Assembly (NCBI GenBank): GCA_011037195.1
Contig: JAAEAF010014543.1
Location: 1 to 64,000, forward strand
DNA length: 64,000 nt
Source: Triatoma infestans
Lineage: Eukaryota; Arthropoda; Insecta; Hemiptera; Reduviidae
Reading direction: 5' to 3'
The translations under genes were made by a program, and so were the position numbers. Positions 1 to 64,000 of the stretch are shown here, piece by piece (position 1 is the stretch's first letter; each line of letters opens with the position of its first letter). Under the pieces are notes generated by a model, which saw only the letters and a list, made by a program, of their open reading frames with translations, was not told where the DNA came from and searched no databases.

Positions 1-430
1 ATTCAGGACTATACAGAACAATTTCTTAGACTCGCGACTGACTCACCACGCTACACCAAAGTCACCCATTTACACGAGACAACTTCAACAGAAACTGTAC
101 ACAACTACATCAAAAATAGACTACTAAAACTACTGACATTCTTAGACTACCACACAAACCCTCTTTGCCGCGTAATTTGAAACTATGACAGAAGAATTAC
201 ATACAGACACAAAAATATTAGAAATATCCTTAATTAACCCTTCCCCCTGAGCTTCAGGTTTTCGTTCCTTTTCTCTGCAATATAAATTCCCAACGACAAT
301 ATGTCAGTTTTATTTGTAATGAAGGGTGTAATGTTTATCACATTGGAACTTCAATGTCATTTGTAAATATGTATGTAAAAATTTGTAAATAAAATTGTAT
401 TGAATTATTGAATTGAATTAAATGAAAAGC
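1..430 (+). mobile_element. 3' end of a jockey-like non-LTR retrotransposon
   Basis: Bases 1 to about 170 read as an open frame ending in residues like HTNPLCRVI before a TGA/TAA-rich stretch. A short basic tail ending in a 'NPL' motif is typical of the C-terminus of jockey-group reverse transcriptase proteins. A short 3' UTR follows, with an AATAAA signal near 389 and then repeated ATTGAATT units up to about 420, as often seen at the 3' end of target-primed elements. The catalytic domains are left of the window, so the clade is inferred from the C-terminus alone. Confidence 0.5.
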
Positions 431-664
431 CCTTTTGTTTTCTTTTTTTAGATATTTTATTCACATACAAACCCTTCGGTAAAAACTTGGTTTTCGTATT
501 TAAAAGACATCAAAACATCAATTTCATAAATTTGACATCATCGCAATAGTTTTTCTTGCGAGTGTCCGTCATGTTTTTATTGTCCAGTACATTTTAAACA
601 AAAAAAAAGAGTAAAATTTCCGAGTACTGCGCATTTATTAAAAAGTATTCTATTTGCTTTATAG
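431..664 (+). other. WDTC1 intron, end of upstream intron
   Basis: AT-rich sequence between the retroelement tail and the first exon in view. It ends in a pyrimidine-rich acceptor (tttgctttatag). No other feature is seen. Confidence 0.6.
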
Positions 665-776
665 GAAATTGGCCTCGGCGTCAGATGATTTTCTTGTAAT
701 TATTTGGGATCCCTTTACTTACCGAAGATTACAAACTATTCAGACCGGTCATCATGGAAATATATTTTCAGTCAAG
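665..776 (+). CDS. WDTC1: WDTC1 exon A (first exon in view)
   Basis: Preceded by the acceptor tatag and followed by donor gtacat. One carried base is followed by 37 codons: KLASASDDFLVIIWDP and ending GNIFSVK. This is a classic WD40 blade (SxDDxxxxxWD) that matches the vertebrate second blade closely. Confidence 0.9.
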
Positions 777-3700
777 GTACATTCTTTTTGTGTTATTTTA
801 TTGTTTATTTTGTTTTATTTATTTATTTTTTTTTATTTTTTTTACAACACACATACTCATTGAAATAATGGTATAATAAAATATATTAACTTTTGTAGTT
901 TATGCCAGAAACAAATGGTGAAATTATAGTTACTGGTGCTGGCGATCACGAAGTCCGAGTACATAATATTGTATGTAAAGAAACAACTAGAGTTTGCACC
1001 TGCCATTCAGGCAGAGTAAAAAGGCTTGCCACGGCGCCTGTAATGAACGATGTTTTCTGGAGTGCTGCAGAAGATGGCCTTATCAGGTATCATTCAATTC
1101 TTCTCTTAAAATTAAATTAATGGTGTTGATGGTTGAATTAATGGTTTCCCATGATAGCGGAAACCATTGCACAAATTATTGTTAATAATATATTCACCAG
1201 ATAGTACAATTTTTTTAAACCTTAAAACATGTAAAGTAGGTGGAAAACCTAACATCCAAAGATTGAAAAGATATGCGGGAATAATCGAATTTGAAATCTG
1301 TTCATAAGGCTATTAAATTTACTTCTATGGACACACCACGTGGCCCTGATGGAGTTAACATGCAAACAGTAAAAGCGTTGGAATCGCCCACATCATTAAA
1401 ACAATAGCTGAGATTATGCCGAAAACTGCATATACCCCTTTTAAATGATATCTTTAAGCATTTTTTCTACATTCAAATTGTTTGTTCTGCTAGCATATTG
1501 TTATTCGTTAATATGTTCGATTAATTTCCCGCAATCTATGGATGTGAGCACCTTGTAAACACTAGTAGGGCCTGTAATGTGCCTGAAATCAGTTTGTTTA
1601 AAAGTATTCTTTTAGGTTCTTCTGGAGTATTTGAGTTATCCCTCTGATAGAAGAAATTTACGGATCCCTCTTATATAACTTCTCAAGCGATTAGCATAGA
1701 CAGCAATATTCTGCTTTATCTGTTTGTTAAGATACTCATCTCAGCAGGTAGATCTTAGTATGTCTTGGGAATATTTAGCTAGCAAAGTAAATATACTTTC
1801 AAAGTTGTTTAACCAATAATTTGGATTTTCATCCGGTATAAGAGATTTCATGTTCTGCAATTTCTTAACAGCAGTTGCAACATCACCTCAGGCATGTTGT
1901 GTTCCTCAGCTGACAGAAAACATTTATAAGCCTATAGGAAGCCCCCCCCATAAGTCTTCCCCCTCCCCATAATTAACTATTCACTTTTGTGCTGGTATTC
2001 CATTTGCTGGAATATTTTTAGCTTCCAGAGATCTTTAAAACTTTGACTCGCTAATTGAAAATAGGCCTGTTTCCCGCAGCCTAGCCATGGACTCATCTTA
2101 TAACTTCTCAAGCGATTAGCATAGACAACAAGATTCTGCTTTATCTATTTGCAATGATACCCATCTTAGCAGGAAGATTAAATACCAATATTATTATTAC
2201 TATTTAATAATAATGAAAATAATATTAGAGAATTTACGAAATAATATTTAGATATATAAATAAATTCTATAAATTCAAATTCTAAAAATAATATTTAGAG
2301 AATATTTTTAATTATGTTGATAAATTTACAATAATTATCATTTTTCCAGACAATTTGATCTTCGCTTGCCTCACTCTTGTTTACGAAATGAACAGACTGT
2401 TTTAATTGATTTACGAACATATTCCGGCGAGACAACGGAAGCCAAATGTCTTGCCGTTAATCCAATGAAACCAGAACTTTTAGCTGTAGGAGCTAATGAC
2501 CCTTATATTCGTATATATGACCGTCGTATGATCAAGCTAGTAAAGGTGAGTATTTCTTTTTATTATTACCGCGAAGTATAACCCTGATTCCACAGCACTC
2601 TTTGAAAACTGTGTCCTGAACATGATTTTACCAATTTTTTTTTTTTGTAATGAAGAGAAATTCTAATGTTCTAACCTGCAAGTGGCAGGGTGTACATAAA
2701 TAGTGGTACACCGTTTCTCTAACTCCGTCATCGCAGTTCTGACAAATGGGACTAGACGTCCTGGCCCTATCTTAAACAAGTGACTGGATACACTTGGGTG
2801 TATCATCAATTCTATCAACGGCTTATGCCGTTTGTTGTTAAAAATAAATAAAATAAAAATAAATAAAATAATTTAGTTTACAAATTCCCAAAATAACTGA
2901 AAATATAATAAGTTTATATATACGCATTCGATGTATAGCGGAAAAGTGGTGCTTCCGGTTAACACTTCGAAATTATAGTTTTCTCCATACATTAAATTCT
3001 TATGAATAATTATATAGTCGGGATAGTAAAATACAAATTAGTTTGGATAGGGACCCAAACGCAAAAAATTGTAATCGTATCAAATTTTCTATATCAAGTT
3101 TTAACCGGAAATATCCTTTTTGAGGCCTACTAAGCCCCAAAAAAGTGGTTTGTATGTATAACTGTGTGTATATGTATGTATGTGATGAATAGCATAGCTC
3201 AAAAACAAAAAAAATTGTAGAAAGTTGAAACTTGATATTCCATTTAGGTATCACCATGGGATCTGACAGTACGTTATCTGTCAAAATTCCTCAACCGGAA
3301 GTACTACTTTACAAGTTTTTTTTTTTTTTTTTTTTTACTTTTTTCCGATTTTCTCAAAAATGGCTCCAACAATTTTTTTGAAACTTTGTTAAATCAAAGT
3401 ACACATACAAAGAGCTACAATGTTTATTTGAAACATTTCTCCGGTAAAATTCATTTAACGATAATTTTGGGGCAGAGGTGGGGTTATGGTTCTGTCTAAA
3501 GTGTTATTTTTCAGTTTACTATACAACAATTCTATCATCTAAATAATATTCATAATATTAATTAATTAATATTAAATTTGTTGAAATTCCGTGTTTAAAA
3601 AAAAAAAAATCGGATGACCGGAAGTGTGTTTACTTTACCACCTTTACTAAATGATTTTTTTTTTTTTTTCACTTTTTCGCGATTCATTCTCAAAAAACAA

Positions 3701-6700
3701 ATAGCTCGACGATTTTTCTTGAAACTTCACATATAAACTACACATACAAAGATGTATAACTTTTATTTGAAACATTTCTCTGGGTAAAATACATTTAAGG
3801 GCACTTTTAAGGCAGGGGTGGGGTTATGTTTTTTCTCTTAAGTGCTATCATAAGTTGATTATACAATTCTATCATCTAAACAAAATTAATTATAAATAAA
3901 TAGATGGCCAAAATTTTCGAGTTTTAAGAAAATTAGTAAACCGGAAGTGCGCTTTTACTGAACAGTTTTTTTTATTTATTTAGTTTTTGACGAATTTCAT
4001 TAAACTTGTCACACTAATTATAAAATTTGTCAATTATAATTTTGAAAACTAGAGTAATAGAAAGTTGTGTGAGTGTTTCACACCAGATTTTTTTGTTGTT
4101 GTTTTTTTTTTGATCCCGGTTTACTTCATTCGCGTTAAGACTGGCTATAAACATATTTCCATTACAGCATTAGAAAGATCATTCATTTAGCAATGGTGGT
4201 GCAAACTATTTCGTATGTCTGCTGAAGAACTCCCACGAATATGGTACAATCGTATCATTTTGAACATATGATTAAAATAGCTTTTGGAAAACTTTAAAAG
4301 CAATAAATTGGTTCAAGCTCTTACATGACGTACTTTGTTCCGCTTTGCATGACGAAGGTATGCAATCTTTAAATGATTATAATGAGGGGACACTGCGTTG
4401 GAGTTTGCCATTTTTTAGGAGAACCCAAAGGCAAATAGGTTTATATGTGCTAAGAAAACCCTGTCTAGCTGTGAATGGACGAACATCATAAAGCTCAATA
4501 CGAATTACGCCCCTCTTCGTGCTCTTCCTAGAGTCGGTGGGCAGCCTGCGGGAGCTGTTGGACCCATCTGTCGCAGATGCGGCAGAGAGCCTGAAACACC
4601 AGCCCATGTGCTTGGTACATGTCCGAATAGCATACTCCTAATAACTTGACGCCATCACAGAGTGAAGCACGCTATCATGGATTTGATGTATCAAAGGGGC
4701 TTTATAAGTTTTGAGGAAGTTTATGCCATCGATACGAACGGTTCAGTCAGGTATGCCGACATCGTGACCTTACAGAAAAACAGTGACATTGTTTTTGTTT
4801 TGGATCCAACGATCATATACGAAACTAATGATCCGAGTCAAGCGTACAAGGTCCACAGGAGAAGAGCAATTCAAGTGTATTCCTCACTTCAAGGAAAAAT
4901 TTAGACACCAGTTTGTAGGCAGGATATAGGGTGCAGGGCCTGTGGTTTGGCTCAAGAGATATCATCCCAAGGGAGACATCCGACTTTTTGGGCAGCGCTG
5001 GCATCAGCCTCGATGACTTGCTCCCGATTGTGGAGGACTTCATTGCTGACTCCCTGGGCATAATATCCCAGCACTTGCACGGATGAAAATAATTCACATG
5101 TTTAAGTATTTTTTTTGTTTTCTACCACCCTGACTATTTCAGTCACCCATGAGGTCCCTGAAATTATTATCTTTTCATTATTAGATATTTTACTTTATTA
5201 TCAATTTGTTTTAAACATATGTCTCTCGATTGATTGGTATACTGAGTCGTCTAACAGCTCAATATCGTCAACAAAATATCTCGAAAACGATGAGCCGCAG
5301 GAAACTCAAACTTGGTATTCCTTTTAGATTTCGCTACCGCATCTGACCGCATCATAAAGGTTACGGTCAAACTCCATCAACCAGACGTGCGACTTTACTA
5401 AATGATTTTTTTCTTCACTTTTTCGTGATTTTTTTTGAAAATGACTTTAACGATTTTCTTTAAACTTCGTATACTATCTACACACATAAATACCTACCAC
5501 TTTTATTTGAAACATTTTCCCGGAAAAATTTGATTTTGAGGGCTTTGGGGGAAGAGCATCCTTAAGCTTTCCTGTATAATATAGAATTAATGTATTAGCA
5601 TAGGTAGAATTCGAAATTAGAAGAAAATCGGTCAAGCGGAAGTGCATTATTATTTGTCTTTGCGGAGGGACCAAACCCTACGCTACCCCAAGAAAAACAA
5701 CAACAAATCGAGTTTAGAACAAATATCCAGACACGAGTCTAATCCATCTAAGATTCACCACAATCCGAACAAATCGGACAGTATCCTTAAGGGGAAATAG
5801 CCTCAGCTCTCCGACCAAAGGTCCTGAACCTAATGTCGTCATAACCCAGACATTCAGTCATAAGATGGATGGGTGTTTTCTCCTCTGTGTCACACAATCT
5901 ACAAAATGGATCCGTCATGAGCCCCATTACGTAGAGATGTATCCTTAAACCACAATGACCAGTAAGGGATCCAACCAGGCCTGAGAGAGCTCCGTGAAAG
6001 ACACAACAACGTCTCAGTAATAGCCCTGTCCGGATCCCCGATGAGCATTTTGGATTGCCGACAACCAACTGAGCTCATCCATAAGGATGAATGCTGTGAA
6101 GCTGTCCATGATGGAAGCCTGACAGACATGTGCCAGAAGACACGCCAACAGCTGGCTCGGTACCAATGAAAGGGAGAGAAGCGCCTAATTTGGCAAACCT
6201 ATCCACCTCCTCATTCCCAAAAATTCCCATGTGACCCGGTACCCAGACTAGAAGCACATCCTTCAGATGAGAAAGCTCTTCCAGTCTGTTAGAACATTCT
6301 AACACCAACCTGGAAGTGAAGACACATGAACTCAGCGCCTTCAGCGCAGCATGGCTGTCCGAGCAGATACAAACACCTTTTAAGTTTGTGTTACGTACCC
6401 TTTCATCCAAGATACAACAAAGAATAGCATAAACCTCAGTCTGGAAGACTGTGGTCCGTTCACCAAGAGATACTACGAAATGATCTCCGGTCTCAAAATA
6501 GACGGCAGCTCTAGATCTACCATCCACTCTGGAACCGTAGAAACATTCCAGTATAGATTAAGCATTATAGAAATTTTCCGTGGTAGCCTGCTTCATTTTG
6601 TGGTCATCGGCCGGTTTCGGGCGTTCGTCCATCTTCAGGATGCGTTTTTCAGACAATGTGACAACACAGACTTTGCACAGAGCAAATTCAGTTTTACTAG

Positions 6701-9700
6701 CAAGTCTGTGTTGTCACACTGTCTGAAAAACGCATCCTGAAGATAGGCGAACGTCCGAAACCGGTCGATGACCACAAAATGAAGCAGGCTTCCACGGAAA
6801 ATATCTCTGATGCTTAGTATAGATTTTTGAGTTTTCTGGAATTTTTTTTTTAAACGCGCTTTAGGGATTTACTTTAAATCTTGAATGCTTAGTACATATA
6901 CGTATCACTTCACTTTTATTTGGAACATTTACCCGGAAAAATTCATTAGGGATTCTAGAGATGGTCAAATTAAAAATGCCGCCGCAAGGGCTGTTCGATT
7001 GGGTGGTGAGTACCATAGGCTAGTATACTACAGTCATTCACATCCATATTCGTACACGTCAGCTTTTCTAAAAAATTTAGATAAACATTTTTATTTGTTC
7101 TCCTTATTTTATTTTTTCACTTTTATGTTTTGAATTTTCCCATAAACTATCAATATATTTTTTGTGGTTAAACATTCCCTTAATAAAACGAGGGATTGCC
7201 CTCACCATTTGCAGAAAAATACCCCAGGACCATAACAGAATCGGCACCGTACTTTACTGTACCCTGTAAATTTTTTGGGTTTAGGCTTGAATTTTTTAAC
7301 CTCCAAATTAACTGTTTATTATCACTTTAAAAATGTTAAATTTACTTTCATCTGTAAAAAGAACAGCTTCCAACACTTGTAAGTCTTCAAACGATGAAGT
7401 TTTGCGAATTCAAGATGCTTCTTTTTATTGATAGCACTCAAGAACGGTTTTCTCCTTGCAGCTAGGCAGTTATTTCTGCCTGTGGTGTGGGCAATCCCTC
7501 ATTTTATTAAGAAATAATGGACAACAAACAATATTTTAATATTTTAAGAAAAAATTTAAAATGTACTGTGACCAAATTAGGCATAGAAAAAAATTTTGTT
7601 TTTTCTCAGGACAATGATCCTAAACATAAAGCTTGAAAAACATATGAGTGGCTAGTCTTTAATTGCCCGAAAATTCTCAGTATCTGTCCTCAATCTCAAT
7701 GTATATACATTGTATTTATATGTTGTTGTTGTGGTTGGTTCCGCAGAGCTGGAAAGCATCAGAGACATTTTCCGTGTTAGCTTGCTTCATTTTGTGAACA
7801 AACTTCGCAAGTGAACAACTATTCAAAACCCTCTTCCCATAATAAAAAAACCAAATAGATTTTAAGTTATAGTTTTAATTCTATTAGTTCTTAAGCGTGT
7901 ATATACGAACCATAACTGCCTTAAGGTGTAAATATGTAAATAATGTATGCAAGAGAAAAAAATAAAAATGTCAATGCGGAATTTACATTACATTAAGCTT
8001 GGCTAACACACTTATAAATTATCAAATTTTTCAGTGATATACTTGTTCATATATGTTGTTTTATTCGTATATATATTTGCTCATATATATTGTTCGATTT
8101 TTTCATTTCTTTTGATCATTTTAGTTTAACAAAAATATCTGATGATCATATAACTCGTAGTCTGTCCTTTCTTGTCAGTGACTATTTCACAACAGCGCAC
8201 GGATAATGCAGTGTTATTTCATGCTGCTATAAATAAATAACCAGAATAAGATAGTTAGATAGTTAATTATAAAATGAATCTCCATCCTACAACAGAGTTT
8301 GAGATTATACCGCCACGTGTTGGATGTTTTCCATTTTAAGTAAAATATGCCCCTTTAAAAACCCAAACACGTGTTCCTTTTTCTACTCAGGTATCACCGC
8401 CCTACCGCTAGTGACCTAGTTTAAGAGTTTAGTTTTTAAATACATTTAAAAGACTAGACAGTGTGTAAAATGAATTTTCTCTGTGCAAGTCTGTGTTATC
8501 ACTCTGTTTGGCAAACGCATCCTGAAGATGGACGAACGCCCGAAACCGAACGATGACCCAAAAAGAACAGGCTAGCACGAAAATGTCCTGATTGTATTAT
8601 GTATTTAAGATCAGATATATAATATATATAGATATATATATATATCTGAACGATTTTTTTAAAATTCCACATTATTTTTAATTTTATCGCTTATTAAATT
8701 TATTTAATTAAATTTTATTTTAAATTATTATATCGTTTATCGTCTTTATTAGCTTAACTTTATATGTGTATACTAAACAGTGAAACCTTCCTTTCCTAAA
8801 CTTTCACAATTCAGTCAAAAGCCAACAAGTATACCATACAATAAGTTTATATATATATATATATATTTTTTTTTCTAAAACGTAGAATAAAAATGTAACG
8901 ATAGTATTTAAGATCAGATATACATTAAAATATAAAATGTAGAATACGATATACTGTAAGTAAAATATTCTATCCAACTCTTATGTCTTTGTAAAACGAT
9001 CATTTTAATGAATAATTAGAAAATTGAATAATTAGACCTGTATAATCTATAGTGCCGTGTAGAGACCCTTGGAAATGAGCTTGGGAGCATAAAAGTATAT
9101 AAAGTATGTACTTGTCCCGAAAAATTAGTAGCTTATTACAATTACATCAAATCGTAAGATCCAAAAGAAGACAAAACAAATTATTAACCATAAATTTTGT
9201 TAGTTGAAAAAATCAACATTGAATTTCTAAGTCCTTTGTTTAAAAAAAGAAAAAACAAAAGTCCTATCTTTTCAGCGAAATGTTTAATCAATTTCTGGTT
9301 TCTTCTAATAATGTTTTTTAATTCTAGAGGCCGCAACCTATCCCAGTCTTATCTTCGGTACCAGTAGATCTTTGCTGAAAATTTCCAAAATAAAAATTTG
9401 TGAGTGGTGTGTTTATTAATGAATATGGATGTACGTTTAAACATTGATAACCCCCCTTTTTATATTTTAATTAATTTTTAATAATGACAACGCTTCTTTG
9501 TTCATAGTTCCTAAAATGCTTTTAACGCAGCACGAGAATAGCTTAAAATTCAGTTTTGCCAGAAATATAATCTTCGATCGGGGTGGCCTTCGTTAAGGCA
9601 CGAGAAGAGTAAGAGTGTAGTTGTCTACTTCTCCACTTCTAACAATCGCGCTCTGAGCTATCGCCAAATTTGCTTTTTTAGATGACCTCTGGTTAAATTG

Positions 9701-12700
9701 TGATTAAACCTTAGTCGATTAAGAGTTGTGGAGAAACGCCATTCCTTTGCAAACCAAGGTTGACTTGGAATACACAATTTGATTTCACCGTAGTCCGTAT
9801 CTTTCGTTTCTATGAGCCATTTATTAAGACATTTGTTAATTCCATACATGCTTAGACACAAAGATGGAACATATTCCTTTTACTTTGCTCTTCAGTTTTT
9901 TGCTAATCTGTCGGACATTTCATCACTAAACTTTATCCTTTAATCTATGCCAAATGTATCTTATCTTCAATTTTCTCCAGGGAATGAGCGATGCTGATGA
10001 TAGAGGAATTTCTGCTATCTTTCAGGCATTTCTGTTGCCATTGTTATTTTATGTAAAAGACTGGCTACCCAAGCGTGCCTAGTTGATACATCTGTCAGAA
10101 CCCTGACCCAGTACTCTACTCAGGGAGAGAAGATGAGTAAGTCTCCCTATCTTGAACCTTTTATAAATTGTTTAGGCTGGAGACACCTCGCTAGCCCCTG
10201 AGTGCTTCTCCAATTTTTTTTTCGATTCTGTTGCAGAATTGCTTAGTTACGACTACTACTGGCTGGGACCACAAAATGTTAATGTGGATACCATCTTAGC
10301 CAACTCGTCCCTCTCTCGTTGCCCCCTATACCTACTTTAGAGGTAGAGAAACTTTCCATTTCCTCTCTCCTGGCTCATCTTGCATATGTTTTAACCCTGA
10401 TTATTGTCTTGTTTCTGGGTTTTATTTATTTGTTTCATTTTCCGCGGGCATTTTCTTTTTTTTTTTTGTAATTTAAGGCGCGTCAACATCTATGGTCATT
10501 GGCGCCCGGAGCATTTTCAGTGCACTGCCTGCCTCCGGGCAGTGTTCTCTCGTTTCCGCGGATAATTATTTTCATTTCATCTGAGACCCATCCTAATGTT
10601 TTACGATGTTTTTTAATTTGTATAACATAAAAAATATTATATTACGAACGTTTTCCATACACCAAGCCCAATAATTACAATATTTATTTTAATATATACA
10701 TACATTTTCTATGTTATAAATTCTGGAATAGGAGGACTAATAAAGCAAAGAAGAATCGAGGAAATTGACTGCCGATATGCAGCAGCCATTATTGGTTAAT
10801 ATTATTCGTCTAGTGGGAGGGTCCAAACTCTCCATATCCTGGGCCCCCATAAGCTATCCCAAATATAATTTAAGTCTTAATTATAATAGAAATGTCCGGA
10901 ACTCCTTTGAAAATTTAATTTTTTAAAATATTGATAAAATGTCATTACAGAGTCCTATAGCTTCTTCCTCTATATACGAAGATAATGTGCCACCAGGATG
11001 TGTTCAACATTTTGTGCCGGGTAATTTATTCTATTTTATTTTTGAAAATATTTCTATATCAGTTTTATTTTGTAAATAATTATTTATAATAGTAATTATT
11101 GTTAATATAGGTCATATTGCATGCAGAAAAAATTCTACAGAAAATGATATACATGAATACAGTGCGACTTATGTAGCATTTGGACCAAATGGAAACGAAT
11201 TGTTAGTTAATTTGGGAAGTGAACAAATATATTTGTACGATATAAATACGAATATGACTAGTCTTTTAGTTCGTCTTACCAATGACAACAGAGGTTTGTA
11301 GCCTTTGCAACTAATTAACAACTTGCCTAGTTTCATTGCCATATCTCTGTTACGTGGTTCACTTAACATCTTAATTGGCCTTACCGTTTTTTTTTGTTTG
11401 TTTCAGAGTTGAAAGAACCATTGAAAGGTTACTGTATGAATGGAATTAATTCTACATCATCCGATTTATCGTCCAGAAATAAACCTACCTTACCTGAGCA
11501 TATAAATTCCTTAAAACTTGGCGTATGTATTTTATAGTCGTCTTAAAAAGTTTTTGTCTTGCTTTGTTCAAATTTTCTCTCATTGCTGTGATTGATAATT
11601 GCAATTCTTCTATTGGCTCTGCGGCAATTTAAGGATTTATTTTTTTCTTAAGCCTCTATCTTCTCTTACACATAGTTTTATTTATTTCTCTTACTGCATT
11701 CCGTTCACACCACCGTATCTGACACGAAGGTTCGGCCAAAAGCTATAACCGGAAATGCGTGCAAACCATATTCCATTTTTTTTTTTTTTTAAACAATTTT
11801 TCGCTATTTTGAAAAATTTATCACGTGTAGATTCTCCCTTTGATATAACGTAGATGATTACTTAACATTTAGTAAATATAAGTTTAAAGAATATTTATCA
11901 ATAACAATTATAATGATCTTTCATGAAAAACGCTTAGTTACCAAGTTGGGGCCGCTCCGCTCCAGTGGTTCATTGAAGCATTGTAAATCCAATACCATTT
12001 AAGGCGATTCTCTTTTGAAGAAGCTCACTTGCAATATGGGTGAACCGTCGGTTTATGTGGCAATCCATTGAGGCGATCTCAATCCGGACACTTCTAAGTA
12101 TTTTTCAATGATGGATGACGATAGTGAGATTCGATCTCAATCCGGACACTTTTAAGTATTTTTCAATGATGGATGACGATAGTGAGATTTGGTCTTTAAA
12201 AATAAAATAAAAACTTATATTTTTGCCAACGTTTCGACAAATATATTGTCTTAATCAAGACATAAAAATAATAAATGTTAAACATTAAAAAATGACACAA
12301 CACTTTATTTGTTGAAAAATTAGTATGTGTATACACAGCAACACCCCAGAGAACAGTGAACATAAACACCACAGTGTACAGCGAATGAAGGTTGGAGCGG
12401 GTATGATAGATTTGTCGAAACTTTGGCAAAAATATATGTTTTATTATTTTTAAAGACCGAATCTCCTTATCCTCATCCATCATCTTAAGATCGATCAAGA
12501 AAAATATTCCGTATTTTTCAATCATAACTGTGTAAATTGTAATATGAGAAAGTCATGTGAGTGTTTCATATCCGATTTTTTTTTTTTTTGTTACAATTTT
12601 CTCAAAATTGGTTCCAATAATTATCTTTAAACTTGGTATAACTTCGCATATACTGCCTTCACTTTTTTTGGAATGTTGCAAGCTGATTTCAGAGAAGTTT

Positions 12701-15700
12701 TCGAAAGATGAAACACTACGTTGCGTCTCTCTTCAAATTGCCATTTCAGTCTTGTATAGTTTCTCATAACAGCAGAATATTGCAATTAAATTAAAAGTGT
12801 TGTTTCTAGTATGAGAAAGTATAGCGATCGTATCAAATTTTCGAAATTGAGTTTTCACTTGAAAAATGTTTTGTGGTGGTCCCCTGGGTTGCCAAAGGTC
12901 TGTGAGTTCAATTTAACAAAATATCTCATAAAACGACAAATCACAGGAACCTCAAAACTTCGTTCGTATACCGTTATATAGTTTAGAGTACTACAACCGC
13001 ATCAGACATGAAGTTTTTGGACAAAATCCATCAATAGGATGCGACTTTACTAAATGATTTTTTTCAATTTTTCATGTTTTTTTTTCCGAAAAAGGCTTCA
13101 ACGATTTTCTTTAAACTTTGTTTACTATCTACACTTACAATACCTATCACTTTTATTTGTAATATTTTCTTGAAAAAATTGATTTTTTGTGTGGTTCTGA
13201 GGGAACAGTAGCGTTTTCTACTGCTTTTCTCTAAAATATCATTTGACTACAATTTATGATTCTACCACCTATATAATATTAATATACGTACATTAGAAGC
13301 ATAGCTAGAATTTTAATTATGAAGAAAATCTGCTAACCAGAAGTGCGAGTTTCTTCCATATTAGTTTTTTTTTTCTTTTTCTTTTTTTTTTCTAAGTTTT
13401 GGAATTTTTCTTTTAAAACTTGGAATGCCAACTGCACAGATATTTAAAAAAAAAAAAAAATTGATTTTAGATAGTTGTGTGGAATTGCTGACGTCAAATT
13501 TCAAATGTTATAAAGTTTGTTTAATGTTATTCACGCGCTGTTCTGGACTACAATGAAATCATTTTCTGCCTACCTGGGTTGGTAGGTTAGTAATTGTTCT
13601 CTTACCGACAAATGAGTAAAATTTTATCTTAAAGAAAATTTGCCAGCTTATATGTAATTGTACTCACAGTAATAAGAGTGTGGGGGTGTATAACTTCCAC
13701 TCCACGAAAGAATTCACAATAAAACGTTACTTGAGAAGAACTAAAAAGAACTTGTATAAAAAACACTGGACTCACTAAGCTTCTAATCGCGCGTGAACAC
13801 ACATGGTTCTCAGGGAAGTACATAGCCTGTTATAATAGTTTTCTATCGATTCGATCACCGCCGTTATTGATTATGGGGCCCCCTCACATCACTCCCCCCC
13901 AATAACGGCGTCGAGGAACCGCACTGAGGGTTTAACAGTCCTGCCGGAACGGGTCGTGGTGTGCGCTGGAACAGGAAGTGCGTGTTGAGATGGCCTCGCA
14001 GCGGCTGGAGTGGGTGTCAACTCGTCTGGTTCAGCTAAAATAACTGCGGGCTTTAGACGATCTATCGAGACGGTGACCTTATTCCCGTCGATATTAATTT
14101 TAAATGTCTTAGCACTCCTGGAAATAACCTGGTACGGCCCCTTATAAGGTGGTTGCAGAGATTTTTTTATTGTTAAATCTTTGAGGAAGACGTGGGTGCA
14201 AGTAGCGAGCTGAGGGTGTACGAAAGTCTTATGTGACTTCGGGACCGCTGGTGGTTGAAGTTGTTTCATAAATGACCTCAATTGTGTTATGTGCTCGCTG
14301 ATGCCTGCGGAACCTGCTGTAGGGGTAAAGAATTCTCCGGGTACTCTCAAGGCCTGGCCATATACTGCCTCAGCCACACTAGCATTCGTATCTCTTCTGA
14401 CGGCGGTGCGAAGCCCCAGTAATACAGTCGGGAGCGCGTCCGCCCAGTGCGCTGAACTTGTATGTGCCATCAGAGCGCTTTTTAAGGTTCTATGCATCCT
14501 CTCAACGCAGCCATTGGCCTGGGGGTGGTAAGCCGTCGTTCTTATGCGTTCTGTGCCCAAAAGGTTCGTTAGACTACGGAACAGCGCCGATTCAAATTGT
14601 CTCCCTTGATCAGTTGTTATTCTGCGGGGTGATCCGAATCTGGAGACCCAAACCTGATAAAAAACTGTTGCCACCGTTTCTGCACAGATGTCCTGGACGG
14701 GCACTACTTCCGGCCAGCGCGTGAAGCGATCTACCATCGTGACACAATACTGAAAACCTTTTGATGGTGGAAGCGGGCCGATGAGATCTATATGTACATG
14801 TTCAAACCTCTTACAAGCCGGAAAGGTTCCCAAAGGTGCCACTATATGTCTTGTTACCTTTGATTTTTGGCAAGCTATACAACTCTTAGCCCAATTGCTA
14901 ATATCACGGTTCATATTGGGCCAAAAATACTTACTACAAATCAGCTTGCGGCTTGCTCTTGGTCCAGGATGGCTGGTACGGTGCAATGTGTTAAACATCG
15001 GTCTCCTAAAAGCAGCTGGCAAATATGGACGACCATTGCCTGTTGTCATCTCACACCAGATATTTTTCCCCCAACCGGGAATAACGAGGTGTTGCCAGGA
15101 GAGGTTTGACTGTTTAAGAAGGGGTGGAAGGTTTGTGTCAATTTCTTGTGCATGGGCTAATTCTGCCCAGTCCGCCTCCAGGGATACATCTTCGATCCTT
15201 GATAAGGCGTCCGCCACCAGATTCCCCTCTCCTTCTACATGGCGTACATCCGTGGTAAACTCGCTTATAAAGTTAAGCCACCTGGTGCGCATAGGAGAAT
15301 CCGGCGATTTTCTCTGACGGAAGGCATATATTAAAGGCTTATGATCAGTTAGGGCAGCAAAATTTCTTCCTTCCAATGTTTGCCTAAAATGTTTTATTGC
15401 CAACATAATAGCCAGTAATTCCCTGTCGTAGGTAGAGTACTTGGCTTGTGCAGGACTCAACGTTTTTGAATAGAATCCCAATGGAACCCAAGTGTCGCCC
15501 TCTCGTTGTTGTATGACTGCTCCTACGGAGGTTTCGGATGCGTCACAAGACAATGTGATTTCAGCACCCTCAGCAGGGTGTCCAAGGTTTGTTGCTTGTC
15601 GTAGGTTCGTGATGCACCGCTGGAAGGCAGCTATTGTCTCTTCAGTCCATTCGATAGTTCTTTTATCGTTCTTTCTGGAGTTCTTCAGGTACTTGTTTAG

Positions 15701-18700
15701 AGGACGCTGTGTTTCCGCTGCTCCTCTGAGGCAAGGCCTGTAAAAATTCACCATTCCAAGAAAGCGTCTGAGGTCTGACACAGTGTTTGGTAAAGGATAT
15801 TGAGCTATGGCCTGGACTCTAGTTTCGAGGGGTTTAATGCCGCACGGTGTGACCTTATACCCAAAAATTCTATTTCATTCTCACCAAACAGACATTTATG
15901 AGGGTTTATAACTATGCCATGTTCATGTAATCTGCGAAAGACCTCTCTTAGGTGTTGCTCATGTTGATTTCTGTCCTCTGATGCCACAAGAATGTCGTCC
16001 AGGTAGACGAAGCAGTAATCCAGGTCCCTAAATACGTTGTCCATAAAGCGCTGAAATGTCTGCGCAGCATTACGAAGGCCGAAGCACATGCGAGTAAATT
16101 CATAAAGGCCAAATGGAGTAATCAGTGCCGTTTTTGGAATATCTTCCGCTGCAACTGGGATTTGATAATAAGCTCTGATCAGGTCAATCCTAGAAAAAAT
16201 TTGTTTATTATGTAACTGCATGTTAAAATCCATTATATTTGGTACTCCATACCGGTCAGGTAAGGTTTGGGCATTTAGGCGGCGGTAGTCTCCGCATGTC
16301 CTCAGAGACCCATCTTTTTTTACAACCACGTGCAGGGGGCTTGCCCACGGGCTTTTTGAGGGACGGCAAATACCCTCTTCCATCATCCGTCTAAATTCTT
16401 CTTTTGCTGCCCGATACCTTTCTGGTGCTAAACGGCGAGCTTTTGCAACCACCGGTGGTCCTGTAGTTTCTATATGATGTTGGATGCAGTGTTTAACTGG
16501 ATCCCTATGGCCTATTATCGGACTTGGACGCGTTACTCCAGGAAATTCTTTAAAAATATCTGCAAAGGGCTGGGAACCTGGGATGGCTGAAATAGTAAGC
16601 GCAGTGACCCTTAAAACGTACCCTTTTGACGTCAAACCCGTCTGCTGGTCGATAATTTGGCGCCCCTTCAGATCCACCAATAGCCCATAGTGGTACATAA
16701 AATCTGCCCCGATTATGGGCTTTGGCACCGCTGCTACTATGAAAGTCCATGTAAACGCTTTGCGGAGTCCTAAATCCAATTTCATTTGCTTCTCGCCATA
16801 GGTGCGTATAATGGTGCCATTTGCGGCATACAATGGAAATTCTAGAGGTGTCTGTTTCCCTGATGTAGGTAACGGAAGCACTGAAATGGCTGCCCCAGTA
16901 TCTATAAGGTAGGGCATACCAGAGCGTTTATCCTTAATAAACAGACGGGGTTGTATTTCGCGGGTACTGGATTCCGCCACTTCCAGCACCCTCTCTAGTT
17001 TTCCGGGTCTAATGTAGGTTCTACCGTCTCTACCTTATTTTTCCAGTTGCAGGGTTTTTCACATTTTTTTGCCTGGTTGCCAAATTTATAGTGGTAAAAG
17101 CACAACCAGGAAGGGTGTTCCGGTCCCCGTTCCCTTGATCTAACACGAGCGCGAGATCTGTTTCGTGATCTGTCTTGGTTTTCTCTAGTTCTGCTATATT
17201 GCGATTTCAATTCGGCCACCTCTTTTGTTAAGCGCCGTACTTCCTCGACCAAGTCTGTAGTAGGGCTGGATTTACTGGTAGTACAAATCTCAGTAGGAGC
17301 AGCTACCTCTTGAATCTTATCGGCTACCTCTGCCAACTTCTGTGGATCTGTTTGCCCTGTTGCTTGTAAGATAGCTTGGGTATTTGGCGGTAAAGATCTT
17401 AGCCATAACATCTTCACCATATCTTTTGCGACTGTCTCCAATATCACGTCGGGGTCACCAATGTGGGGGTGTATAACTTCCACTCCACGAAAGAATTCAC
17501 AATAAAACGTTACTTGAGAAGAACTAAAAAGAACTTGTATAAAAAACACTGGACTCACTAAGCTTCTAATCGCGCGTGAACACACATGGTTCTCAGGGAA
17601 GTACATAGCCGTTATAATAGTTTTCTATCGATTCGATCACCGCCGTTATTGATTATGGGGCCCCCTCACAAGAGAATGTAGTATATGTCTCGCATTAGAT
17701 GTTTTTTTTTTTAATTTTAAAATTGTATGTTACTACAGGGCAATTCATTTTTTGAAAAAAAATGTTACTCAGTGGCAATAAGAATTTATAATCAAGCAAT
17801 AGCCCAACACCCAGACAGTTCTGTACTTTATTCTAATAGAGCAGCCGCTTATATGAAAAGAGAGTGGTAAGGTTATGTAAAGGTTGCACTATATGGATTT
17901 TATTCTATTATTAATATTTTATAGAATCATATGTAATTTAGGTGCGGTGATACATATGCTGCTCTTCGTGATTGTATAACTGCTTTAAACTATGATCCGA
18001 AAAATGTTAAAGCATACTTCAGGTACATATTATTTTTATTATATGGATTATTAGTTTTAAAATCACAATACAAGTTTTTATAATTATATTTTTTTTAGAC
18101 TGACAAGGTGTTTGTTTGATTTGGCGTGGTACGATGAGGCTAAATTAACACTACATAGTTTTAAGCAACATTTTCCATCACATGCGAAGTTGCTAGCATG
18201 TCGTGCACTGGAAAGAGATATTCTTACGAAATTGGAATCATTAGGTAAAGTGTAATTTTTCAATTTTATTTACTAACTTATTTATTTCTAAAAATATTAA
18301 TTTACTTGATCAAAAATAACTTTTCAATCCTATACTTACTACTGACATGCTAATAGCATTTTCCATCACGCTATGTCACGTAAAAAAAAAAAATTTGCTT
18401 CACACTCATGTTTGGTGTCTTAATTTTTATTTCCCTTATTGCATTAATAAAACAATTATTACGATCGTGCCAAGTTTTTGACATTCAGTTTTCACCGAAA
18501 ACTGTGTTATTATGAGTTTTCGTGAATATAAAAAAAAAAAAATTTGTAGTTGGGCCGTTGATAAGGAAACAAGCAAAATGATACCAAAGAAAAAACTTTT
18601 CAGCTTTTTTTAAAAAAAAAAAAATTTTTTCTGAAGTTTCGGAAATCTTTGGTTTCATTCTTCAGGAATTGTCAAGGAGAGGAGTAGACGAGTTAAATGT

Positions 18701-21700
18701 AATTTTTTTGCATGATGGCACCTTCTTTTTATTATTGTCAAAGCAAACATTTGTGTACTATAAACACAACCGTGTGAGTTTCACCAATCCCTCTGATAAG
18801 AGCATCCACGTGACAAGAGAGTTACATCAAAAATGACCATGAGATTTTTCTTGCAAATCGTCTATTTTCGACGTAGTGCGAGAAGTCATGGAGTCTATTT
18901 TTTTTTTTTTAAATCTTCCAATCAAATTAAATCTTTTTATTTTTACTTTCTCTTACTACTGGTAAGAGGAAGTATTGCAATTGTCTCAAATTTTCGAAAT
19001 TGAGGTTTCATCAGAAATATGTGTTTTTGGGGTCCCTCTGAGTGCGAAATCAAGTTATTAGCCGAATGTTATGTGTGTTTGTGTGATCAAAATTTTATTT
19101 TGAAAAGGAAAAATCTGGGGGCAGCTTAAACTTGGTATTCCATTTAGGCTCTGCTTTCGCAGCAGACACGAAGATTTCGGTCAGTGCCTTTTTAATGATT
19201 TTTTTTTTTTTTGTTAAAACGTGATTTTCTCTAGAACAGTTTCAATGATTTTCTTTGAACTTTGTGTGCTATCTACACATATAAATACCTATCACTTTTA
19301 TATGAAACATTTTCCCAAAAAATTTGATTTTTGGGAGGTTTTTGGGGGAACATTAGCGTTATGCTTTCCTTTAAAAGAATCACTTTAGTGTAATATATGG
19401 GTTTCTCATCTACATATTATTAATACACATTAAATGCATTTATAGAATTCCAAATTTGAAGAAAATTGTTTAACAGGATGCAAAGAATAGCTTATTGAGT
19501 TTTTTGGGGGAGGGGAATTTTCTCAAAAAACTGTTGCAACGATTTTCTTTAAGCTTGGAATACTTGCTGTATAGATGGAATTTGTAACACTTTTATTTGG
19601 AACATTTTTCTGAAAAAAATTATTTTAGATGGATGTAGAGTTGTATCAGTTAAGTTTAATTTAAATTTGCACAAACTTTATTGGCTCCACATAAGGCCTC
19701 TCAGGTACACAAGTAATATCCTCACTAACATTTTTATGGCCACCACAACGAAACATTGTAACATTCCAATTTTAAAGAAAATTTCTTAATTAAATTGTAT
19801 TAATAGAGTAAGTGATAGTCATGTGTATCACACTTCTAGTAAGAAAGAAGTATAGTAATCGTGTCAAATTTTCGATATTGAGATTTCACTTGGAATATCT
19901 GTTTTGAGGTCCCTTGAGTCCGAAAAATTGGTTTTTATAAAATGGTCTGTGTGTGTATGGGTGTGTGTGTGTGTGTATATATACGTATGTGAATAGCATA
20001 GCTCAAAAACGAAAAATCGTAGAAAGTTCAAACTTGATATTCCGTTTAGCTATCACCATCACCATGGGATCCGACAGTAAGTTAACTGTCGAAATTTCTC
20101 AACCGGAAGTTTTTACCACTTCATTGATTTTTTTTTTCACTTTCATGCAATTTTCTTAAAAAATGGCTCCGACGATTTTCTTCAAACATGTTATATCAAA
20201 TACACATACAAAGATTTACAACTTTTATTTGAAACATTTCTCTGGGAGAATTCATTTAAGGACACTTTTGTGGTAGGGGTGGGGTTTGGGTTTTCTCTAA
20301 ATGCTATGTTAGTTTATTATACAATGGTATAAATAATATTAATGAAAATTAAATATGTTGTTTGAAATTCCGAGTTTGATGAAAATCGGTTGACCGAAAA
20401 ATCGTTTTTACTAAAAAGTATTTTTCAGTTTTCTGCTATGTTCTCTAAAACGGCTCCAACGATTTTCTTTAAACTAGTAATGTAAACTACACATATAAAG
20501 AGTTACAACTTTTATTTGAAACATTTCTCCTGGTAAAGTCATTTAAGGGAGTCTTTTGGGGGTTGTGTTTTCTTTAAAGGGCTAACGTATAGTTGATTAT
20601 ACATACAATTCTGCCATCTAAACAAAATGAACCTTAATAAGAAATAAATAAATAAATAAATTGTCTAAACGCAGAGTTTCAAGAAAATTAGTAAACCGGA
20701 AGTGTGTTTGTACTGAACAGTTTTTGTGATTTTCTCCATAGAATCCCTGACGAATTTCATTAAATTTTTGTTATACTAATTATAAAATTTGTCAATTGCA
20801 ATTTTGTAACGTGTAATAAGAGAAAAATGTGTGAGTGTTTCACACCAGTTTTCTGTCATTTTTGGTTTACTTCAAATTCTTATAGTAATAGGCTATTGGA
20901 TAAAACTTTATCTTCGATGTTGAAGGTTTGAACCTTGGTAAGTACAAACAGTGAGTTTACACTGTTTGATGATTTTGCTTGAGATTTAATGCTACAGATT
21001 CCGCAGAACTATGTAAAATCCCTTTTTTCCAGGAAAATATTTCAAATAAAAGTGATAGGATTTTATCTAATGCACTTAGCATACAAAGTTTAATAAACAA
21101 AACAAAAAAAAACTCAAAAACCTATTCTGTAAATACGTACTTTCGGTTAACCGATTTTCTTAAAATTTGGAATTCTACCAATGCTTCCAATCTATATATT
21201 AATGTTATATAGGTGCCAGTGATACTTTTTAAAGTAAGCCTTAACGCTACTGTTCCTCCTAGAAACCACTAAAAATCAATTCCTAAAAAATTCTTCAAAT
21301 AAAAGTGATAGTATTTAGGGTGTATAGATAGTATACGAAGTTTGAATAAAATTATTGTAGTCGTTTTTGATAAAATCTTAAAAAATAAAAAAAAAAAATC
21401 ATTCAGTAAAATTGCATTTCCTTTGATGGATTTTGCCCAAAACCTTAGTGTTAGAGGTGATGGATAGGGTTTAAACGAAATACAATGGTTCCAGCCATTT
21501 GAGATATTTTGGTTAAACGATTTTTCCTTTGCTTTTTTCTCTCCTTTCTCTAAGCAGAGGCAGACATGTTCTGTGTAGATAGAGTCTATCGTCTCTATTT
21601 AGACAGTTTTCCACTTTCTCAATGGTGGTAAGAGAGACAATGGACTCCGTCTAAGCAGAACATGTTTGCCTCTGCTCAGGGAAGGAAGAAAAAAAACCAA

Positions 21701-24700
21701 GGGAAGAAACGGTGAATGATTTTCCGGAGCAGGACAAGGTTACTTTGGCAGGAGGGCAGCGGGATGGGATACTTAGACCATCATTAAAATGTTCACGGAA
21801 ACCTAAAAAGATTAAAATAAAAGATGTTTTTACTTTTAATTAAAACATAAAATTTCAAAAAGGCTTTGCATATTTTCAATGTACGCATATTTGAATTGTA
21901 CTTTGTTTGCTTTAATTAAAAACGACCGTTTTAACAGTAAGCTCGAAACGTCAGTCATATGCTAATAAAATGAAGATTATCAAAGGGTTGTGTGTGACAC
22001 TATGACAGAGGCAATCTCATAGCTCGCACTGTATGTCACCATTACGTATCAAAAAAATTTTTAAATAATTTTAGATGACAGTATGGATGATAGTGGTGAG
22101 TTAGACTTTGCCAGTGATATTAGTCCAAAAGAATCTGAATGGAGAGAAAAAGCCAAAGATTATCGTCTAAGGTTCTATGGCCACTGCAATACTACCACAG
22201 ACATAAAAGAAGCTAATTTCTTTGGAAGGTATGCAGCATACTGTAGTGAATTTATTTTTTACTATTTAAAAACAATAATCAAACAAGCAAAAAATTAGTT
22301 GGCTTGCGCTAAAGAAGAAACTTTTTTAAAAATAAAAAGTTTCTTCTTTGGCCCCAGCCAACTAATTTTTTGCTTATTTAATTAACAACGGCCAAACATA
22401 ACTATTGTTTACATATTGAAAAAGGACAATGGTTAAGAAAACTGTTGCTTTATTTGTTTAGTGATGGAGAATTTATTGTTGCTGGCTCTGATGATGGATC
22501 AATCTTTTTCTGGGATCGCAAGACAACTAACAACATTAGGATACTAAGAGGCGATTCATCTATAGTTAACTGTGTCCAGCCACATCCAACGTGTTGCCTT
22601 CTTGCGACTTCTGGAATTGAACATCGTATACGTCTTTGGAGTCCCCGTTCTGAAGTGAATAATTTTATTAGTCTACCTTCATTTTAAATACTTTTTTTTT
22701 TTGTTGTAAATAATCGGTTATGTGGTTTTTTATATTGGCTGTTTATGTTATTTTATATATAGAATTTGTGTGTTTTGTAATAAAAACTTTGAAACCATTG
22801 GCAGCTTTAAATTTTTTATTTAAATGCTGTTGATTAACATTTAGTCATCTCCTTTACGTTTCGGCATTTCACATGCCATTATCAAAAGGTTTTATCAATA
22901 AAACAGTACATTATCTTATTAAGTATAATGGAGGTTTATTACTATATTGTTATATGTCTCTGATGCTTTCCAGCTCTGCGGAACCAACCACCATAACAAA
23001 TATTGTTATATGCTTTGGTTGTTAAATATATGTATGCAAATTTGTTAACAGAGTTTTATTTTCTTCATTAGTATGCTGCTTTTGTATAATATATTATAGT
23101 TACCCACTAAACTGCGAATAGCTAGGGTTAACTCAACCGACAGCCTATCAAGAAAAATAGTAAAAGTATATCCAATTTAATTAAAACAACCAGTACAAAA
23201 TCACGTGGTGCACCATTTAAAAAACGAAGTACAAATATCTCCAAACGGAGTTCATATTCATTTCAAAATAAATTAAACTATAATATATTGAATAAAAGCA
23301 GCATACTAATGAAAAAAATAAAACTCTGTTAACAAATTTGCATACATATATTTAACAACCAAAGCATATAACAATATAGTAATAAACCTCCATTATACTT
23401 AATAAGATAATGTACTGTTTTATTGATAAAACCTTTTGATAATGGCATGTGAAAAGCCGAAACGTAAAGGAGATGACTAAATGTTAATCAATAGCATTTA
23501 AATAAAAAATTTAAGGCTGTCAATGATTCAAAGTTTTTATTACAAAACACACAAATTCTATATAGTAAATAATTATGTTGTACAGGTGAGACGGATAAAT
23601 TAGGCTAATACCTTTAAGGAACAACAGCTGCCTATACTTTTTATTGGGAGTTACTCATTCCGCGCTACAAATTCATGTATTTTTCAATAATAGACAACTG
23701 CATTTCCATCAGTATGTGAAAGCTATTAGAGTGCAAAAGCTTTATAGTGGTCTGGTTTAATACAGTTGACCACCTTTGCCTTAAACATAGAAAAAACAAA
23801 AAAACTCAAAAATTGAAATCATAAAGGCTTCATATCAAATAGATAATATTTAAACCTAAACATCTTTTAAGAAAGAAAGTAAAATTTTGCCTGGCTGAAA
23901 TGAAAAATTCTACTTTAACAAACAAAAAAAATTTTTTCAATGATCTCTTTGTTTTTGTGTAATATTATTTAATTTTGTTCTGGATTATAAAAAATGTTGC
24001 TTTATATTTTGTCGTAATTTTATGACATAAAACGAAAATATATAGTTATATGACGGGTCAACTAATATATAGTTTCTTAAGACGGGTCAACATCAGTACC
24101 ATTAAGACCTGGAGCCTTCTTATTGTACTGCCAGCCTCCAGGCAGTGTTCTCTCGTTAAAAACAATACTGCACATCACCGGACAGTGACCGCAACGCTAC
24201 TTACTTCTGATACTTTATAATTTCCCTATAATAAAAAATTCAAAGAAAATCATCAGTAGAGTGCTAATAAAAAACAAATATATGCCTGTTAACTATAATA
24301 GCCCAGGAAGTCTGTTATTTACAAAAAAAAGAAAAGAAGAAAATACACACACTGACGTCCTTCTCCTGCCAACGTAATCTGTTGGTCATCTTCTATAAAG
24401 GCATTTATAATCATACTTCCCCATATCTGCCTTCCTCGAAGCATTGATTTCATTAAAGGATTCGGAAGATTCTTGATAGGTAAAGCGAAAAGAGCTCGAA
24501 CAAAGTATTTCCAGAAGTGGACTTGACAATAGCTATGATCTTATCATCGAATCCAGGATGTATATAACCACTACTCATCCAGAGAGTCCATGATAGTGAC
24601 AATTTTTTATTAAAACAAGAGTTCCTGCAATTAGTTATCTGCAGATTTTATCCACTTTATAGTTGCAGATGATATTTGGATGACCAATTTTCAAAAAAAA

Positions 24701-27677
24701 AAAAAGGTGGCACTGATTGTTACACTAAACGAGTGAATTTATTGGTTGCTGTTGAATTAAACAAGGTTTGAATGGTTGAAGCAAACAAAAACCTATAAGA
24801 AAGTAAGCCAGGACAAACACGGATAAATCTTAGGAGTCAGAGAAGAGGTCCAAGGTCCTCAGTTTGAAAATCAAGGTATCAAATTCAATATATGAGTGTT
24901 AAATCTCAAAAGATGTTTCAACAAATGCTATATAATTATGAATAATTATGCTAAGTTGATATTATAAAAATGTTTTTTTATATATAATAAAATATTTAAA
25001 GATATACAATTGAATGGTGTAATAATGACTATTTACAGTTTACAAGTACTAGTTTACTGTACCTGTAAATTGAACTTTTATTACACCATTCAATTGTATA
25101 TTTAAATATTTTATTATATATAAAAAAAGTTTTTAGAATGTCAACTCAGCATAATTATCATAATTATATAGCATTTGTTCAAACATTGTTTTCAGATTTA
25201 ACACTCATACTGTAAAAACATATTGCAATAAAAAAGAAGAAAAAAACCTCTTGAGAATAGCATGCAGAATGCTGAAACGTTGAGGTAAAAATAGAAATAT
25301 AATATAAAAATTAAAAAGGCTATTTAAACTTGAGGTTCATTATGTGTTGTTTTAACAAAACACCTATTATATAAATTAAATATTAAAGAAGTTAGCCTAT
25401 CTAACAAACATATCAAATCAAATTACAATATTGCAAGTATATGATGGCTCTAGTAACTTAATCTCTGATAACACCGTGAGTGTGATTTTTGAAAATTAGT
25501 CTACCTCAGCAAGAGCCTCTATGAAACTTCATCCTCCCGACCTATCTGGAAACAATCACAATTTTTGCGTAATTAGTTCTGCATGTAAGATGACTAGACC
25601 TATTATTATTTAAAAAATAAATAAATAGCTTATATGTATAAATATATGCCAAGCGGGTCAAAGATGCGACCTATGGTTGCTATGCGGTATTGAGTGCTAA
25701 TTTATTAATAGCAATTTAAAAATATATCCTGTTAGTGATTCCAGATCAAACCAAGTACTTTTTACTTAGGGTCTTGGATCAATTTCAAACCATGGCTGCT
25801 TGATTTCCTTTTATGATCCCTCATATTCTACTTACTCCTCTAATCCTAATAACCTAGCTCTTCATATTCTCTCATGAAACTTTTGTACTGTGTATATATA
25901 CTAGGATCATTCCCTAATCTTTTTTATAATATCAGAAGTATGTATCTTGCTATTTCTTTTCAGTCACCCCAGTCACTAGCTTACATCATCATCTTGAATG
26001 ATAGTTTCTGTGTACAACTAGCTTACAAAGCTTTTCCTTATCTGTGAACTGTTACTTATCACGTTTACATTCTTCTAGTTCTTCCAGATTTCCATTAATT
26101 TCATCAGTGGTAGATAACCAGTATGTTGTGGAAATGTTTGTGATTGTTCTAGTTTCTAGTTTGTCTGATACGATCCAGTCTTAATGTCGTATTCTGAAAG
26201 ACAAGTGTTTAGTTGCCTAATTTGATTAATTGTAACATTTTTTTACACTTCTCTTGTAATCATTTTTTTTGTAAATTTGTTAGTAATATATTATTATCGA
26301 TTATGGATTTGAAGCTTTCACAAAATGAAGTTCCAAATTCCTCAAAATTTCCAACAAAATGTAGATTCACAGATGGTAATTTTATGGGAATATTGTGGTA
26401 TATTATTTGGAAATATTAAGTTTCTGATTCGAGCCAGTTTTATTGCCGGACATCTTGGAGTAGTATTTGTTTGAATTCAAATTTTTATTGTGGTTATTCG
26501 AAAACCTTTTATTTCAATTTTAGTTAATTGATTTGTTCTGGGCTAGCTTTTGTGGCCAAATATGTTTTTAAACCTTGACCTTACAATACTGCGTTGCTTT
26601 TTTAAAGTTTCTGTAGTTGGCTTGGTTTTTATGCAACATTACATGCATTCAGTACTAAATAATATAACAGGAAAAAAATAAAGAAAGAAAAATAATGGTG
26701 ATAAGATTAATAATAAGAAATACTAATAGCTACTAGTATCAGGGTATTATGATGGGTCGGCGGACATACGTTTAACACCCGTTCCACTGTTTTTACTCTT
26801 CTATTGTCGGAGTTTTTGTTGATAAGCCACCGGTATTAATCCATAAAGCGCACAGTTTTCTCATTTTCAGTGAATTTATTCTGTTTGACCAAACAATTCT
26901 TTAGAGTTTTAAAGTTGGGCCTTTGCTGAATTATTCGATTAAAATCACAACTTCAACTTATTATTATTATTATTATTATTCCAAAGAGACTTACTAGAAA
27001 TATTTTAGAAAGTAGATAAAACCATTTAAATTCTCCTACTTATATTGATGAAATTCAAAAATTGGTAAATCTTAATAAATGTAAAAAAGGTTGAAAGGAG
27101 TGTTTGTTAGCCATATGGCCGCCATGCTGGACCCATCACAACACACTAATACTAATGTAGTATATAACTGAAATAATAAAATTGAATATAAACGAAAAAA
27201 TTTGTAAAAATAACACTTTGACGATCTATTGAATTAGACATAATGCATATATGCTAAAAAAACTTTTATTCCACTGATTTTATTTCTGCACCACACTAGA
27301 ATGCACAGTGACGCCGCAGAATTCGATACCCGCCCCCACCACGCGATAATCCCATGAATAATTAGTTTGTGTAGCTGTTTGAATGAAATTATTGTATTAA
27401 AAGAATGTCATATGATTGTTTCATATTAAAGGGATTTTTTCCCCCTTTTAATGATGAAATTTAAAATGTTTCCAAGGATACTTATTATTTTTTTTGTTTT
27501 TTGCAGCATGGACTTGAAGATCAACTTGAAATACTCGAACGAGACGAAGTAGCTGAAACAAATCAACGTAGGATGCAAGCAGATCCTTTTGATGTGGTGT
27601 TAATGAATATGGGACTGAACGCAGTAATAGATAACACAGACCCAATAGGTGCAACTTATGGATGCCGAACCAGTTAG
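665..27677 (+). CDS. WDTC1: WDTC1/adipose: WD40-TPR protein (12 exons, 5' end missing)
   Basis: Twelve exons join in phase with GT-AG junctions: 665-776, 899-1086, 2350-2545, 10951-11020, 11111-11293, 11407-11522, 17739-17866, 17942-18022, 18099-18244, 22075-22228, 22462-22654 and 27507-27677. They give about 578 residues against roughly 677 in the human protein, so the first ~80-100 residues lie upstream. Order: WD40 blades (SAAEDGLIR; AVGANDPYIRIYDRR), a blade rich in VAFGPNGNELLVNLG, three TPR-like helices pairs (NRAAAYMKREW, RCLFDLAWYDEA), a linker with GHCNTTTDIKEANFFG, then two further WD blades and a conserved tail (NQRRMQADP). In flies and mammals this protein (adipose, DCAF9) is a CUL4-DDB1 substrate receptor that restrains fat storage. 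FWDRK and IYDRR resemble DDB1-binding WDxR motifs; that is inference. Introns hold most of the mobile DNA of the left half. Confidence 0.93.
899..1086 (+). CDS. WDTC1: WDTC1 exon B
   Basis: Acceptor tttgtag, donor gtatca. It starts in phase 0 with FMPETNGEIIVTGAGDHEV and ends WSAAEDGLIR with a split arginine codon. It holds one complete WD blade plus the conserved RVKRLATAP and FWSAAEDG segments. Confidence 0.92.
1300..1430 (+). mobile_element. Possible fragment of a non-LTR reverse transcriptase
   Basis: A short stretch in a WDTC1 intron reads like the N-terminal reverse-transcriptase motif 'PxGPDGVxMQTVKAL', but it is interrupted by stops. It may belong with the retroelement C-terminus at 4490-5090, since both have a similar style. 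Too short to classify. Confidence 0.3.
1663..2175 (+). repeat. Direct repeat pair in WDTC1 intron
   Basis: A segment near 1668-1752 (containing acttctcaagcgattagcat and a following atattctgctttatctg) recurs near 2098-2172 with few changes (agcgattagcatagacaaca, then gattctgctttatctatttg). The copies lie about 430 bp apart. Origin not recognised. Confidence 0.7.
2350..2545 (+). CDS. WDTC1: WDTC1 exon C
   Basis: Acceptor tttttccag, donor gtgagt. It completes the split arginine codon, then runs QFDLRLPHS to MIKLVK. It contains EAKCLAVNP and AVGANDPYIRIYDRR, which match the vertebrate blade ending VRLYDIRM almost residue for residue. An 8.4 kb intron follows. Confidence 0.93.
2590..2870 (-). mobile_element. 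Possible degenerate non-LTR retrotransposon C-terminal fragment
   Basis: The minus strand near 2680-2760 reads like the cysteine-histidine tail of retroelement polyproteins (SPICQNCDDGV, then a VYHYLCTPC-like segment). It is followed by an A-rich stretch of AAATA repeats at 2845-2872 on the plus strand. Weak evidence. Confidence 0.3.
3060..4110 (+). repeat. Modular noncoding repeat 'M', near-complete copy
   Basis: This copy shows the order shared by the family. First comes a 5' block with 'cgtatcaaattttc', 'accggaaatatcc' and 'agcatagctcaaaaac'. Then come repeated ~330-bp modules, each with 'ccggaagt', a poly-T run, 'gattttctc', 'acaatttttt-gaaactt', 'cttttatttgaaacatttct' and 'ggggtggggtt'. 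The 3' end is 'gagtgtttcacaccagattt' just after 'gagtaatagaaag'. There is no coding potential. Ends resemble inverted CTTTCTCTTACT/AGTAAGAGAAAG seen in better copies, which suggests a non-autonomous DNA element. Confidence 0.7.
4480..5090 (+). mobile_element. Non-LTR retrotransposon C-terminal fragment (CCHC, endonuclease-like region)
   Basis: The plus strand reads RRCGREPETPAHVLGTC, a C-x2-C-x8-H-x4-C motif of the C-terminal zinc finger of R2-like and related elements. After one stop, it continues in the frame at 4662-4904 with a segment like RYADIVT and VFVLDPTI. That region is where restriction-like endonuclease elements carry their PD-(D/E) residues. More of the tail is traceable in shifted frames to about 5090. 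It is a decayed, 5'-truncated copy. R2/NeSL-type affiliation is inference. Confidence 0.6.
5250..5670 (+). repeat. Modular repeat 'M', partial copy
   Basis: Contains the family blocks 'aactcaaacttggtattcc', 'gtgcgactttactaaatgat', 'acgattttctttaaacttcg' and 'cttttatttgaaacatttt'. It stops where the I-like retroelement tail begins near 5640. Confidence 0.65.
5640..6545 (-). mobile_element. I-like non-LTR retrotransposon 3' end: RNase H and CCHC tail (copy 1)
   Basis: The minus frame 6527-6075 is an RNase H domain: a conserved FQTEVYAI segment, ICSDSHAAL, and VWVPGHMGIFGNEEVDRFA, the 'VPGHxGxxGNExAD' signature. A shifted frame continues from about 6068 to 5787 with LTGHCGL and CRLCDTEEKTPIHLMTEC (C-x2-C-x8-H-x4-C). 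The 3' UTR ends at a short (AAT)n tail near 5650, as in I elements. At least one frameshift separates RNase H from the tail. Copies 2 and 3 lie at 37480-37960 and 40494-40860. Confidence 0.8.
6558..6815. repeat. Foldback of two inverted Penelope-like terminal repeats
   Basis: The left arm (6558 to about 6680, from 'ttttccgtggtagcctgctt' to 'acaacacagactt') is the reverse complement of the right arm (about 6700 to 6815). The spacer is about 20 bp. The same unit occurs singly at 51985-52115 and 8480-8590 next to a Penelope-like C-terminus, and as another inverted pair at 40929-41217. Confidence 0.85.
6733..6770 (+). ncRNA. Hammerhead-ribozyme-like core in foldback right arm
   Basis: Order: CATC (stem I), CTGAAGA, a hairpin with GGC/GTC-type pairing, GAAA, CCGG, TC and GATG (stem I). 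All canonical catalytic-core bases are present. Stem III is only A-U and C-G around a palindromic ACCGGT. The predicted cleavage is after GTC, before GATG. One unpaired base lies between the core and stem II. The left-arm copy has GCC in place of GTC at the cleavage triplet. Confidence 0.6.
6820..6960 (+). repeat. Modular repeat 'M', short fragment
   Basis: Contains 'cttttatttggaacattta' and 'cccggaaaaattcatt', the blocks found in every module of the family. Confidence 0.5.
7165..7700. pseudogene. Tc1-family transposase with an inverted internal segment
   Basis: On the minus strand from about 7475 to 7200 the reading is AARRKPFLSAINKKK, LEFAKLH, LFTDESKFN (in a shifted frame) and a decayed GxVMVWG block, all in Tc1 order. 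The continuation is on the plus strand from about 7517: YFNILRKNLK, then FVFSQDNDPKHKA and YEWLVFNCPK. The 'gagggattgccc' sequence near 7190 and its complement near 7490 flank the turned segment. So a Tc1 copy has been partly inverted. Several stops make it a pseudogene. Confidence 0.75.
7720..8590 (+). mobile_element. Penelope-like element, internally deleted (copy 1)
   Basis: The left end (7727-7796, 'gtggttggttccgcagagct') is a terminal repeat in inverted orientation, cut short. It is joined to the end of a coding region that reads FASEQLFKTLFP then stop (about 7803-7845). A ~640-bp 3' part follows and ends in the direct terminal repeat with the ribozyme-like core at 8518. The same 3' half is found at 51250-52115. 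Reverse transcriptase is absent. Assignment rests on the GIY-YIG-type C-terminus of copy 2. Confidence 0.6.
8518..8555 (+). ncRNA. Degenerate hammerhead-like core
   Basis: Same layout as 52031-52068 (CATC, CTGAAGA, hairpin, GAAACCG, GATG), but the cleavage-side GGTC reads GAAC, so the required U is gone. Probably inactive. Confidence 0.45.
8591..10445 (+). other. WDTC1 intron, no gene seen
   Basis: AT-rich with AT dinucleotide runs near 8612-8646 and 8841-8868. Between 9580 and 10430 base composition is more balanced and short segments resemble decayed coding repeats, but no family was recognised. Confidence 0.4.
10446..10575 (-). mobile_element. SINE 3' part, copy 1
   Basis: Reading the minus strand: 'gagaacactgcccggaggca', 'tgctccgggcgcc', 'atgaccatagatgttgacg', then CCTTAAATTAC and an A-run. 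The same block occurs at 24068, 43925 and 57476. The copy at 43925 continues into a tRNA-like head, so this is the body and tail of a tRNA-derived SINE. Confidence 0.65.
10951..11020 (+). CDS. WDTC1: WDTC1 exon D
   Basis: Acceptor tcattacag, donor gtaatt. It reads SPIASSSIYEDNVPPGCVQH and ends FVPG with one carried base. This corresponds to the variable loop before the VATYVTFSPNG blade in vertebrates, where sequence is not strongly conserved. Confidence 0.85.
11111..11293 (+). CDS. WDTC1: WDTC1 exon E
   Basis: Acceptor aatatag, donor gtttgt. It contains ATYVAFGPNGNELLVNLGSE and QIYLYDI, matching the vertebrate ATYVTFSPNGTELLVNMGGE nearly exactly. It forms a WD40 blade. Confidence 0.93.
11407..11522 (+). 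CDS. WDTC1: WDTC1 exon F
   Basis: Acceptor gtttcag, donor gtatgt. It codes a low-conservation linker (GINSTSSDLSSRNKP) ending LPEHINSLKLG before the TPR region. The phase is clean on both sides. The following intron is 6.2 kb and contains the Ty3/gypsy element. Confidence 0.87.
11690..11885 (+). repeat. Modular repeat 'M', fragment
   Basis: Contains 'gtatctgacacgaaggt', 'aaccggaaatgcg' and a T-run followed by 'tttttcgctattttga', as in other copies. Incomplete at both ends. Confidence 0.45.
12074..12189 (+). repeat. 58-bp tandem duplication
   Basis: Two abutting 58-bp units, 12074-12131 and 12132-12189, each starting 'cgatctcaatccggacactt'. They differ at about one position (cttct versus ctttt). 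This suggests a recent tandem duplication at the outer edge of the foldback that follows. Confidence 0.9.
12163..12475. repeat. Foldback element with ribozyme-like core
   Basis: The left arm (about 12163-12241: 'aatgatggatga', then 'ggtctttaaaaataaa', then 'gccaacgtttcgacaaat') matches the reverse complement of the right arm (about 12408-12475: 'atttgtcgaaactttggc', 'taaagaccgaatct', 'tcatccatcat'). The spacer is about 165 bp. Confidence 0.8.
12225..12262 (-). ncRNA. Hammerhead-like core, UUGAUUA variant (degenerate)
   Basis: On the minus strand: GTC (stem I), TTGATTA, A, GACAA hairpin TTGTC, GAAA, CGTT, GGC (stem I). Stem III is the palindrome ACGT. Position 8 is U instead of the A seen in the related families, so this copy is probably decayed. 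Confidence 0.4.
12540..13490 (+). repeat. Modular repeat 'M', about three modules
   Basis: Shows 'gtcatgtgagtgtttcatatccgatttttt', read here as the 3' end of one copy. Then come a 5' block near 12813-13040 ('gatcgtatcaaattttcgaa', 'caaaacttcgttcgta') and module blocks near 13045-13200 and 13330-13450. The flanks are jumbled, so copies may be nested. Confidence 0.6.
13679..13888 (-). repeat. Ty3/gypsy 3' LTR
   Basis: 210 bp, TGTGGGGGTG on the plus strand at the outer end, CCCCCTCACA at the inner end. It is identical to the other LTR except for one extra T (cctgttat versus ccgttat). The pol frame ends exactly at its inner edge. Confidence 0.95.
13889..13904 (-). other. Polypurine tract and pol stop
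   Basis: On the minus strand 'ttgggggggagtga' lies directly before the 3' LTR, overlapping the last codons and TGA stop of pol. This purine run is the expected plus-strand primer site. Confidence 0.75.
13889..15781 (-). pseudogene. pol: Ty3/gypsy pol, 3' part: RT thumb, RNase H, integrase
   Basis: About 630 residues. It begins in the RT connection (SDLRRFLGMVNFYRP), then RNase H (LSCDASETSVGAV, TYDRELLAI, ALTDHKPL), an HHCC zinc finger (HRTSHPG to CIACQKSK), and the integrase core with D (HVHIDLIGPLP), D (RITTDQGRQFES) and E (AYHPQANGCVERMHRTL). The C-terminus has no chromodomain signature. It is intact internally, but separated from the upstream RT by a one-base frameshift near 15860-15870, where the two frames overlap around FLG. 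Called broken for that reason. Confidence 0.93.
15805..16989 (-). pseudogene. pol: Ty3/gypsy pol, 5' part: protease and reverse transcriptase
   Basis: About 394 residues. Aspartic protease signature YLIDTGAAISVLP near residues 28-40. RT fingers and palm follow with RTCGDYRRLNAQTLPDR, then FSRIDLIRAYYQIPV and the catalytic FVYLDDILVAS. The frame ends in a spurious tail after FLG because one base is missing near 15860-15870; the correct reading continues in the frame of the 13889-15781 segment. The open frame extends upstream of the first listed codon and overlaps the end of gag in the -1 frame, so no AUG of its own is required. Confidence 0.92.
16995..17606 (-). pseudogene. gag: Ty3/gypsy gag, N-terminal half deleted
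   Basis: The reading frame opens inside the 5' LTR and crosses the primer site, so its first ~50 codons are LTR-derived and not true gag. Real capsid sequence begins only near MLWLRSLPPNTQAIL, a segment normally in the second half of Ty3/gypsy capsid. A basic linker (RSRNRSRARVRSRER) and an atypical zinc-finger-like tail (LCFYHYKFGNQAKKC) follow. The matrix and N-terminal capsid coding are missing, and capsid sequence starts a few bases after the primer site. This points to an internal deletion. Confidence 0.85.
17443..17460 (-). promoter_or_regulatory. Primer binding site, tRNA-Trp
   Basis: Plus strand atcacgtcggggtcacca, one base from the 5' LTR (17461 intervenes). This is the 3' end of animal tRNA-Trp including CCA, an 18-base match from memory of the conserved tRNA-Trp acceptor and T-arm. 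Confidence 0.85.
17462..17670 (-). repeat. Ty3/gypsy 5' LTR
   Basis: 209 bp, one base shorter than the other LTR. It ends CTCACA directly before the AGAG target copy. Confidence 0.95.
17739..17866 (+). CDS. WDTC1: WDTC1 exon G (TPR)
   Basis: Acceptor tactacag, donor gtaagg. It reads GNSFFEKKCYSVAIRIYNQA and SVLYSNRAAAYMKREW, the first TPR helix pair. The vertebrate sequence is LYGNRAAAYMKRKW at this point. It follows directly on the intron holding the Ty3/gypsy element. Confidence 0.94.
17942..18022 (+). CDS. WDTC1: WDTC1 exon H (TPR)
   Basis: Acceptor aatttag, donor gtacat. It reads CGDTYAALRDCITALNYDP and ends VKAYFR. Second TPR, closely matching DALRDCLKAISLNPCHLKAHFR. Confidence 0.93.
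18099..18244 (+). CDS. WDTC1: WDTC1 exon I (TPR)
   Basis: Acceptor ttttttag, donor gtaaag. It reads LTRCLFDLAWYDEAKLTL then HFPSHAKLLACRALERDI. Third TPR and the conserved helix that follows it. Confidence 0.93.
18935..19830 (+). repeat. Modular repeat 'M', near-complete copy with clear left end
   Basis: Starts 'tactttctcttactactggt', then the 5' block 'attgtctcaaattttcgaaa' and two modules with 'gattttcttt' and 'cttttatatgaaacattttc'. It ends near 19825 with 'gagtaagtgatagtcatgtg' and 'tatcacacttc'. The initial CTTTCTCTTACT and final AGTAAG form a short terminal inverted repeat. Confidence 0.7.
19831..20870 (+). repeat. Modular repeat 'M', near-complete copy abutting the previous one
   Basis: Starts 'tagtaagaaagaagtatag', followed by 'atcgtgtcaaattttcgata' and 'agcatagctcaaaaacg', three modules, and the end 'gtaataagagaaaaatgtgt' with 'gagtgtttcacaccag'. 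It lies head-to-tail with the 18935-19830 copy. Confidence 0.7.
20985..21520 (-). repeat. Modular repeat 'M', reversed copy
   Basis: The same blocks occur in reverse complement: 'aaatatttcaaataaaagtg', 'cgattttcttaaaatttgga', 'tcttcaaataaaagtgatag' and 'agatattttggttaaacg'. Two modules are visible. Confidence 0.6.
21543..21690. repeat. Inverted repeat with a related copy at 62045
   Basis: The left arm (21548-21592, 'ctaagcagaggcagacatgt') and the right arm (21632-21682, 'cagaacatgtttgcctctgc') are complementary. A single similar arm ('ccctgaacaaaggcagccat', 'gttcaaacggagtccatcat') occurs at 62055-62110. Family not recognised. Confidence 0.65.
22075..22228 (+). CDS. WDTC1: WDTC1 exon J
   Basis: Acceptor aattttag, donor gtatgc. 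An acidic linker (DDSMDDSGELDF) leads to the highly conserved YGHCNTTTDIKEANFFG, identical to vertebrates over more than ten residues. Confidence 0.94.
22285..22375. repeat. Intronic hairpin next to the exon J donor
   Basis: The arms are 'aagcaaaaaattagttggct' with 'aaagaagaaactttt' and their complements. The loop is a short A/T stretch near 22326-22335. It starts 56 bp after the exon J donor and would form a stem of about 35 bp in the nascent RNA. Confidence 0.8.
22462..22654 (+). CDS. WDTC1: WDTC1 exon K (WD40)
   Basis: Acceptor tttgtttag, donor gtgaat. It reads DGEFIVAGSDDGSIFFWDRK, SSIVNCVQPHPTCCLLATSG and RIRLWSPRSE, two WD blades. FWDRK resembles the WDxR box used for DDB1 contact. If the donor is not used, the frame runs only 10 codons on to a stop at about 22687, and an AATAAA follows at 22779. 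Confidence 0.94.
22851..22889 (-). ncRNA. Hammerhead-like core, UUGAUAA variant (left arm)
   Basis: On the minus strand: CCTT, TTGATAA, T, GGCAT hairpin ATGCC, GAAA, CGTA, AAGG. Stem I CCUU/AAGG and stem II GGCAU/AUGCC pair fully. Stem III is the palindrome ACGU. Positions 3 and 8 are U and A instead of C and G. Confidence 0.5.
22963..23006 (-). mobile_element. Penelope-like terminal fragment inserted in the foldback
   Basis: A ~44-bp piece ('tctctgatgctttccagctc', 'tgcggaaccaaccaccataa') matches the outer terminal sequence at 7727-7770 and 40908-40945. It is flanked by a 13-bp repeat, ATATTGTTATATG, on both sides. The other arm of the foldback has the empty site. It is probably a severely truncated insertion. 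Confidence 0.7.
23432..23470 (+). ncRNA. Hammerhead-like core, UUGAUAA variant (right arm)
   Basis: CCTT, TTGATAA, T, GGC hairpin GCC, GAAA, CGTA, AAGG. Same layout as the left arm; stem II has lost two pairs (ggcat versus aagcc). Confidence 0.5.
24068..24195 (-). mobile_element. SINE 3' part, copy 2
   Basis: Contains 'actgccagcctccaggcagt' and 'gttctctcg' and 'acatcaccggacagtgac', the same order as at 43925-44010 with substitutions. No A-rich tail is clear, only 'tttcttaagacgggtcaaca'. Confidence 0.6.
24892..25209. repeat. Foldback element
   Basis: The left arm (24892-25034: 'gagtgttaaatct', 'atgctatataattatg', 'atataataaaatatttaaa', 'tacaattgaatggtgtaata') and its complement (about 25075-25209) face each other across about 45 bp. 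A ribozyme-like core lies just outside the right arm (25246-25286). Confidence 0.88.
25246..25286 (+). ncRNA. Hammerhead-like core, UUGAGAA variant (best paired)
   Basis: ACCTC, TTGAGAA, T, AGCAT, GCAGA, ATGCT, GAAA, CGTT, GAGGT. Stem I (ACCUC/GAGGU) and stem II (AGCAU/AUGCU) are each 5 bp and perfect. Stem III is the palindrome ACGU, and the cleavage base would be U. Core positions 3 and 8 are U and A. This is the clearest copy of the variant. Confidence 0.55.
25290..27506 (+). other. WDTC1 last intron, no gene seen
   Basis: A poorly coding, AT-rich region with a (TTA)n run at 26958-26980. A pyrimidine-rich acceptor (ttgttttttgcag) closes it at 27506. Confidence 0.5.
27507..27677 (+). CDS. 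WDTC1: WDTC1 exon L (last exon)
   Basis: Acceptor ttttgcag. It reads HGLEDQLEILERDEVAETNQ, then RRMQADPFDVVLMNMGL, matching the vertebrate tail NQRRMNADPLEVMLLNMGY. The stop is TAG at 27675. AATAAA signals follow at 27786 and 27823. Confidence 0.94.
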   Translation, partial: HGLEDQLEILERDEVAETNQRRMQADPFDVVLMNMGLNAVIDNTDPIGATYGCRTS

Positions 27678-27785
27678 CTTATATGAGTAATTTTTTTTTT
27701 GTTTTTTTTTTCTTTTATAAATTAATTTATATAATTTTTTCGGAACAGTTTACAACATATTTTCGGAATAATTGCCAATAATATC

Positions 27786-27828
27786 AATAAATAATTCAAA
27801 ATTTGTCAGTTTATGAGTGCTAAATAAA
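27786..27828 (+). terminator. Candidate poly(A) signals of WDTC1
   Basis: AATAAA at 27786-27791 and again at 27823-27828, 109 and 146 bp after the stop. There is a T-rich stretch downstream. Usage cannot be decided from sequence. Confidence 0.5.
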
Positions 27829-27849
27829 AATAATATTATTGATCATTCT

Positions 27850-28780
27850 GATTTTATATTTTATTACTTTAGATGATTCATTAATTTGTTTTCGTTAAAT
27901 GTTTATTTTCAAACAGTATGCTTAAATTGACATATAGTTTGTTCCAACACATCAAAGAAAGTTGCACGCGCACAGTAGAGAAAATGCGTTCCAGCTGGAA
28001 GGTTATCGTTTAGCGAACGATAACTTTTGTGTTCAAACCCTATATAGAATCGTTCGTGAACCGGTACCGGATGGTGAGTTTGATTCCCGGCTAAAAGCAA
28101 GTACTTAGTGGGACTGACTTGCGCATTGCATTTTGCAGCTTCAATATTTCTATTGTGTTAATATTGAGGAAAGTAAAACATTGTGGTTTTGTACATATTC
28201 TTGCAACTCTTAAAAATATACATTCTAGCTTATATATTAAAAACTTTAGTTTGGCCATATAATATGAAACTATAAACTAAATGCTACACCTACCGCCCAA
28301 TACATTATTCATTTCCGTTTACGAAATTCAAATTATATTTATCTCGACAACAGTAGGGTTATGAACTCTAAAATCCACAGAGCCTTAAAATTGGTTCATA
28401 AAACAGTAATAAAACTGTTCCAACTCTCCTTTAGTGCGGTACGTCTTAATACAGTGAAAGGTTAGCGTCTGCGAACAGTATCCATAAAAACTATTTCGAT
28501 AACGGTTCTGAAACGATTCCACAATTTGTGTGTTGGAACAAACTTATTATTGCTTACACTATTCAGCGGTAACATTTCCTCCATCATTAAAGCCCACTAA
28601 GTTTAAGTTAATATTTAATAAAGTATTCTCATGTGAACACAAGAAGAATAACGTTTATACCAGCTTATTATAAAAACATGTCATATTGATATCTTCGGAT
28701 ATTTTATTTATTAATTTTTTATATATAAAAATAAAGGTAGAACCAGTTTGAAGGACCAAGATATTGATAAGCCAAACAAA
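27850..28780. other. Intergenic, no gene seen
   Basis: Mixed-composition sequence. No coding segment with a recognisable motif on either strand. Confidence 0.4.
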
Positions 28781-28785
28781 AAATA

Positions 28786-28833
28786 ACAATGAGATGTTTG
28801 TACGGCAATCTGGCCGTACAAACATCTCATTGT
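28786..28833. repeat. Perfect 21-bp hairpin
   Basis: Arm acaatgagatgtttgtacgg and its exact complement, separated by about 6 bases. A relic of the same sequence ('caaatcgtcaggccttaa', 'gagatgtttatacggc') lies at 55295-55335, so it is part of a dispersed element. Confidence 0.85.
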
Positions 28834-29099
28834 AATTTTAAGGCCTGACGATTTGAATACCACTTCAACCAAAAAATAGTTTAAAGAACTCGGGAGAGAA
28901 AAACAACATATGAATTATCTGGTATTTTTTGGTAATTTATTCCTGGTCAGGATAAATTTATTAAAGTAGAGGGTTCACTTCAAAGTAATGTTTCTGCGGC
29001 TGCACATACAACCAACAACCCAACAAGTGTTAAATCAAAGAAAGAAGAAAAGTATCCTGGAGAGAATTCATTTCAACCATCTCTCAATCTACATCTTCA

Positions 29100-30545
29100 A
29101 TTTAGATATGGAGGACAATTAGAACTATAATGGGCGTCAGACCTGGTTACCAGGTCCCAGGTTTAAACATAAATGGCACAATTATCGGGAAATAGCGGAA
29201 TGTCTGGCCGAAACATTTGCGAGTGTGTCTAGAACGAAACAGTATTCTCAGGTATTTCATTCTATCAAACAGAAAGAAGAGAATAGTGAGATAGATTTTC
29301 TTGATGAAGGCGACCACCAATCTTACAACATGCCTTTAAAACTGTGGGAGTTGGAATGGTCTTTATCAAAATCAAAAGATACTTGCCTAGGAACCAATAG
29401 TGTTCATTATATGTTTTTAAAACATTTAAACCGGAAAAATAAGTTATATTTATTAAGGTTCCATAATAAAATATGGAATTCCAGACAATTTCCAAAGGCC
29501 TGGAGAACGGCACGATTCAATCACCATCTTACTCACAGTCGCTATACATAGTATCATGTCCTGTATAGCAGCCCCTGTTTTTGGAATATTATATGCCGAC
29601 GACTTGGTAATCTTTAGTAGTGCTCCAAGTGTAGAGAAAGCAAAACAGAATTTACAAATTACTGTTGCAAATTTAGAAATTTGGTCAGAGCAAAATGGTC
29701 TTCGTTTCTCACCAATAAAGAGCACATGCGTACATTTTCATAGATTCCGAAAAATTCAGCTATCAATAAAATTAAATATACAGGGCAGAACTATACCGTG
29801 TTCGGACAAAGTGAGGTATCTGGGAGTGACTCTAGATTCAGAGCTAAGTTGGCGCTCCCATATCCAAGACTTGAAACAAAGGAGCATCCAAAAATTGATT
29901 ACCACCAAAGTGGGAAGCCGATCGCCACAACTTCTTAAATTTTTATAAAGCTTTTGTTCGTAGCAGACTAGATTATGGTAGTATAATTTATGGATACTCA
30001 AAATAATAAATACTATCCATAGCAAGGGTATGTCACTCGCAGCTCTGAGAACAAGTCCAATAGAAAGTATTCCAGCTGAAAGTGGAGAACCAGCACTGCA
30101 AGTTAGAAGGGACATCCTGATGTCTAACTATGTGTCAAGGTTGTTGCCGTTAAAAAATCATGTCGCCTATGAAGTCATTTACAATCCTCAATTTGAACAT
30201 TTATACGCTAGGACAAATACAAGCACTTTACCTTTGGGCATACGTTTTAAAAATTTCTGTTTGCTAAACAATGTATCCATTCCCATGCCTGTATGTTTGA
30301 TCTCTCCAAAAATAGAACCTTGGACTTAAGTTTGACGGCACACTAGGTAAATATATTAAAAGTAAAACTCCGAACTACGTATACAAACACCTACTACAAG
30401 AGCGACTACTGCTTAAATATAAAAATTATATTAAAATATTCACCGACGGGTCAAAGGCGATAAATGGAGTAGGAGCAGCTTTCGTCATGAATGACAGGCT
30501 GTACAAGTTCCCATTAAGCAATATCTCAAGCATATCTACAAGGGA
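29100..30545 (+). pseudogene. I/jockey-like non-LTR retrotransposon, internally deleted
   Basis: The N-terminal RT region lies at 29225-29540 (a conserved LKLWELEWSL, then FHNKIWNSRQFPKAWRTA). A deletion removes the fingers-palm boundary. From 29556 comes the catalytic motif ILYADDLVIFSS and then VRYLGVTLDSELSWRSHI. A frame shift occurs near 29930; then LAALRTSPIESIPAESGEPAL (30030-30329). RNase H starts near 30425 (IKIFTDGSKAINGVGAAFV), then ends in stops. Domain order and the RNase H suggest the I-clade. Confidence 0.75.
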
Positions 30546-30559
30546 GTAGAGGAAAGGAA

Positions 30560-31110
30560 TATGATTAGACCTAGATTGTGGGTTTGCTGTAGAAAATTGT
30601 TAGACTGGTTGGGTATGGATAGCATTCCCGGATGAGTCGCTTACAAATTAGAAACAGGTGCAAAGGACCCAGCTGTTGTGCACCCTTAAAAAAATCCAGA
30701 AAAAAAACAAAAAAAAACAAGTGTTAGTGTAACAGAAAAAGAAACATTGCATTGAAGTGATTTCTCTGCACGAAGTGTGAGAGAATTACTTATGACGATG
30801 GATGAAAATCAAAACCGGTCTGTAATAAAGAAATATGCATTGCTACGACGGATAAAATACCAGATTTTGTTAGCCAGCATTGCAGACCCACATCCACATA
30901 TTAATATTAATGTATCTTGAAAAAATTTTATCGCCCCACACCAGAGATATACAGAGTCTGGTAAGTATAATCAAAAAAAAAAAATTAGGTTGAGAATATT
31001 TCCTTTGGAACAAATTAAGTCCACATACTCCTACCAATTACAAATCGTTACTAAATTATAATTTTGTTTCATCAGCATCACTATATATTTTTCTTAGAAA
31101 AAGTTACACT
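30560..31110. other. Unassigned intergenic sequence
   Basis: Contains 'gaaacattgcattgaagtga', also seen at about 44325-44345 beside the SINE, so part of it is repetitive. No gene found. Confidence 0.35.
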
Positions 31111-31119
31111 TTCTGAACT

Positions 31120-31720
31120 TTTTTATACTGTTGTTGCTAAGAGTATTGTGATCGTGTCAATTTTGACATTGCGTTTTCACCGAAAAATATACATATTTTG
31201 AGATCCCCGGAGATTGAAAAAGTAGTTTTTAGAAATTGGTTCTCTGTGTGCGTGGTGTGGTCAGCTAACTATAAAACGGGAAATCGCAGGGAAAACTGAA
31301 GTTTGGTTTCATTTAATTCTATCAAGGGGGGCACGACATTAAGGTCTGGTCAAAATCGGTTTGACCGGTTGTATACGAGGGTTTTTTTTTTTTCAGTTTT
31401 TTTGCGTTGTCTCAAATTACAACTCCAATGTTTATCTTTAAACTTTAAATAAAAAATTAATAATATAAAGAGCTACAAGTTTTATTATCTTTATTCATTT
31501 AAGGGATGTTCTGGGAGATGTGTGTCTTAGACATTCCTCTAAAGTGCTTATTTCAATATATTATACGATTTTATCTACAAATAATAATAATAATCGGAAT
31601 TTAAATTTAAGCCAAAATTTCCGAACTTGAAGGAAAATCGTCTATTGGAAGTATTAAAGTATCATCATAACTAAAAAATTTATTAAAAGTTCCAATAGCA
31701 GAATTCCAATGTCCTTAAAC
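31120..31720 (+). repeat. Modular repeat 'M', copy
   Basis: Starts near 'gttgctaagagtattgtgat', then 'cgtgtcaattttgacattgc', 'accgaaaaatatacatattt' and one or two decayed modules ('gtttatctttaaacttta'). Confidence 0.6.
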
Positions 31721-31729
31721 GTTAGTGTG

Positions 31730-32704
31730 GAGTTTTTTAAAAAACCTTTGTTTTATAAGGCAATGCTAACATTTTCTTCAACCTCTGAAGTTTGGAAATT
31801 TCACATTTAATTGTTTCTAACGCTATATATAGGTGGTATAGTGGAAAGAAAATGACTCTCTATTTACCAGAAGGCGTAGTTTATTTATAAATTTTTTTTT
31901 ATTTTTATACATATTTTTTTAAAAAAAAGTATAGTTACAACAAGCATCATACAATTTTTATATTATACAGAATGTTTCAAAAATGGGGGGGGTTTTGGGG
32001 ATACAAAACTGTATTGCAACGGAAAATATTCACTTACTGCGACGACCAGGATCATTGGAAAGAGGTAGTTTCAAACATTTTTGTTCGCACCTACAACAAA
32101 TGTCAGATGTTATAGTTTGCACCAATGAGAGGGGACATGGGCACGCATCAATAGATAATCGACTTCTTGCCACAACCTTGTCCAACTAGGTTATTGATAG
32201 TGGTCCCCGTTCACATGCTTTTAGTTCAATGGAACGAACTGAACCCCCACCAAAAAAATTGGGTTTCCTTTTTCCCCTATTTTTTTGGATGCTTTTTTTT
32301 TTTTTGCTTTTATTTGGCGCAGTAAGTTCAATACATTTCTGCAATAAATTTTGGTTATCCCGAAGACCATTTTGTTTAGGCTCAATTTAGTTTTGAAGCG
32401 GAGAAAGAAAAGCGTTAAGTATTAAAAAAAATGTTATTTTTTGTGCTTTTAGCGCTGTTTTGTAATTAATATAGATATTTATTTTCTTTGTTCAGGTTCA
32501 CTCAATCATTGGACATTAATTTAAAATATTTTAAATTAAATAGTAACTATGAAGGAAAACAAAATATCAATAAAAAGATTTATAATTCTTGGATGTAGGA
32601 CTCGAATAAATATCCTGGCATAACAATGAAATCAGTTAAGAAGGGAACACCCATTGCGATAGTTCGGTTGCATAATTGTTCATATTTTAAATTTAATCAT
32701 TTTT

Positions 32705-32746
<42 letters not shown>

Positions 32747-33955
32747 TCAAACAGTTAAAGCTTAATTTATTTTCTTGATTCTGTAAAATGAAAATATGTG
32801 GTGGATACCTACGACTTTCTTTATTCCAGTTCACAAAGTTTGAAAGACTAGATTTATTTATAATAAAATTTGGTACATATTTTTGCAAGAAAATATTTAC
32901 TCTTGTTCAGCCTTTACGGCTACCGCTTTAGAGCATGTGAGATATCATTTTTGTAAACCTTGGCAGCAGCCTTAACCTGAGTCAGCTCATTTCTCTAGTT
33001 CATTTCTAACATCCTAGTGAGACATTGCGAATAAGAATATGTATGACCTAAACATCTATTCAGCACTTTGTCCTAATACCGTCCCAGTCGTCTTGCCAAT
33101 ACAGTTGATCTAGTTGTCCTGTTAACATATTTCCTATTCAATGATGTCTCCCCTAAACTTCAACCTTCAGCAGTTAACAGCTAAATCAATTCCACTGATT
33201 GGAGTTGATTTCTCTGTTTGTTTACTGGTTAAGAACCACATTTCGGAAGAATACCTATATTGGAAGGATTAAAAAGAAATAAGAACGGTGTAAAAATACC
33301 AACTTTGAATAAAATTCATTAATTTTAATTTCAATAAGAGAAAGTCGTGGGTATCATACCCATTATTTTAATAGTTTTACATTAATGTTCACTAAATCCA
33401 AGCAGAATTTTTACAACGATGTTTGTAAAAAATAAAAACATTTTGGAAAAAAAAGAAAATTGATTATTGTATCATTGTTCTTTTTTTTTTACGTATTGTA
33501 TTGTATTATTTTTAATATGTTACGTTAGGTAAATGATAAATTTTGAATTCGAAAATTCATATAAAAAAAAAAACATTAAATTTTTGTTATATAAGAATAA
33601 TTTTATAAGAAAATGAAATGAGGACGTTAGAATTAAAGGAAGTTCTGAATTTGGTCAACCTAACTTTAAAATTTGCATACAATAACTTTAAAATAGATTA
33701 CTTAAAAAAAAGGATAGTAAATACAGTGCAATAGATTTTTACTGAAATTATTATTAATAAAAATCAAAATTAATTATTTATTATAATGCATATTATTCAT
33801 AAAATTATTATTTACATAATTTATTATTTTATTTTCAGAAGATTTACATTTAAACATTCTAAATGTTATATTTTAGAATTTCCATTACTTCACATGAAAT
33901 TTGTCCTTATTCTGATTATATATCATTCATTATTTATTAGTTGTTCTTTAAGAGG
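31730..33955. other. Intergenic with long homopolymer
   Basis: Holds a ~38-bp T-run at 32706-32744 and a ~200-bp better-composed stretch at 31985-32190 (open on the plus strand, not recognised; it may be a decayed retroelement or transposase). The remainder is AT-rich with no evidence of genes. Confidence 0.4.
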
Positions 33956-33959
33956 GTGA

Positions 33960-34220
33960 ATCAAAGTCAGTGGGTAACAGTTTATTAAATTGAAAAATAC
34001 TTGTGAGTTGAGGGTTGAGACCAGTCAGTGGTTTACTAGAAACTCTCGTTTCGCCCATATTGCAATGACCCTCTTCAGGGGTTGTTACACCTTAGAAGCC
34101 AATAAGGAAAGGTTTTCCTTATTGGCTTTCAAGATGTAACGACCCTGAAGTGGCTCATTGTAATATGGGGAAGCAAATCACTGACGCAGTCTCAACCCGG
34201 TAATTCAAGTGTTTTTTTTC
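33960..34220. repeat. Foldback with hammerhead-like core
   Basis: The arms face each other across 'agccaataaggaaaggtttt', a GCCAATAAGGAAA/TTTCCTTATTGGC stem. The left arm on the minus strand reads CCC, CTGAAGA, a hairpin, GAAAC, GAGA, GTT. This keeps the canonical CUGAAGA and GAAA with a 4-base loop on stem III. Stem I is not convincing. The right arm is diverged. A related, more decayed copy lies at 12010-12050. Confidence 0.6.
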
Positions 34221-34229
34221 AACTTTATT

Positions 34230-34980
34230 AAATGTAATTTAATATTACAATTAAACACAAATATTTTAATTTTTACATATAAACACAAATATTTTGCAAA
34301 GTATATGCCAGAGCTCGTGAAAACTTCGACCTCGGAAGGATTGTGTGGAAATGCTCCAGGTTAGGCTAACTTTCCAATCAGAATCAAAAACATAGGATAT
34401 CCAGTTTTTTTTTAATTTTTTTTTTTTTAAGCCCCACAGTGATATTTTATACATGTTTTTGTAAGAAAAATTTATTTACATTGTTTTATAATGATAAACT
34501 GTGACTTATCCTAGTTATTAATGAAGGCTACCTATTCCTACACATCTTCCAAACACAACTCCATAAATAAATAAATTATGTGCTTGATTAGGGAAGGAAC
34601 AACAGACAGAAATTTAGATTTTATCATCAATGGATGCTCTTAATAAGGCCCATGATGTAGAAAATAGAAATTGGAAATCATTTTTGAAATTGACAGATAT
34701 ATACATTAACTGTTTTATATATTGTACCAGATTTTTTTTGCTTCTTTTTTTTTTTTTTAAAAAAAAGGGTTAATTGCATTGCTATTAAAAGATGTGTCCT
34801 CCAAGTTGGTATCTGGATGAGACTTCTCAATCTAAGCACCCTATTCAGAGTTTATTTCTCCAAGAAATCCTAAAATCTGAGAAGGTTCTAGGGAGGGTAT
34901 ATTCTCCTCCAACACCTTTGGTGGGGGGCACCAGATTTCTAAATCTTCTCTGGATGATGATTCACGAGGTTTAATGATAT
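34230..34980. other. Intergenic, no gene seen
   Basis: AT-rich with short T-runs. An open stretch at 34792-34974 has no recognisable motif. Confidence 0.35.
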
Positions 34981-34989
34981 GCTCCTCCA

Positions 34990-35345
34990 TCTCTCTATAC
35001 AATCAGCAAGTGCTATCGCATCCTAGGCCTCGCTTCTTCAGGTGCCCAGTGCTTCCTACCAGTGCTCTATGAGAAAAAAAACGGTCGACATGCGAAGCCT
35101 ATTTTTGCTTCGACTGATTGATACACGCCACAAACCTTTTTCGGAGTAACTTTCTACAGCTAAGTTTTTTAAGTTTCTCCACATTTCTATGCCGTTCTCA
35201 AAGATACTGGTCGCTTGTCCCACAATAAGGTCCCATCGCCATGAACGGGATTACAGAGCCTTTCCTTGCCAGGTTGTCGGCCATCTCCTTACCTATGCCA
35301 TCTCTATGCCAACATGCTCCCGGTACCTAGAATAGATATTATTAG
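34990..35345 (-). mobile_element. Non-LTR retrotransposon RNase H fragment
   Basis: On the minus strand, from 35345 back, the reading is a decayed VPG..W, GIGKEMADNLARKGSVIPFM, matching the C-terminal part of RNase H (the 'GNExADxLARxGS' signature). The rest is a frameshifted tail. No 3' end was found. Confidence 0.6.
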
Positions 35346-35349
35346 AATC

Positions 35350-37470
35350 TTACAAATCTTGGGTTCCTACAAGATCATGTCCTTAAATTTTAACTTATTA
35401 TTATTCTGAGCTTAGATGTTTATCCTATGTATCAGGGGGTGTGAAATCTTGTTGATCAACTAAAGTTAGTAGTATTTTTTAACAGAATATTTCTAAAATG
35501 AATTATTAATTAGACGGCCAGCGCTTAAATTTGCCAGTGATTGATTGTTCATATGTAGCATGACACAACTTGATCATTGTATTTTATTTTTAAGATATAT
35601 CTAGCGAAATAGGCACTTTTTTTTCCTGTGGTTACCAAAAAAAATTTATGAATGTGCTCTCTTATAATTATATGATTCAAGGCTTTTCGAACTTTTTTAT
35701 TAGGATATATTTATATAATTGTAAAATATTGCACAGGCCTATCTTATGAAATTATTCGAATCTGAATTTTATTTTAAATTACAGATAAATTTAGTAGTAC
35801 CCTTTATTCTGGCCTATAGTAGTTCATAAAATCTATGATTTTCTCTGCGAGTATACGTGTAATCCTATGGTTACTTGGTACTTTATTGTTATTATTATTA
35901 TTATTGTTAGTATTATTAAAAATTAATTTATTTCTTTGAATTTCATGGTATAAATGTGAAGAAATGGAAATTCGTGTAGATGACCGTGTGTAGTTTAACC
36001 TTACAAATTGTATGCTTTTCCATAAGGGTTGGCGTCCGATAGTCCTGGATCATCCTCGGTTCATTAACGAGCTCATCGGCCAAACAGAAGTTATTTTCAT
36101 GATAAGTAGCAAAAAACTATTAGATTGCTAAGATATATTAAACTTTCATAAACATTTGATTAAATTACAAAGCCCATGGCAAAGTATTCTGAGCTTTACT
36201 GCTAGTCGTATACTAATTATACCTAGCAGGAACTAGTTAAACGTCAATACACCACAATACTTCACAGCCATGAAGAAAACTTGTGTGCAGAGATTAGCGA
36301 ACGCTGGGAGCCGGTGTCGAGGATGGCCAAGCAGGCTTTCATGGACGCTAACTGTTGCTGAGCATTGCAAATCTAGCAACTTAATGGAGTGCTTCTTTTT
36401 CAAAATTTGTTGAATCTTTTCGTTCTCACCGTCCAATTTGTTATATTTGTTCGGTTGATATTATTTTAAGGAATGGATATGTTATTACAAAACAATTAAT
36501 ACATAATTGTGCTATTATCATTATTATTATTATTATTAAAAAAAGAGAAAGGCTGTTACAGAGCGAGCCTCAAGTTAAGATAGTTATTTTTATTGTTTTC
36601 CAGTATTTACAATTTCAACATTGACAGTGTCCCCACAGTGTAGTCAGAAGTAGTCAATTTAAGAGATTGGGATTATTTTTGTTTTATTATTTATATCAGT
36701 TTTGCTATGTGAATGTTAAGAAAATGTATCATTTCTTTCTTTTCATAAAATAAAATAAATATTTTTACATTTTATTTAGTTAAATTTTGTTCAGCACGTA
36801 TTTTCCAAAAGTTGTATACGTTTGGATTTTTTCATTTTATTTCAGTTTAAAATACAAGAGATTTATAATAAAGTTCATAATTATTTATAAAATTTTATGC
36901 TCACAGAAGAAAAAGAAATGAATTGTAATCATTATTTTGTTTAACAGCTTGTGTTGGCAAAATTTACTAAATGAACTGGAAAATTTTTAATTTTTAGTTT
37001 CAGTTTCTGTATATTTCCAATTTATAGGCACAGTTTTTTTTTTAATCCATCATTATCCGCTTGCAGAATCTTGGAAGTTCGGTCTTCCCCTAAATAAACC
37101 GCCAATTCATCTGATCGCCACGCTCGAATTGAGACTGCACAGATCCTGCACCTTTTCGTCTGTTGACTCTGCAGGTTGCAAGTATTCTCAAGAACCAGCT
37201 CTGTGGAACCAACCACAACAGTTCCTCAAGAACTATTTTCATCGACTAAGGTTTTCATTTGCGGTTTACATTCCTGACCAGCAAAAACCTAAGCCAGATA
37301 AATTTCACAATGTCTTGCTCTTTGTACAAAATACTTAGTTCGTCGTCATATCTTTGTCTTGATAGGTGAATCCTCCATAGATTTCCGGATGAATTTTCTT
37401 TCGAAAAAAATAATAAAGAACGAAGGCGCATTATATTATAATAAATGCAGTAAGACTGGACGCAGTATTA
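35350..37470. other. Intergenic, no gene seen
   Basis: Contains (TTA)n runs near 35887-35915 and 36520-36537 and a Penelope-like terminal fragment at about 37195-37222 ('agctctgtggaaccaaccac'). No gene recognised. Confidence 0.45.
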
Positions 37471-37479
37471 TTTATCTGT

Positions 37480-37960
37480 GGGAAGGATTAAATTGTACTG
37501 TATCCATAGCCCCACTGGGCCCCATATAACTACCCCAAAGAAAAACAACAAACCGGGTCTAGAACAGGTCTAACCCATCTAAGATTCATCTCATTCCAAA
37601 CAAATCGGACCATAGCCTTAAGGGGAAAAAGCCTAAGCTCTTCCACATGCATCCTGTTCTGCCCAAAGGACCTAACCTAATTTCCTCAGAACCCAAGCAA
37701 TCTATCATAAGATGGATAGGTGTTTTTTCCTCCGTCTCACAGACTCTACAAAACGGGTCTGGCATGAACCCTATTACATAGAGTTGTCTTCTTAAACCAC
37801 AATGCCCAGTAAGGGTTTCAATGAGATGTCTAAGAGAGCTCTGTGAAAGACACAGCAACATCTCACTAATAGCCCTGTCCGGATCCCCCAATGAGCATTT
37901 TAGACTGCCGACAACCCACTGAGCTCAATGATAAGGATGAATGCTTTGTAACTATCTATG
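37480..37960 (-). mobile_element. I-like non-LTR retrotransposon 3' end (copy 2)
   Basis: The minus frame 37891-37586 reads LTGHCGLRRQLYVIG, then CRVCETEEKTPIHLMIDC, a C-x2-C-x8-H-x4-C motif. It aligns with copy 1 at 5787-6068 and shares the 3' UTR ('accccaaagaaaaacaacaa'). It ends near 37470 by a short AAT-type tail. Confidence 0.75.
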
Positions 37961-38009
37961 ACTGGAAGCTTGACACACCTGTGCCTAAGACACACCAACA
38001 ACAGGCAAC

Positions 38010-39370
38010 TCATTAATTTTCCTTTTATTTTGGTCATTCTTTGGAATTCGTCATGAGGGCCGTTTCAAGCAAGTGTGCAAAGCAGTCTGTGACCGTTCGT
38101 GTAACACTGGAGGTAATTATGAGGTATCACCTCAATCATAACCAATCTTCTCTAGAAGGTAATCTATATGAATTATTAAAAACAAAAGTCTTCAATATTC
38201 TAACAGAAGGAAAACTTTTAATAGGAACCTTTAGAAGCATCTCGTGATGAATGATAGGATAACCATACCGCTTCCAAGCGGGCCGCAGTAACACTAGAGA
38301 GCAGCCAGTTTTTTGGGTGTATTGAAATACGAAGTAGCATCTGTTGGAGATGAATCCTTGTTTTCGTTATTCTTAAAAAATCATTTCTGGCTATTATGAG
38401 TTGCAGGTCTAGTCGTGGCCAGCTTTCGACCAACCACCAAAAGGGTAGCGGTTATTTAGTGAATGGGAGTATTTAAAGAACGAAGACTGTGACGTGCAAA
38501 GAATCCTCTTGCATATGTTGTTATATTTAAATTTATTTTCTTAAAATATTTATGGAAGGAAAAAATGTCCTAAAAATTCTTATTTTAAAAACTTAGAATT
38601 AATAGTAACAGAATAATTAATTTTTTATTCAATCTGTGTACAATATTAAACAAAAATTGTGCCTTACAGTTGAAATGTATATGTTACTCACTATACTTAT
38701 TAATTTTATGTCATTTCTGATATTTTATACTTCTAAATGCACTATTTGTATTTTTTCTTTATTATTATAATTTTTTTTTTTTTTCACTGATTCACCAATA
38801 TTGCAAGAAGCTTTCATAAATTTACAGTTCTATTCTAGTTGAAATTTCTATGCAAAATACACGATAATGATACTTATCTAATGATTATTTAGCATATGCT
38901 CTTAGTAGATATTAATTCGCTGCTATACGAGGATAGCAAGAAAAAGTTGGGTACTCGCAGACCAAAAGCAACATATCATCTGTATATGTTTTTCTTCCCC
39001 CGAATAATTAAGGTGAAAGACGGATGCGTAAATGACAATACTATTGTAAATGGGAGAATATAGATGTGATATAAATTAATGAAATAATTACTGCATAGCT
39101 CTTACATATACATATTTATATATTTAAATATGTATGTAATATATATATATGTATACAAAATGTATAAAAGTTGATTGTATAAAATAATATTTATAAAGAA
39201 TCTTGATTATATATTTAATATATATATTGTTTTTCTTTTATATTTTGTAATTTTATTTTGTAAAATATAATTTTCCTTTTTATTTATTAATTATCCTTTT
39301 ATTTTGGTCTGTCATTGGAATTCTTCATGAAGGCCATTCCAAGCAAGTGTGCAAGACAGTCTGTGATTAG
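38010..39370 (+). repeat. Direct repeat pair about 1.28 kb apart
   Basis: The block 'ccttttattttggtc', 'ttggaattc', 'tcatgagggccgtttcaagc', 'aagtgtgcaaagcagtctgt' at about 38018-38092 recurs at about 39293-39366 with a few changes. The intervening DNA is AT-rich (AT runs at 39110-39160). It could be the ends of an unrecognised element. Confidence 0.65.
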
Positions 39371-39719
39371 CTGACAGAAAAACAAAAACAATAGATTTCA
39401 ATAATTAAATGGTAGGAAAGAAAACATCATTTATTTCACTTGACATCTTTTTACAAATAATTTGTAAAACTTTTTTTTTTCTCTTGTTTTTCTCTCTTGA
39501 CGAGGAATTGGGCAGGTAAAAAAATATTTCAACTATTCCTGGCGACCTGGCGATCTCCTATTAAAAGAGAAGATCGAAAAAATTATTTAACATGGGAAAT
39601 CAGACAAGTTCATACATATTCTTTTTTTGTATGTACATTTCTCAGTATTTTTTCCAAAACTACTGATCTGGAAAATGAAACCAATGAAGTATTTTTCTAT
39701 TTTTAATCTTGAAGAATTT

Positions 39720-40110
39720 TTCTATTTTTCTCTTTTTAATGTTGGAAGAATGATAATTTTACTACTCGCAATGTAAAATGTAGAACACGGATTTTTTTTT
39801 TTACCGGAAATTCATATTTAAAGGCCCTTGAGTCCAAGAAAAAGGATTTTTAGAAATTTGTGTGTTTGTACTCAAAAATGGAAAATCGCAGGCAGCTGAA
39901 ACTTGGTACTTCATTTAGGTTCTATTTGGGGACTCAACAGTAAATGTTTTGGTAAAAAATTGGTCAACCTAATTATACCACTTTATTGAATCGATTTTTC
40001 ATTTTTTTTTTTTGCTTTTTCCAATTTTCATTCAAAATATAGTTCTCATGTTTCAAAGATATATATCTATTCCAGATAAATCTCAGTGGTCTTAGCATTT
40101 TCTAGTTTAA
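39720..40110 (+). repeat. Modular repeat 'M', fragment
   Basis: Contains 'ccggaaattcatatttaaag', 'aactcaaaaatgg', 'gaaacttggtacttcattta' and a T-run with 'tttttccaattttca'. Confidence 0.5.
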
Positions 40111-40493
40111 CATGAGTTCCATTGGAGGAGATTACCCACCCCTGGGGGTATCCTCCCCATACACCTTTGTTAAAAACCGTTGCTCTAAACTTTACAACCA
40201 CTATTTTTGTAGGTAGCCAGAAGAACTTTCTAATGGATAGCAGCACAAAATTATGTTATGTACAGATCCCTGTAGTCTGTAGTTCTCTAAACGTTATAGT
40301 ATAAAGTCCAAGATTAAAGAAAATTTATTCAGTTAGAATTGTTATAATTACCGTAAAAGTATATCATTGAGTGTTACATACTAGAATTTTAAAAAGATTA
40401 AAAATCTGGAAAAATGCCGTTGGGATTCTTACACCCAGGTTCAGAATTGTAGCAGATATCTCACTGAGGCACTTACTAATATGTACGATTGAT

Positions 40494-40860
40494 TATTATT
40501 ATTATTATTATTATTATTTGTCTGTGGGGAGGGAAACCCTACGCTATCCAAAGCCTCACTGGGCCCATATAGCTACCCCAAGAAAAACAACAAGCCGGGT
40601 CTATAACAAAAATCCAGACCCGGGTCTAATCCATCTAAGATTCACCGCAGTCCGAATAAATCGGACAGTAACCTTAAGCGGAAATAGCCTAAGCTCTTCC
40701 ACAGACATCCTATTCCGACCAAAGGAATCAGTCATAATATGGATGGTGGTGTTTCCTCCTCTGTCTCACAGACTCTACAAAATGGATCCGGCAGTGCCCC
40801 ATTATGTAGAGATGTCTCCTAAACCACAATGTCAGTAAGAGATCCAACCAGATGCATGTA
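40494..40860 (-). mobile_element. I-like non-LTR retrotransposon 3' end (copy 3) with (TAA)n tail
   Basis: The minus strand reads the same C-terminal coding and 3' UTR as copies 1 and 2. It ends in a clean run of (AAT) repeats at 40494-40519 on the opposite strand (TTA on plus). Such a tail is typical of I elements. The coding is frameshifted. Confidence 0.78.
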
Positions 40861-40907
40861 CGATTTAGTTTTTATATTTGAAAAGTAGTATTTTTATTGT
40901 GGTTGTT

Positions 40908-41217
40908 GGTTCCGCAGAGCTGGAAAGCATCAGAGACATTTTCCGTGGTAGCCTGCTTCATTTTGTGGTCATCGACCGGTTTCGGGCGTTCGCCCATTTC
41001 AGGATGCGTTTTTCAGACAGTGTGACAACACAGACTTGCACAGAAACAATTGAGTCTTTAACACACTGAGTCTCAGAGAGTCGTGTGTAAACTAAGTTTG
41101 CCCTGTGCAAGTCTGTGTTGTCACACTGTCTGAAAAACGCATCCTGAAGATGGGCGAACGCCCGAAACCGGTCGATGACCACAAAATGAAGCAGGCTACC
41201 ACGAAAATGTCTCAGAT
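40908..41217. repeat. Foldback of two Penelope-like terminal repeats
   Basis: It begins with the outer terminal sequence 'ggttccgcagagctggaaag'. The left arm (40929-41042) and right arm (41103-41217) are nearly exact complements, including 'gtgacaacacagacttgcac'. The spacer is about 60 bp. It is read as an inverted 5' terminal repeat fused to the 3' one after loss of the coding region. Confidence 0.88.
41140..41177 (+). ncRNA. Hammerhead-ribozyme-like core, intact
   Basis: CATC (stem I), CTGAAGA, T, GGGC GAAC GCCC (stem II), GAAA, CCGG, TC, GATG (stem I). Every canonical core base is present, and cleavage would be after GTC at 41173. Stem III is two pairs inside the palindrome ACCGGU. The left-arm copy has lost the G of CUGAAGA. 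One unpaired U before stem II is a deviation. Confidence 0.65.
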
Positions 41218-41339
41218 ATTGTTTATGTTGTTTTTTTTTTTTTAAATTTTTAAATGCAATAATTCTTTCTCTAGTAGCAACAAGAACAGTAAGGCAAAAT
41301 AATTTGTGCAAGGGCAACAAAAGTGCTTGGAACGGCCCT

Positions 41340-41970
41340 GAGTCAATCTATACCATTACTCAATACCGAATATATTCATAGATAATAATAGCATTGACAA
41401 ATTTAAATAAAATATCTAAATAAGAGTATTTTCAATCAAATACAAAAAAATGTTCACAAAAAATGAAATGAAAATGTATCACATTATCTGATGTCTTGTC
41501 TCTTATTCAACTTGAAAACAATTTGCAATTTGTAAAATATATATAAAAAAATTGTTCATTGTATATAAAATGAAAATTGTACTAATGAAACAAATTTTCC
41601 AACGTGAAAAGTAGAAATATATAAATAAGCATTTTTAAAAATTCTTTTTCTTCTTTTTGATCTGTATTTTAAAAAGTTTAATTTGTTTATTTTTGTATGC
41701 TTGAGCTTGAATGAGCTAGTGGTTGAGGCACGAAGGCCACATGGGTTTATTGTGCTCTTCAGTTTTTACTCTCACTAACTCTGATTCAATCGTGAATAAC
41801 ATATCAAAGCTCTTTTAGCCACCTCGCCCAATGATGGAATTATATGGGAAAGGAAGAAGGTAAGGAATTGTGTGCAGCACTCCAACCAACAGTTGAAGAT
41901 CAAAAGAGAACACTAACAGGGAAGGTGGTGATAGTAAATTATTATATAAAAGAATTTTTTGACCGTTGAT
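41340..41970. other. Intergenic, no gene seen
   Basis: AT-rich. Near 41700-41930 composition is more even, but no recognisable coding or repeat family was found. Confidence 0.4.
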
Positions 41971-41974
41971 GAAT

Positions 41975-42330
41975 TAAGTCATGAAGGATCGGTCAAAAAA
42001 AAAAATATTTAATTATACCAACGTTTCGACAGAGTTTCCTGTCTTTATCAAGGCTTTAATGTATAGAAAGTCGTGAGGATGTGGAGAAAGAATTTTTCTG
42101 TAGATGATTTAAGACAAGACACTAGTAACTTTTAATTTTCCTTTTTATGTTTCTGCGATGTAACAAATGTGTATGTTTAAAAATTCTTTCTCCACATCCT
42201 CACGAGTTGATAAAGTAAATAAGTTTAAATTAAGTATAAATTAAATATATATTTAATTCTATATATTAAAGTCAGGAAACGTTGGCATAATTGAATGTTT
42301 TTTCTTGACCGATCCTCACCAAATTTCTTC
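41975..42330. repeat. Foldback element with ribozyme-like core
   Basis: Left-arm blocks 'aaggatcggtca', 'ttataccaacgtttc' and 'gtgaggatgtggagaaagaa' face complements 'ttctttctccacatcctcac', 'gaaacgttggcataatt' and 'ttgaccgatcct'. The core in the left arm is at 42018-42053; the right-arm copy is deleted for its hairpin. Confidence 0.8.
42018..42053 (-). ncRNA. Hammerhead-like core, UUGAUAA variant
   Basis: On the minus strand: CC, TTGATAA, A, GACAG hairpin CTGTC, GAAA, CGTT, GG. Stem II is 5 bp perfect. Stem III is the palindrome ACGU. Stem I is short. Positions 3 and 8 are U and A, as in two other families. Confidence 0.48.
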
Positions 42331-42599
42331 GTAAATTATTATTATTATTATTAATGATGGGCCTCCTCCAGCAATCTACCGGTCTGAATATAATACCTTA
42401 AGATATCCTTAAACTCCAACTCACCCATGCATTCCCTTGAAAATGTTGCCCTCCCAAATATGCGCAACCTAGTGTCGGCGAAACGGACACTGACCTATGT
42501 AGAAGGGTACATATTTTCGCAGAAATGTTTGGGAACCCACCAGATGATGGTGAAAGTATTGATGGATTCTCTCTTCTTCCCTGCTTTGGGTAAACAGGT

Positions 42600-43020
42600 T
42601 GAACTCGACTACTATTACTTTTATTTGAAACATTTGGCCGGGAAATTTTTTTTTTTTAGAGAGGCTTACCTCTATAGAACCGCTTCAGTACGATTCATGG
42701 TTCTACTAACCGTATAATTATTAAGATACAGTAGAAGCATTGCTAGTATATCAAGTTTGAAGAAAATCTGTTACTGAAAGTGCGACTTTACAGAATAGAA
42801 TTTTGAATCTTTTGAAATTATCTCGGGTGAGGATTTTCCTTAAACTTGCGAATGTTAACAATACTAGATTTGAAATATTTTCCGAGAAAATTGATTTCAT
42901 CCTAAAATCAATTTTCTCAGATAAATGTTTCAAAAAAGAAGCAAAAATGCTTCTGGGGGACCAGTCAGTTAGATTTAAATTTAAATTGCTGCTACAAGCT
43001 TTATGTTGAGACAGATGGCA
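42600..43020 (+). repeat. Modular repeat 'M', copy
   Basis: Contains 'cttttatttgaaacatttgg', 'ccgggaaatttt', 'aagtgcgactttacagaata' and an ending 'tttaaattgctgctacaagc'. Two modules are visible. Confidence 0.6.
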
Positions 43021-43069
43021 CAGCTATTGAAGTCATACTAAAATATATAACACCTTGAAGGTGCATCGC

Positions 43070-43420
43070 AACAAGTGATCAAGATATTTCACGTTGGTAA
43101 ACCTCTAGCAAGTAGAGTAGGACCGAAACCGATTAAAGTAATCTTCAAAGATTCTTTCATGGCACCCAATATTTTAGCTTGTAAAAGACGTATACCTTTA
43201 CAACCAGGATATACTATAGGCTGCGATCAGGCTCCACGCCACAGAGAATATCTTAAAAACTTACGGCAAACTCTGGAAAGTAGAAAAGCCTCCGAACTTG
43301 ACTTAACCAATCAAGTTTGTCAATGGATATCCTTAAATAATCAAATCATCAAAAAACTAGTTAATGAAGACTACTTATCAAGCTATTATCTATGTAGATA
43401 TCTTATAGATTTTCTTTAAA
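43070..43420 (+). mobile_element. Retroelement ORF1-like fragment
   Basis: An open frame of 114 codons reads GPKPIKVIFKDSFMAPNIL then QAPRHREYLKNLRQTLESRK. The pattern (a PIKV segment, then R..P..RE....LR..L..R) resembles the RNA-binding ORF1 or accessory peptides found with arthropod non-LTR elements. No family assigned with confidence; it may be from host DNA. Confidence 0.35.
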
Positions 43421-43924
43421 TTAGTATTCTTACACATAAATACAGATCAATCCCTTTTATTAAGAATATTTTCCTTCGAAAAATTGTTTTTAGGCGGGCT
43501 TCTGGTTTAGGGATTACATTAGACTTTGCTCCGAACTGCATTTTCGGAGTAAATGTACGGTTTTTATCACCTAAATAATGTTACTGAGAATTTTTTTTTA
43601 ATTCTGTATTTAATCTTTATAAACCTTTACAGAGGAGTTCAGAATATACATATTTAGGATTTTAAACAAAATACATTTCTTAAAATATACTTAAGACGTC
43701 AATTTCTTAAATATAATTACAAAACAAAATAAAACAAGATTATTAAAAGAAAAGCTTCAGAGCAAAAATTTACAAGTATGATAATAATAATAATTGTTGC
43801 CCTGCTAAATGCCAGAAGTTCATGATAAAAACAACAACAATATTCGACACACCAACAAGTGCCGAGTGTAATAGAAACATTGTACATTGTTGTAGGGGAT
43901 TATAGCACTGCAACCTGAAAGATC

Positions 43925-44125
43925 TATTGTGCCCCCCCGGAGCCTTCTCAGTGTACTGCCGGCCTCCAAGGTGTTCTCTAGCTACAGACAATAATGCCCA
44001 TCGCCGGGCAGTGAGTTGTAGAGGCTCCTAGGAAGTGAAAATCTGAGGGCAGCATGCTGGATTCGAACCTGGGACCTCCGCGTTGCTAGTCCACAGCACG
44101 CTACCTCTGAGCTAATCCCTTTCTT
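43925..44125 (-). mobile_element. tRNA-derived SINE, most complete copy
   Basis: The minus strand starts at about 44120 with GGGATTAGCTCAGAGGTAGC, giving box A (TAGCTCAGAGG at 44104-44114). Box B (GGTTCGAATCC) is at 44059-44069. The unit then continues into the body (AGGAGCCTCTACAACTCACT, GCCCGGCGATGGGCATT, GAGAACACC, GGCCGGCAGTACACTGAGAA). It lacks a paired acceptor stem, so it is a SINE and not a tRNA gene. Transcription by RNA polymerase III is expected from the boxes; activity is unknown. Confidence 0.78.
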
Positions 44126-44592
44126 TTCCCTTGGCTTAGACCAATTAGCTAAGGAAGGAGACCCTAGTTTTGTGTTCGTCCTGTACTGTGTCAGAAAAGA
44201 GTAGAATGTATTTAGTTTTAGTGTATTGTGTACTGTTCTGACGAAGTGCATGGGGTACTGAGCTGGTGAGCTGTCGCTACTCCCCAAGTAACTGCATGCA
44301 ACAGATAACCCTTGCAGGCTAATAGAAACATTACGTTGAAGTGAAATCTCTGTTCATATACAGAAAATATGTTTTTTAAGCTTGTTAAAAGAATACAAAT
44401 TGTTGCTTAAATGATTATTATTATTACACTTGTGTACAGGCTTGATTTACGTTGGTCACACTGTGTATCCAGATAAGCTGATATTAGTTCCCTCGTTTTT
44501 TAAGAAATTTCTTTTGGGATAATGTTATTACATTTTCTAGTTACTAACTGATAATTCTTCTTAGCAACTTTTATAGAAGTTGATTAACAAAA

Positions 44593-44764
44593 ATGGAAGT
44601 TTATTATTTCGAGTCAGTAAAAAATCTAAGCTTATATAATATTATAAAATTATTAAGTGAAAAGTTTATTAAAGACATCAACCGCAGCCAGATAAGTAAA
44701 TGTGAAAAAAGGCTGATTTCAATTGCTTATGAAGTGATTTTACGGAGAAATTATATCACTCTTG
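44593..44764 (+). CDS. TUBGCP6: TUBGCP6 exon 1
   Basis: Begins at ATG with no AUG upstream in frame. 57 codons and one carried base; donor gtaagt. Ends ILRRNYITL. No promoter elements are clear upstream. Confidence 0.85.
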
Positions 44765-47700
44765 GTAAGTATTATAAAAAGATCATAAAGTAGTGTTTTT
44801 TTTATAGAAGAAACCGTTTAAATTAGAGCTTATTTTAAGTAAACACACATAGCTTATTAGCTTTATCTTACTATTTATGTTCTTAGTTTATTGTGTAGTG
44901 TAGATATTCAGAAACATTCTGAATAATTATTGAATGAATTATACGGTAATCAAAGATAATTTTTTCCCTTCGAAAATATTATTACAGATTGGAGTGTAGA
45001 AGAATTAAAGGAAGCTTTGCTAATGAAAGCTTGTACAATGCAGGTAAACAAGAAGATATTGGATATAAACGAATATGATATGTTAGATGATCTTTTAGAA
45101 AGGTTAAAATATCTGTCAACTGACCCTTGGAATCCTTTTGATGTATTGAAGATATTGGTTCTATTACAAAGCAGTATTCAAAGTTCACAGAGTTTAAACA
45201 ATTTGGTGAGCATTAATTATAAGTACAAAAAAAGAGACTATGAAACCTGATCTGTATTAGTTCTATATACCTAGTAATTTAAGACAACTGCACTTGCCTT
45301 TATACAGTGTAAAAAAATAACAGCGACTAGCACTTATTATCGACGTATGTTTCAACATATTAGAACATTAAACACACAGTTTTAATCACATTTTAAATGT
45401 GCAATGAATTTTGATTAAAAATATCCAATTCTCAATATTTTTGGAGAAAAATCACATTGTATTAGTTTTTTTGAGATTTCCGGCTCTTTATTTAAAAAAC
45501 AGACTTAACAATGCAATGCACGTAGTTTTAAAAAAAAATTTTTGGCTGCAAAACACCACACATTCTTTACCTTACTGAGTTTCATTATAATTTACATAAT
45601 CAAATTTTCTTCAAACCAAGGATTTATACTAAATGTTTAATTGCCCTAATACGAGGGTCACTCAGAATGTTTTAAGATAAACTCAGGTAAATACTTAACA
45701 ATAGTACTTGGTTCTTTATCTAGTATTACTCAGGTCATTTATCTAGTAATTTTCACAGCAGTCGTTTGCATTTAATCACGAGTTTGGTAATAGGATTGAA
45801 TGAAGTTCAGTGCATTCAGCGCTTGTAGCAAGACTTTGGTGAGGAAACTCCATCTTGCGCGACCGTTTTTAGGTGGTTGTTTTAGGAATATGACCAGACG
45901 CTTCAACTACATCTTGAATACTGCAACTTGATCGATATTAGTTATGATACGTGATCTTTTAACAAGAAGGATTATTGTTTTTCACGTGTGATCAAGAAAT
46001 GATGATTTCATATCGCCTGGACCATTTTTATCAGTTTTTTGTTCTCTCTTTGCTGATATCTTGTGTAAGGTTGGAAACTTATACCGCTAATAGTGGCAAA
46101 TAATGCAGTTTCTCTGATTAGCTGGTCTTCTTTTACCTTTATTTCAGGTCCGTCGCTTGGTCGTTTTCAGGCTGATATTTCCGGAAGAAAAGTTAGTGAC
46201 TCAATGACGACGGTGCGACGTTAGTACTTCCTTACCAAAATGCTGTGTTGATGTTACAATGAGGCCCAAGTTTAAACTCCTAAAGCAAAATTATGCGAAA
46301 ACATAATCATGTGTATCATTTTGGAATTGTTTTGCAAACTGAGTTGCCAGATAAAAAATAAATGTCAAAGTAAATAATATACATGTCAGAGCAGTAAAAC
46401 CCTTTGATTCAATGTAAAAAGTCGTATGTAAATAAAGAATATGTTTTAGTTTAATAATATGGACGTAAAGTAAAACGGACATTTCATTAAATTAGAGCAA
46501 GGTATAATTTGGTTCTCATTCAACCTACTAAACAATAATTAAGATCCTTCCCTCTAGTTGATATTTGCTACTATCTACTACTAACTGATAATCATTTCTA
46601 GGAGAGTTCTCCCAAAGCAGTATCTTTGTGGAAGTGCAGCAGTACAACAAAGGATGAATTTGATACAAAAAGCTGCCGGTGAGTTTCTTAAATTTTCCCG
46701 GTAATTTATAATGTAGATAATATATAAAAGCGGCGCTAATAACCTCGAAAGTTGATGCGTCCGGATAATAAAAAAAAATTGATATATATATAAACATATG
46801 GTATATAGTACTATATTTTGATTATCGTTAAGACCGTTGTATTTGATGTAAAATGGATATTGAGGTTCGGTCACAAAAAGACCCTTTTTTCAAATTTTCA
46901 CCGTCGGCAAATTTATTGTCTTCTTCTGGATCCCATACAAAACAAATCAAAAATAAAGAGTACACAAAAATATATAGACAAACTAAATATATAAATAAAC
47001 TAAATAAATCAATAAAAATATATAAGACCCTGAATGTTCAAGTATATAAGAATATATATAAGATTATACTATATTCTATTCTTTCAGTCTTATAGACTTC
47101 TAAAATCTCAACAATTATTGAACATTGAACAGTTTTAATAATTATTTGAGATTATAATGTTGTATTTTTTGTTTAGTGACTTGAAAACGAAAGCTAATTT
47201 ACCAAAACAAAAGCCAATGGAGTTACATGGAGTGAAAAAATTTACCAAAACTAAGACAACAGTTACTACAATTGATCTTAACGTTAAGAAGTTTATGTCA
47301 GGAGAATCATGTATTAAAAGGCGTGTTTACGTTCCTAGAAAGGAGTTTCGAAATCATGTTATGTCTGCACTTGTTGGCATACAATCCATATCTTTCAGAT
47401 TGGTATTTATTAATAGATTACAAGAATTTGCCTTCAAAATAATAATAATAATAATAATAATAATTAATACATAATATGAAAATAATATCTTTTGAAACAC
47501 CTACGAATTTCGTAATTCTTTACTCTTTTTTTTTTTTAGTTTATTCTGTAGAGGGGAACCAGTATAGATTACAATAAAGATACTTTATAATCTCTTCCTC
47601 CATATAATCACAGAAGGTGTTAAGTCTACTCTGACAACGGCCAGCGAATTGCCCTCAAACATTGACTCATACAAGTTCTTAGAAAAAGAGCACTGCCTAA

Positions 47701-50700
47701 ATTTTGGTAAGAAAACAGCTGCTGAAAGGATTAAAAAAGTCGACCCAGTATCGCTAATAAAGATTGGGTTTAAAAGTATGCCTTATTCTTCAGGGGTTTT
47801 ACACCAATACTCTTCCGAAAAACCTTTTATCCCTTCTCGAGCCAAACGAATGAATACTTAAGGGTGGCATTCCTTCAGGGTGTGAATTTATGGGTGCAAT
47901 ATCCGATGAACCTGTAGCTACGGACTTAAATGGATTTCGTTTCTAGACTCAGGAGAAATTAGGGTGGGTCCTATTGCATTTTTTTTTTTTTTAAGGAGCT
48001 TTAATTTAATTAGTACAATTTCGATAGCTCCTGCAAAAATATCCAACCTTAATGTAATATTGCGAATTTCTGGCGAATTACTCCTTCATATTTCCAGATC
48101 ATTTACAGCATCTACTTTTTTTCAAATTTCCCTCTTGCACTATTCGGAAATGTCGTCAGTCCACGATCCAATCATTGACTACCTCTCTCATCACTCTTGT
48201 GTAGAGACGCAAGCAGATGGATTTTATTCTAGAGAAGTTAGCAAGTATCGATTCTTCTGGCAGTGTTGAGGGGTAAAATTCATGCTGCACTATCCTACAT
48301 CTTCTTTTTACCTTTCCCTTAGAATGAAGATGGCCGCTAACGGTGTCTTTAGGTTCTGCTAGTTCTGCAGCAAATGCACGAGTACTTGTGGTTGTATTTG
48401 ACTCGACATCAGCGTCACATGATGGCCACCCTGAACCGGTTTTTTTTCTAAATCGTTTCACTACTATTAAATTTTTGAAATCACGCCGGGCAGTACGCTG
48501 GTCAAGGACATCATCCCCTTCGATTTCACATACAGCACGCGTAGCTTTCATAATTTTTACTTATTGACATAAATTTACTAATATAACATAAGACCAGTCA
48601 TGGTTTAAAAAAAAAAAAACTCACACATGAATTGACTATTTGAAGGGGACATAATATGTATATAAACACTCTGCAGAGCCTCAAGCTCTATATAATATCG
48701 TGTTTGTAAACATTACAGACTAATGTGAATGGGTTTTAAAGTACATAGAACTTCTTTAGTTAGAAAAATGGTAATTTTTTGTTACATACATCCCATTATT
48801 TAGATGGCCACGATTACTTTTAGGTCCACCTAAATTGGATTGAGATCTCATGGAGTCAGTGCTCATTTTACAGCGAAAGTCGACTGGATCCAGCATGAAT
48901 TGTGCTGGCGACATTATGCTTGTCTTTCTTGGTAGAAAGCCAATTTGATGGCGTTGTCAAGGATATTAGATAATAAATAAAAGTAACTATACAGGAAAGA
49001 TTTCCTACAATGCCTTAGAACATTCATAAAGTAAATGTTTTTGAAGAATTACCGCAAGTAAACAGATAGACCTCTTTATAAAAAAAAGTATCTGCACGGT
49101 GTTATTAAATATCTTGGCCGCCATTTTTAAATAAAAATAGCTACCAAATTACCCTTTATACAGTTATTTTGTTCAATTTTTCTATATTTTTTTTTTTAAC
49201 ACCTTTTTTCGTGTATTGTAATTAGATAATTAAGCACTCTCTAAACATGATAACTTCAAAGTTGATATGGATTTAAATTATTTGGCAAAATGAAACTTGT
49301 AAAATAATGTCGTCTGTCTCAGTTCTTTAACGCATGCTTATTTGTATATAATGCTAATCTGTCAAAAAAAAAAATTGTTTTCTGTACTATTTTTAGAAAA
49401 TACGTTATCTATAAATAACTCTTGAAAATGACAAGCTGATTTATCGAAACGTAGAGAACCATCTAAAAAAAAAAAAGTAAATAAAGAAATAATGAAAAAT
49501 CGAATAAAATAATTGTATAAAGGCTAATTTAGTAGTTGTAATTTTTGAGGAAAAATCCTATACATAAAAAACCATACAAAGAAATAATTCAAGAAACTTA
49601 GCCTATAAAATCTTTTTAAGCAAATTTTTTTAAATAAGTTCACAAAGTTTAAAGAAAATTGAACCTTATTTAGCGCTAAATACTTTTTATTTTTTTACAT
49701 TTTTTTTTCTTGTTTTTGTTTTCAGCATAAAGGGTGTTTGTTGTTAAAAAATGGACTGTATACTGATGGTTTAGATCCAAAAACTTTAGCTGACCTAATG
49801 GAACCAGTAATAACGTCAAGTCGTTGTTATCAAAGGCTTAGTATACTTCAAAATGAAATGTGCGTTGCACCCATTTCACCATTCTTTCGCCATTTTCTTC
49901 GCTTATACTACAGGGTGGTCCTAAATTTCCCTGAAGATTTATGCATTACTTCATGGATCCAATATATCTCACCTTTAGCTCAACAGGTATTTTTTTTTTG
50001 TTTAAGACACTTCGTGTTTTATTAAAAAAAAAAAAAAATCTGGTGTGAAAACACTTACACACCTATACTCTTTACTCCAATTGTATTAATTTTCTATTAA
50101 ATTGTATTAATTTAATAACAAATTTTGTTTAAAATTACAAAGTTTACAATGTTTAATTGAGTTGACAATAAAAAAAAAGTTGGTAAGAATTATATTTGTA
50201 TATCTCAGCGGACTTGTATGGAGCACCATCTGTCACAACCAACAAAGTTTATGCAGTATAAATTTAAACATAACTGACACATCCCCAAAACCCCTCTAAA
50301 TTTTGTTTGTTTTTTTGGAAAATGTTTCAAATAAAAGTGATACATTCACTTAATCTGTGCAGTAGTCATTCTAAGTTTACAGAAAATCGTTTATACCATT
50401 TTGAGAAAATCCCCCCCCCCCCCCAATCAAAACCTATTCTGTAATGTCGCACGTCAGATTGCCAAAATTCCGAGTTTCAAGAAAATTAGGAAAATTGAAA
50501 GTGCGCTTTTACTGAACAGTTTTTTTTTTTTTTCAGTTTTTGCGATTTTCTCTATAAAAACAGCTACGAATTTATTAAATTTGGTACACTAACTATAAAA
50601 GTTTGTAAAATTACAATTTTGAAAATTGGAGTGTTTCACACCAGATTTTTGTTTACTTTCTCTTACTCCTAGTAAGAGGAAAAGTATTGTGATCGTGTCT

Positions 50701-52430
50701 AATTTTCGATATCGAGTTTTCACCGGAAATATCCGTTTTGAGGTCCCCTGCGTCCAAAAAAGTGGTTCTTAGCAAATGGTGTGTGTGTATGTGTGTTTGT
50801 GTATATTATATATATATGTATATATGTATGTATGTAACAGCATAGCTCAAAAACGAAAAACCGTAGTAAGTTGAAACTTGATATTCCGTTTAGGTATCAA
50901 CATGGGATCTGACGGTACGTTATCTGTCTAAACCCCTCAACCGGAAGTACCACTTTACTAGTTGTTTTTTTACTTTCGTGTCATCTAAATAATGTTAATT
51001 AGAATTAAATATGTTGTTGAAATTCAGAGTTTGAAAAAAATCGGATGACCGGAAGTACGCTTGCTTGACCACTTTACTAAATAATTTTTTCACTTTTTTG
51101 CGATTTTCTCAACAAAGTCGACTCAAATTAGGCCAATCACCTAAAAACAAACAAACACAAACCCGATGACATCACGACCACGATGAAGCTAATACATTCT
51201 GGCCACAAAGGACGACGACTTCACATAATAGAATAACTCGAAATATATAAACACAAGACACAAAACTTAATAACCAACTAACAAAATTTGCCAGTGAACC
51301 ATTATTCAAAACACTCTTCCCACAACAATAAAAAACGCAATGCCCTGCACAAGTAGTACTCTTAGTTTAGTTTAAAAAAAAATAAAAATAAGTATGCGTG
51401 CGTACTGGAGAGAGTATGTGAATGCTGTGTAAAGAGGTGAAAGGTCGAGTGGAATGCATGCATTTGTGTATGTGGTATATATACAAGTATCATATATATA
51501 ATACATATATATATATATATGGTATATATAACATGATATATGTATAATATATGATATGTGTATATACAATATACACATGGTATATATGGTATGTGATTAG
51601 TATATGTATGTACTGTAATATATGTAGTACAATATATGCATATATATATATATATAAAATAGTTATAAATATTATAAAATATGCTTATGCTTATGTGTAT
51701 TTAGTTTTATTATTTCAATCACTTAATTTAAATTGTGTTAGCTTGAAATTCGTTTTTAATTTAATTTTAAAGTTATTCTGATTATTTAATTGTCAAGTGA
51801 ATCTCCCTCCAACAACAGAGTTTAAAAATTAGCCCCCACTGTTGTTTCCATTTTAAGGAAAATTTGCCCTTTTAACAACCCAAACATGTGTTCCTTTCCC
51901 ACCCAGCTGACCATACCTCCCTTTGACCTAGTTTAAGAGTTTAGTTTTAAAATACAATTAAAAAGACCAGTCAGTGTATAAACTGAATTTGCTCTGTGCA
52001 AGTCTGTGTTATCACACTGTCTGACAAACGCATCCTGAAGATGGGCGAACGCCCGAAACCGGTCGATGACCACAAAATGAAGCAGGCTACCACGGAAAAT
52101 GTCTCTGATGTTAATTAGAAATAAATAGGTGGCCAAAATTCCATGTTTCAAGAAAATTAGTAAACCGGAAGTGCGCTTTTACTGAAGTTTTTTCAGTTTT
52201 TGACGAATTTCATTAAATTTGGTACACAAACTATAAAATTTGTCAATTACAATTTTGAGCACTGGAGTAAGAGAAAGTTGTGTGAGTGTTTCACACCAGA
52301 TTTTTTTGAAGTAGTATAATCTAAACAAATAATTGCAAAACAATAACAAATATGATGGCGAAAACTTTTTCAAATTAATTTAAATTAAATAATACAAATA
52401 GATAGGATTCAATTACTTTTTTTAGTGGTG

Positions 52431-52469
<39 letters not shown>

Positions 52470-55400
52470 GTCATTTTTTTAAGAACTAATGGAATTCTCT
52501 TGCTTTACAATGCTGTCAAACATAAATAATAATCAGTGCAACTGTTGACATGCAGGTTCCATCTTTGAAATGTTTGGAATTATTTTATTTTTTAAAATTA
52601 TATGGATTGAAATATTTTTTATTTCCTTATGTTCTAGATTGAATGTTTTACTACTAGTCTAGTATCACTTCCTTATTCATCGCAATTATTGGACAAATTG
52701 TACTATTTTACTATGAATAATTTTACACATCCATTTTTATCAGTAATGTTTCATACATTTTTATTGGAGTGTTGCCAAGCTTATTTTGAGTATGTTTTAT
52801 TATTTTTTTTTTAATACTTTTCTTTGTGACTAGTTTATTATTGCAATAAGAAAAAAATACTTCTCGATTGTAAATATTTAACTCTTTTACTGCTAAAAGC
52901 ATTTTTAACGCATACATATCAACAATATCTCTCATGCTGTAGAAACACATCTGTGTTTTATCATTTTGTGTCACTACCAAGGATTGAAATCAATACTTAT
53001 TGATATTTAGTAAAAAGTCATATCACGACATATATTTTTATTTTATGTCTTTTAAAACGATTTATATTAAGATTAGGACTTTTATTCTCTAGTCAAACTA
53101 TCAAAAACCATGATGGTAATTTTAAAGACAGAATAAATCTATCATAAATAATGGTTATTCCATGATCGGTAAATTTTTCACTCAGAAATAAAACTCAATT
53201 TCATAAAGTGATAAGATTTTCCAATGGATAAGTTTTTGCCAAATTTTTCACTGAAAACGGTCAAAAAGATTTGGAAAAATGGAAAATTTAGATGAACAAA
53301 TCCATATATCTGCACCAAATTTAATATTTTTTTAAATTTATTGAACATTTTGATATAAAAAGAAAAAATTCTGTTTTAACAACAACAATTCAAATTAAAC
53401 AATATCCTTTCGTTTTCTCTAAAAATTAAGTACCTTATTATTGGAAAATACATCATTAACTAAATAAAATCAACTTAAAACTATTTAATTTCAAACAATA
53501 ACCTATTTAAATGTGTAGACAACAGTTTGTACCGGAAATCATTCAATCTTAATTTTATTAAATATGAATTTATCTACTGTTTGTTTACAATTGCGTATTA
53601 GGCAAAGTCCAATAGTAAAACATACCGATTATCAGGCACGATGTTTATATTTTGAGAGAAATACAAAAATCACAGGATAACTATTTCTGAGCAAAACACA
53701 AACCTCTCAAAGGGTAATGATTAATTTTTATTGAAATAAGTAATTGTTAACAATTAATTTTGTATTTTTATATAAAAATCATATAGAATTTTTAAAAAAT
53801 ATCGATTAAAAAATAAGTCTCATTTATCAAATTTTTCTCGAAATTTACTTAAAATTATGAGTAATTAAAGTGGGACATACTAACGCGAATTAATTTTTTA
53901 ATTTAAAAAAAAACTCTTATACTCAATTCTTTGTCACTACTCGACGTAGATAATTGTATACATTTTTTGACTCAGCACGCAATTTTGCAATGACGTTTTA
54001 AAATTGATTTCATGTATTTGAATTTAATTTAAATTTATGTATTTATTATTATTATTATTTTTTTTTAATGAACCATATTAAAAAGGTTTTTATTTCTGAA
54101 TTAGCTTATTAGATAGTTGGATATTTGAAGGAATTTGGAATGAAGGCACTTTCATAAAAAAAAATAATGAACTGAATGATATTTCAAGTAAAGAAGCCTG
54201 GGAAGCAAGTTTTACTTTTCTTAAAGATAATGCTCCCAACTTTTTACCATGTTTAGATGTATTTAATTGTGGTAAAACAGTGGCGTTCTTAAAACTGTGC
54301 TCAGAGAATGTAAGTGTGATGCTTTAAAAGTCATATTATTTCGCTATATCAACCAGATGCATGAACTTATTATCTATACTGACTTTTAAATAAAACACTG
54401 TCTATAGGTCTTCTTCGGATCTTTTTGCCCAAGCTTATGTTACAGACATTTTCAGATGAACAAGATGTTCTGTAATGAATTGCTTAGCGCTTAGGTTATG
54501 GCAACCTAGTAGGTTTACTAATTATATTGGAATATTTTCAGCAATGAATAGTATAATAAATCTAAGAATTGCATATTGCTATGCTGATCAAAAATTATAA
54601 AATTGAAATTACATGATACTAATGATCTTTTAGGCTTCCACAGATATTCTTATGCAAAACAATCATGTCAAATTTTCAATATCGAGTTTTCACTGGAAAT
54701 ATCTGTTTTGAAGTACCCTGAGTCCCAAAAAATTCTTTTAGTAATTGGTCTCTGTGTGTGTGAGAGGGGGTGCAGCTAATATATATATACACCTAAATAT
54801 GTATATACCCTTATTATTAGTGCAATATAGTATAATAATAATAATTTAGGGATTATATATGTAATAAAAAGAGGCTATATTATTGAAAATAATTACGCAG
54901 AAGACTTTAAAACTGCATTTTAACTCTAATTTAGCTCCATTATAGCAGTTGTGCTCCAAGTAACTTTTACTCCAAGTAACTTTTTACAAATTTTTTGTAA
55001 AATAGTTCACGGAAAATATCTCTGATAGTCATTTTTGCTTTGTCTTACTGCTGTAAGAGAATATGTCAACTTTTTGAAATTGCTTTTTCACGCGTAATGC
55101 ATATTAGAACTCAAAGTATGGAAATATGTTGTTATCAACTGAACTGTCCAATATATCTCACCGCACTGCATATGGCAATAACATTTTGATAAAATGCATC
55201 AACTGAAAGTGCGTATTATCGAAAATAGTTCCAACGATGTTGGTTAAATTTTGCATACAACCATAAACGTAAAAGCTTATCAAAATAGTTTCCAAATCGT
55301 CAGGCCTTAATAATAAGGAGATGTTTATACGGCAGTGTTGTTTAAAAGATGCTTTTTAACAAGTTTTTCTTTTACTTTTTGGTAATTTCATGGTAAAAAG

Positions 55401-58400
55401 AGGCCGATAAAAACTCTCAACTGGAAGTAAGACTTTACTGAATGTTTTTTCCAGTTTTACTTGATTTTCTTAAAAACGGCTTCAACGATTTTCTTTAAAC
55501 TCCATATTATGTCTATACACATAAATACCTATCACTTTTATTTGAAACATCTTCCCCCAAAAAGGAAAAAATTATTTTTTGGGAGATTCTGAGTTAACAG
55601 TAACGTTATGCATTCCACTTCAGTAATGATGGTCTTGCCACCTACATAATCTTATAATAAACAGAAGCATTGATAGAATTCCAAATTTGTAAAATACCGA
55701 TTAATCAGAACTACGACTTAACAGAATAGTTTTTGTTTTTTTTCGGAAACGGCTGCAGCGTTTTTTTTTTCAAACTTGGAATGCTCACAGCAAAGATAAA
55801 AACATATCTCTTTTATTTGAAACATTTTCTGAAAAAAAAATCATTTTAGAGGGATTTTGGAAGTTTGTCAGTTAGGTTTAAATGTAAACTGCACAAGCTT
55901 TGTTGGTTTTGATAGTGAGCGTTTTATAGAATATCACCTTTTTGGCCAGCCCAACTAAATATTGTAAAAGTTGAAATTTTAAAGAAAATTTGTTTAGACC
56001 AACCTGTCTTACCAGACCAAATATTTTTGCCGTGTATTCGCTTTCCTACACACTGAGAAGACGCTTAACCTCTTGAGTTAAGGTCCAGATTTCGATAGCA
56101 TATGTGAAAACCGTGCTTGCATTAGCATTTATCAACTGCTGCTATTCGACCTTTGATATCTACATCCAATTCAATCCTATTTGTTATAACTGCCCTAAGG
56201 TACCTAAATTTTTTGCCAACTTGAAAAATATAATTTTACTAAATTTGCAAGTGCAATTAGTTGAAATAATTAAATCGAATCTCCTGTCTACAAATTGTAA
56301 TTAATATATATATATATGTTTTGAATAAAATGTTATATATCTATGCCTATGCATTCAGGATCAATTTTATAATCAAATTTTTGCACGCACTGGAAGGCCA
56401 AGAATAAAATTATGTTCAAATTTGGAAGAATTGAAAAAGCAACAGAATGAGTTCATAGCATTTAATGATTTTGTGGAATACAATTGGTATTTATGGAATT
56501 TAAAGAAAATAAGGGCAGATCAGAATTTACCAGACAATATCTTAATGAGTCCTAAGAACGATAACCATGAAGAGGAACATTTTGAAGCAGGTTTGATAAA
56601 TGATTTTCATTAAAAAAAAATAGATCTTTAAAAAATATTCACATATGATATAGATCTAATTTTGTTTAATTGACACTATTCAGATTGTTTACGACGCAAT
56701 ATGTCTGAGACGGAAGAAACTATAGATAGAAGTAGTGTTAATGGTGATATGAACTTTTACAAAATATATAAAAGTAGTGAGAGTAGTGGAATGGAAGCTG
56801 CAGGTTCTTTAGAGACTGTCTTTAGCCAGGATATTTTAAGTGAAGTTGATAAATATGGGTAAGGACATGAAAAACAAGTAGTTATTTTTGTTCTCTTATC
56901 ATTGAAAGAAATTATTGCGATCGTGTCAGATTTTAGAAAGCGACTTCTACTAGTGACACATGTATTTGTGCCACCCTAAAGTGAAAAAATTATTTTTAGA
57001 GAATTGTCCGTATGTGTGAATTACAAAACTAAAAAAAAAGAAAATATGAGATAAAGATATTTTTTTTATGAGATAAATGAAAGTATCACTTGACTAAATG
57101 ATTTTTTGCTCAGTTATTTGCGTTTTTCTTAAAACCAAGAAGGTCTTGGTCAAAACCCTTCAGACAAAAGTATGACTTCTGTATTTATATGTATTCTCTT
57201 ACTACTGGTAAGAAAGAGGAAGTATTGTGATCGTGTCAAATTTTTGAAATTAAAATTGTCACAGAATATACAGGTTTTTAAGGTCTCCTGAATAAGAAAA
57301 AAATGTTTTTAGCGAATGATCTGTATATGTATGTATATGTAGGTACGAACAAAAATATCTCAAAAACGAATATATACACAGCCTCAAAAAATGAGACACA
57401 TATTTTTCTATAAAAAAGTAATAATATTCTACTGTGTGCTAGCTTTCGTATATTTATATTTATAACTAGTATAAACTGAGAAGGCTCCGGGCGCCTATGA
57501 CCATAGATTTTGACCTTAAATTTAAAAAAAAAATACAATATAAATGTTATTTACAATACATTAATCACAAAAACTTAAAATTTTTTTGAGAATAAAAATT
57601 GAAGACAGTAGAAATTCATTTATTGTGGCTGTCTGGTCTTAGGCCAGACATCCTAAGTAATGATTTTCTTTTTAATTCTACATTGTTTTTAATTTTATCG
57701 TTAAGTTACTTCATTTCTTCAACTTTTTTATTAACAGAAAAATGGTCATTTCTTTGACCATTTCTTCGAGGAAGGACACAGCATACGATATGTAACAGGA
57801 AGTTTAGGTCTGTCACGTTCAGCGGTTCACCGAGCAATCGTGCATATAATGGAAATTGGGGAATATGGTTGGAATGTACGACCCGTAACTGGTCGTAGGG
57901 GGATCGTAACAGATGGAGGTGATCGATATTTTTCGTTCTCAGCTTTACGCAATCAATTTTTTACAACTACAGAGCTCAGTGATAACTTATTAGAAGTTCA
58001 GCGAGTCACCGTGAGCTCTGAAACTGTTCGAAGACGATTGCGAGAAGTAGATTGGCTAGGAGACCAACATCAGGGCCACTACTAACCAAGAATTATCGTG
58101 TAAGCAAGCAGGTTAGCGTTTGCCAATCGGTATGTTCATTGGACTTTAGAGCAACAGGGGGGCTGTTCTCTTTACAAATGAATAACGATTTGGTCTGTAT
58201 TCTTTAGACGGTCGAATTCGTGTGTGGAGAAGGCAGGAGGAGCGCTTCATTCAATTTACTACTAACGGAATTGCTCCTGTTCAATGGCAATCAATTATGG
58301 GTGAGAGAAATTTGTAGGCCCGCACGGAGTTAATTGTTCTTGACACTAAAAGATATTATTTAGCAAGCGAATTGTATTAAAACTAGATTGTTGCCATAAA

Positions 58401-61400
58401 TATTACCTACTAATGAAAGAAAAAAGTGTCCCATTTTTTTGAGGGTGAGTATTATATGGTTGATAATAGGATCTATATAGGTCACCTTTCAAAACAATAG
58501 GGAAAATTTAATTAATCATTGCGTCTAAAATAATCACAATAACTGTATTTATAAATTTAACTAGCACAATTCTCAATCCGTGTCTCTCCAACACAAACAA
58601 AAGAACTGACTCTGTTGTAATCATTGGCCACCTTTTCTTGATACATCGTACCTAACCTGCTCTTTTGTAACATTCTAGTTGCTACTGGTAGTAGGAATGG
58701 GGGCGCTATTTTATTTTGACAGTCGGCCATCGCTACCAATGGTGACGTCCTCGTCAAATCGAAATCATCATCTTCATCTGATAAATCCTTTCCCAAAGTA
58801 TACCAATTTCATGTTTTCAAACCCGCCTGCTATTACTTAGGCGCCGTTTCTTCAATGCATCTTTATCATCCTACTACAAAAGATTTTTCTTCTTCACTCG
58901 TCCTGAATGCAACCTAAGTTCTGTCAGTTTCTTATTACCCATCATTTCAACTTTTATCAATTTGTCACTTGTTAAGTTAATTTACAAACATTATTGTAGC
59001 CTTTCCATCAATGTAATTTTTTCATTCCTGGAAGATATATCAGCGCTGCTTCTTCCTTGACACTCAGGTTTATTAGCACTTTCTGTAGGCTCTGACCTAT
59101 TCACTGTTCTTTTTGCCATCTTTTCTTAGAATTTCTATCATCTCCAGATTTATCATGTTCTGACTACCATTCATGCATGATTTTATAGACACTGTCTTCT
59201 GGATTTCACTGTATTTATGTTAGAGATAAGTGGAAATAACCATGGTTAGAGAAAAATTGTCAATATTATAATTTTATTAACTATAGTAAGAGAATTTCGT
59301 GTACAACTAAACATACATACACATATTATTAAAAAGCAATGCTAGAATTTCGAATTTGAAGTAAATCTCTTAAATGGAAGTTGACTTTGTTTTTCTTTAT
59401 TTTTTTTTTGGTATTTTCTCTTAAACGGTTTCATCGAATTTTTTCAAACTTGAAATGCTGCCTGCTCACATACAAACCTAACTTTTATTTGTGACATTGT
59501 GTCGCAAAAATTGAAGCAGGGGGTAAAATATAAGGCACTAATAGATAAACCAGTGTAATTCTCACCAGTAAATAAGATAAATAAATGTTATATGAAATGA
59601 GCAAAATGATGATTGGAAGGACCCCCCCCCCCCAAAGTCTTAACTTTGAAAAAGTTTATCATTTCGCTCAACGTTTCAGACAATTTTAGTGCCCCTCAGG
59701 CATACACAAGAAAAAAAACAAAAAAAAAACATGAAAATTATAACTATAGATGGTAGGTAGTAAGTAACAGTTAAAAGGTAAACATACTCCCACAATTACA
59801 AATATAACAAGAAAAAAATCTGGTATGAAACACTCACACGACTTTCTCTTACTGTAATTAAAAGACTATTTAATCAAGAAATTTTCTTTCAAATGTGCAA
59901 CGTTATAAGATTTAATTGGGCTAGCTATAAAAATGGTGGTGGGGATATTACTTGTGTGCCTGAGCAACCTTATGTGGAATTCTATATGTCAAAACTAAGT
60001 AAGCTTGTGAACATTTAAATTTAAGGCATAACTGACAGGCATCCAATATATCTCCAAAAGTCAATTTTTTCAGACAAATTGTTTCTAATAAAAGTTATAC
60101 ATTTCTAACTATTCCGTTTTTGAAAAAAATTCAAAATTCAAAAACCTATTCTGTAAAATTGCACTCCTAGTAAACCGATTTTTTTTTCATCGAATTTGGA
60201 ATTCTATCAAAGCTTCTAACGTGTATTTATATTACGCAGGTGGTAAAACCATATATTATACTGAAATGGTACTTCAGAGAAAAGTATAACGACAATATTA
60301 GCCCAAAAATATTTTTTTTTTACGGAAAAATGTTTCAAATAAAAGTTATAGCTCTTTATACGATTACTTGATATACTAAGTTTAAAGAAAAACGTTGGGG
60401 GCGTTTTCGTGAAAATCTCAACAAAAAAACCTGAAAACTGTATTCAGTAAAATCGTACAACCGATTTTTACCCAAAACTACTTATTGTCGCATCCCCTGG
60501 TAGTGCTAGTTTTCGAATTTAGGAGATCTCGAAGCTTGTATTTCCGGTGGAAACTCAATTTCGAAAATTTGACACGATGGCAATAATACTTGCTCTTACA
60601 CCATCAGAGAAACCACCACAGAGAAAGTAAAAATTGTAACCATCTGGTATTCCATCCGTCATAGATTTATTAATATGTAAATAAATATTATATATTATTA
60701 ACATTAATAAATACAAAAATATTTAATATTAAAAAATAAATATAAATAAATAAATATGCACGCTTTAATATTAATAAATGAATAAATAAATACATACGCA
60801 TACTTTAATTAATAAATATATAAATAAATAAATATGCATGCTAACTTTGTGGAAGTTGAGAAGTGCTGTAAAAGTAATGAAAGTGATTGACATCAGATTT
60901 TTTTTATTTTTTTTATAGAGAAGAATTATGCAAACGTTTTAAATATTTAAGTGATGACTTAGATAAACGAAGAAGATTCTTTTTATGGAAACAGTCAAGA
61001 AATAAACTGATTTCTAATCGTGAACAATTTCTTAAAATACTTTATTCACCAGCATACGTGGGAGATATGTATCATTTCATGAGTCAACCTAATTCGATAA
61101 ATGATTGGAATAAATTCAGTCCACCGAAAACGATTGATATGAAAACTGATTTTGTAAATACCAACGCCGATGTATGCCAAAAAATAGTAGCTTTAAATAA
61201 TTCTGACATTGCTACAGAATCTGAAGTTTGGATGAATAATTCTGGAGAACAAACAGTAATTGAGGAAACAGTATCTGAGGAGTCATCATCGGAAAGCCAA
61301 AATCAAACTGTTATAAATTTAAAACAATCCTTTTCTGATAAGTGTTTGCCATGTGAAAGAGAAGATCCAAGGCTTCCGTTTGAACAACATTTTGATGAAG

Positions 61401-61751
61401 TTTTTGCTGAGGATGTAGGGAATGTGGAAAATCTGAGTTCATTTAGCTCAGATCCTATGTTCTGGTTTGACTTCTTTTATTTTTATTTTTTAATTATTGA
61501 TAAATGATTTTTTAAGATTTTGAATTTATAAAAAAAGTATGGAACTTTATTTGTAGTCATATAGACGAATTAGATTCATCTTCCAAACCACAGTCAGCAT
61601 CAGTCAATGACCAGGAATCTATTAATCTATTTCTAAAACAACCCAGTTCTGATGAATGTATGCCTCTCTCTTTTTTCAAAGATGAAGGAGTAAAAGAAGA
61701 TGAGGAATTAAATTTGGAAAATCTACAACTTCAATCTAAAGATATATTCAG
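44593..61751 (+). CDS. TUBGCP6: TUBGCP6 (gamma-tubulin complex component 6), N-terminal half
   Basis: Eleven exons join in phase: 44593-44764, 44988-45205, 46602-46678, 47177-47402, 49726-49986, 52638-52789, 54105-54309, 56359-56590, 56684-56858, 60919-61464 and 61557-61751. They code about 819 residues and continue right of the window. Evidence for GCP6: the N-terminus INRSQISKCEKRLISIAYE matches human VNRKRAKRSLKKVAYN; LLLKNGLYTDGLDPKTLADL matches the human VVKRGVHVSGASPESISSLL segment; ISSKEAWEASFTF and CGKTVAFLKLC match SKEVEDCVPVFL and CGKTINLLKLC; SNLEELKKQQ matches FSLEELKEIE. GCP6 is the large subunit that nucleates gamma-tubulin ring complex assembly at the centrosome. A charged coiled-coil (RFKYLSDDLDKRRRFFLWK) follows. 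The catalytic-style GRIP2/GCP C-domain is not in view. Confidence 0.88.
44988..45205 (+). CDS. TUBGCP6: TUBGCP6 exon 2
   Basis: Acceptor attacag, donor gtgagc. It reads DWSVEELKEALLMKAC, LDDLLERLKYLSTDPWNPFD and VLKILVLLQSS, matching the human EVGSVLDLLVQLAGS position. Confidence 0.85.
45650..46210 (+). pseudogene. Possible mariner transposase N-terminus
   Basis: A DFGEETPSC-TVFRW segment near 45835-45885 resembles the mariner 'FGEEAPSxxTVYNWF' helix-turn-helix. An 'acgagggtcactcagaa' at 45651 resembles mariner inverted-end sequences. Stops are frequent. Weak. Confidence 0.4.
46602..46678 (+). CDS. TUBGCP6: TUBGCP6 exon 3 (reading frame uncertain)
   Basis: Acceptor catttctag, donor gtgagt. 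It joins in phase as ESSPKAVSLWKCSS to KSCR with exon 2 ending at 45205. An alternative frame (RVLPKQYLCG) resembles the human QVLPRKRDYF, but would need exon 2 to use a weaker donor (gtacaa) at about 45221 and a different link to exon 4. Either is possible. Confidence 0.6.
47177..47402 (+). CDS. TUBGCP6: TUBGCP6 exon 4
   Basis: Acceptor tttgtttag, donor gtattt. It codes DLKTKANLPKQKPM to FRNHVMSALVGIQSISFRL. The last part matches the human LVKDVLNVLIGVVSATFSL helix. Confidence 0.85.
47490..47960 (+). other. Unrecognised open segment in TUBGCP6 intron
   Basis: From about 47649 to 47861 a plus frame (SNIDSYKFLEKEHCLNFGKK, AAERIKKVDPVSL) has coding-like composition. It lacks a splice context of its own and I do not recognise the family. 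It may be a transposon relic. Confidence 0.3.
48145..48575 (-). pseudogene. Mariner transposase N-terminal fragment
   Basis: The minus frame 48551-48156 reads AVCEIEGDDVLDQRTARRDF (paired helix-turn-helix), then GSGWPSCDADVE, TRAFAAELAEPKDTVSGHLH and SKGKVKRRCRIVQHE, in the mariner order (…QRTARRWF…SGRPS…TTRELAEQL…TVxxHLH…GKVxKLGxWVPHEL). The catalytic DD34D portion is absent. Confidence 0.75.
48580..49725. other. TUBGCP6 intron, no gene seen
   Basis: AT-rich. Nothing recognised on either strand before the T-rich acceptor of exon 5. Confidence 0.5.
49726..49986 (+). CDS. TUBGCP6: TUBGCP6 exon 5
   Basis: Acceptor tttcag, donor gtattt. It reads HKGCLLLKNGLYTDGLDPKT, ITSSRCYQRLSILQNEMC and FRHFLRLYYRVVL. 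It aligns along its length to the human VKRGVHVSGASPESISSLL and YRACVLSTPP regions. The strongest evidence for GCP6. Confidence 0.92.
50028..50650. repeat. Modular repeat 'M', two opposed pieces
   Basis: Begins with the reversed 3' end ('aatctggtgtgaaaacactt') and ends with the direct one ('gagtgtttcacaccagattt'), so a reversed and a direct copy face each other. Contains a 14-C run near 50411-50424. Confidence 0.6.
50655..51120 (+). repeat. Modular repeat 'M', left part interrupted by a Penelope-like element
   Basis: Starts 'actttctcttactcctagta', then 'atcgtgtctaattttcgata' and 'agcatagctcaaaaacg'. It breaks off near 51125 and resumes at 52116-52310, ending in 'ggagtaagagaaagttgtgt'. The interruption marks a later insertion. 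Confidence 0.7.
51470..51660. repeat. AT-rich microsatellite
   Basis: Long TATATA-type and ATATGGTATATA-type runs, interrupted. It lies within the Penelope-like copy and is absent from copy 1. Confidence 0.85.
52031..52068 (+). ncRNA. Hammerhead-ribozyme-like core, intact
   Basis: CATC 52031-52034, CTGAAGA 52035-52041, unpaired T, GGGC GAAC GCCC, GAAA 52055-52058, CCGG, TC, GATG 52065-52068. It is identical to the 41140 copy over the core and lies near the end of a Penelope-like element. Cleavage is predicted after C52064. Confidence 0.68.
52116..52310 (+). repeat. Modular repeat 'M', right part
   Basis: Continues the family after the inserted element ('taaaccggaagtgcgctttt', 'gacgaatttcattaaatttg') and ends in 'ggagtaagagaaagttgtgt' and 'gagtgtttcacaccagattt'. 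Confidence 0.7.
52433..52470. repeat. (TTA)n microsatellite
   Basis: About twelve perfect TTA units. Confidence 0.95.
52638..52789 (+). CDS. TUBGCP6: TUBGCP6 exon 6
   Basis: Acceptor gttctag, donor gtatgt. It codes IECFTTSLVSLPYSSQLLDKL and ends HTFLLECCQAYFE with a split codon. It corresponds to the helical bundle between the human KKLGRQLRYL and FIHDWVYSG segments. Confidence 0.85.
52790..54104. other. TUBGCP6 intron, no gene seen
   Basis: Very AT-rich. Nothing recognised. Confidence 0.5.
54105..54309 (+). CDS. TUBGCP6: TUBGCP6 exon 7
   Basis: Acceptor gaattag, donor gtaagt. It codes LLDSWIFEGIWNEG, ISSKEAWEASFTFLKDNA and CGKTVAFLKLCSEN. It closely matches the human HDWVYSGVFRD, SKEVEDCVPVFLKHIA and CGKTINLLKLC. 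Confidence 0.93.
54640..56060 (+). repeat. Modular repeat 'M', several fragments
   Basis: Pieces at 54660-54780 ('catgtcaaattttcaatat'), 55060-55210, 55380-55700 and 55720-56000 (modules with 'acgattttctttaaactcc' and 'cttttatttgaaacatctt'). They are separated by a Penelope-like terminal remnant at about 55005-55030 and a relic of the 28786 hairpin at 55295-55335. Probably nested insertions. Confidence 0.6.
56359..56590 (+). CDS. TUBGCP6: TUBGCP6 exon 8
   Basis: Acceptor gcattcag, donor gtttga. It reads DQFYNQIFARTGRPRIKLCS, NLEELKKQQNEF and WYLWNLKKIRADQNL. It aligns with the human RISVIFSLEELKEIEKDC block. The gtttga donor is weak but recurs at exon 10. Confidence 0.88.
56684..56858 (+). 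CDS. TUBGCP6: TUBGCP6 exon 9
   Basis: Acceptor attcag, donor gtaagg. It codes a Ser/Glu-rich linker (MSETEETIDRSSVNGD, SSESSGMEAAGSLETV). The phases match both neighbours. It is low-complexity and not conserved. Confidence 0.8.
56880..57370 (+). repeat. Modular repeat 'M', two fragments
   Basis: Blocks at 56880-57170 and a fresh 5' end at 57190-57360 ('attctcttactactggtaag', 'tgtgatcgtgtcaaattttt'). Confidence 0.55.
57377..58449 (+). mobile_element. Tc1-like transposon, internally broken
   Basis: Terminal inverted ends: CACAGCCTCAAAAAATGAGA at 57377 and, at the right, GTGTCCCATTTTTTTGAGGG before GTGAG (58426-58449), each next to TA. The transposase N-terminus (57780-58085) reads RPVTGRRGIVTDGGDRYFS, TTELSDNLLEV and VSSETVRRRLRE. 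The rest is out of frame (about 58085-58320: FANRYVHWTLEQ). A SINE tail (57476) lies inside the left part. About 1.07 kb against 1.6 kb for an intact element. Confidence 0.78.
57476..57540 (+). mobile_element. SINE 3' end, copy 4, with A-tail
   Basis: Reads ACTGAGAAGGCTCCGGGCGC, CTATGACCATAGATTTTGAC, CTTAAATTT and then about 10 A. It is a truncated 3' end inserted in the Tc1-like element, so it is younger than that element. Confidence 0.7.
58450..59240. other. Unassigned sequence in TUBGCP6 intron
   Basis: A minus open frame at 58557-58796 (DEDDDFDLTRTSPLVAMAD) and further broken minus frames to 59200 look like a decayed gene or transposase. I could not identify it. Confidence 0.3.
59250..59480 (+). 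repeat. Modular repeat 'M', fragment
   Basis: Contains 'atttcgaatttgaagtaaat', 'ttttctcttaaacggtttca' and 'taacttttatttgtgacatt'. Confidence 0.5.
59815..60640 (-). repeat. Modular repeat 'M', full-length reversed copy
   Basis: Begins with the reversed 3' end ('aaatctggtatgaaacactc', then 'acgactttctcttactgtaa') and ends with the reversed 5' end ('aatttcgaaaatttgacacg', then 'cttgctcttacaccatca'). Two modules are visible between. It shows that the family moves in either orientation. Confidence 0.7.
60660..60840. repeat. AAAT/TAAATA-rich tract
   Basis: Tandem-like AATAAATA and TATAAATA units with repeats of 'ataaataaatatgcatgct'. Simple sequence. Confidence 0.8.
60919..61464 (+). CDS. TUBGCP6: TUBGCP6 exon 10
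   Basis: Acceptor ttttatag, donor gtttga. It codes EELCKRFKYLSDDLDKRRRF and FLWKQSRNKLISNREQFLKI, a coiled-coil like the human arginine-rich REQKALWRIQRHRL region. Then comes a long acidic, Ser-rich tail (VIEETVSEESSSESQNQ). Low conservation is expected here. Confidence 0.87.
61557..61751 (+). CDS. TUBGCP6: TUBGCP6 exon 11 (last in window)
   Basis: Acceptor tttgtag, donor gttaga. It codes HIDELDSSSKPQSASVNDQ and FFKDEGVKEDEELNLENLQ. It is disordered and acidic. The gene continues beyond 64000. Confidence 0.8.
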
Positions 61752-62044
61752 GTTAGATTGTATTTGAAGTAGTTATACCATGCGCATTATAAAATTAGAA
61801 AACAACGAGGGCTCATAATAGCAAATTTATATCAAACTTCAAATAATTTTAAATAATTGGAAATTATTCAAATTTCTATTGATTTGTGAATGCCAAACTA
61901 GATAGGTAGAATAGGGGCGGAATATACTTCATCCGCCATCTTGCCCGTGAGTGAGGAGCCCTTCTCACAGGGTTTCCCTTTCTACTGGCCAAATTTGTGG
62001 CCCTGTTATACTCGGCAAAACCGTTAATCATTTCTTCATTTACT

Positions 62045-62125
62045 TTGTCTCTCTATTCCCTGAACAAAGGCAGCCATATTCTGTTCAAACGGAGTCCATC
62101 ATCTCCATTGAAACAATTGAGTGAT
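62045..62125. repeat. Single arm related to inverted repeat at 21543
   Basis: 'ctgaacaaaggcagccatat', 'gttcaaacggagtccatcat' matches the 21632-21682 arm with about 20 percent differences. The R1-like element starts right after it. Confidence 0.5.
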
Positions 62126-62129
62126 GAAT

Positions 62130-63325
62130 ATTTCCAAAGTACGGAGATGAATTTCTAGTACAACTGGATGAATTGAGAAAGTTAAGGGAAGAAAAGAAGG
62201 AAAGGGAAGAATTGTTGTTACACAAGGAGCGGGTGCGTAACATGGAAGTGGACGGCAAGCTGCAGCTACTATGTGAATTGATGAATAAAACATATGGGCA
62301 AGTGGAAATGGTACAGGAGGTGGCGCAACAAAGAATGGGGGAGGGAGTTGGGGAAAAGGTAGTTGAAGAATTGAAGAAAGTAGGGGAATTGGTAAAGATA
62401 AGTGAGGGGTTAAAAGTGGACGAAGTGCGACAGATAGTGGCGACCGAGGGGTCTAGGATAGTAGAAGAAGTTAGGGGGGTTCAAGGGGAAATGAGAATGG
62501 ACGTGGTGGGTGATGAGGGAGTTTTAGGTGGGTGGTCGGAAGTAGTAAGGAAAGGCAGAAAAGGGGGAGTGAATAGGGGACCGTTGGTAGTCGTGGAGAC
62601 TCCAAGAGAAGTGGGGGGTAAAGAGGCTAGGGAGGAACTGATCAGGGCTCTTGACCCCAACATGGGGAAAGTGAGGGTTAGGGATCTAAGGAAACAGGGG
62701 AGAGATTTTGTGTTGGAGCTGCATGATGAAAGTGATATGTATAAGTTGCGGAGAACAAGAAATTAGAGGAGTGTGGGTTCAAGGTGGACGGGGTACCAAG
62801 ACTTAATGACCCAAGGGTTGTGATATATGACGTGGATAGTAGGTTAGGGGAAGTAGATCTGGTGGAGGCAATAACTGCCAGAAATGAATGGTTAGTGAAC
62901 GAGCCCTAGAGAGAAGAATTTAGTAAGGAGTTCAGGCCTAAATTCAAGTTGGGAACACGGGGACGGGAATGGGCGAACTGGGTGGTGCAAGTGACCCCTA
63001 GAGTTTATAAAAAGTTATGCAGCAGGAGCGAGTATATGTGGGGTTGAGAAGCTGTAGAGTAAGGGAGTATTTGGGCGTAATAAAGTGTAACAGGTGCCAA
63101 GGGCTGGGGCACATAGGGAGGTTCTGTGAGGGGCCGGTAGTGTGTGGTAGGTGTGGAGAAGACGGACATCATGTATCAAGATGCGCGAAAACGGGGGACG
63201 TAATAATATGTGCAAATTATAAACGCATGGGGTTCAAGGACGTGAAACATGCGACTAGTTGGGGTGGTTGTCCAGTTATGGAGATGATGCGACGAAGGTT
63301 GGTTAGTAGGACAAATTATGATTAG
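62130..63325 (+). pseudogene. R1-like ORF1 (gag-like), disrupted
   Basis: The frame opens without ATG just after a stop near 62127, running through a coiled coil (RKLREEKKEREELL). It continues to about 62750 with LDPNMGKVRVRDLRKQGRDF. A frameshift falls near 62745-62760, an in-frame TAG near 62908 and a second frameshift near 63020. The C-terminus (63017-63325) has two or three knuckles: CNRCQGLGHIGRFC, CGRCGEDGHHVSRC and a degenerate CANYKRMG. The knuckles would bind nucleic acid in the element's RNA-protein particle. Confidence 0.8.
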
Positions 63326-64000
63326 GGTCGCGCAGGTGAATGTTGATAGGGCAAGGGCGGTAACTGCGGAATTAAGGGAAATGGTCGGGAAGGAAAGAAT
63401 AGATGTGCTTCTGGTGCAGGAGCCATATATATATGGTAACAGAGTATGTGGGTTTGGGTTGGGGGTTAGGGTAGTAGAAGGGGTAGTTGGGGCAAGATCC
63501 TGGGCAGCTGTGGTAGTACTGAATGATGAAATAGGGGTAATGAGGGTGGGACGGCTGTGTAATTCGCATTGTGTGTGCGTCGAGCTGTTGTTTCCAAGCG
63601 GGGGGAGAATGTACTGCTGTTCCATGTATTGCCAGTACTCTGAAGGAAAAGAGTACTTAGAGATGTTGGGGAAAATTCGAAGGGAGCTAAGGGGGGAAAT
63701 AGTGTTGGTTGGAATGGATGCCAACGCGAAATCGCCTATGTGGGGAGGGGATTTTGTAGATGAAAAAGGAAGGCTTCTGGAAGATGCAATTGAACAAGAT
63801 GATTGGTGGGTTTTAAATAATATATGGGCGGGGCCCACGTTTGAAACAAACAGGGGGTGTAGCTACATCGATGTGACGATTTGTACTAGGAGACCGGGTG
63901 GGGTGGTAAAGAATTGGGAGATCCGGGAGGGCTGGGTCTCCGGGACTCATAAAGTAATATTAATGGAGATTAGTATGAAAGGGGAAAGAGTAGGGCATCA
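63318..64000 (+). CDS. R1-like ORF2: APE-type endonuclease N-terminus
   Basis: Starts at ATG 63318, overlapping the end of ORF1 by 8 bases in another frame. It is open to the window end (about 227 codons). Active-site residues: N in VAQVN, E in LVQEPY, D and N in GMDANAKSPMWGG, then S and D in SYIDVT, and H in SGTHKV (the usual SDH is changed to a form with the H kept). Endonuclease nicks target DNA for priming reverse transcription. No stop is seen, so this ORF may be intact further right. Confidence 0.82.
   Translation, partial: MIRVAQVNVDRARAVTAELREMVGKERIDVLLVQEPYIYGNRVCGFGLGVRVVEGVVGARSWAAVVVLNDEIGVMRVGRLCNSHCVCVELLFPSGGRMYCCSMYCQYSEGKEYLEMLGKIRRELRGEIVLVGMDANAKSPMWGGDFVDEKGRLLEDAIEQDDWWVLNNIWAGPTFETNRGCSYIDVTICTRRPGGVVKNWEIREGWVSGTHKVILMEISMKGERVGH

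Follow-up and report, generated by a model that had tools for sequence, protein, structure and literature searches.

Minimal type I hammerheads are known in Penelope-like retroelements, and a covariation from C3/G8 to U3/A8 was reported among natural hammerheads in 2011 (PMC3088659, Perreault et al.). Within the window, that is the whole 64-kb stretch of DNA analysed here, a sequence-only reading had described a core UUGAGAA with U3/A8 and a palindromic ACGU at 25246-25286, and both the sequence and the coordinates proved correct. Read directly, the plus strand gives ACCUC-UUGAGAA-U-AGCAU/AUGCU-GAAACGU-U-GAGGU, a hammerhead-like core made up of the following parts.

25246 to 25250, plus strand: 5' strand of stem I (ACCUC), paired with 25282-25286 over 5 bp and covarying among copies
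25251 to 25257, plus strand: core UUGAGAA, with U3 at 25251, A8 at 25256 and A9 at 25257 as assigned from the alignment
25258, plus strand: extra unpaired nucleotide U25258, between A9 and stem II
25259 to 25273, plus strand: stem II AGCAU/AUGCU with loop GCAGA, 25259-25263 paired with 25269-25273 over 5 bp
25274 to 25281, plus strand: GAAACGU (25274-25280) followed by U17 (25281), from the sequence
25282 to 25286, plus strand: 3' strand of stem I (GAGGU), paired with 25246-25250
25318 to 25397, plus strand: 3' flank with hairpin arms GGCTA ... TAGCC, resembling the tail layout of complete elements

The palindromic ACGU would form stem III between two copies of the motif, and cleavage is predicted, by homology, 3' of U25281. 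The claim that stems I and II are both 5 bp long held for their length, but stem II had to be placed as AGCAU/AUGCU with U25258 left unpaired. Indeed, the alternative pairing UAGCA/UGCUG consumes G25274, which is the G of the conserved GAAA, and the other copies in the window read in the AGCAU/AUGCU style. The energy fold alone favours a 6-bp stem II that includes a U.G pair at the focal motif. The extra nucleotide before stem II was found in all five window motifs, in a scan allowing offsets of 0 and 1, and in 56/56 of the C/G matches with a stem II of at least 4 bp, among the matches listed.

A structured scan of the window that left positions 3, 7 and 8 and the two letters of stem III free gave five motifs; all of them carried CG in stem III and four carried U3/A8. 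As a chance control, 60 dinucleotide shuffles gave on average 0.48 motifs, 0.017 with CG in stem III and none with U3/A8 (maxima of 4, 1 and 0, respectively). The heptamer GAAACGT occurs nine times in the window, and the motif was present at six of these places and absent at three. An Rfam search returned no hammerhead at the gathering threshold, nor at E-values up to 10.

U3/A8 was present as claimed at the other places that had been named, which lie in the first two of the elements below.

22748 to 23572, unstranded: inverted-repeat element whose U3/A8 motifs, at 22849-22891 (minus) and 23430-23472 (plus), face outward
41946 to 42330, unstranded: element with a U3/A8 motif at 42014-42057 (minus) and a decayed partner near 42276 (plus)
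12110 to 12510, unstranded: element with a U3/U8 motif at 12222-12264 (minus) and a decayed right arm
49416 to 49459, plus strand: U3/A8 motif whose stem II contains a mismatch; part of a left arm lies at 49141-49209

The second element has a 12-bp direct repeat on its two sides, at 41934 and 42331, and another 12-bp repeat lies at 12098/12511 for the third, its left copy falling within a 58-bp tandem duplication; a target duplication was looked for at 22748-23572 and none was found. The idea that the families are otherwise unrelated holds poorly, because the other motifs of the window lie in one kind of inverted-repeat element. For the focal copy, neither a partner arm nor a target duplication was found, and it thus looks like a relic; its 3' flank shares a 28-nt similarity with the flank of L037, at roughly equal distance. 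The focal site probably represents a single old copy of a small, predicted self-cutting-RNA motif, which a large group of this genome's mobile elements carries.

Genome-wide, the U/A pattern gave 8,097 matches (compare with 2,025 for the reversed-pattern control) and the C/G pattern 12,426 (compare with 385). The C3/G8 form is present in the same genome, with the same outward-facing layout, and U3/A8 is best read as the compensatory pair that had been proposed, although this pair had already been described. Covariation at positions 3 and 8 appears, from these pattern counts, as two abundant double states only, U3/A8 and C3/G8. Since the 2011 report covers the same change, the U3/A8 pair is recurrent yet known in kind, and the swap is therefore a useful natural experiment and no new kind of ribozyme. 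What is new is at most the scale, with two populations (U/A and C/G) within one genome.

Adjacent matches are mostly outward-facing, inside inverted-repeat elements. Direct repeats of 10-13 bp were found at 13 of the 21 elements tested, and 12 of these 13 have a one-sided tail. The motif is probably a minimal hammerhead ribozyme variant, predicted from sequence, that is borne by retroelements; this outward-facing inverted-repeat layout, with direct repeats and a one-sided tail, is the one described for Penelope-like retroelements.

The 41 nt at positions 25246 to 25286 of the + strand read ACCUC UUGAGAA U AGCAU GCAGA AUGCU GAAACGU U GAGGU. Followed in the type I order (stem I, CUGANGA, stem II, GAAA, stem III, NUH, stem I), they contain every part of the three-way hammerhead core, with U3/A8 replacing C3/G8 and one additional nucleotide before stem II. 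The + strand sequence thus confirmed the U3/A8 core described in the sequence-only reading, and the 5-bp stem I of that reading also held. Its stem II had to be moved by one register: the UAGCA/UGCUG pairing consumes the G of GAAA, and we therefore read stem II as AGCAU/AUGCU, preceded by an extra unpaired U. The hammerhead-like motifs of the window are the following:

12222 to 12264, − strand, motif with U3/U8
22849 to 22891, − strand, motif with U3/A8
23430 to 23472, + strand, motif with U3/A8
25246 to 25286, + strand, focal motif with U3/A8 and a palindromic ACGU stem III
42014 to 42057, − strand, motif with U3/A8
49416 to 49459, + strand, motif with U3/A8

A scan of the window returned five motifs, all of them with CG in stem III and four with U3/A8, and the extra nucleotide before stem II was present in 5/5 window motifs when the scan did not force it. 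As a comparison, 60 dinucleotide shuffles of the window gave means of 0.48 motifs, 0.017 with CG and 0 with U3/A8 (maxima of 4, 1 and 0, respectively). Rfam 15 reported no hammerhead in the window, at gathering threshold or at E up to 10, and with Rfam none was found at E up to 10 in the focal stretch and eight loci, including L014, a locus of the same genome that carries a C3/G8 copy. With no hammerhead reported by Rfam, which is silent on this C/G copy too, family databases cannot settle hammerhead identity. At 23442 to 23444 (+), A9-U-G forms an AUG triplet where stem II begins (UUGAUAAUGG); the same triplet occurs at this place in further families (UUGAAAAUGG), and the focal copy has AUA instead. 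The start codon of the Anolis element has been placed at the start of stem II (PMC11167929).

We then considered whether the stems are maintained between families, using an alignment of 25 of the 28 distinct motifs found. Its rows came from a scan in which three stem II pairs and two stem I pairs were obligatory, so that part of the pairing is built in. Pairing was found in 90.8% of the cells (84% for stem I and 98% for stem II), compared with 71.4% after shuffling, and fell to 32–48% when the partner was slid by 1–3 columns. Beyond the required pairs, the third, fourth and fifth pairs of stem I were formed in 25/25, 17/25 and 13/25 rows, and the fourth pair of stem II in 23/25. Two-sided changes were observed in 10/10 pairs (nine stem pairs and 3-8), with the reservation that the alignment says little on 3/8 because 18/25 rows were taken from U/A-selected places; it likewise says little on the core, because the letters UGA, A9 and GAAACGU were fixed by the search. 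The behavior of the stems supports a predicted RNA structure common to diverged families. A covariance model built on these 25 motifs gave 10 hits with E <0.001 in a sample of 264 kb, made up of the window, one stretch adjoining the window and 19 picked by contig number: six in the window, two in L018 and one each in L002 and L014, other stretches of the genome. By 3/8 state, eight were U/A, one C/G and one U/U, in a model that leans to U/A and whose 25 sequences already included 7 of the 10 hits. A relaxed scan with 44 rows printed was left out of the counts, several of its rows being evident chance matches.

At the scale of the genome, and with no stem demanded, the U/A pattern gave 8,097 matches (2,025 with the reversed-pattern control) and the C/G pattern 12,426 (385 with the control). 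Among the matches listed, stem II of at least 4 bp was present in 56/100 U/A rows, scored at the one-extra-nucleotide offset only, and in 56/100 C/G rows, in which it began after one extra nucleotide in 56/56 cases. Again among the matches listed, neighbors at most 3 kb apart faced outward in 20/22 U/A and 17/21 C/G cases and lay on the same strand in 1/22 and 2/21, respectively. Near-identical U/A copies bearing GACAATATATTTGTC were found at 27/100 of the places listed. Both double states are thus abundant and share the same layout. The two cores even share a stem II and loop, GACAATAAATTTGTC, which among the matches listed goes with CUGAAGA in 11/100 C/G rows and with UUGAAAA in 1/100 U/A rows; over the 30 nt matched only positions 3 and 8 differ between these two motifs. 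The likeliest reading of these sequences is that U3/A8 is compensatory for C3/G8. The 3/8 covariation proposed by the sequence-only reading is therefore backed by the abundance of the two double states, and hardly by the alignment. In a search of IMG/VR (26 stretches) and GTDB (113), a Y3/R8 pattern with a GGC stem II gave 139 matches (55 U/G, 45 C/G, 26 U/A and 13 C/A); these were rejected as real motifs, stem I reaching at least 4 bp in only 4/139, and because so few have stem I we took them as chance matches and used them as a negative control.

The sequence-only reading knew of no family defined by this pair; the pair is nevertheless not unknown: covariation from C3/G8 to U3/A8 in several natural hammerheads is already in print (Perreault et al. 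2011, PMC3088659), and that paper cites in vitro activity for such 3/8 pairs. In a Penelope-like element, C3G or G8C alone abolishes cleavage and the double change partly restores it (PMC11167929). It is conceivable, at slightly under even chances in our estimation, that in several retroelement lineages the core exchanged C3-G8 for U3-A8 as one unit, and that these lineages then gave rise to thousands of copies. If so, the genome would offer a natural experiment, on a large scale, in replacing a base pair within the core of a ribozyme, and dimer-dependent cleavage might be tuned by the weaker U-A pair.

To describe the elements that carry the motif, we fetched 20 U/A inverted pairs, chosen for being paired. 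All 20 were inverted repeats with the motif about 70–140 nt inside each arm and, L041 apart, they spanned about 0.3 to 2.6 kb. Because these spans are short, the elements are probably non-autonomous and moved in trans. Exact flanking direct repeats of 10–13 bp were present in 13 of the 21 elements tested, that is, 19 fetched loci and two elements of the window (the locus L034, with an inverted repeat extending over 2.3 kb, was left out for that reason), and no target duplication was found in the other 8/21; in a mismatched-pair control, a direct repeat of at least 9 bp occurred in 12/420. The two repeats were placed asymmetrically in 12 of these 13 elements: one lay at most 6 nt from an inverted-repeat end and the other 23–39 nt beyond the opposite end. 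The direct repeats and their offset indicate that target duplications arose when many of the elements inserted, and that these elements have a one-sided tail. A hairpin resembling GACCG/CGGTC or GGCTG/CAGCC, scored from a letter list chosen after the flanks had been viewed, was completed on one arm only in 11 of the 13 elements for which both arms were scored, on neither in 2/13 and on both in none; over all motifs it was found in 14/39, against 428/20,000 random places. No inverted partner arm was found around L014, the C/G copy in the 264 kb.

Other features were seen in or near these elements. A 58-bp tandem duplication (12074 to 12189) borders the hammerhead element located near 12 kb in the window and contains the left one of the 12-bp direct repeats that flank this element. 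The locus L041 (1146 to 7147) is a 6-kb hammerhead-bearing inverted-repeat element with a long open frame in its interior; it was rejected as an autonomous copy, since the frame, in the sole element read for open frames, looks by eye like a Gypsy insertion. The window also contains a Gypsy-like retrotransposon with reverse transcriptase, RNase H and integrase domains (13889 to 17034, −) and fragments with an RNase H domain and a reverse transcriptase domain, LINE-like by eye (6075 to 6557, −, and 29457 to 29948, +).

The focal copy itself is probably a worn single arm, a relic, since neither a partner arm around 25246 to 25286 nor a target duplication was detected. Its exact 29-mer occurs once in the genome (941 Mb, 13,959 contigs), and a GGCTA/TAGCC hairpin is present in its flank, 37 to 112 nt after GAAACGU. 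Just upstream, a 319-bp palindrome (24891 to 25209, about 86% self-complementary), possibly a separate short element, ends some 40 nt before the motif and has perhaps cut the focal arm. When the focal 3' flank was compared with those of other families, only the L037 (+) flank, among the 14 best, beat all 300 letter shuffles; with one flank of 14, the likeness to this locus is merely suggestive.

How would a U/A core act? We propose that a U3-A8 Watson-Crick pair would stand in for C3-G8 and would retain the 2'-OH of nucleotide 8, a group to which hammerhead activity is sensitive (PMC11300833). Because the stem III ACGU, palindromic over 2 bp, is too short for closure within a single molecule, any cleavage would occur between two copies pairing through ACGU, by analogy with PMC7761336, with the cut in the transcript falling 3' of U17, some tens of nucleotides to about 140 nt before the 3' end of the element. 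The U/A forms would be expected to retain activity. It is also possible, if unlikely, that the U3/A8 copies are catalytically dead or weak and that the structure serves the mobilizing enzyme for binding or priming, whether maintained for this or simply copied along. According to PMC11167929, insertion in vitro is unaffected in catalytic mutants of the Anolis Penelope-like hammerhead and no RNA ends were seen by RNA-seq at its cleavage site; moreover, the present copies are repeats, in which a core can be carried along. Against a dead core, stems I and II change between families yet stay paired, and the spacing is equal in 56/56 structured C/G rows among the matches listed. Stem covariation and spacing suit a kept RNA structure, and by themselves do not tell whether that structure cleaves or binds. 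PMC7761336 describes the role that hammerheads play in Penelope-like elements as unknown. With thousands of C3/G8 and U3/A8 matches in one layout, counting could show whether the core pair is under selection, which would bear on whether cleavage matters to these elements.

That U3/A8 is simple mutational decay of C3/G8 copies, by C to T and G to A changes and not by compensation, seems improbable to us. The window is AT-rich (33% G+C), both changes run towards AT, and the U/A background is higher (control 2,025 of 8,097) than that of C/G (385 of 12,426). There are, however, whole U/A families of near-identical copies with outward pairs and target duplications, which argues that these elements moved as U/A.

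We think it probable that the focal 41 nt are a minimal type I hammerhead from the terminal repeat of a Penelope-like family that is short and probably non-autonomous. Minimal type I hammerheads of Penelope-like elements were reportedly described by Cervera and De la Pena in 2014 and by Lunse et al. in 2017. The assignment draws on the layout, in which the inverted repeats, the 30–40 nt tail, the target duplication and the hammerhead near the end of the repeat all fit published descriptions (PMC3846280, PMC11167929, PMC7761336), and the mover would then be a Penelope enzyme. In Penelope-like elements, inverted pLTRs with a 31-bp tail on one of them, a tail lying between two reverse-transcription start sites and a hammerhead at the pLTR-ORF junction have been described (PMC3846280, PMC11167929). 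Of the corresponding features, inverted or tandem pLTRs are seen in the elements (20/20 fetched pairs) and not in the partnerless focal copy, and a one-sided tail of 30–40 bp with a target duplication is matched by the 23–39 nt tails of 12/13 elements, again not by the focal copy. It is very improbable that the elements are MITE-like DNA transposons and the motif a DNA feature of their ends: such transposons would account for the paired inverted repeats and the short target duplications, but the repeats do not reach both ends symmetrically (23–39 nt lie outside at one end in 12/13), the motif is about 70–140 nt inside the arms and its stems covary.

Altogether, the U3/A8 pair is real and recurrent, as is the hammerhead-like motif, and both are explained as a case of the Penelope-like minimal hammerheads and of a core variation that had been reported before; what remains of interest is how large both populations are within a single genome. 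Among known systems, the minimal hammerheads of Penelope-like elements, dispersed by thousands in animal genomes (PMC7761336), have the same type I order and hardly any stem III; the focal family differs by U3/A8 and is known here from repeats without a linked coding element. Anolis Poseidon PAc (PMC11167929) similarly has a hammerhead shortly before the tail region, and its 3/8 pair was tested by mutation, but it has a full ORF, tandem pLTRs and C3/G8. Metazoan retrozymes (PMC7229834) are also non-autonomous with type I hammerheads; they form short tandem repeats and circular RNAs of about 170–400 nt with canonical hammerheads, whereas the present elements are inverted pairs with minimal ones, and membership was rejected since neighbors are mostly outward inverted pairs. 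A precedent for the core is the same paired change from C3-G8 to U3-A8 in the hammerheads of Perreault et al. 2011, for which the accessible part of PMC3088659 gives no family or count; here, thousands of U/A matches stand beside C/G ones in one genome.
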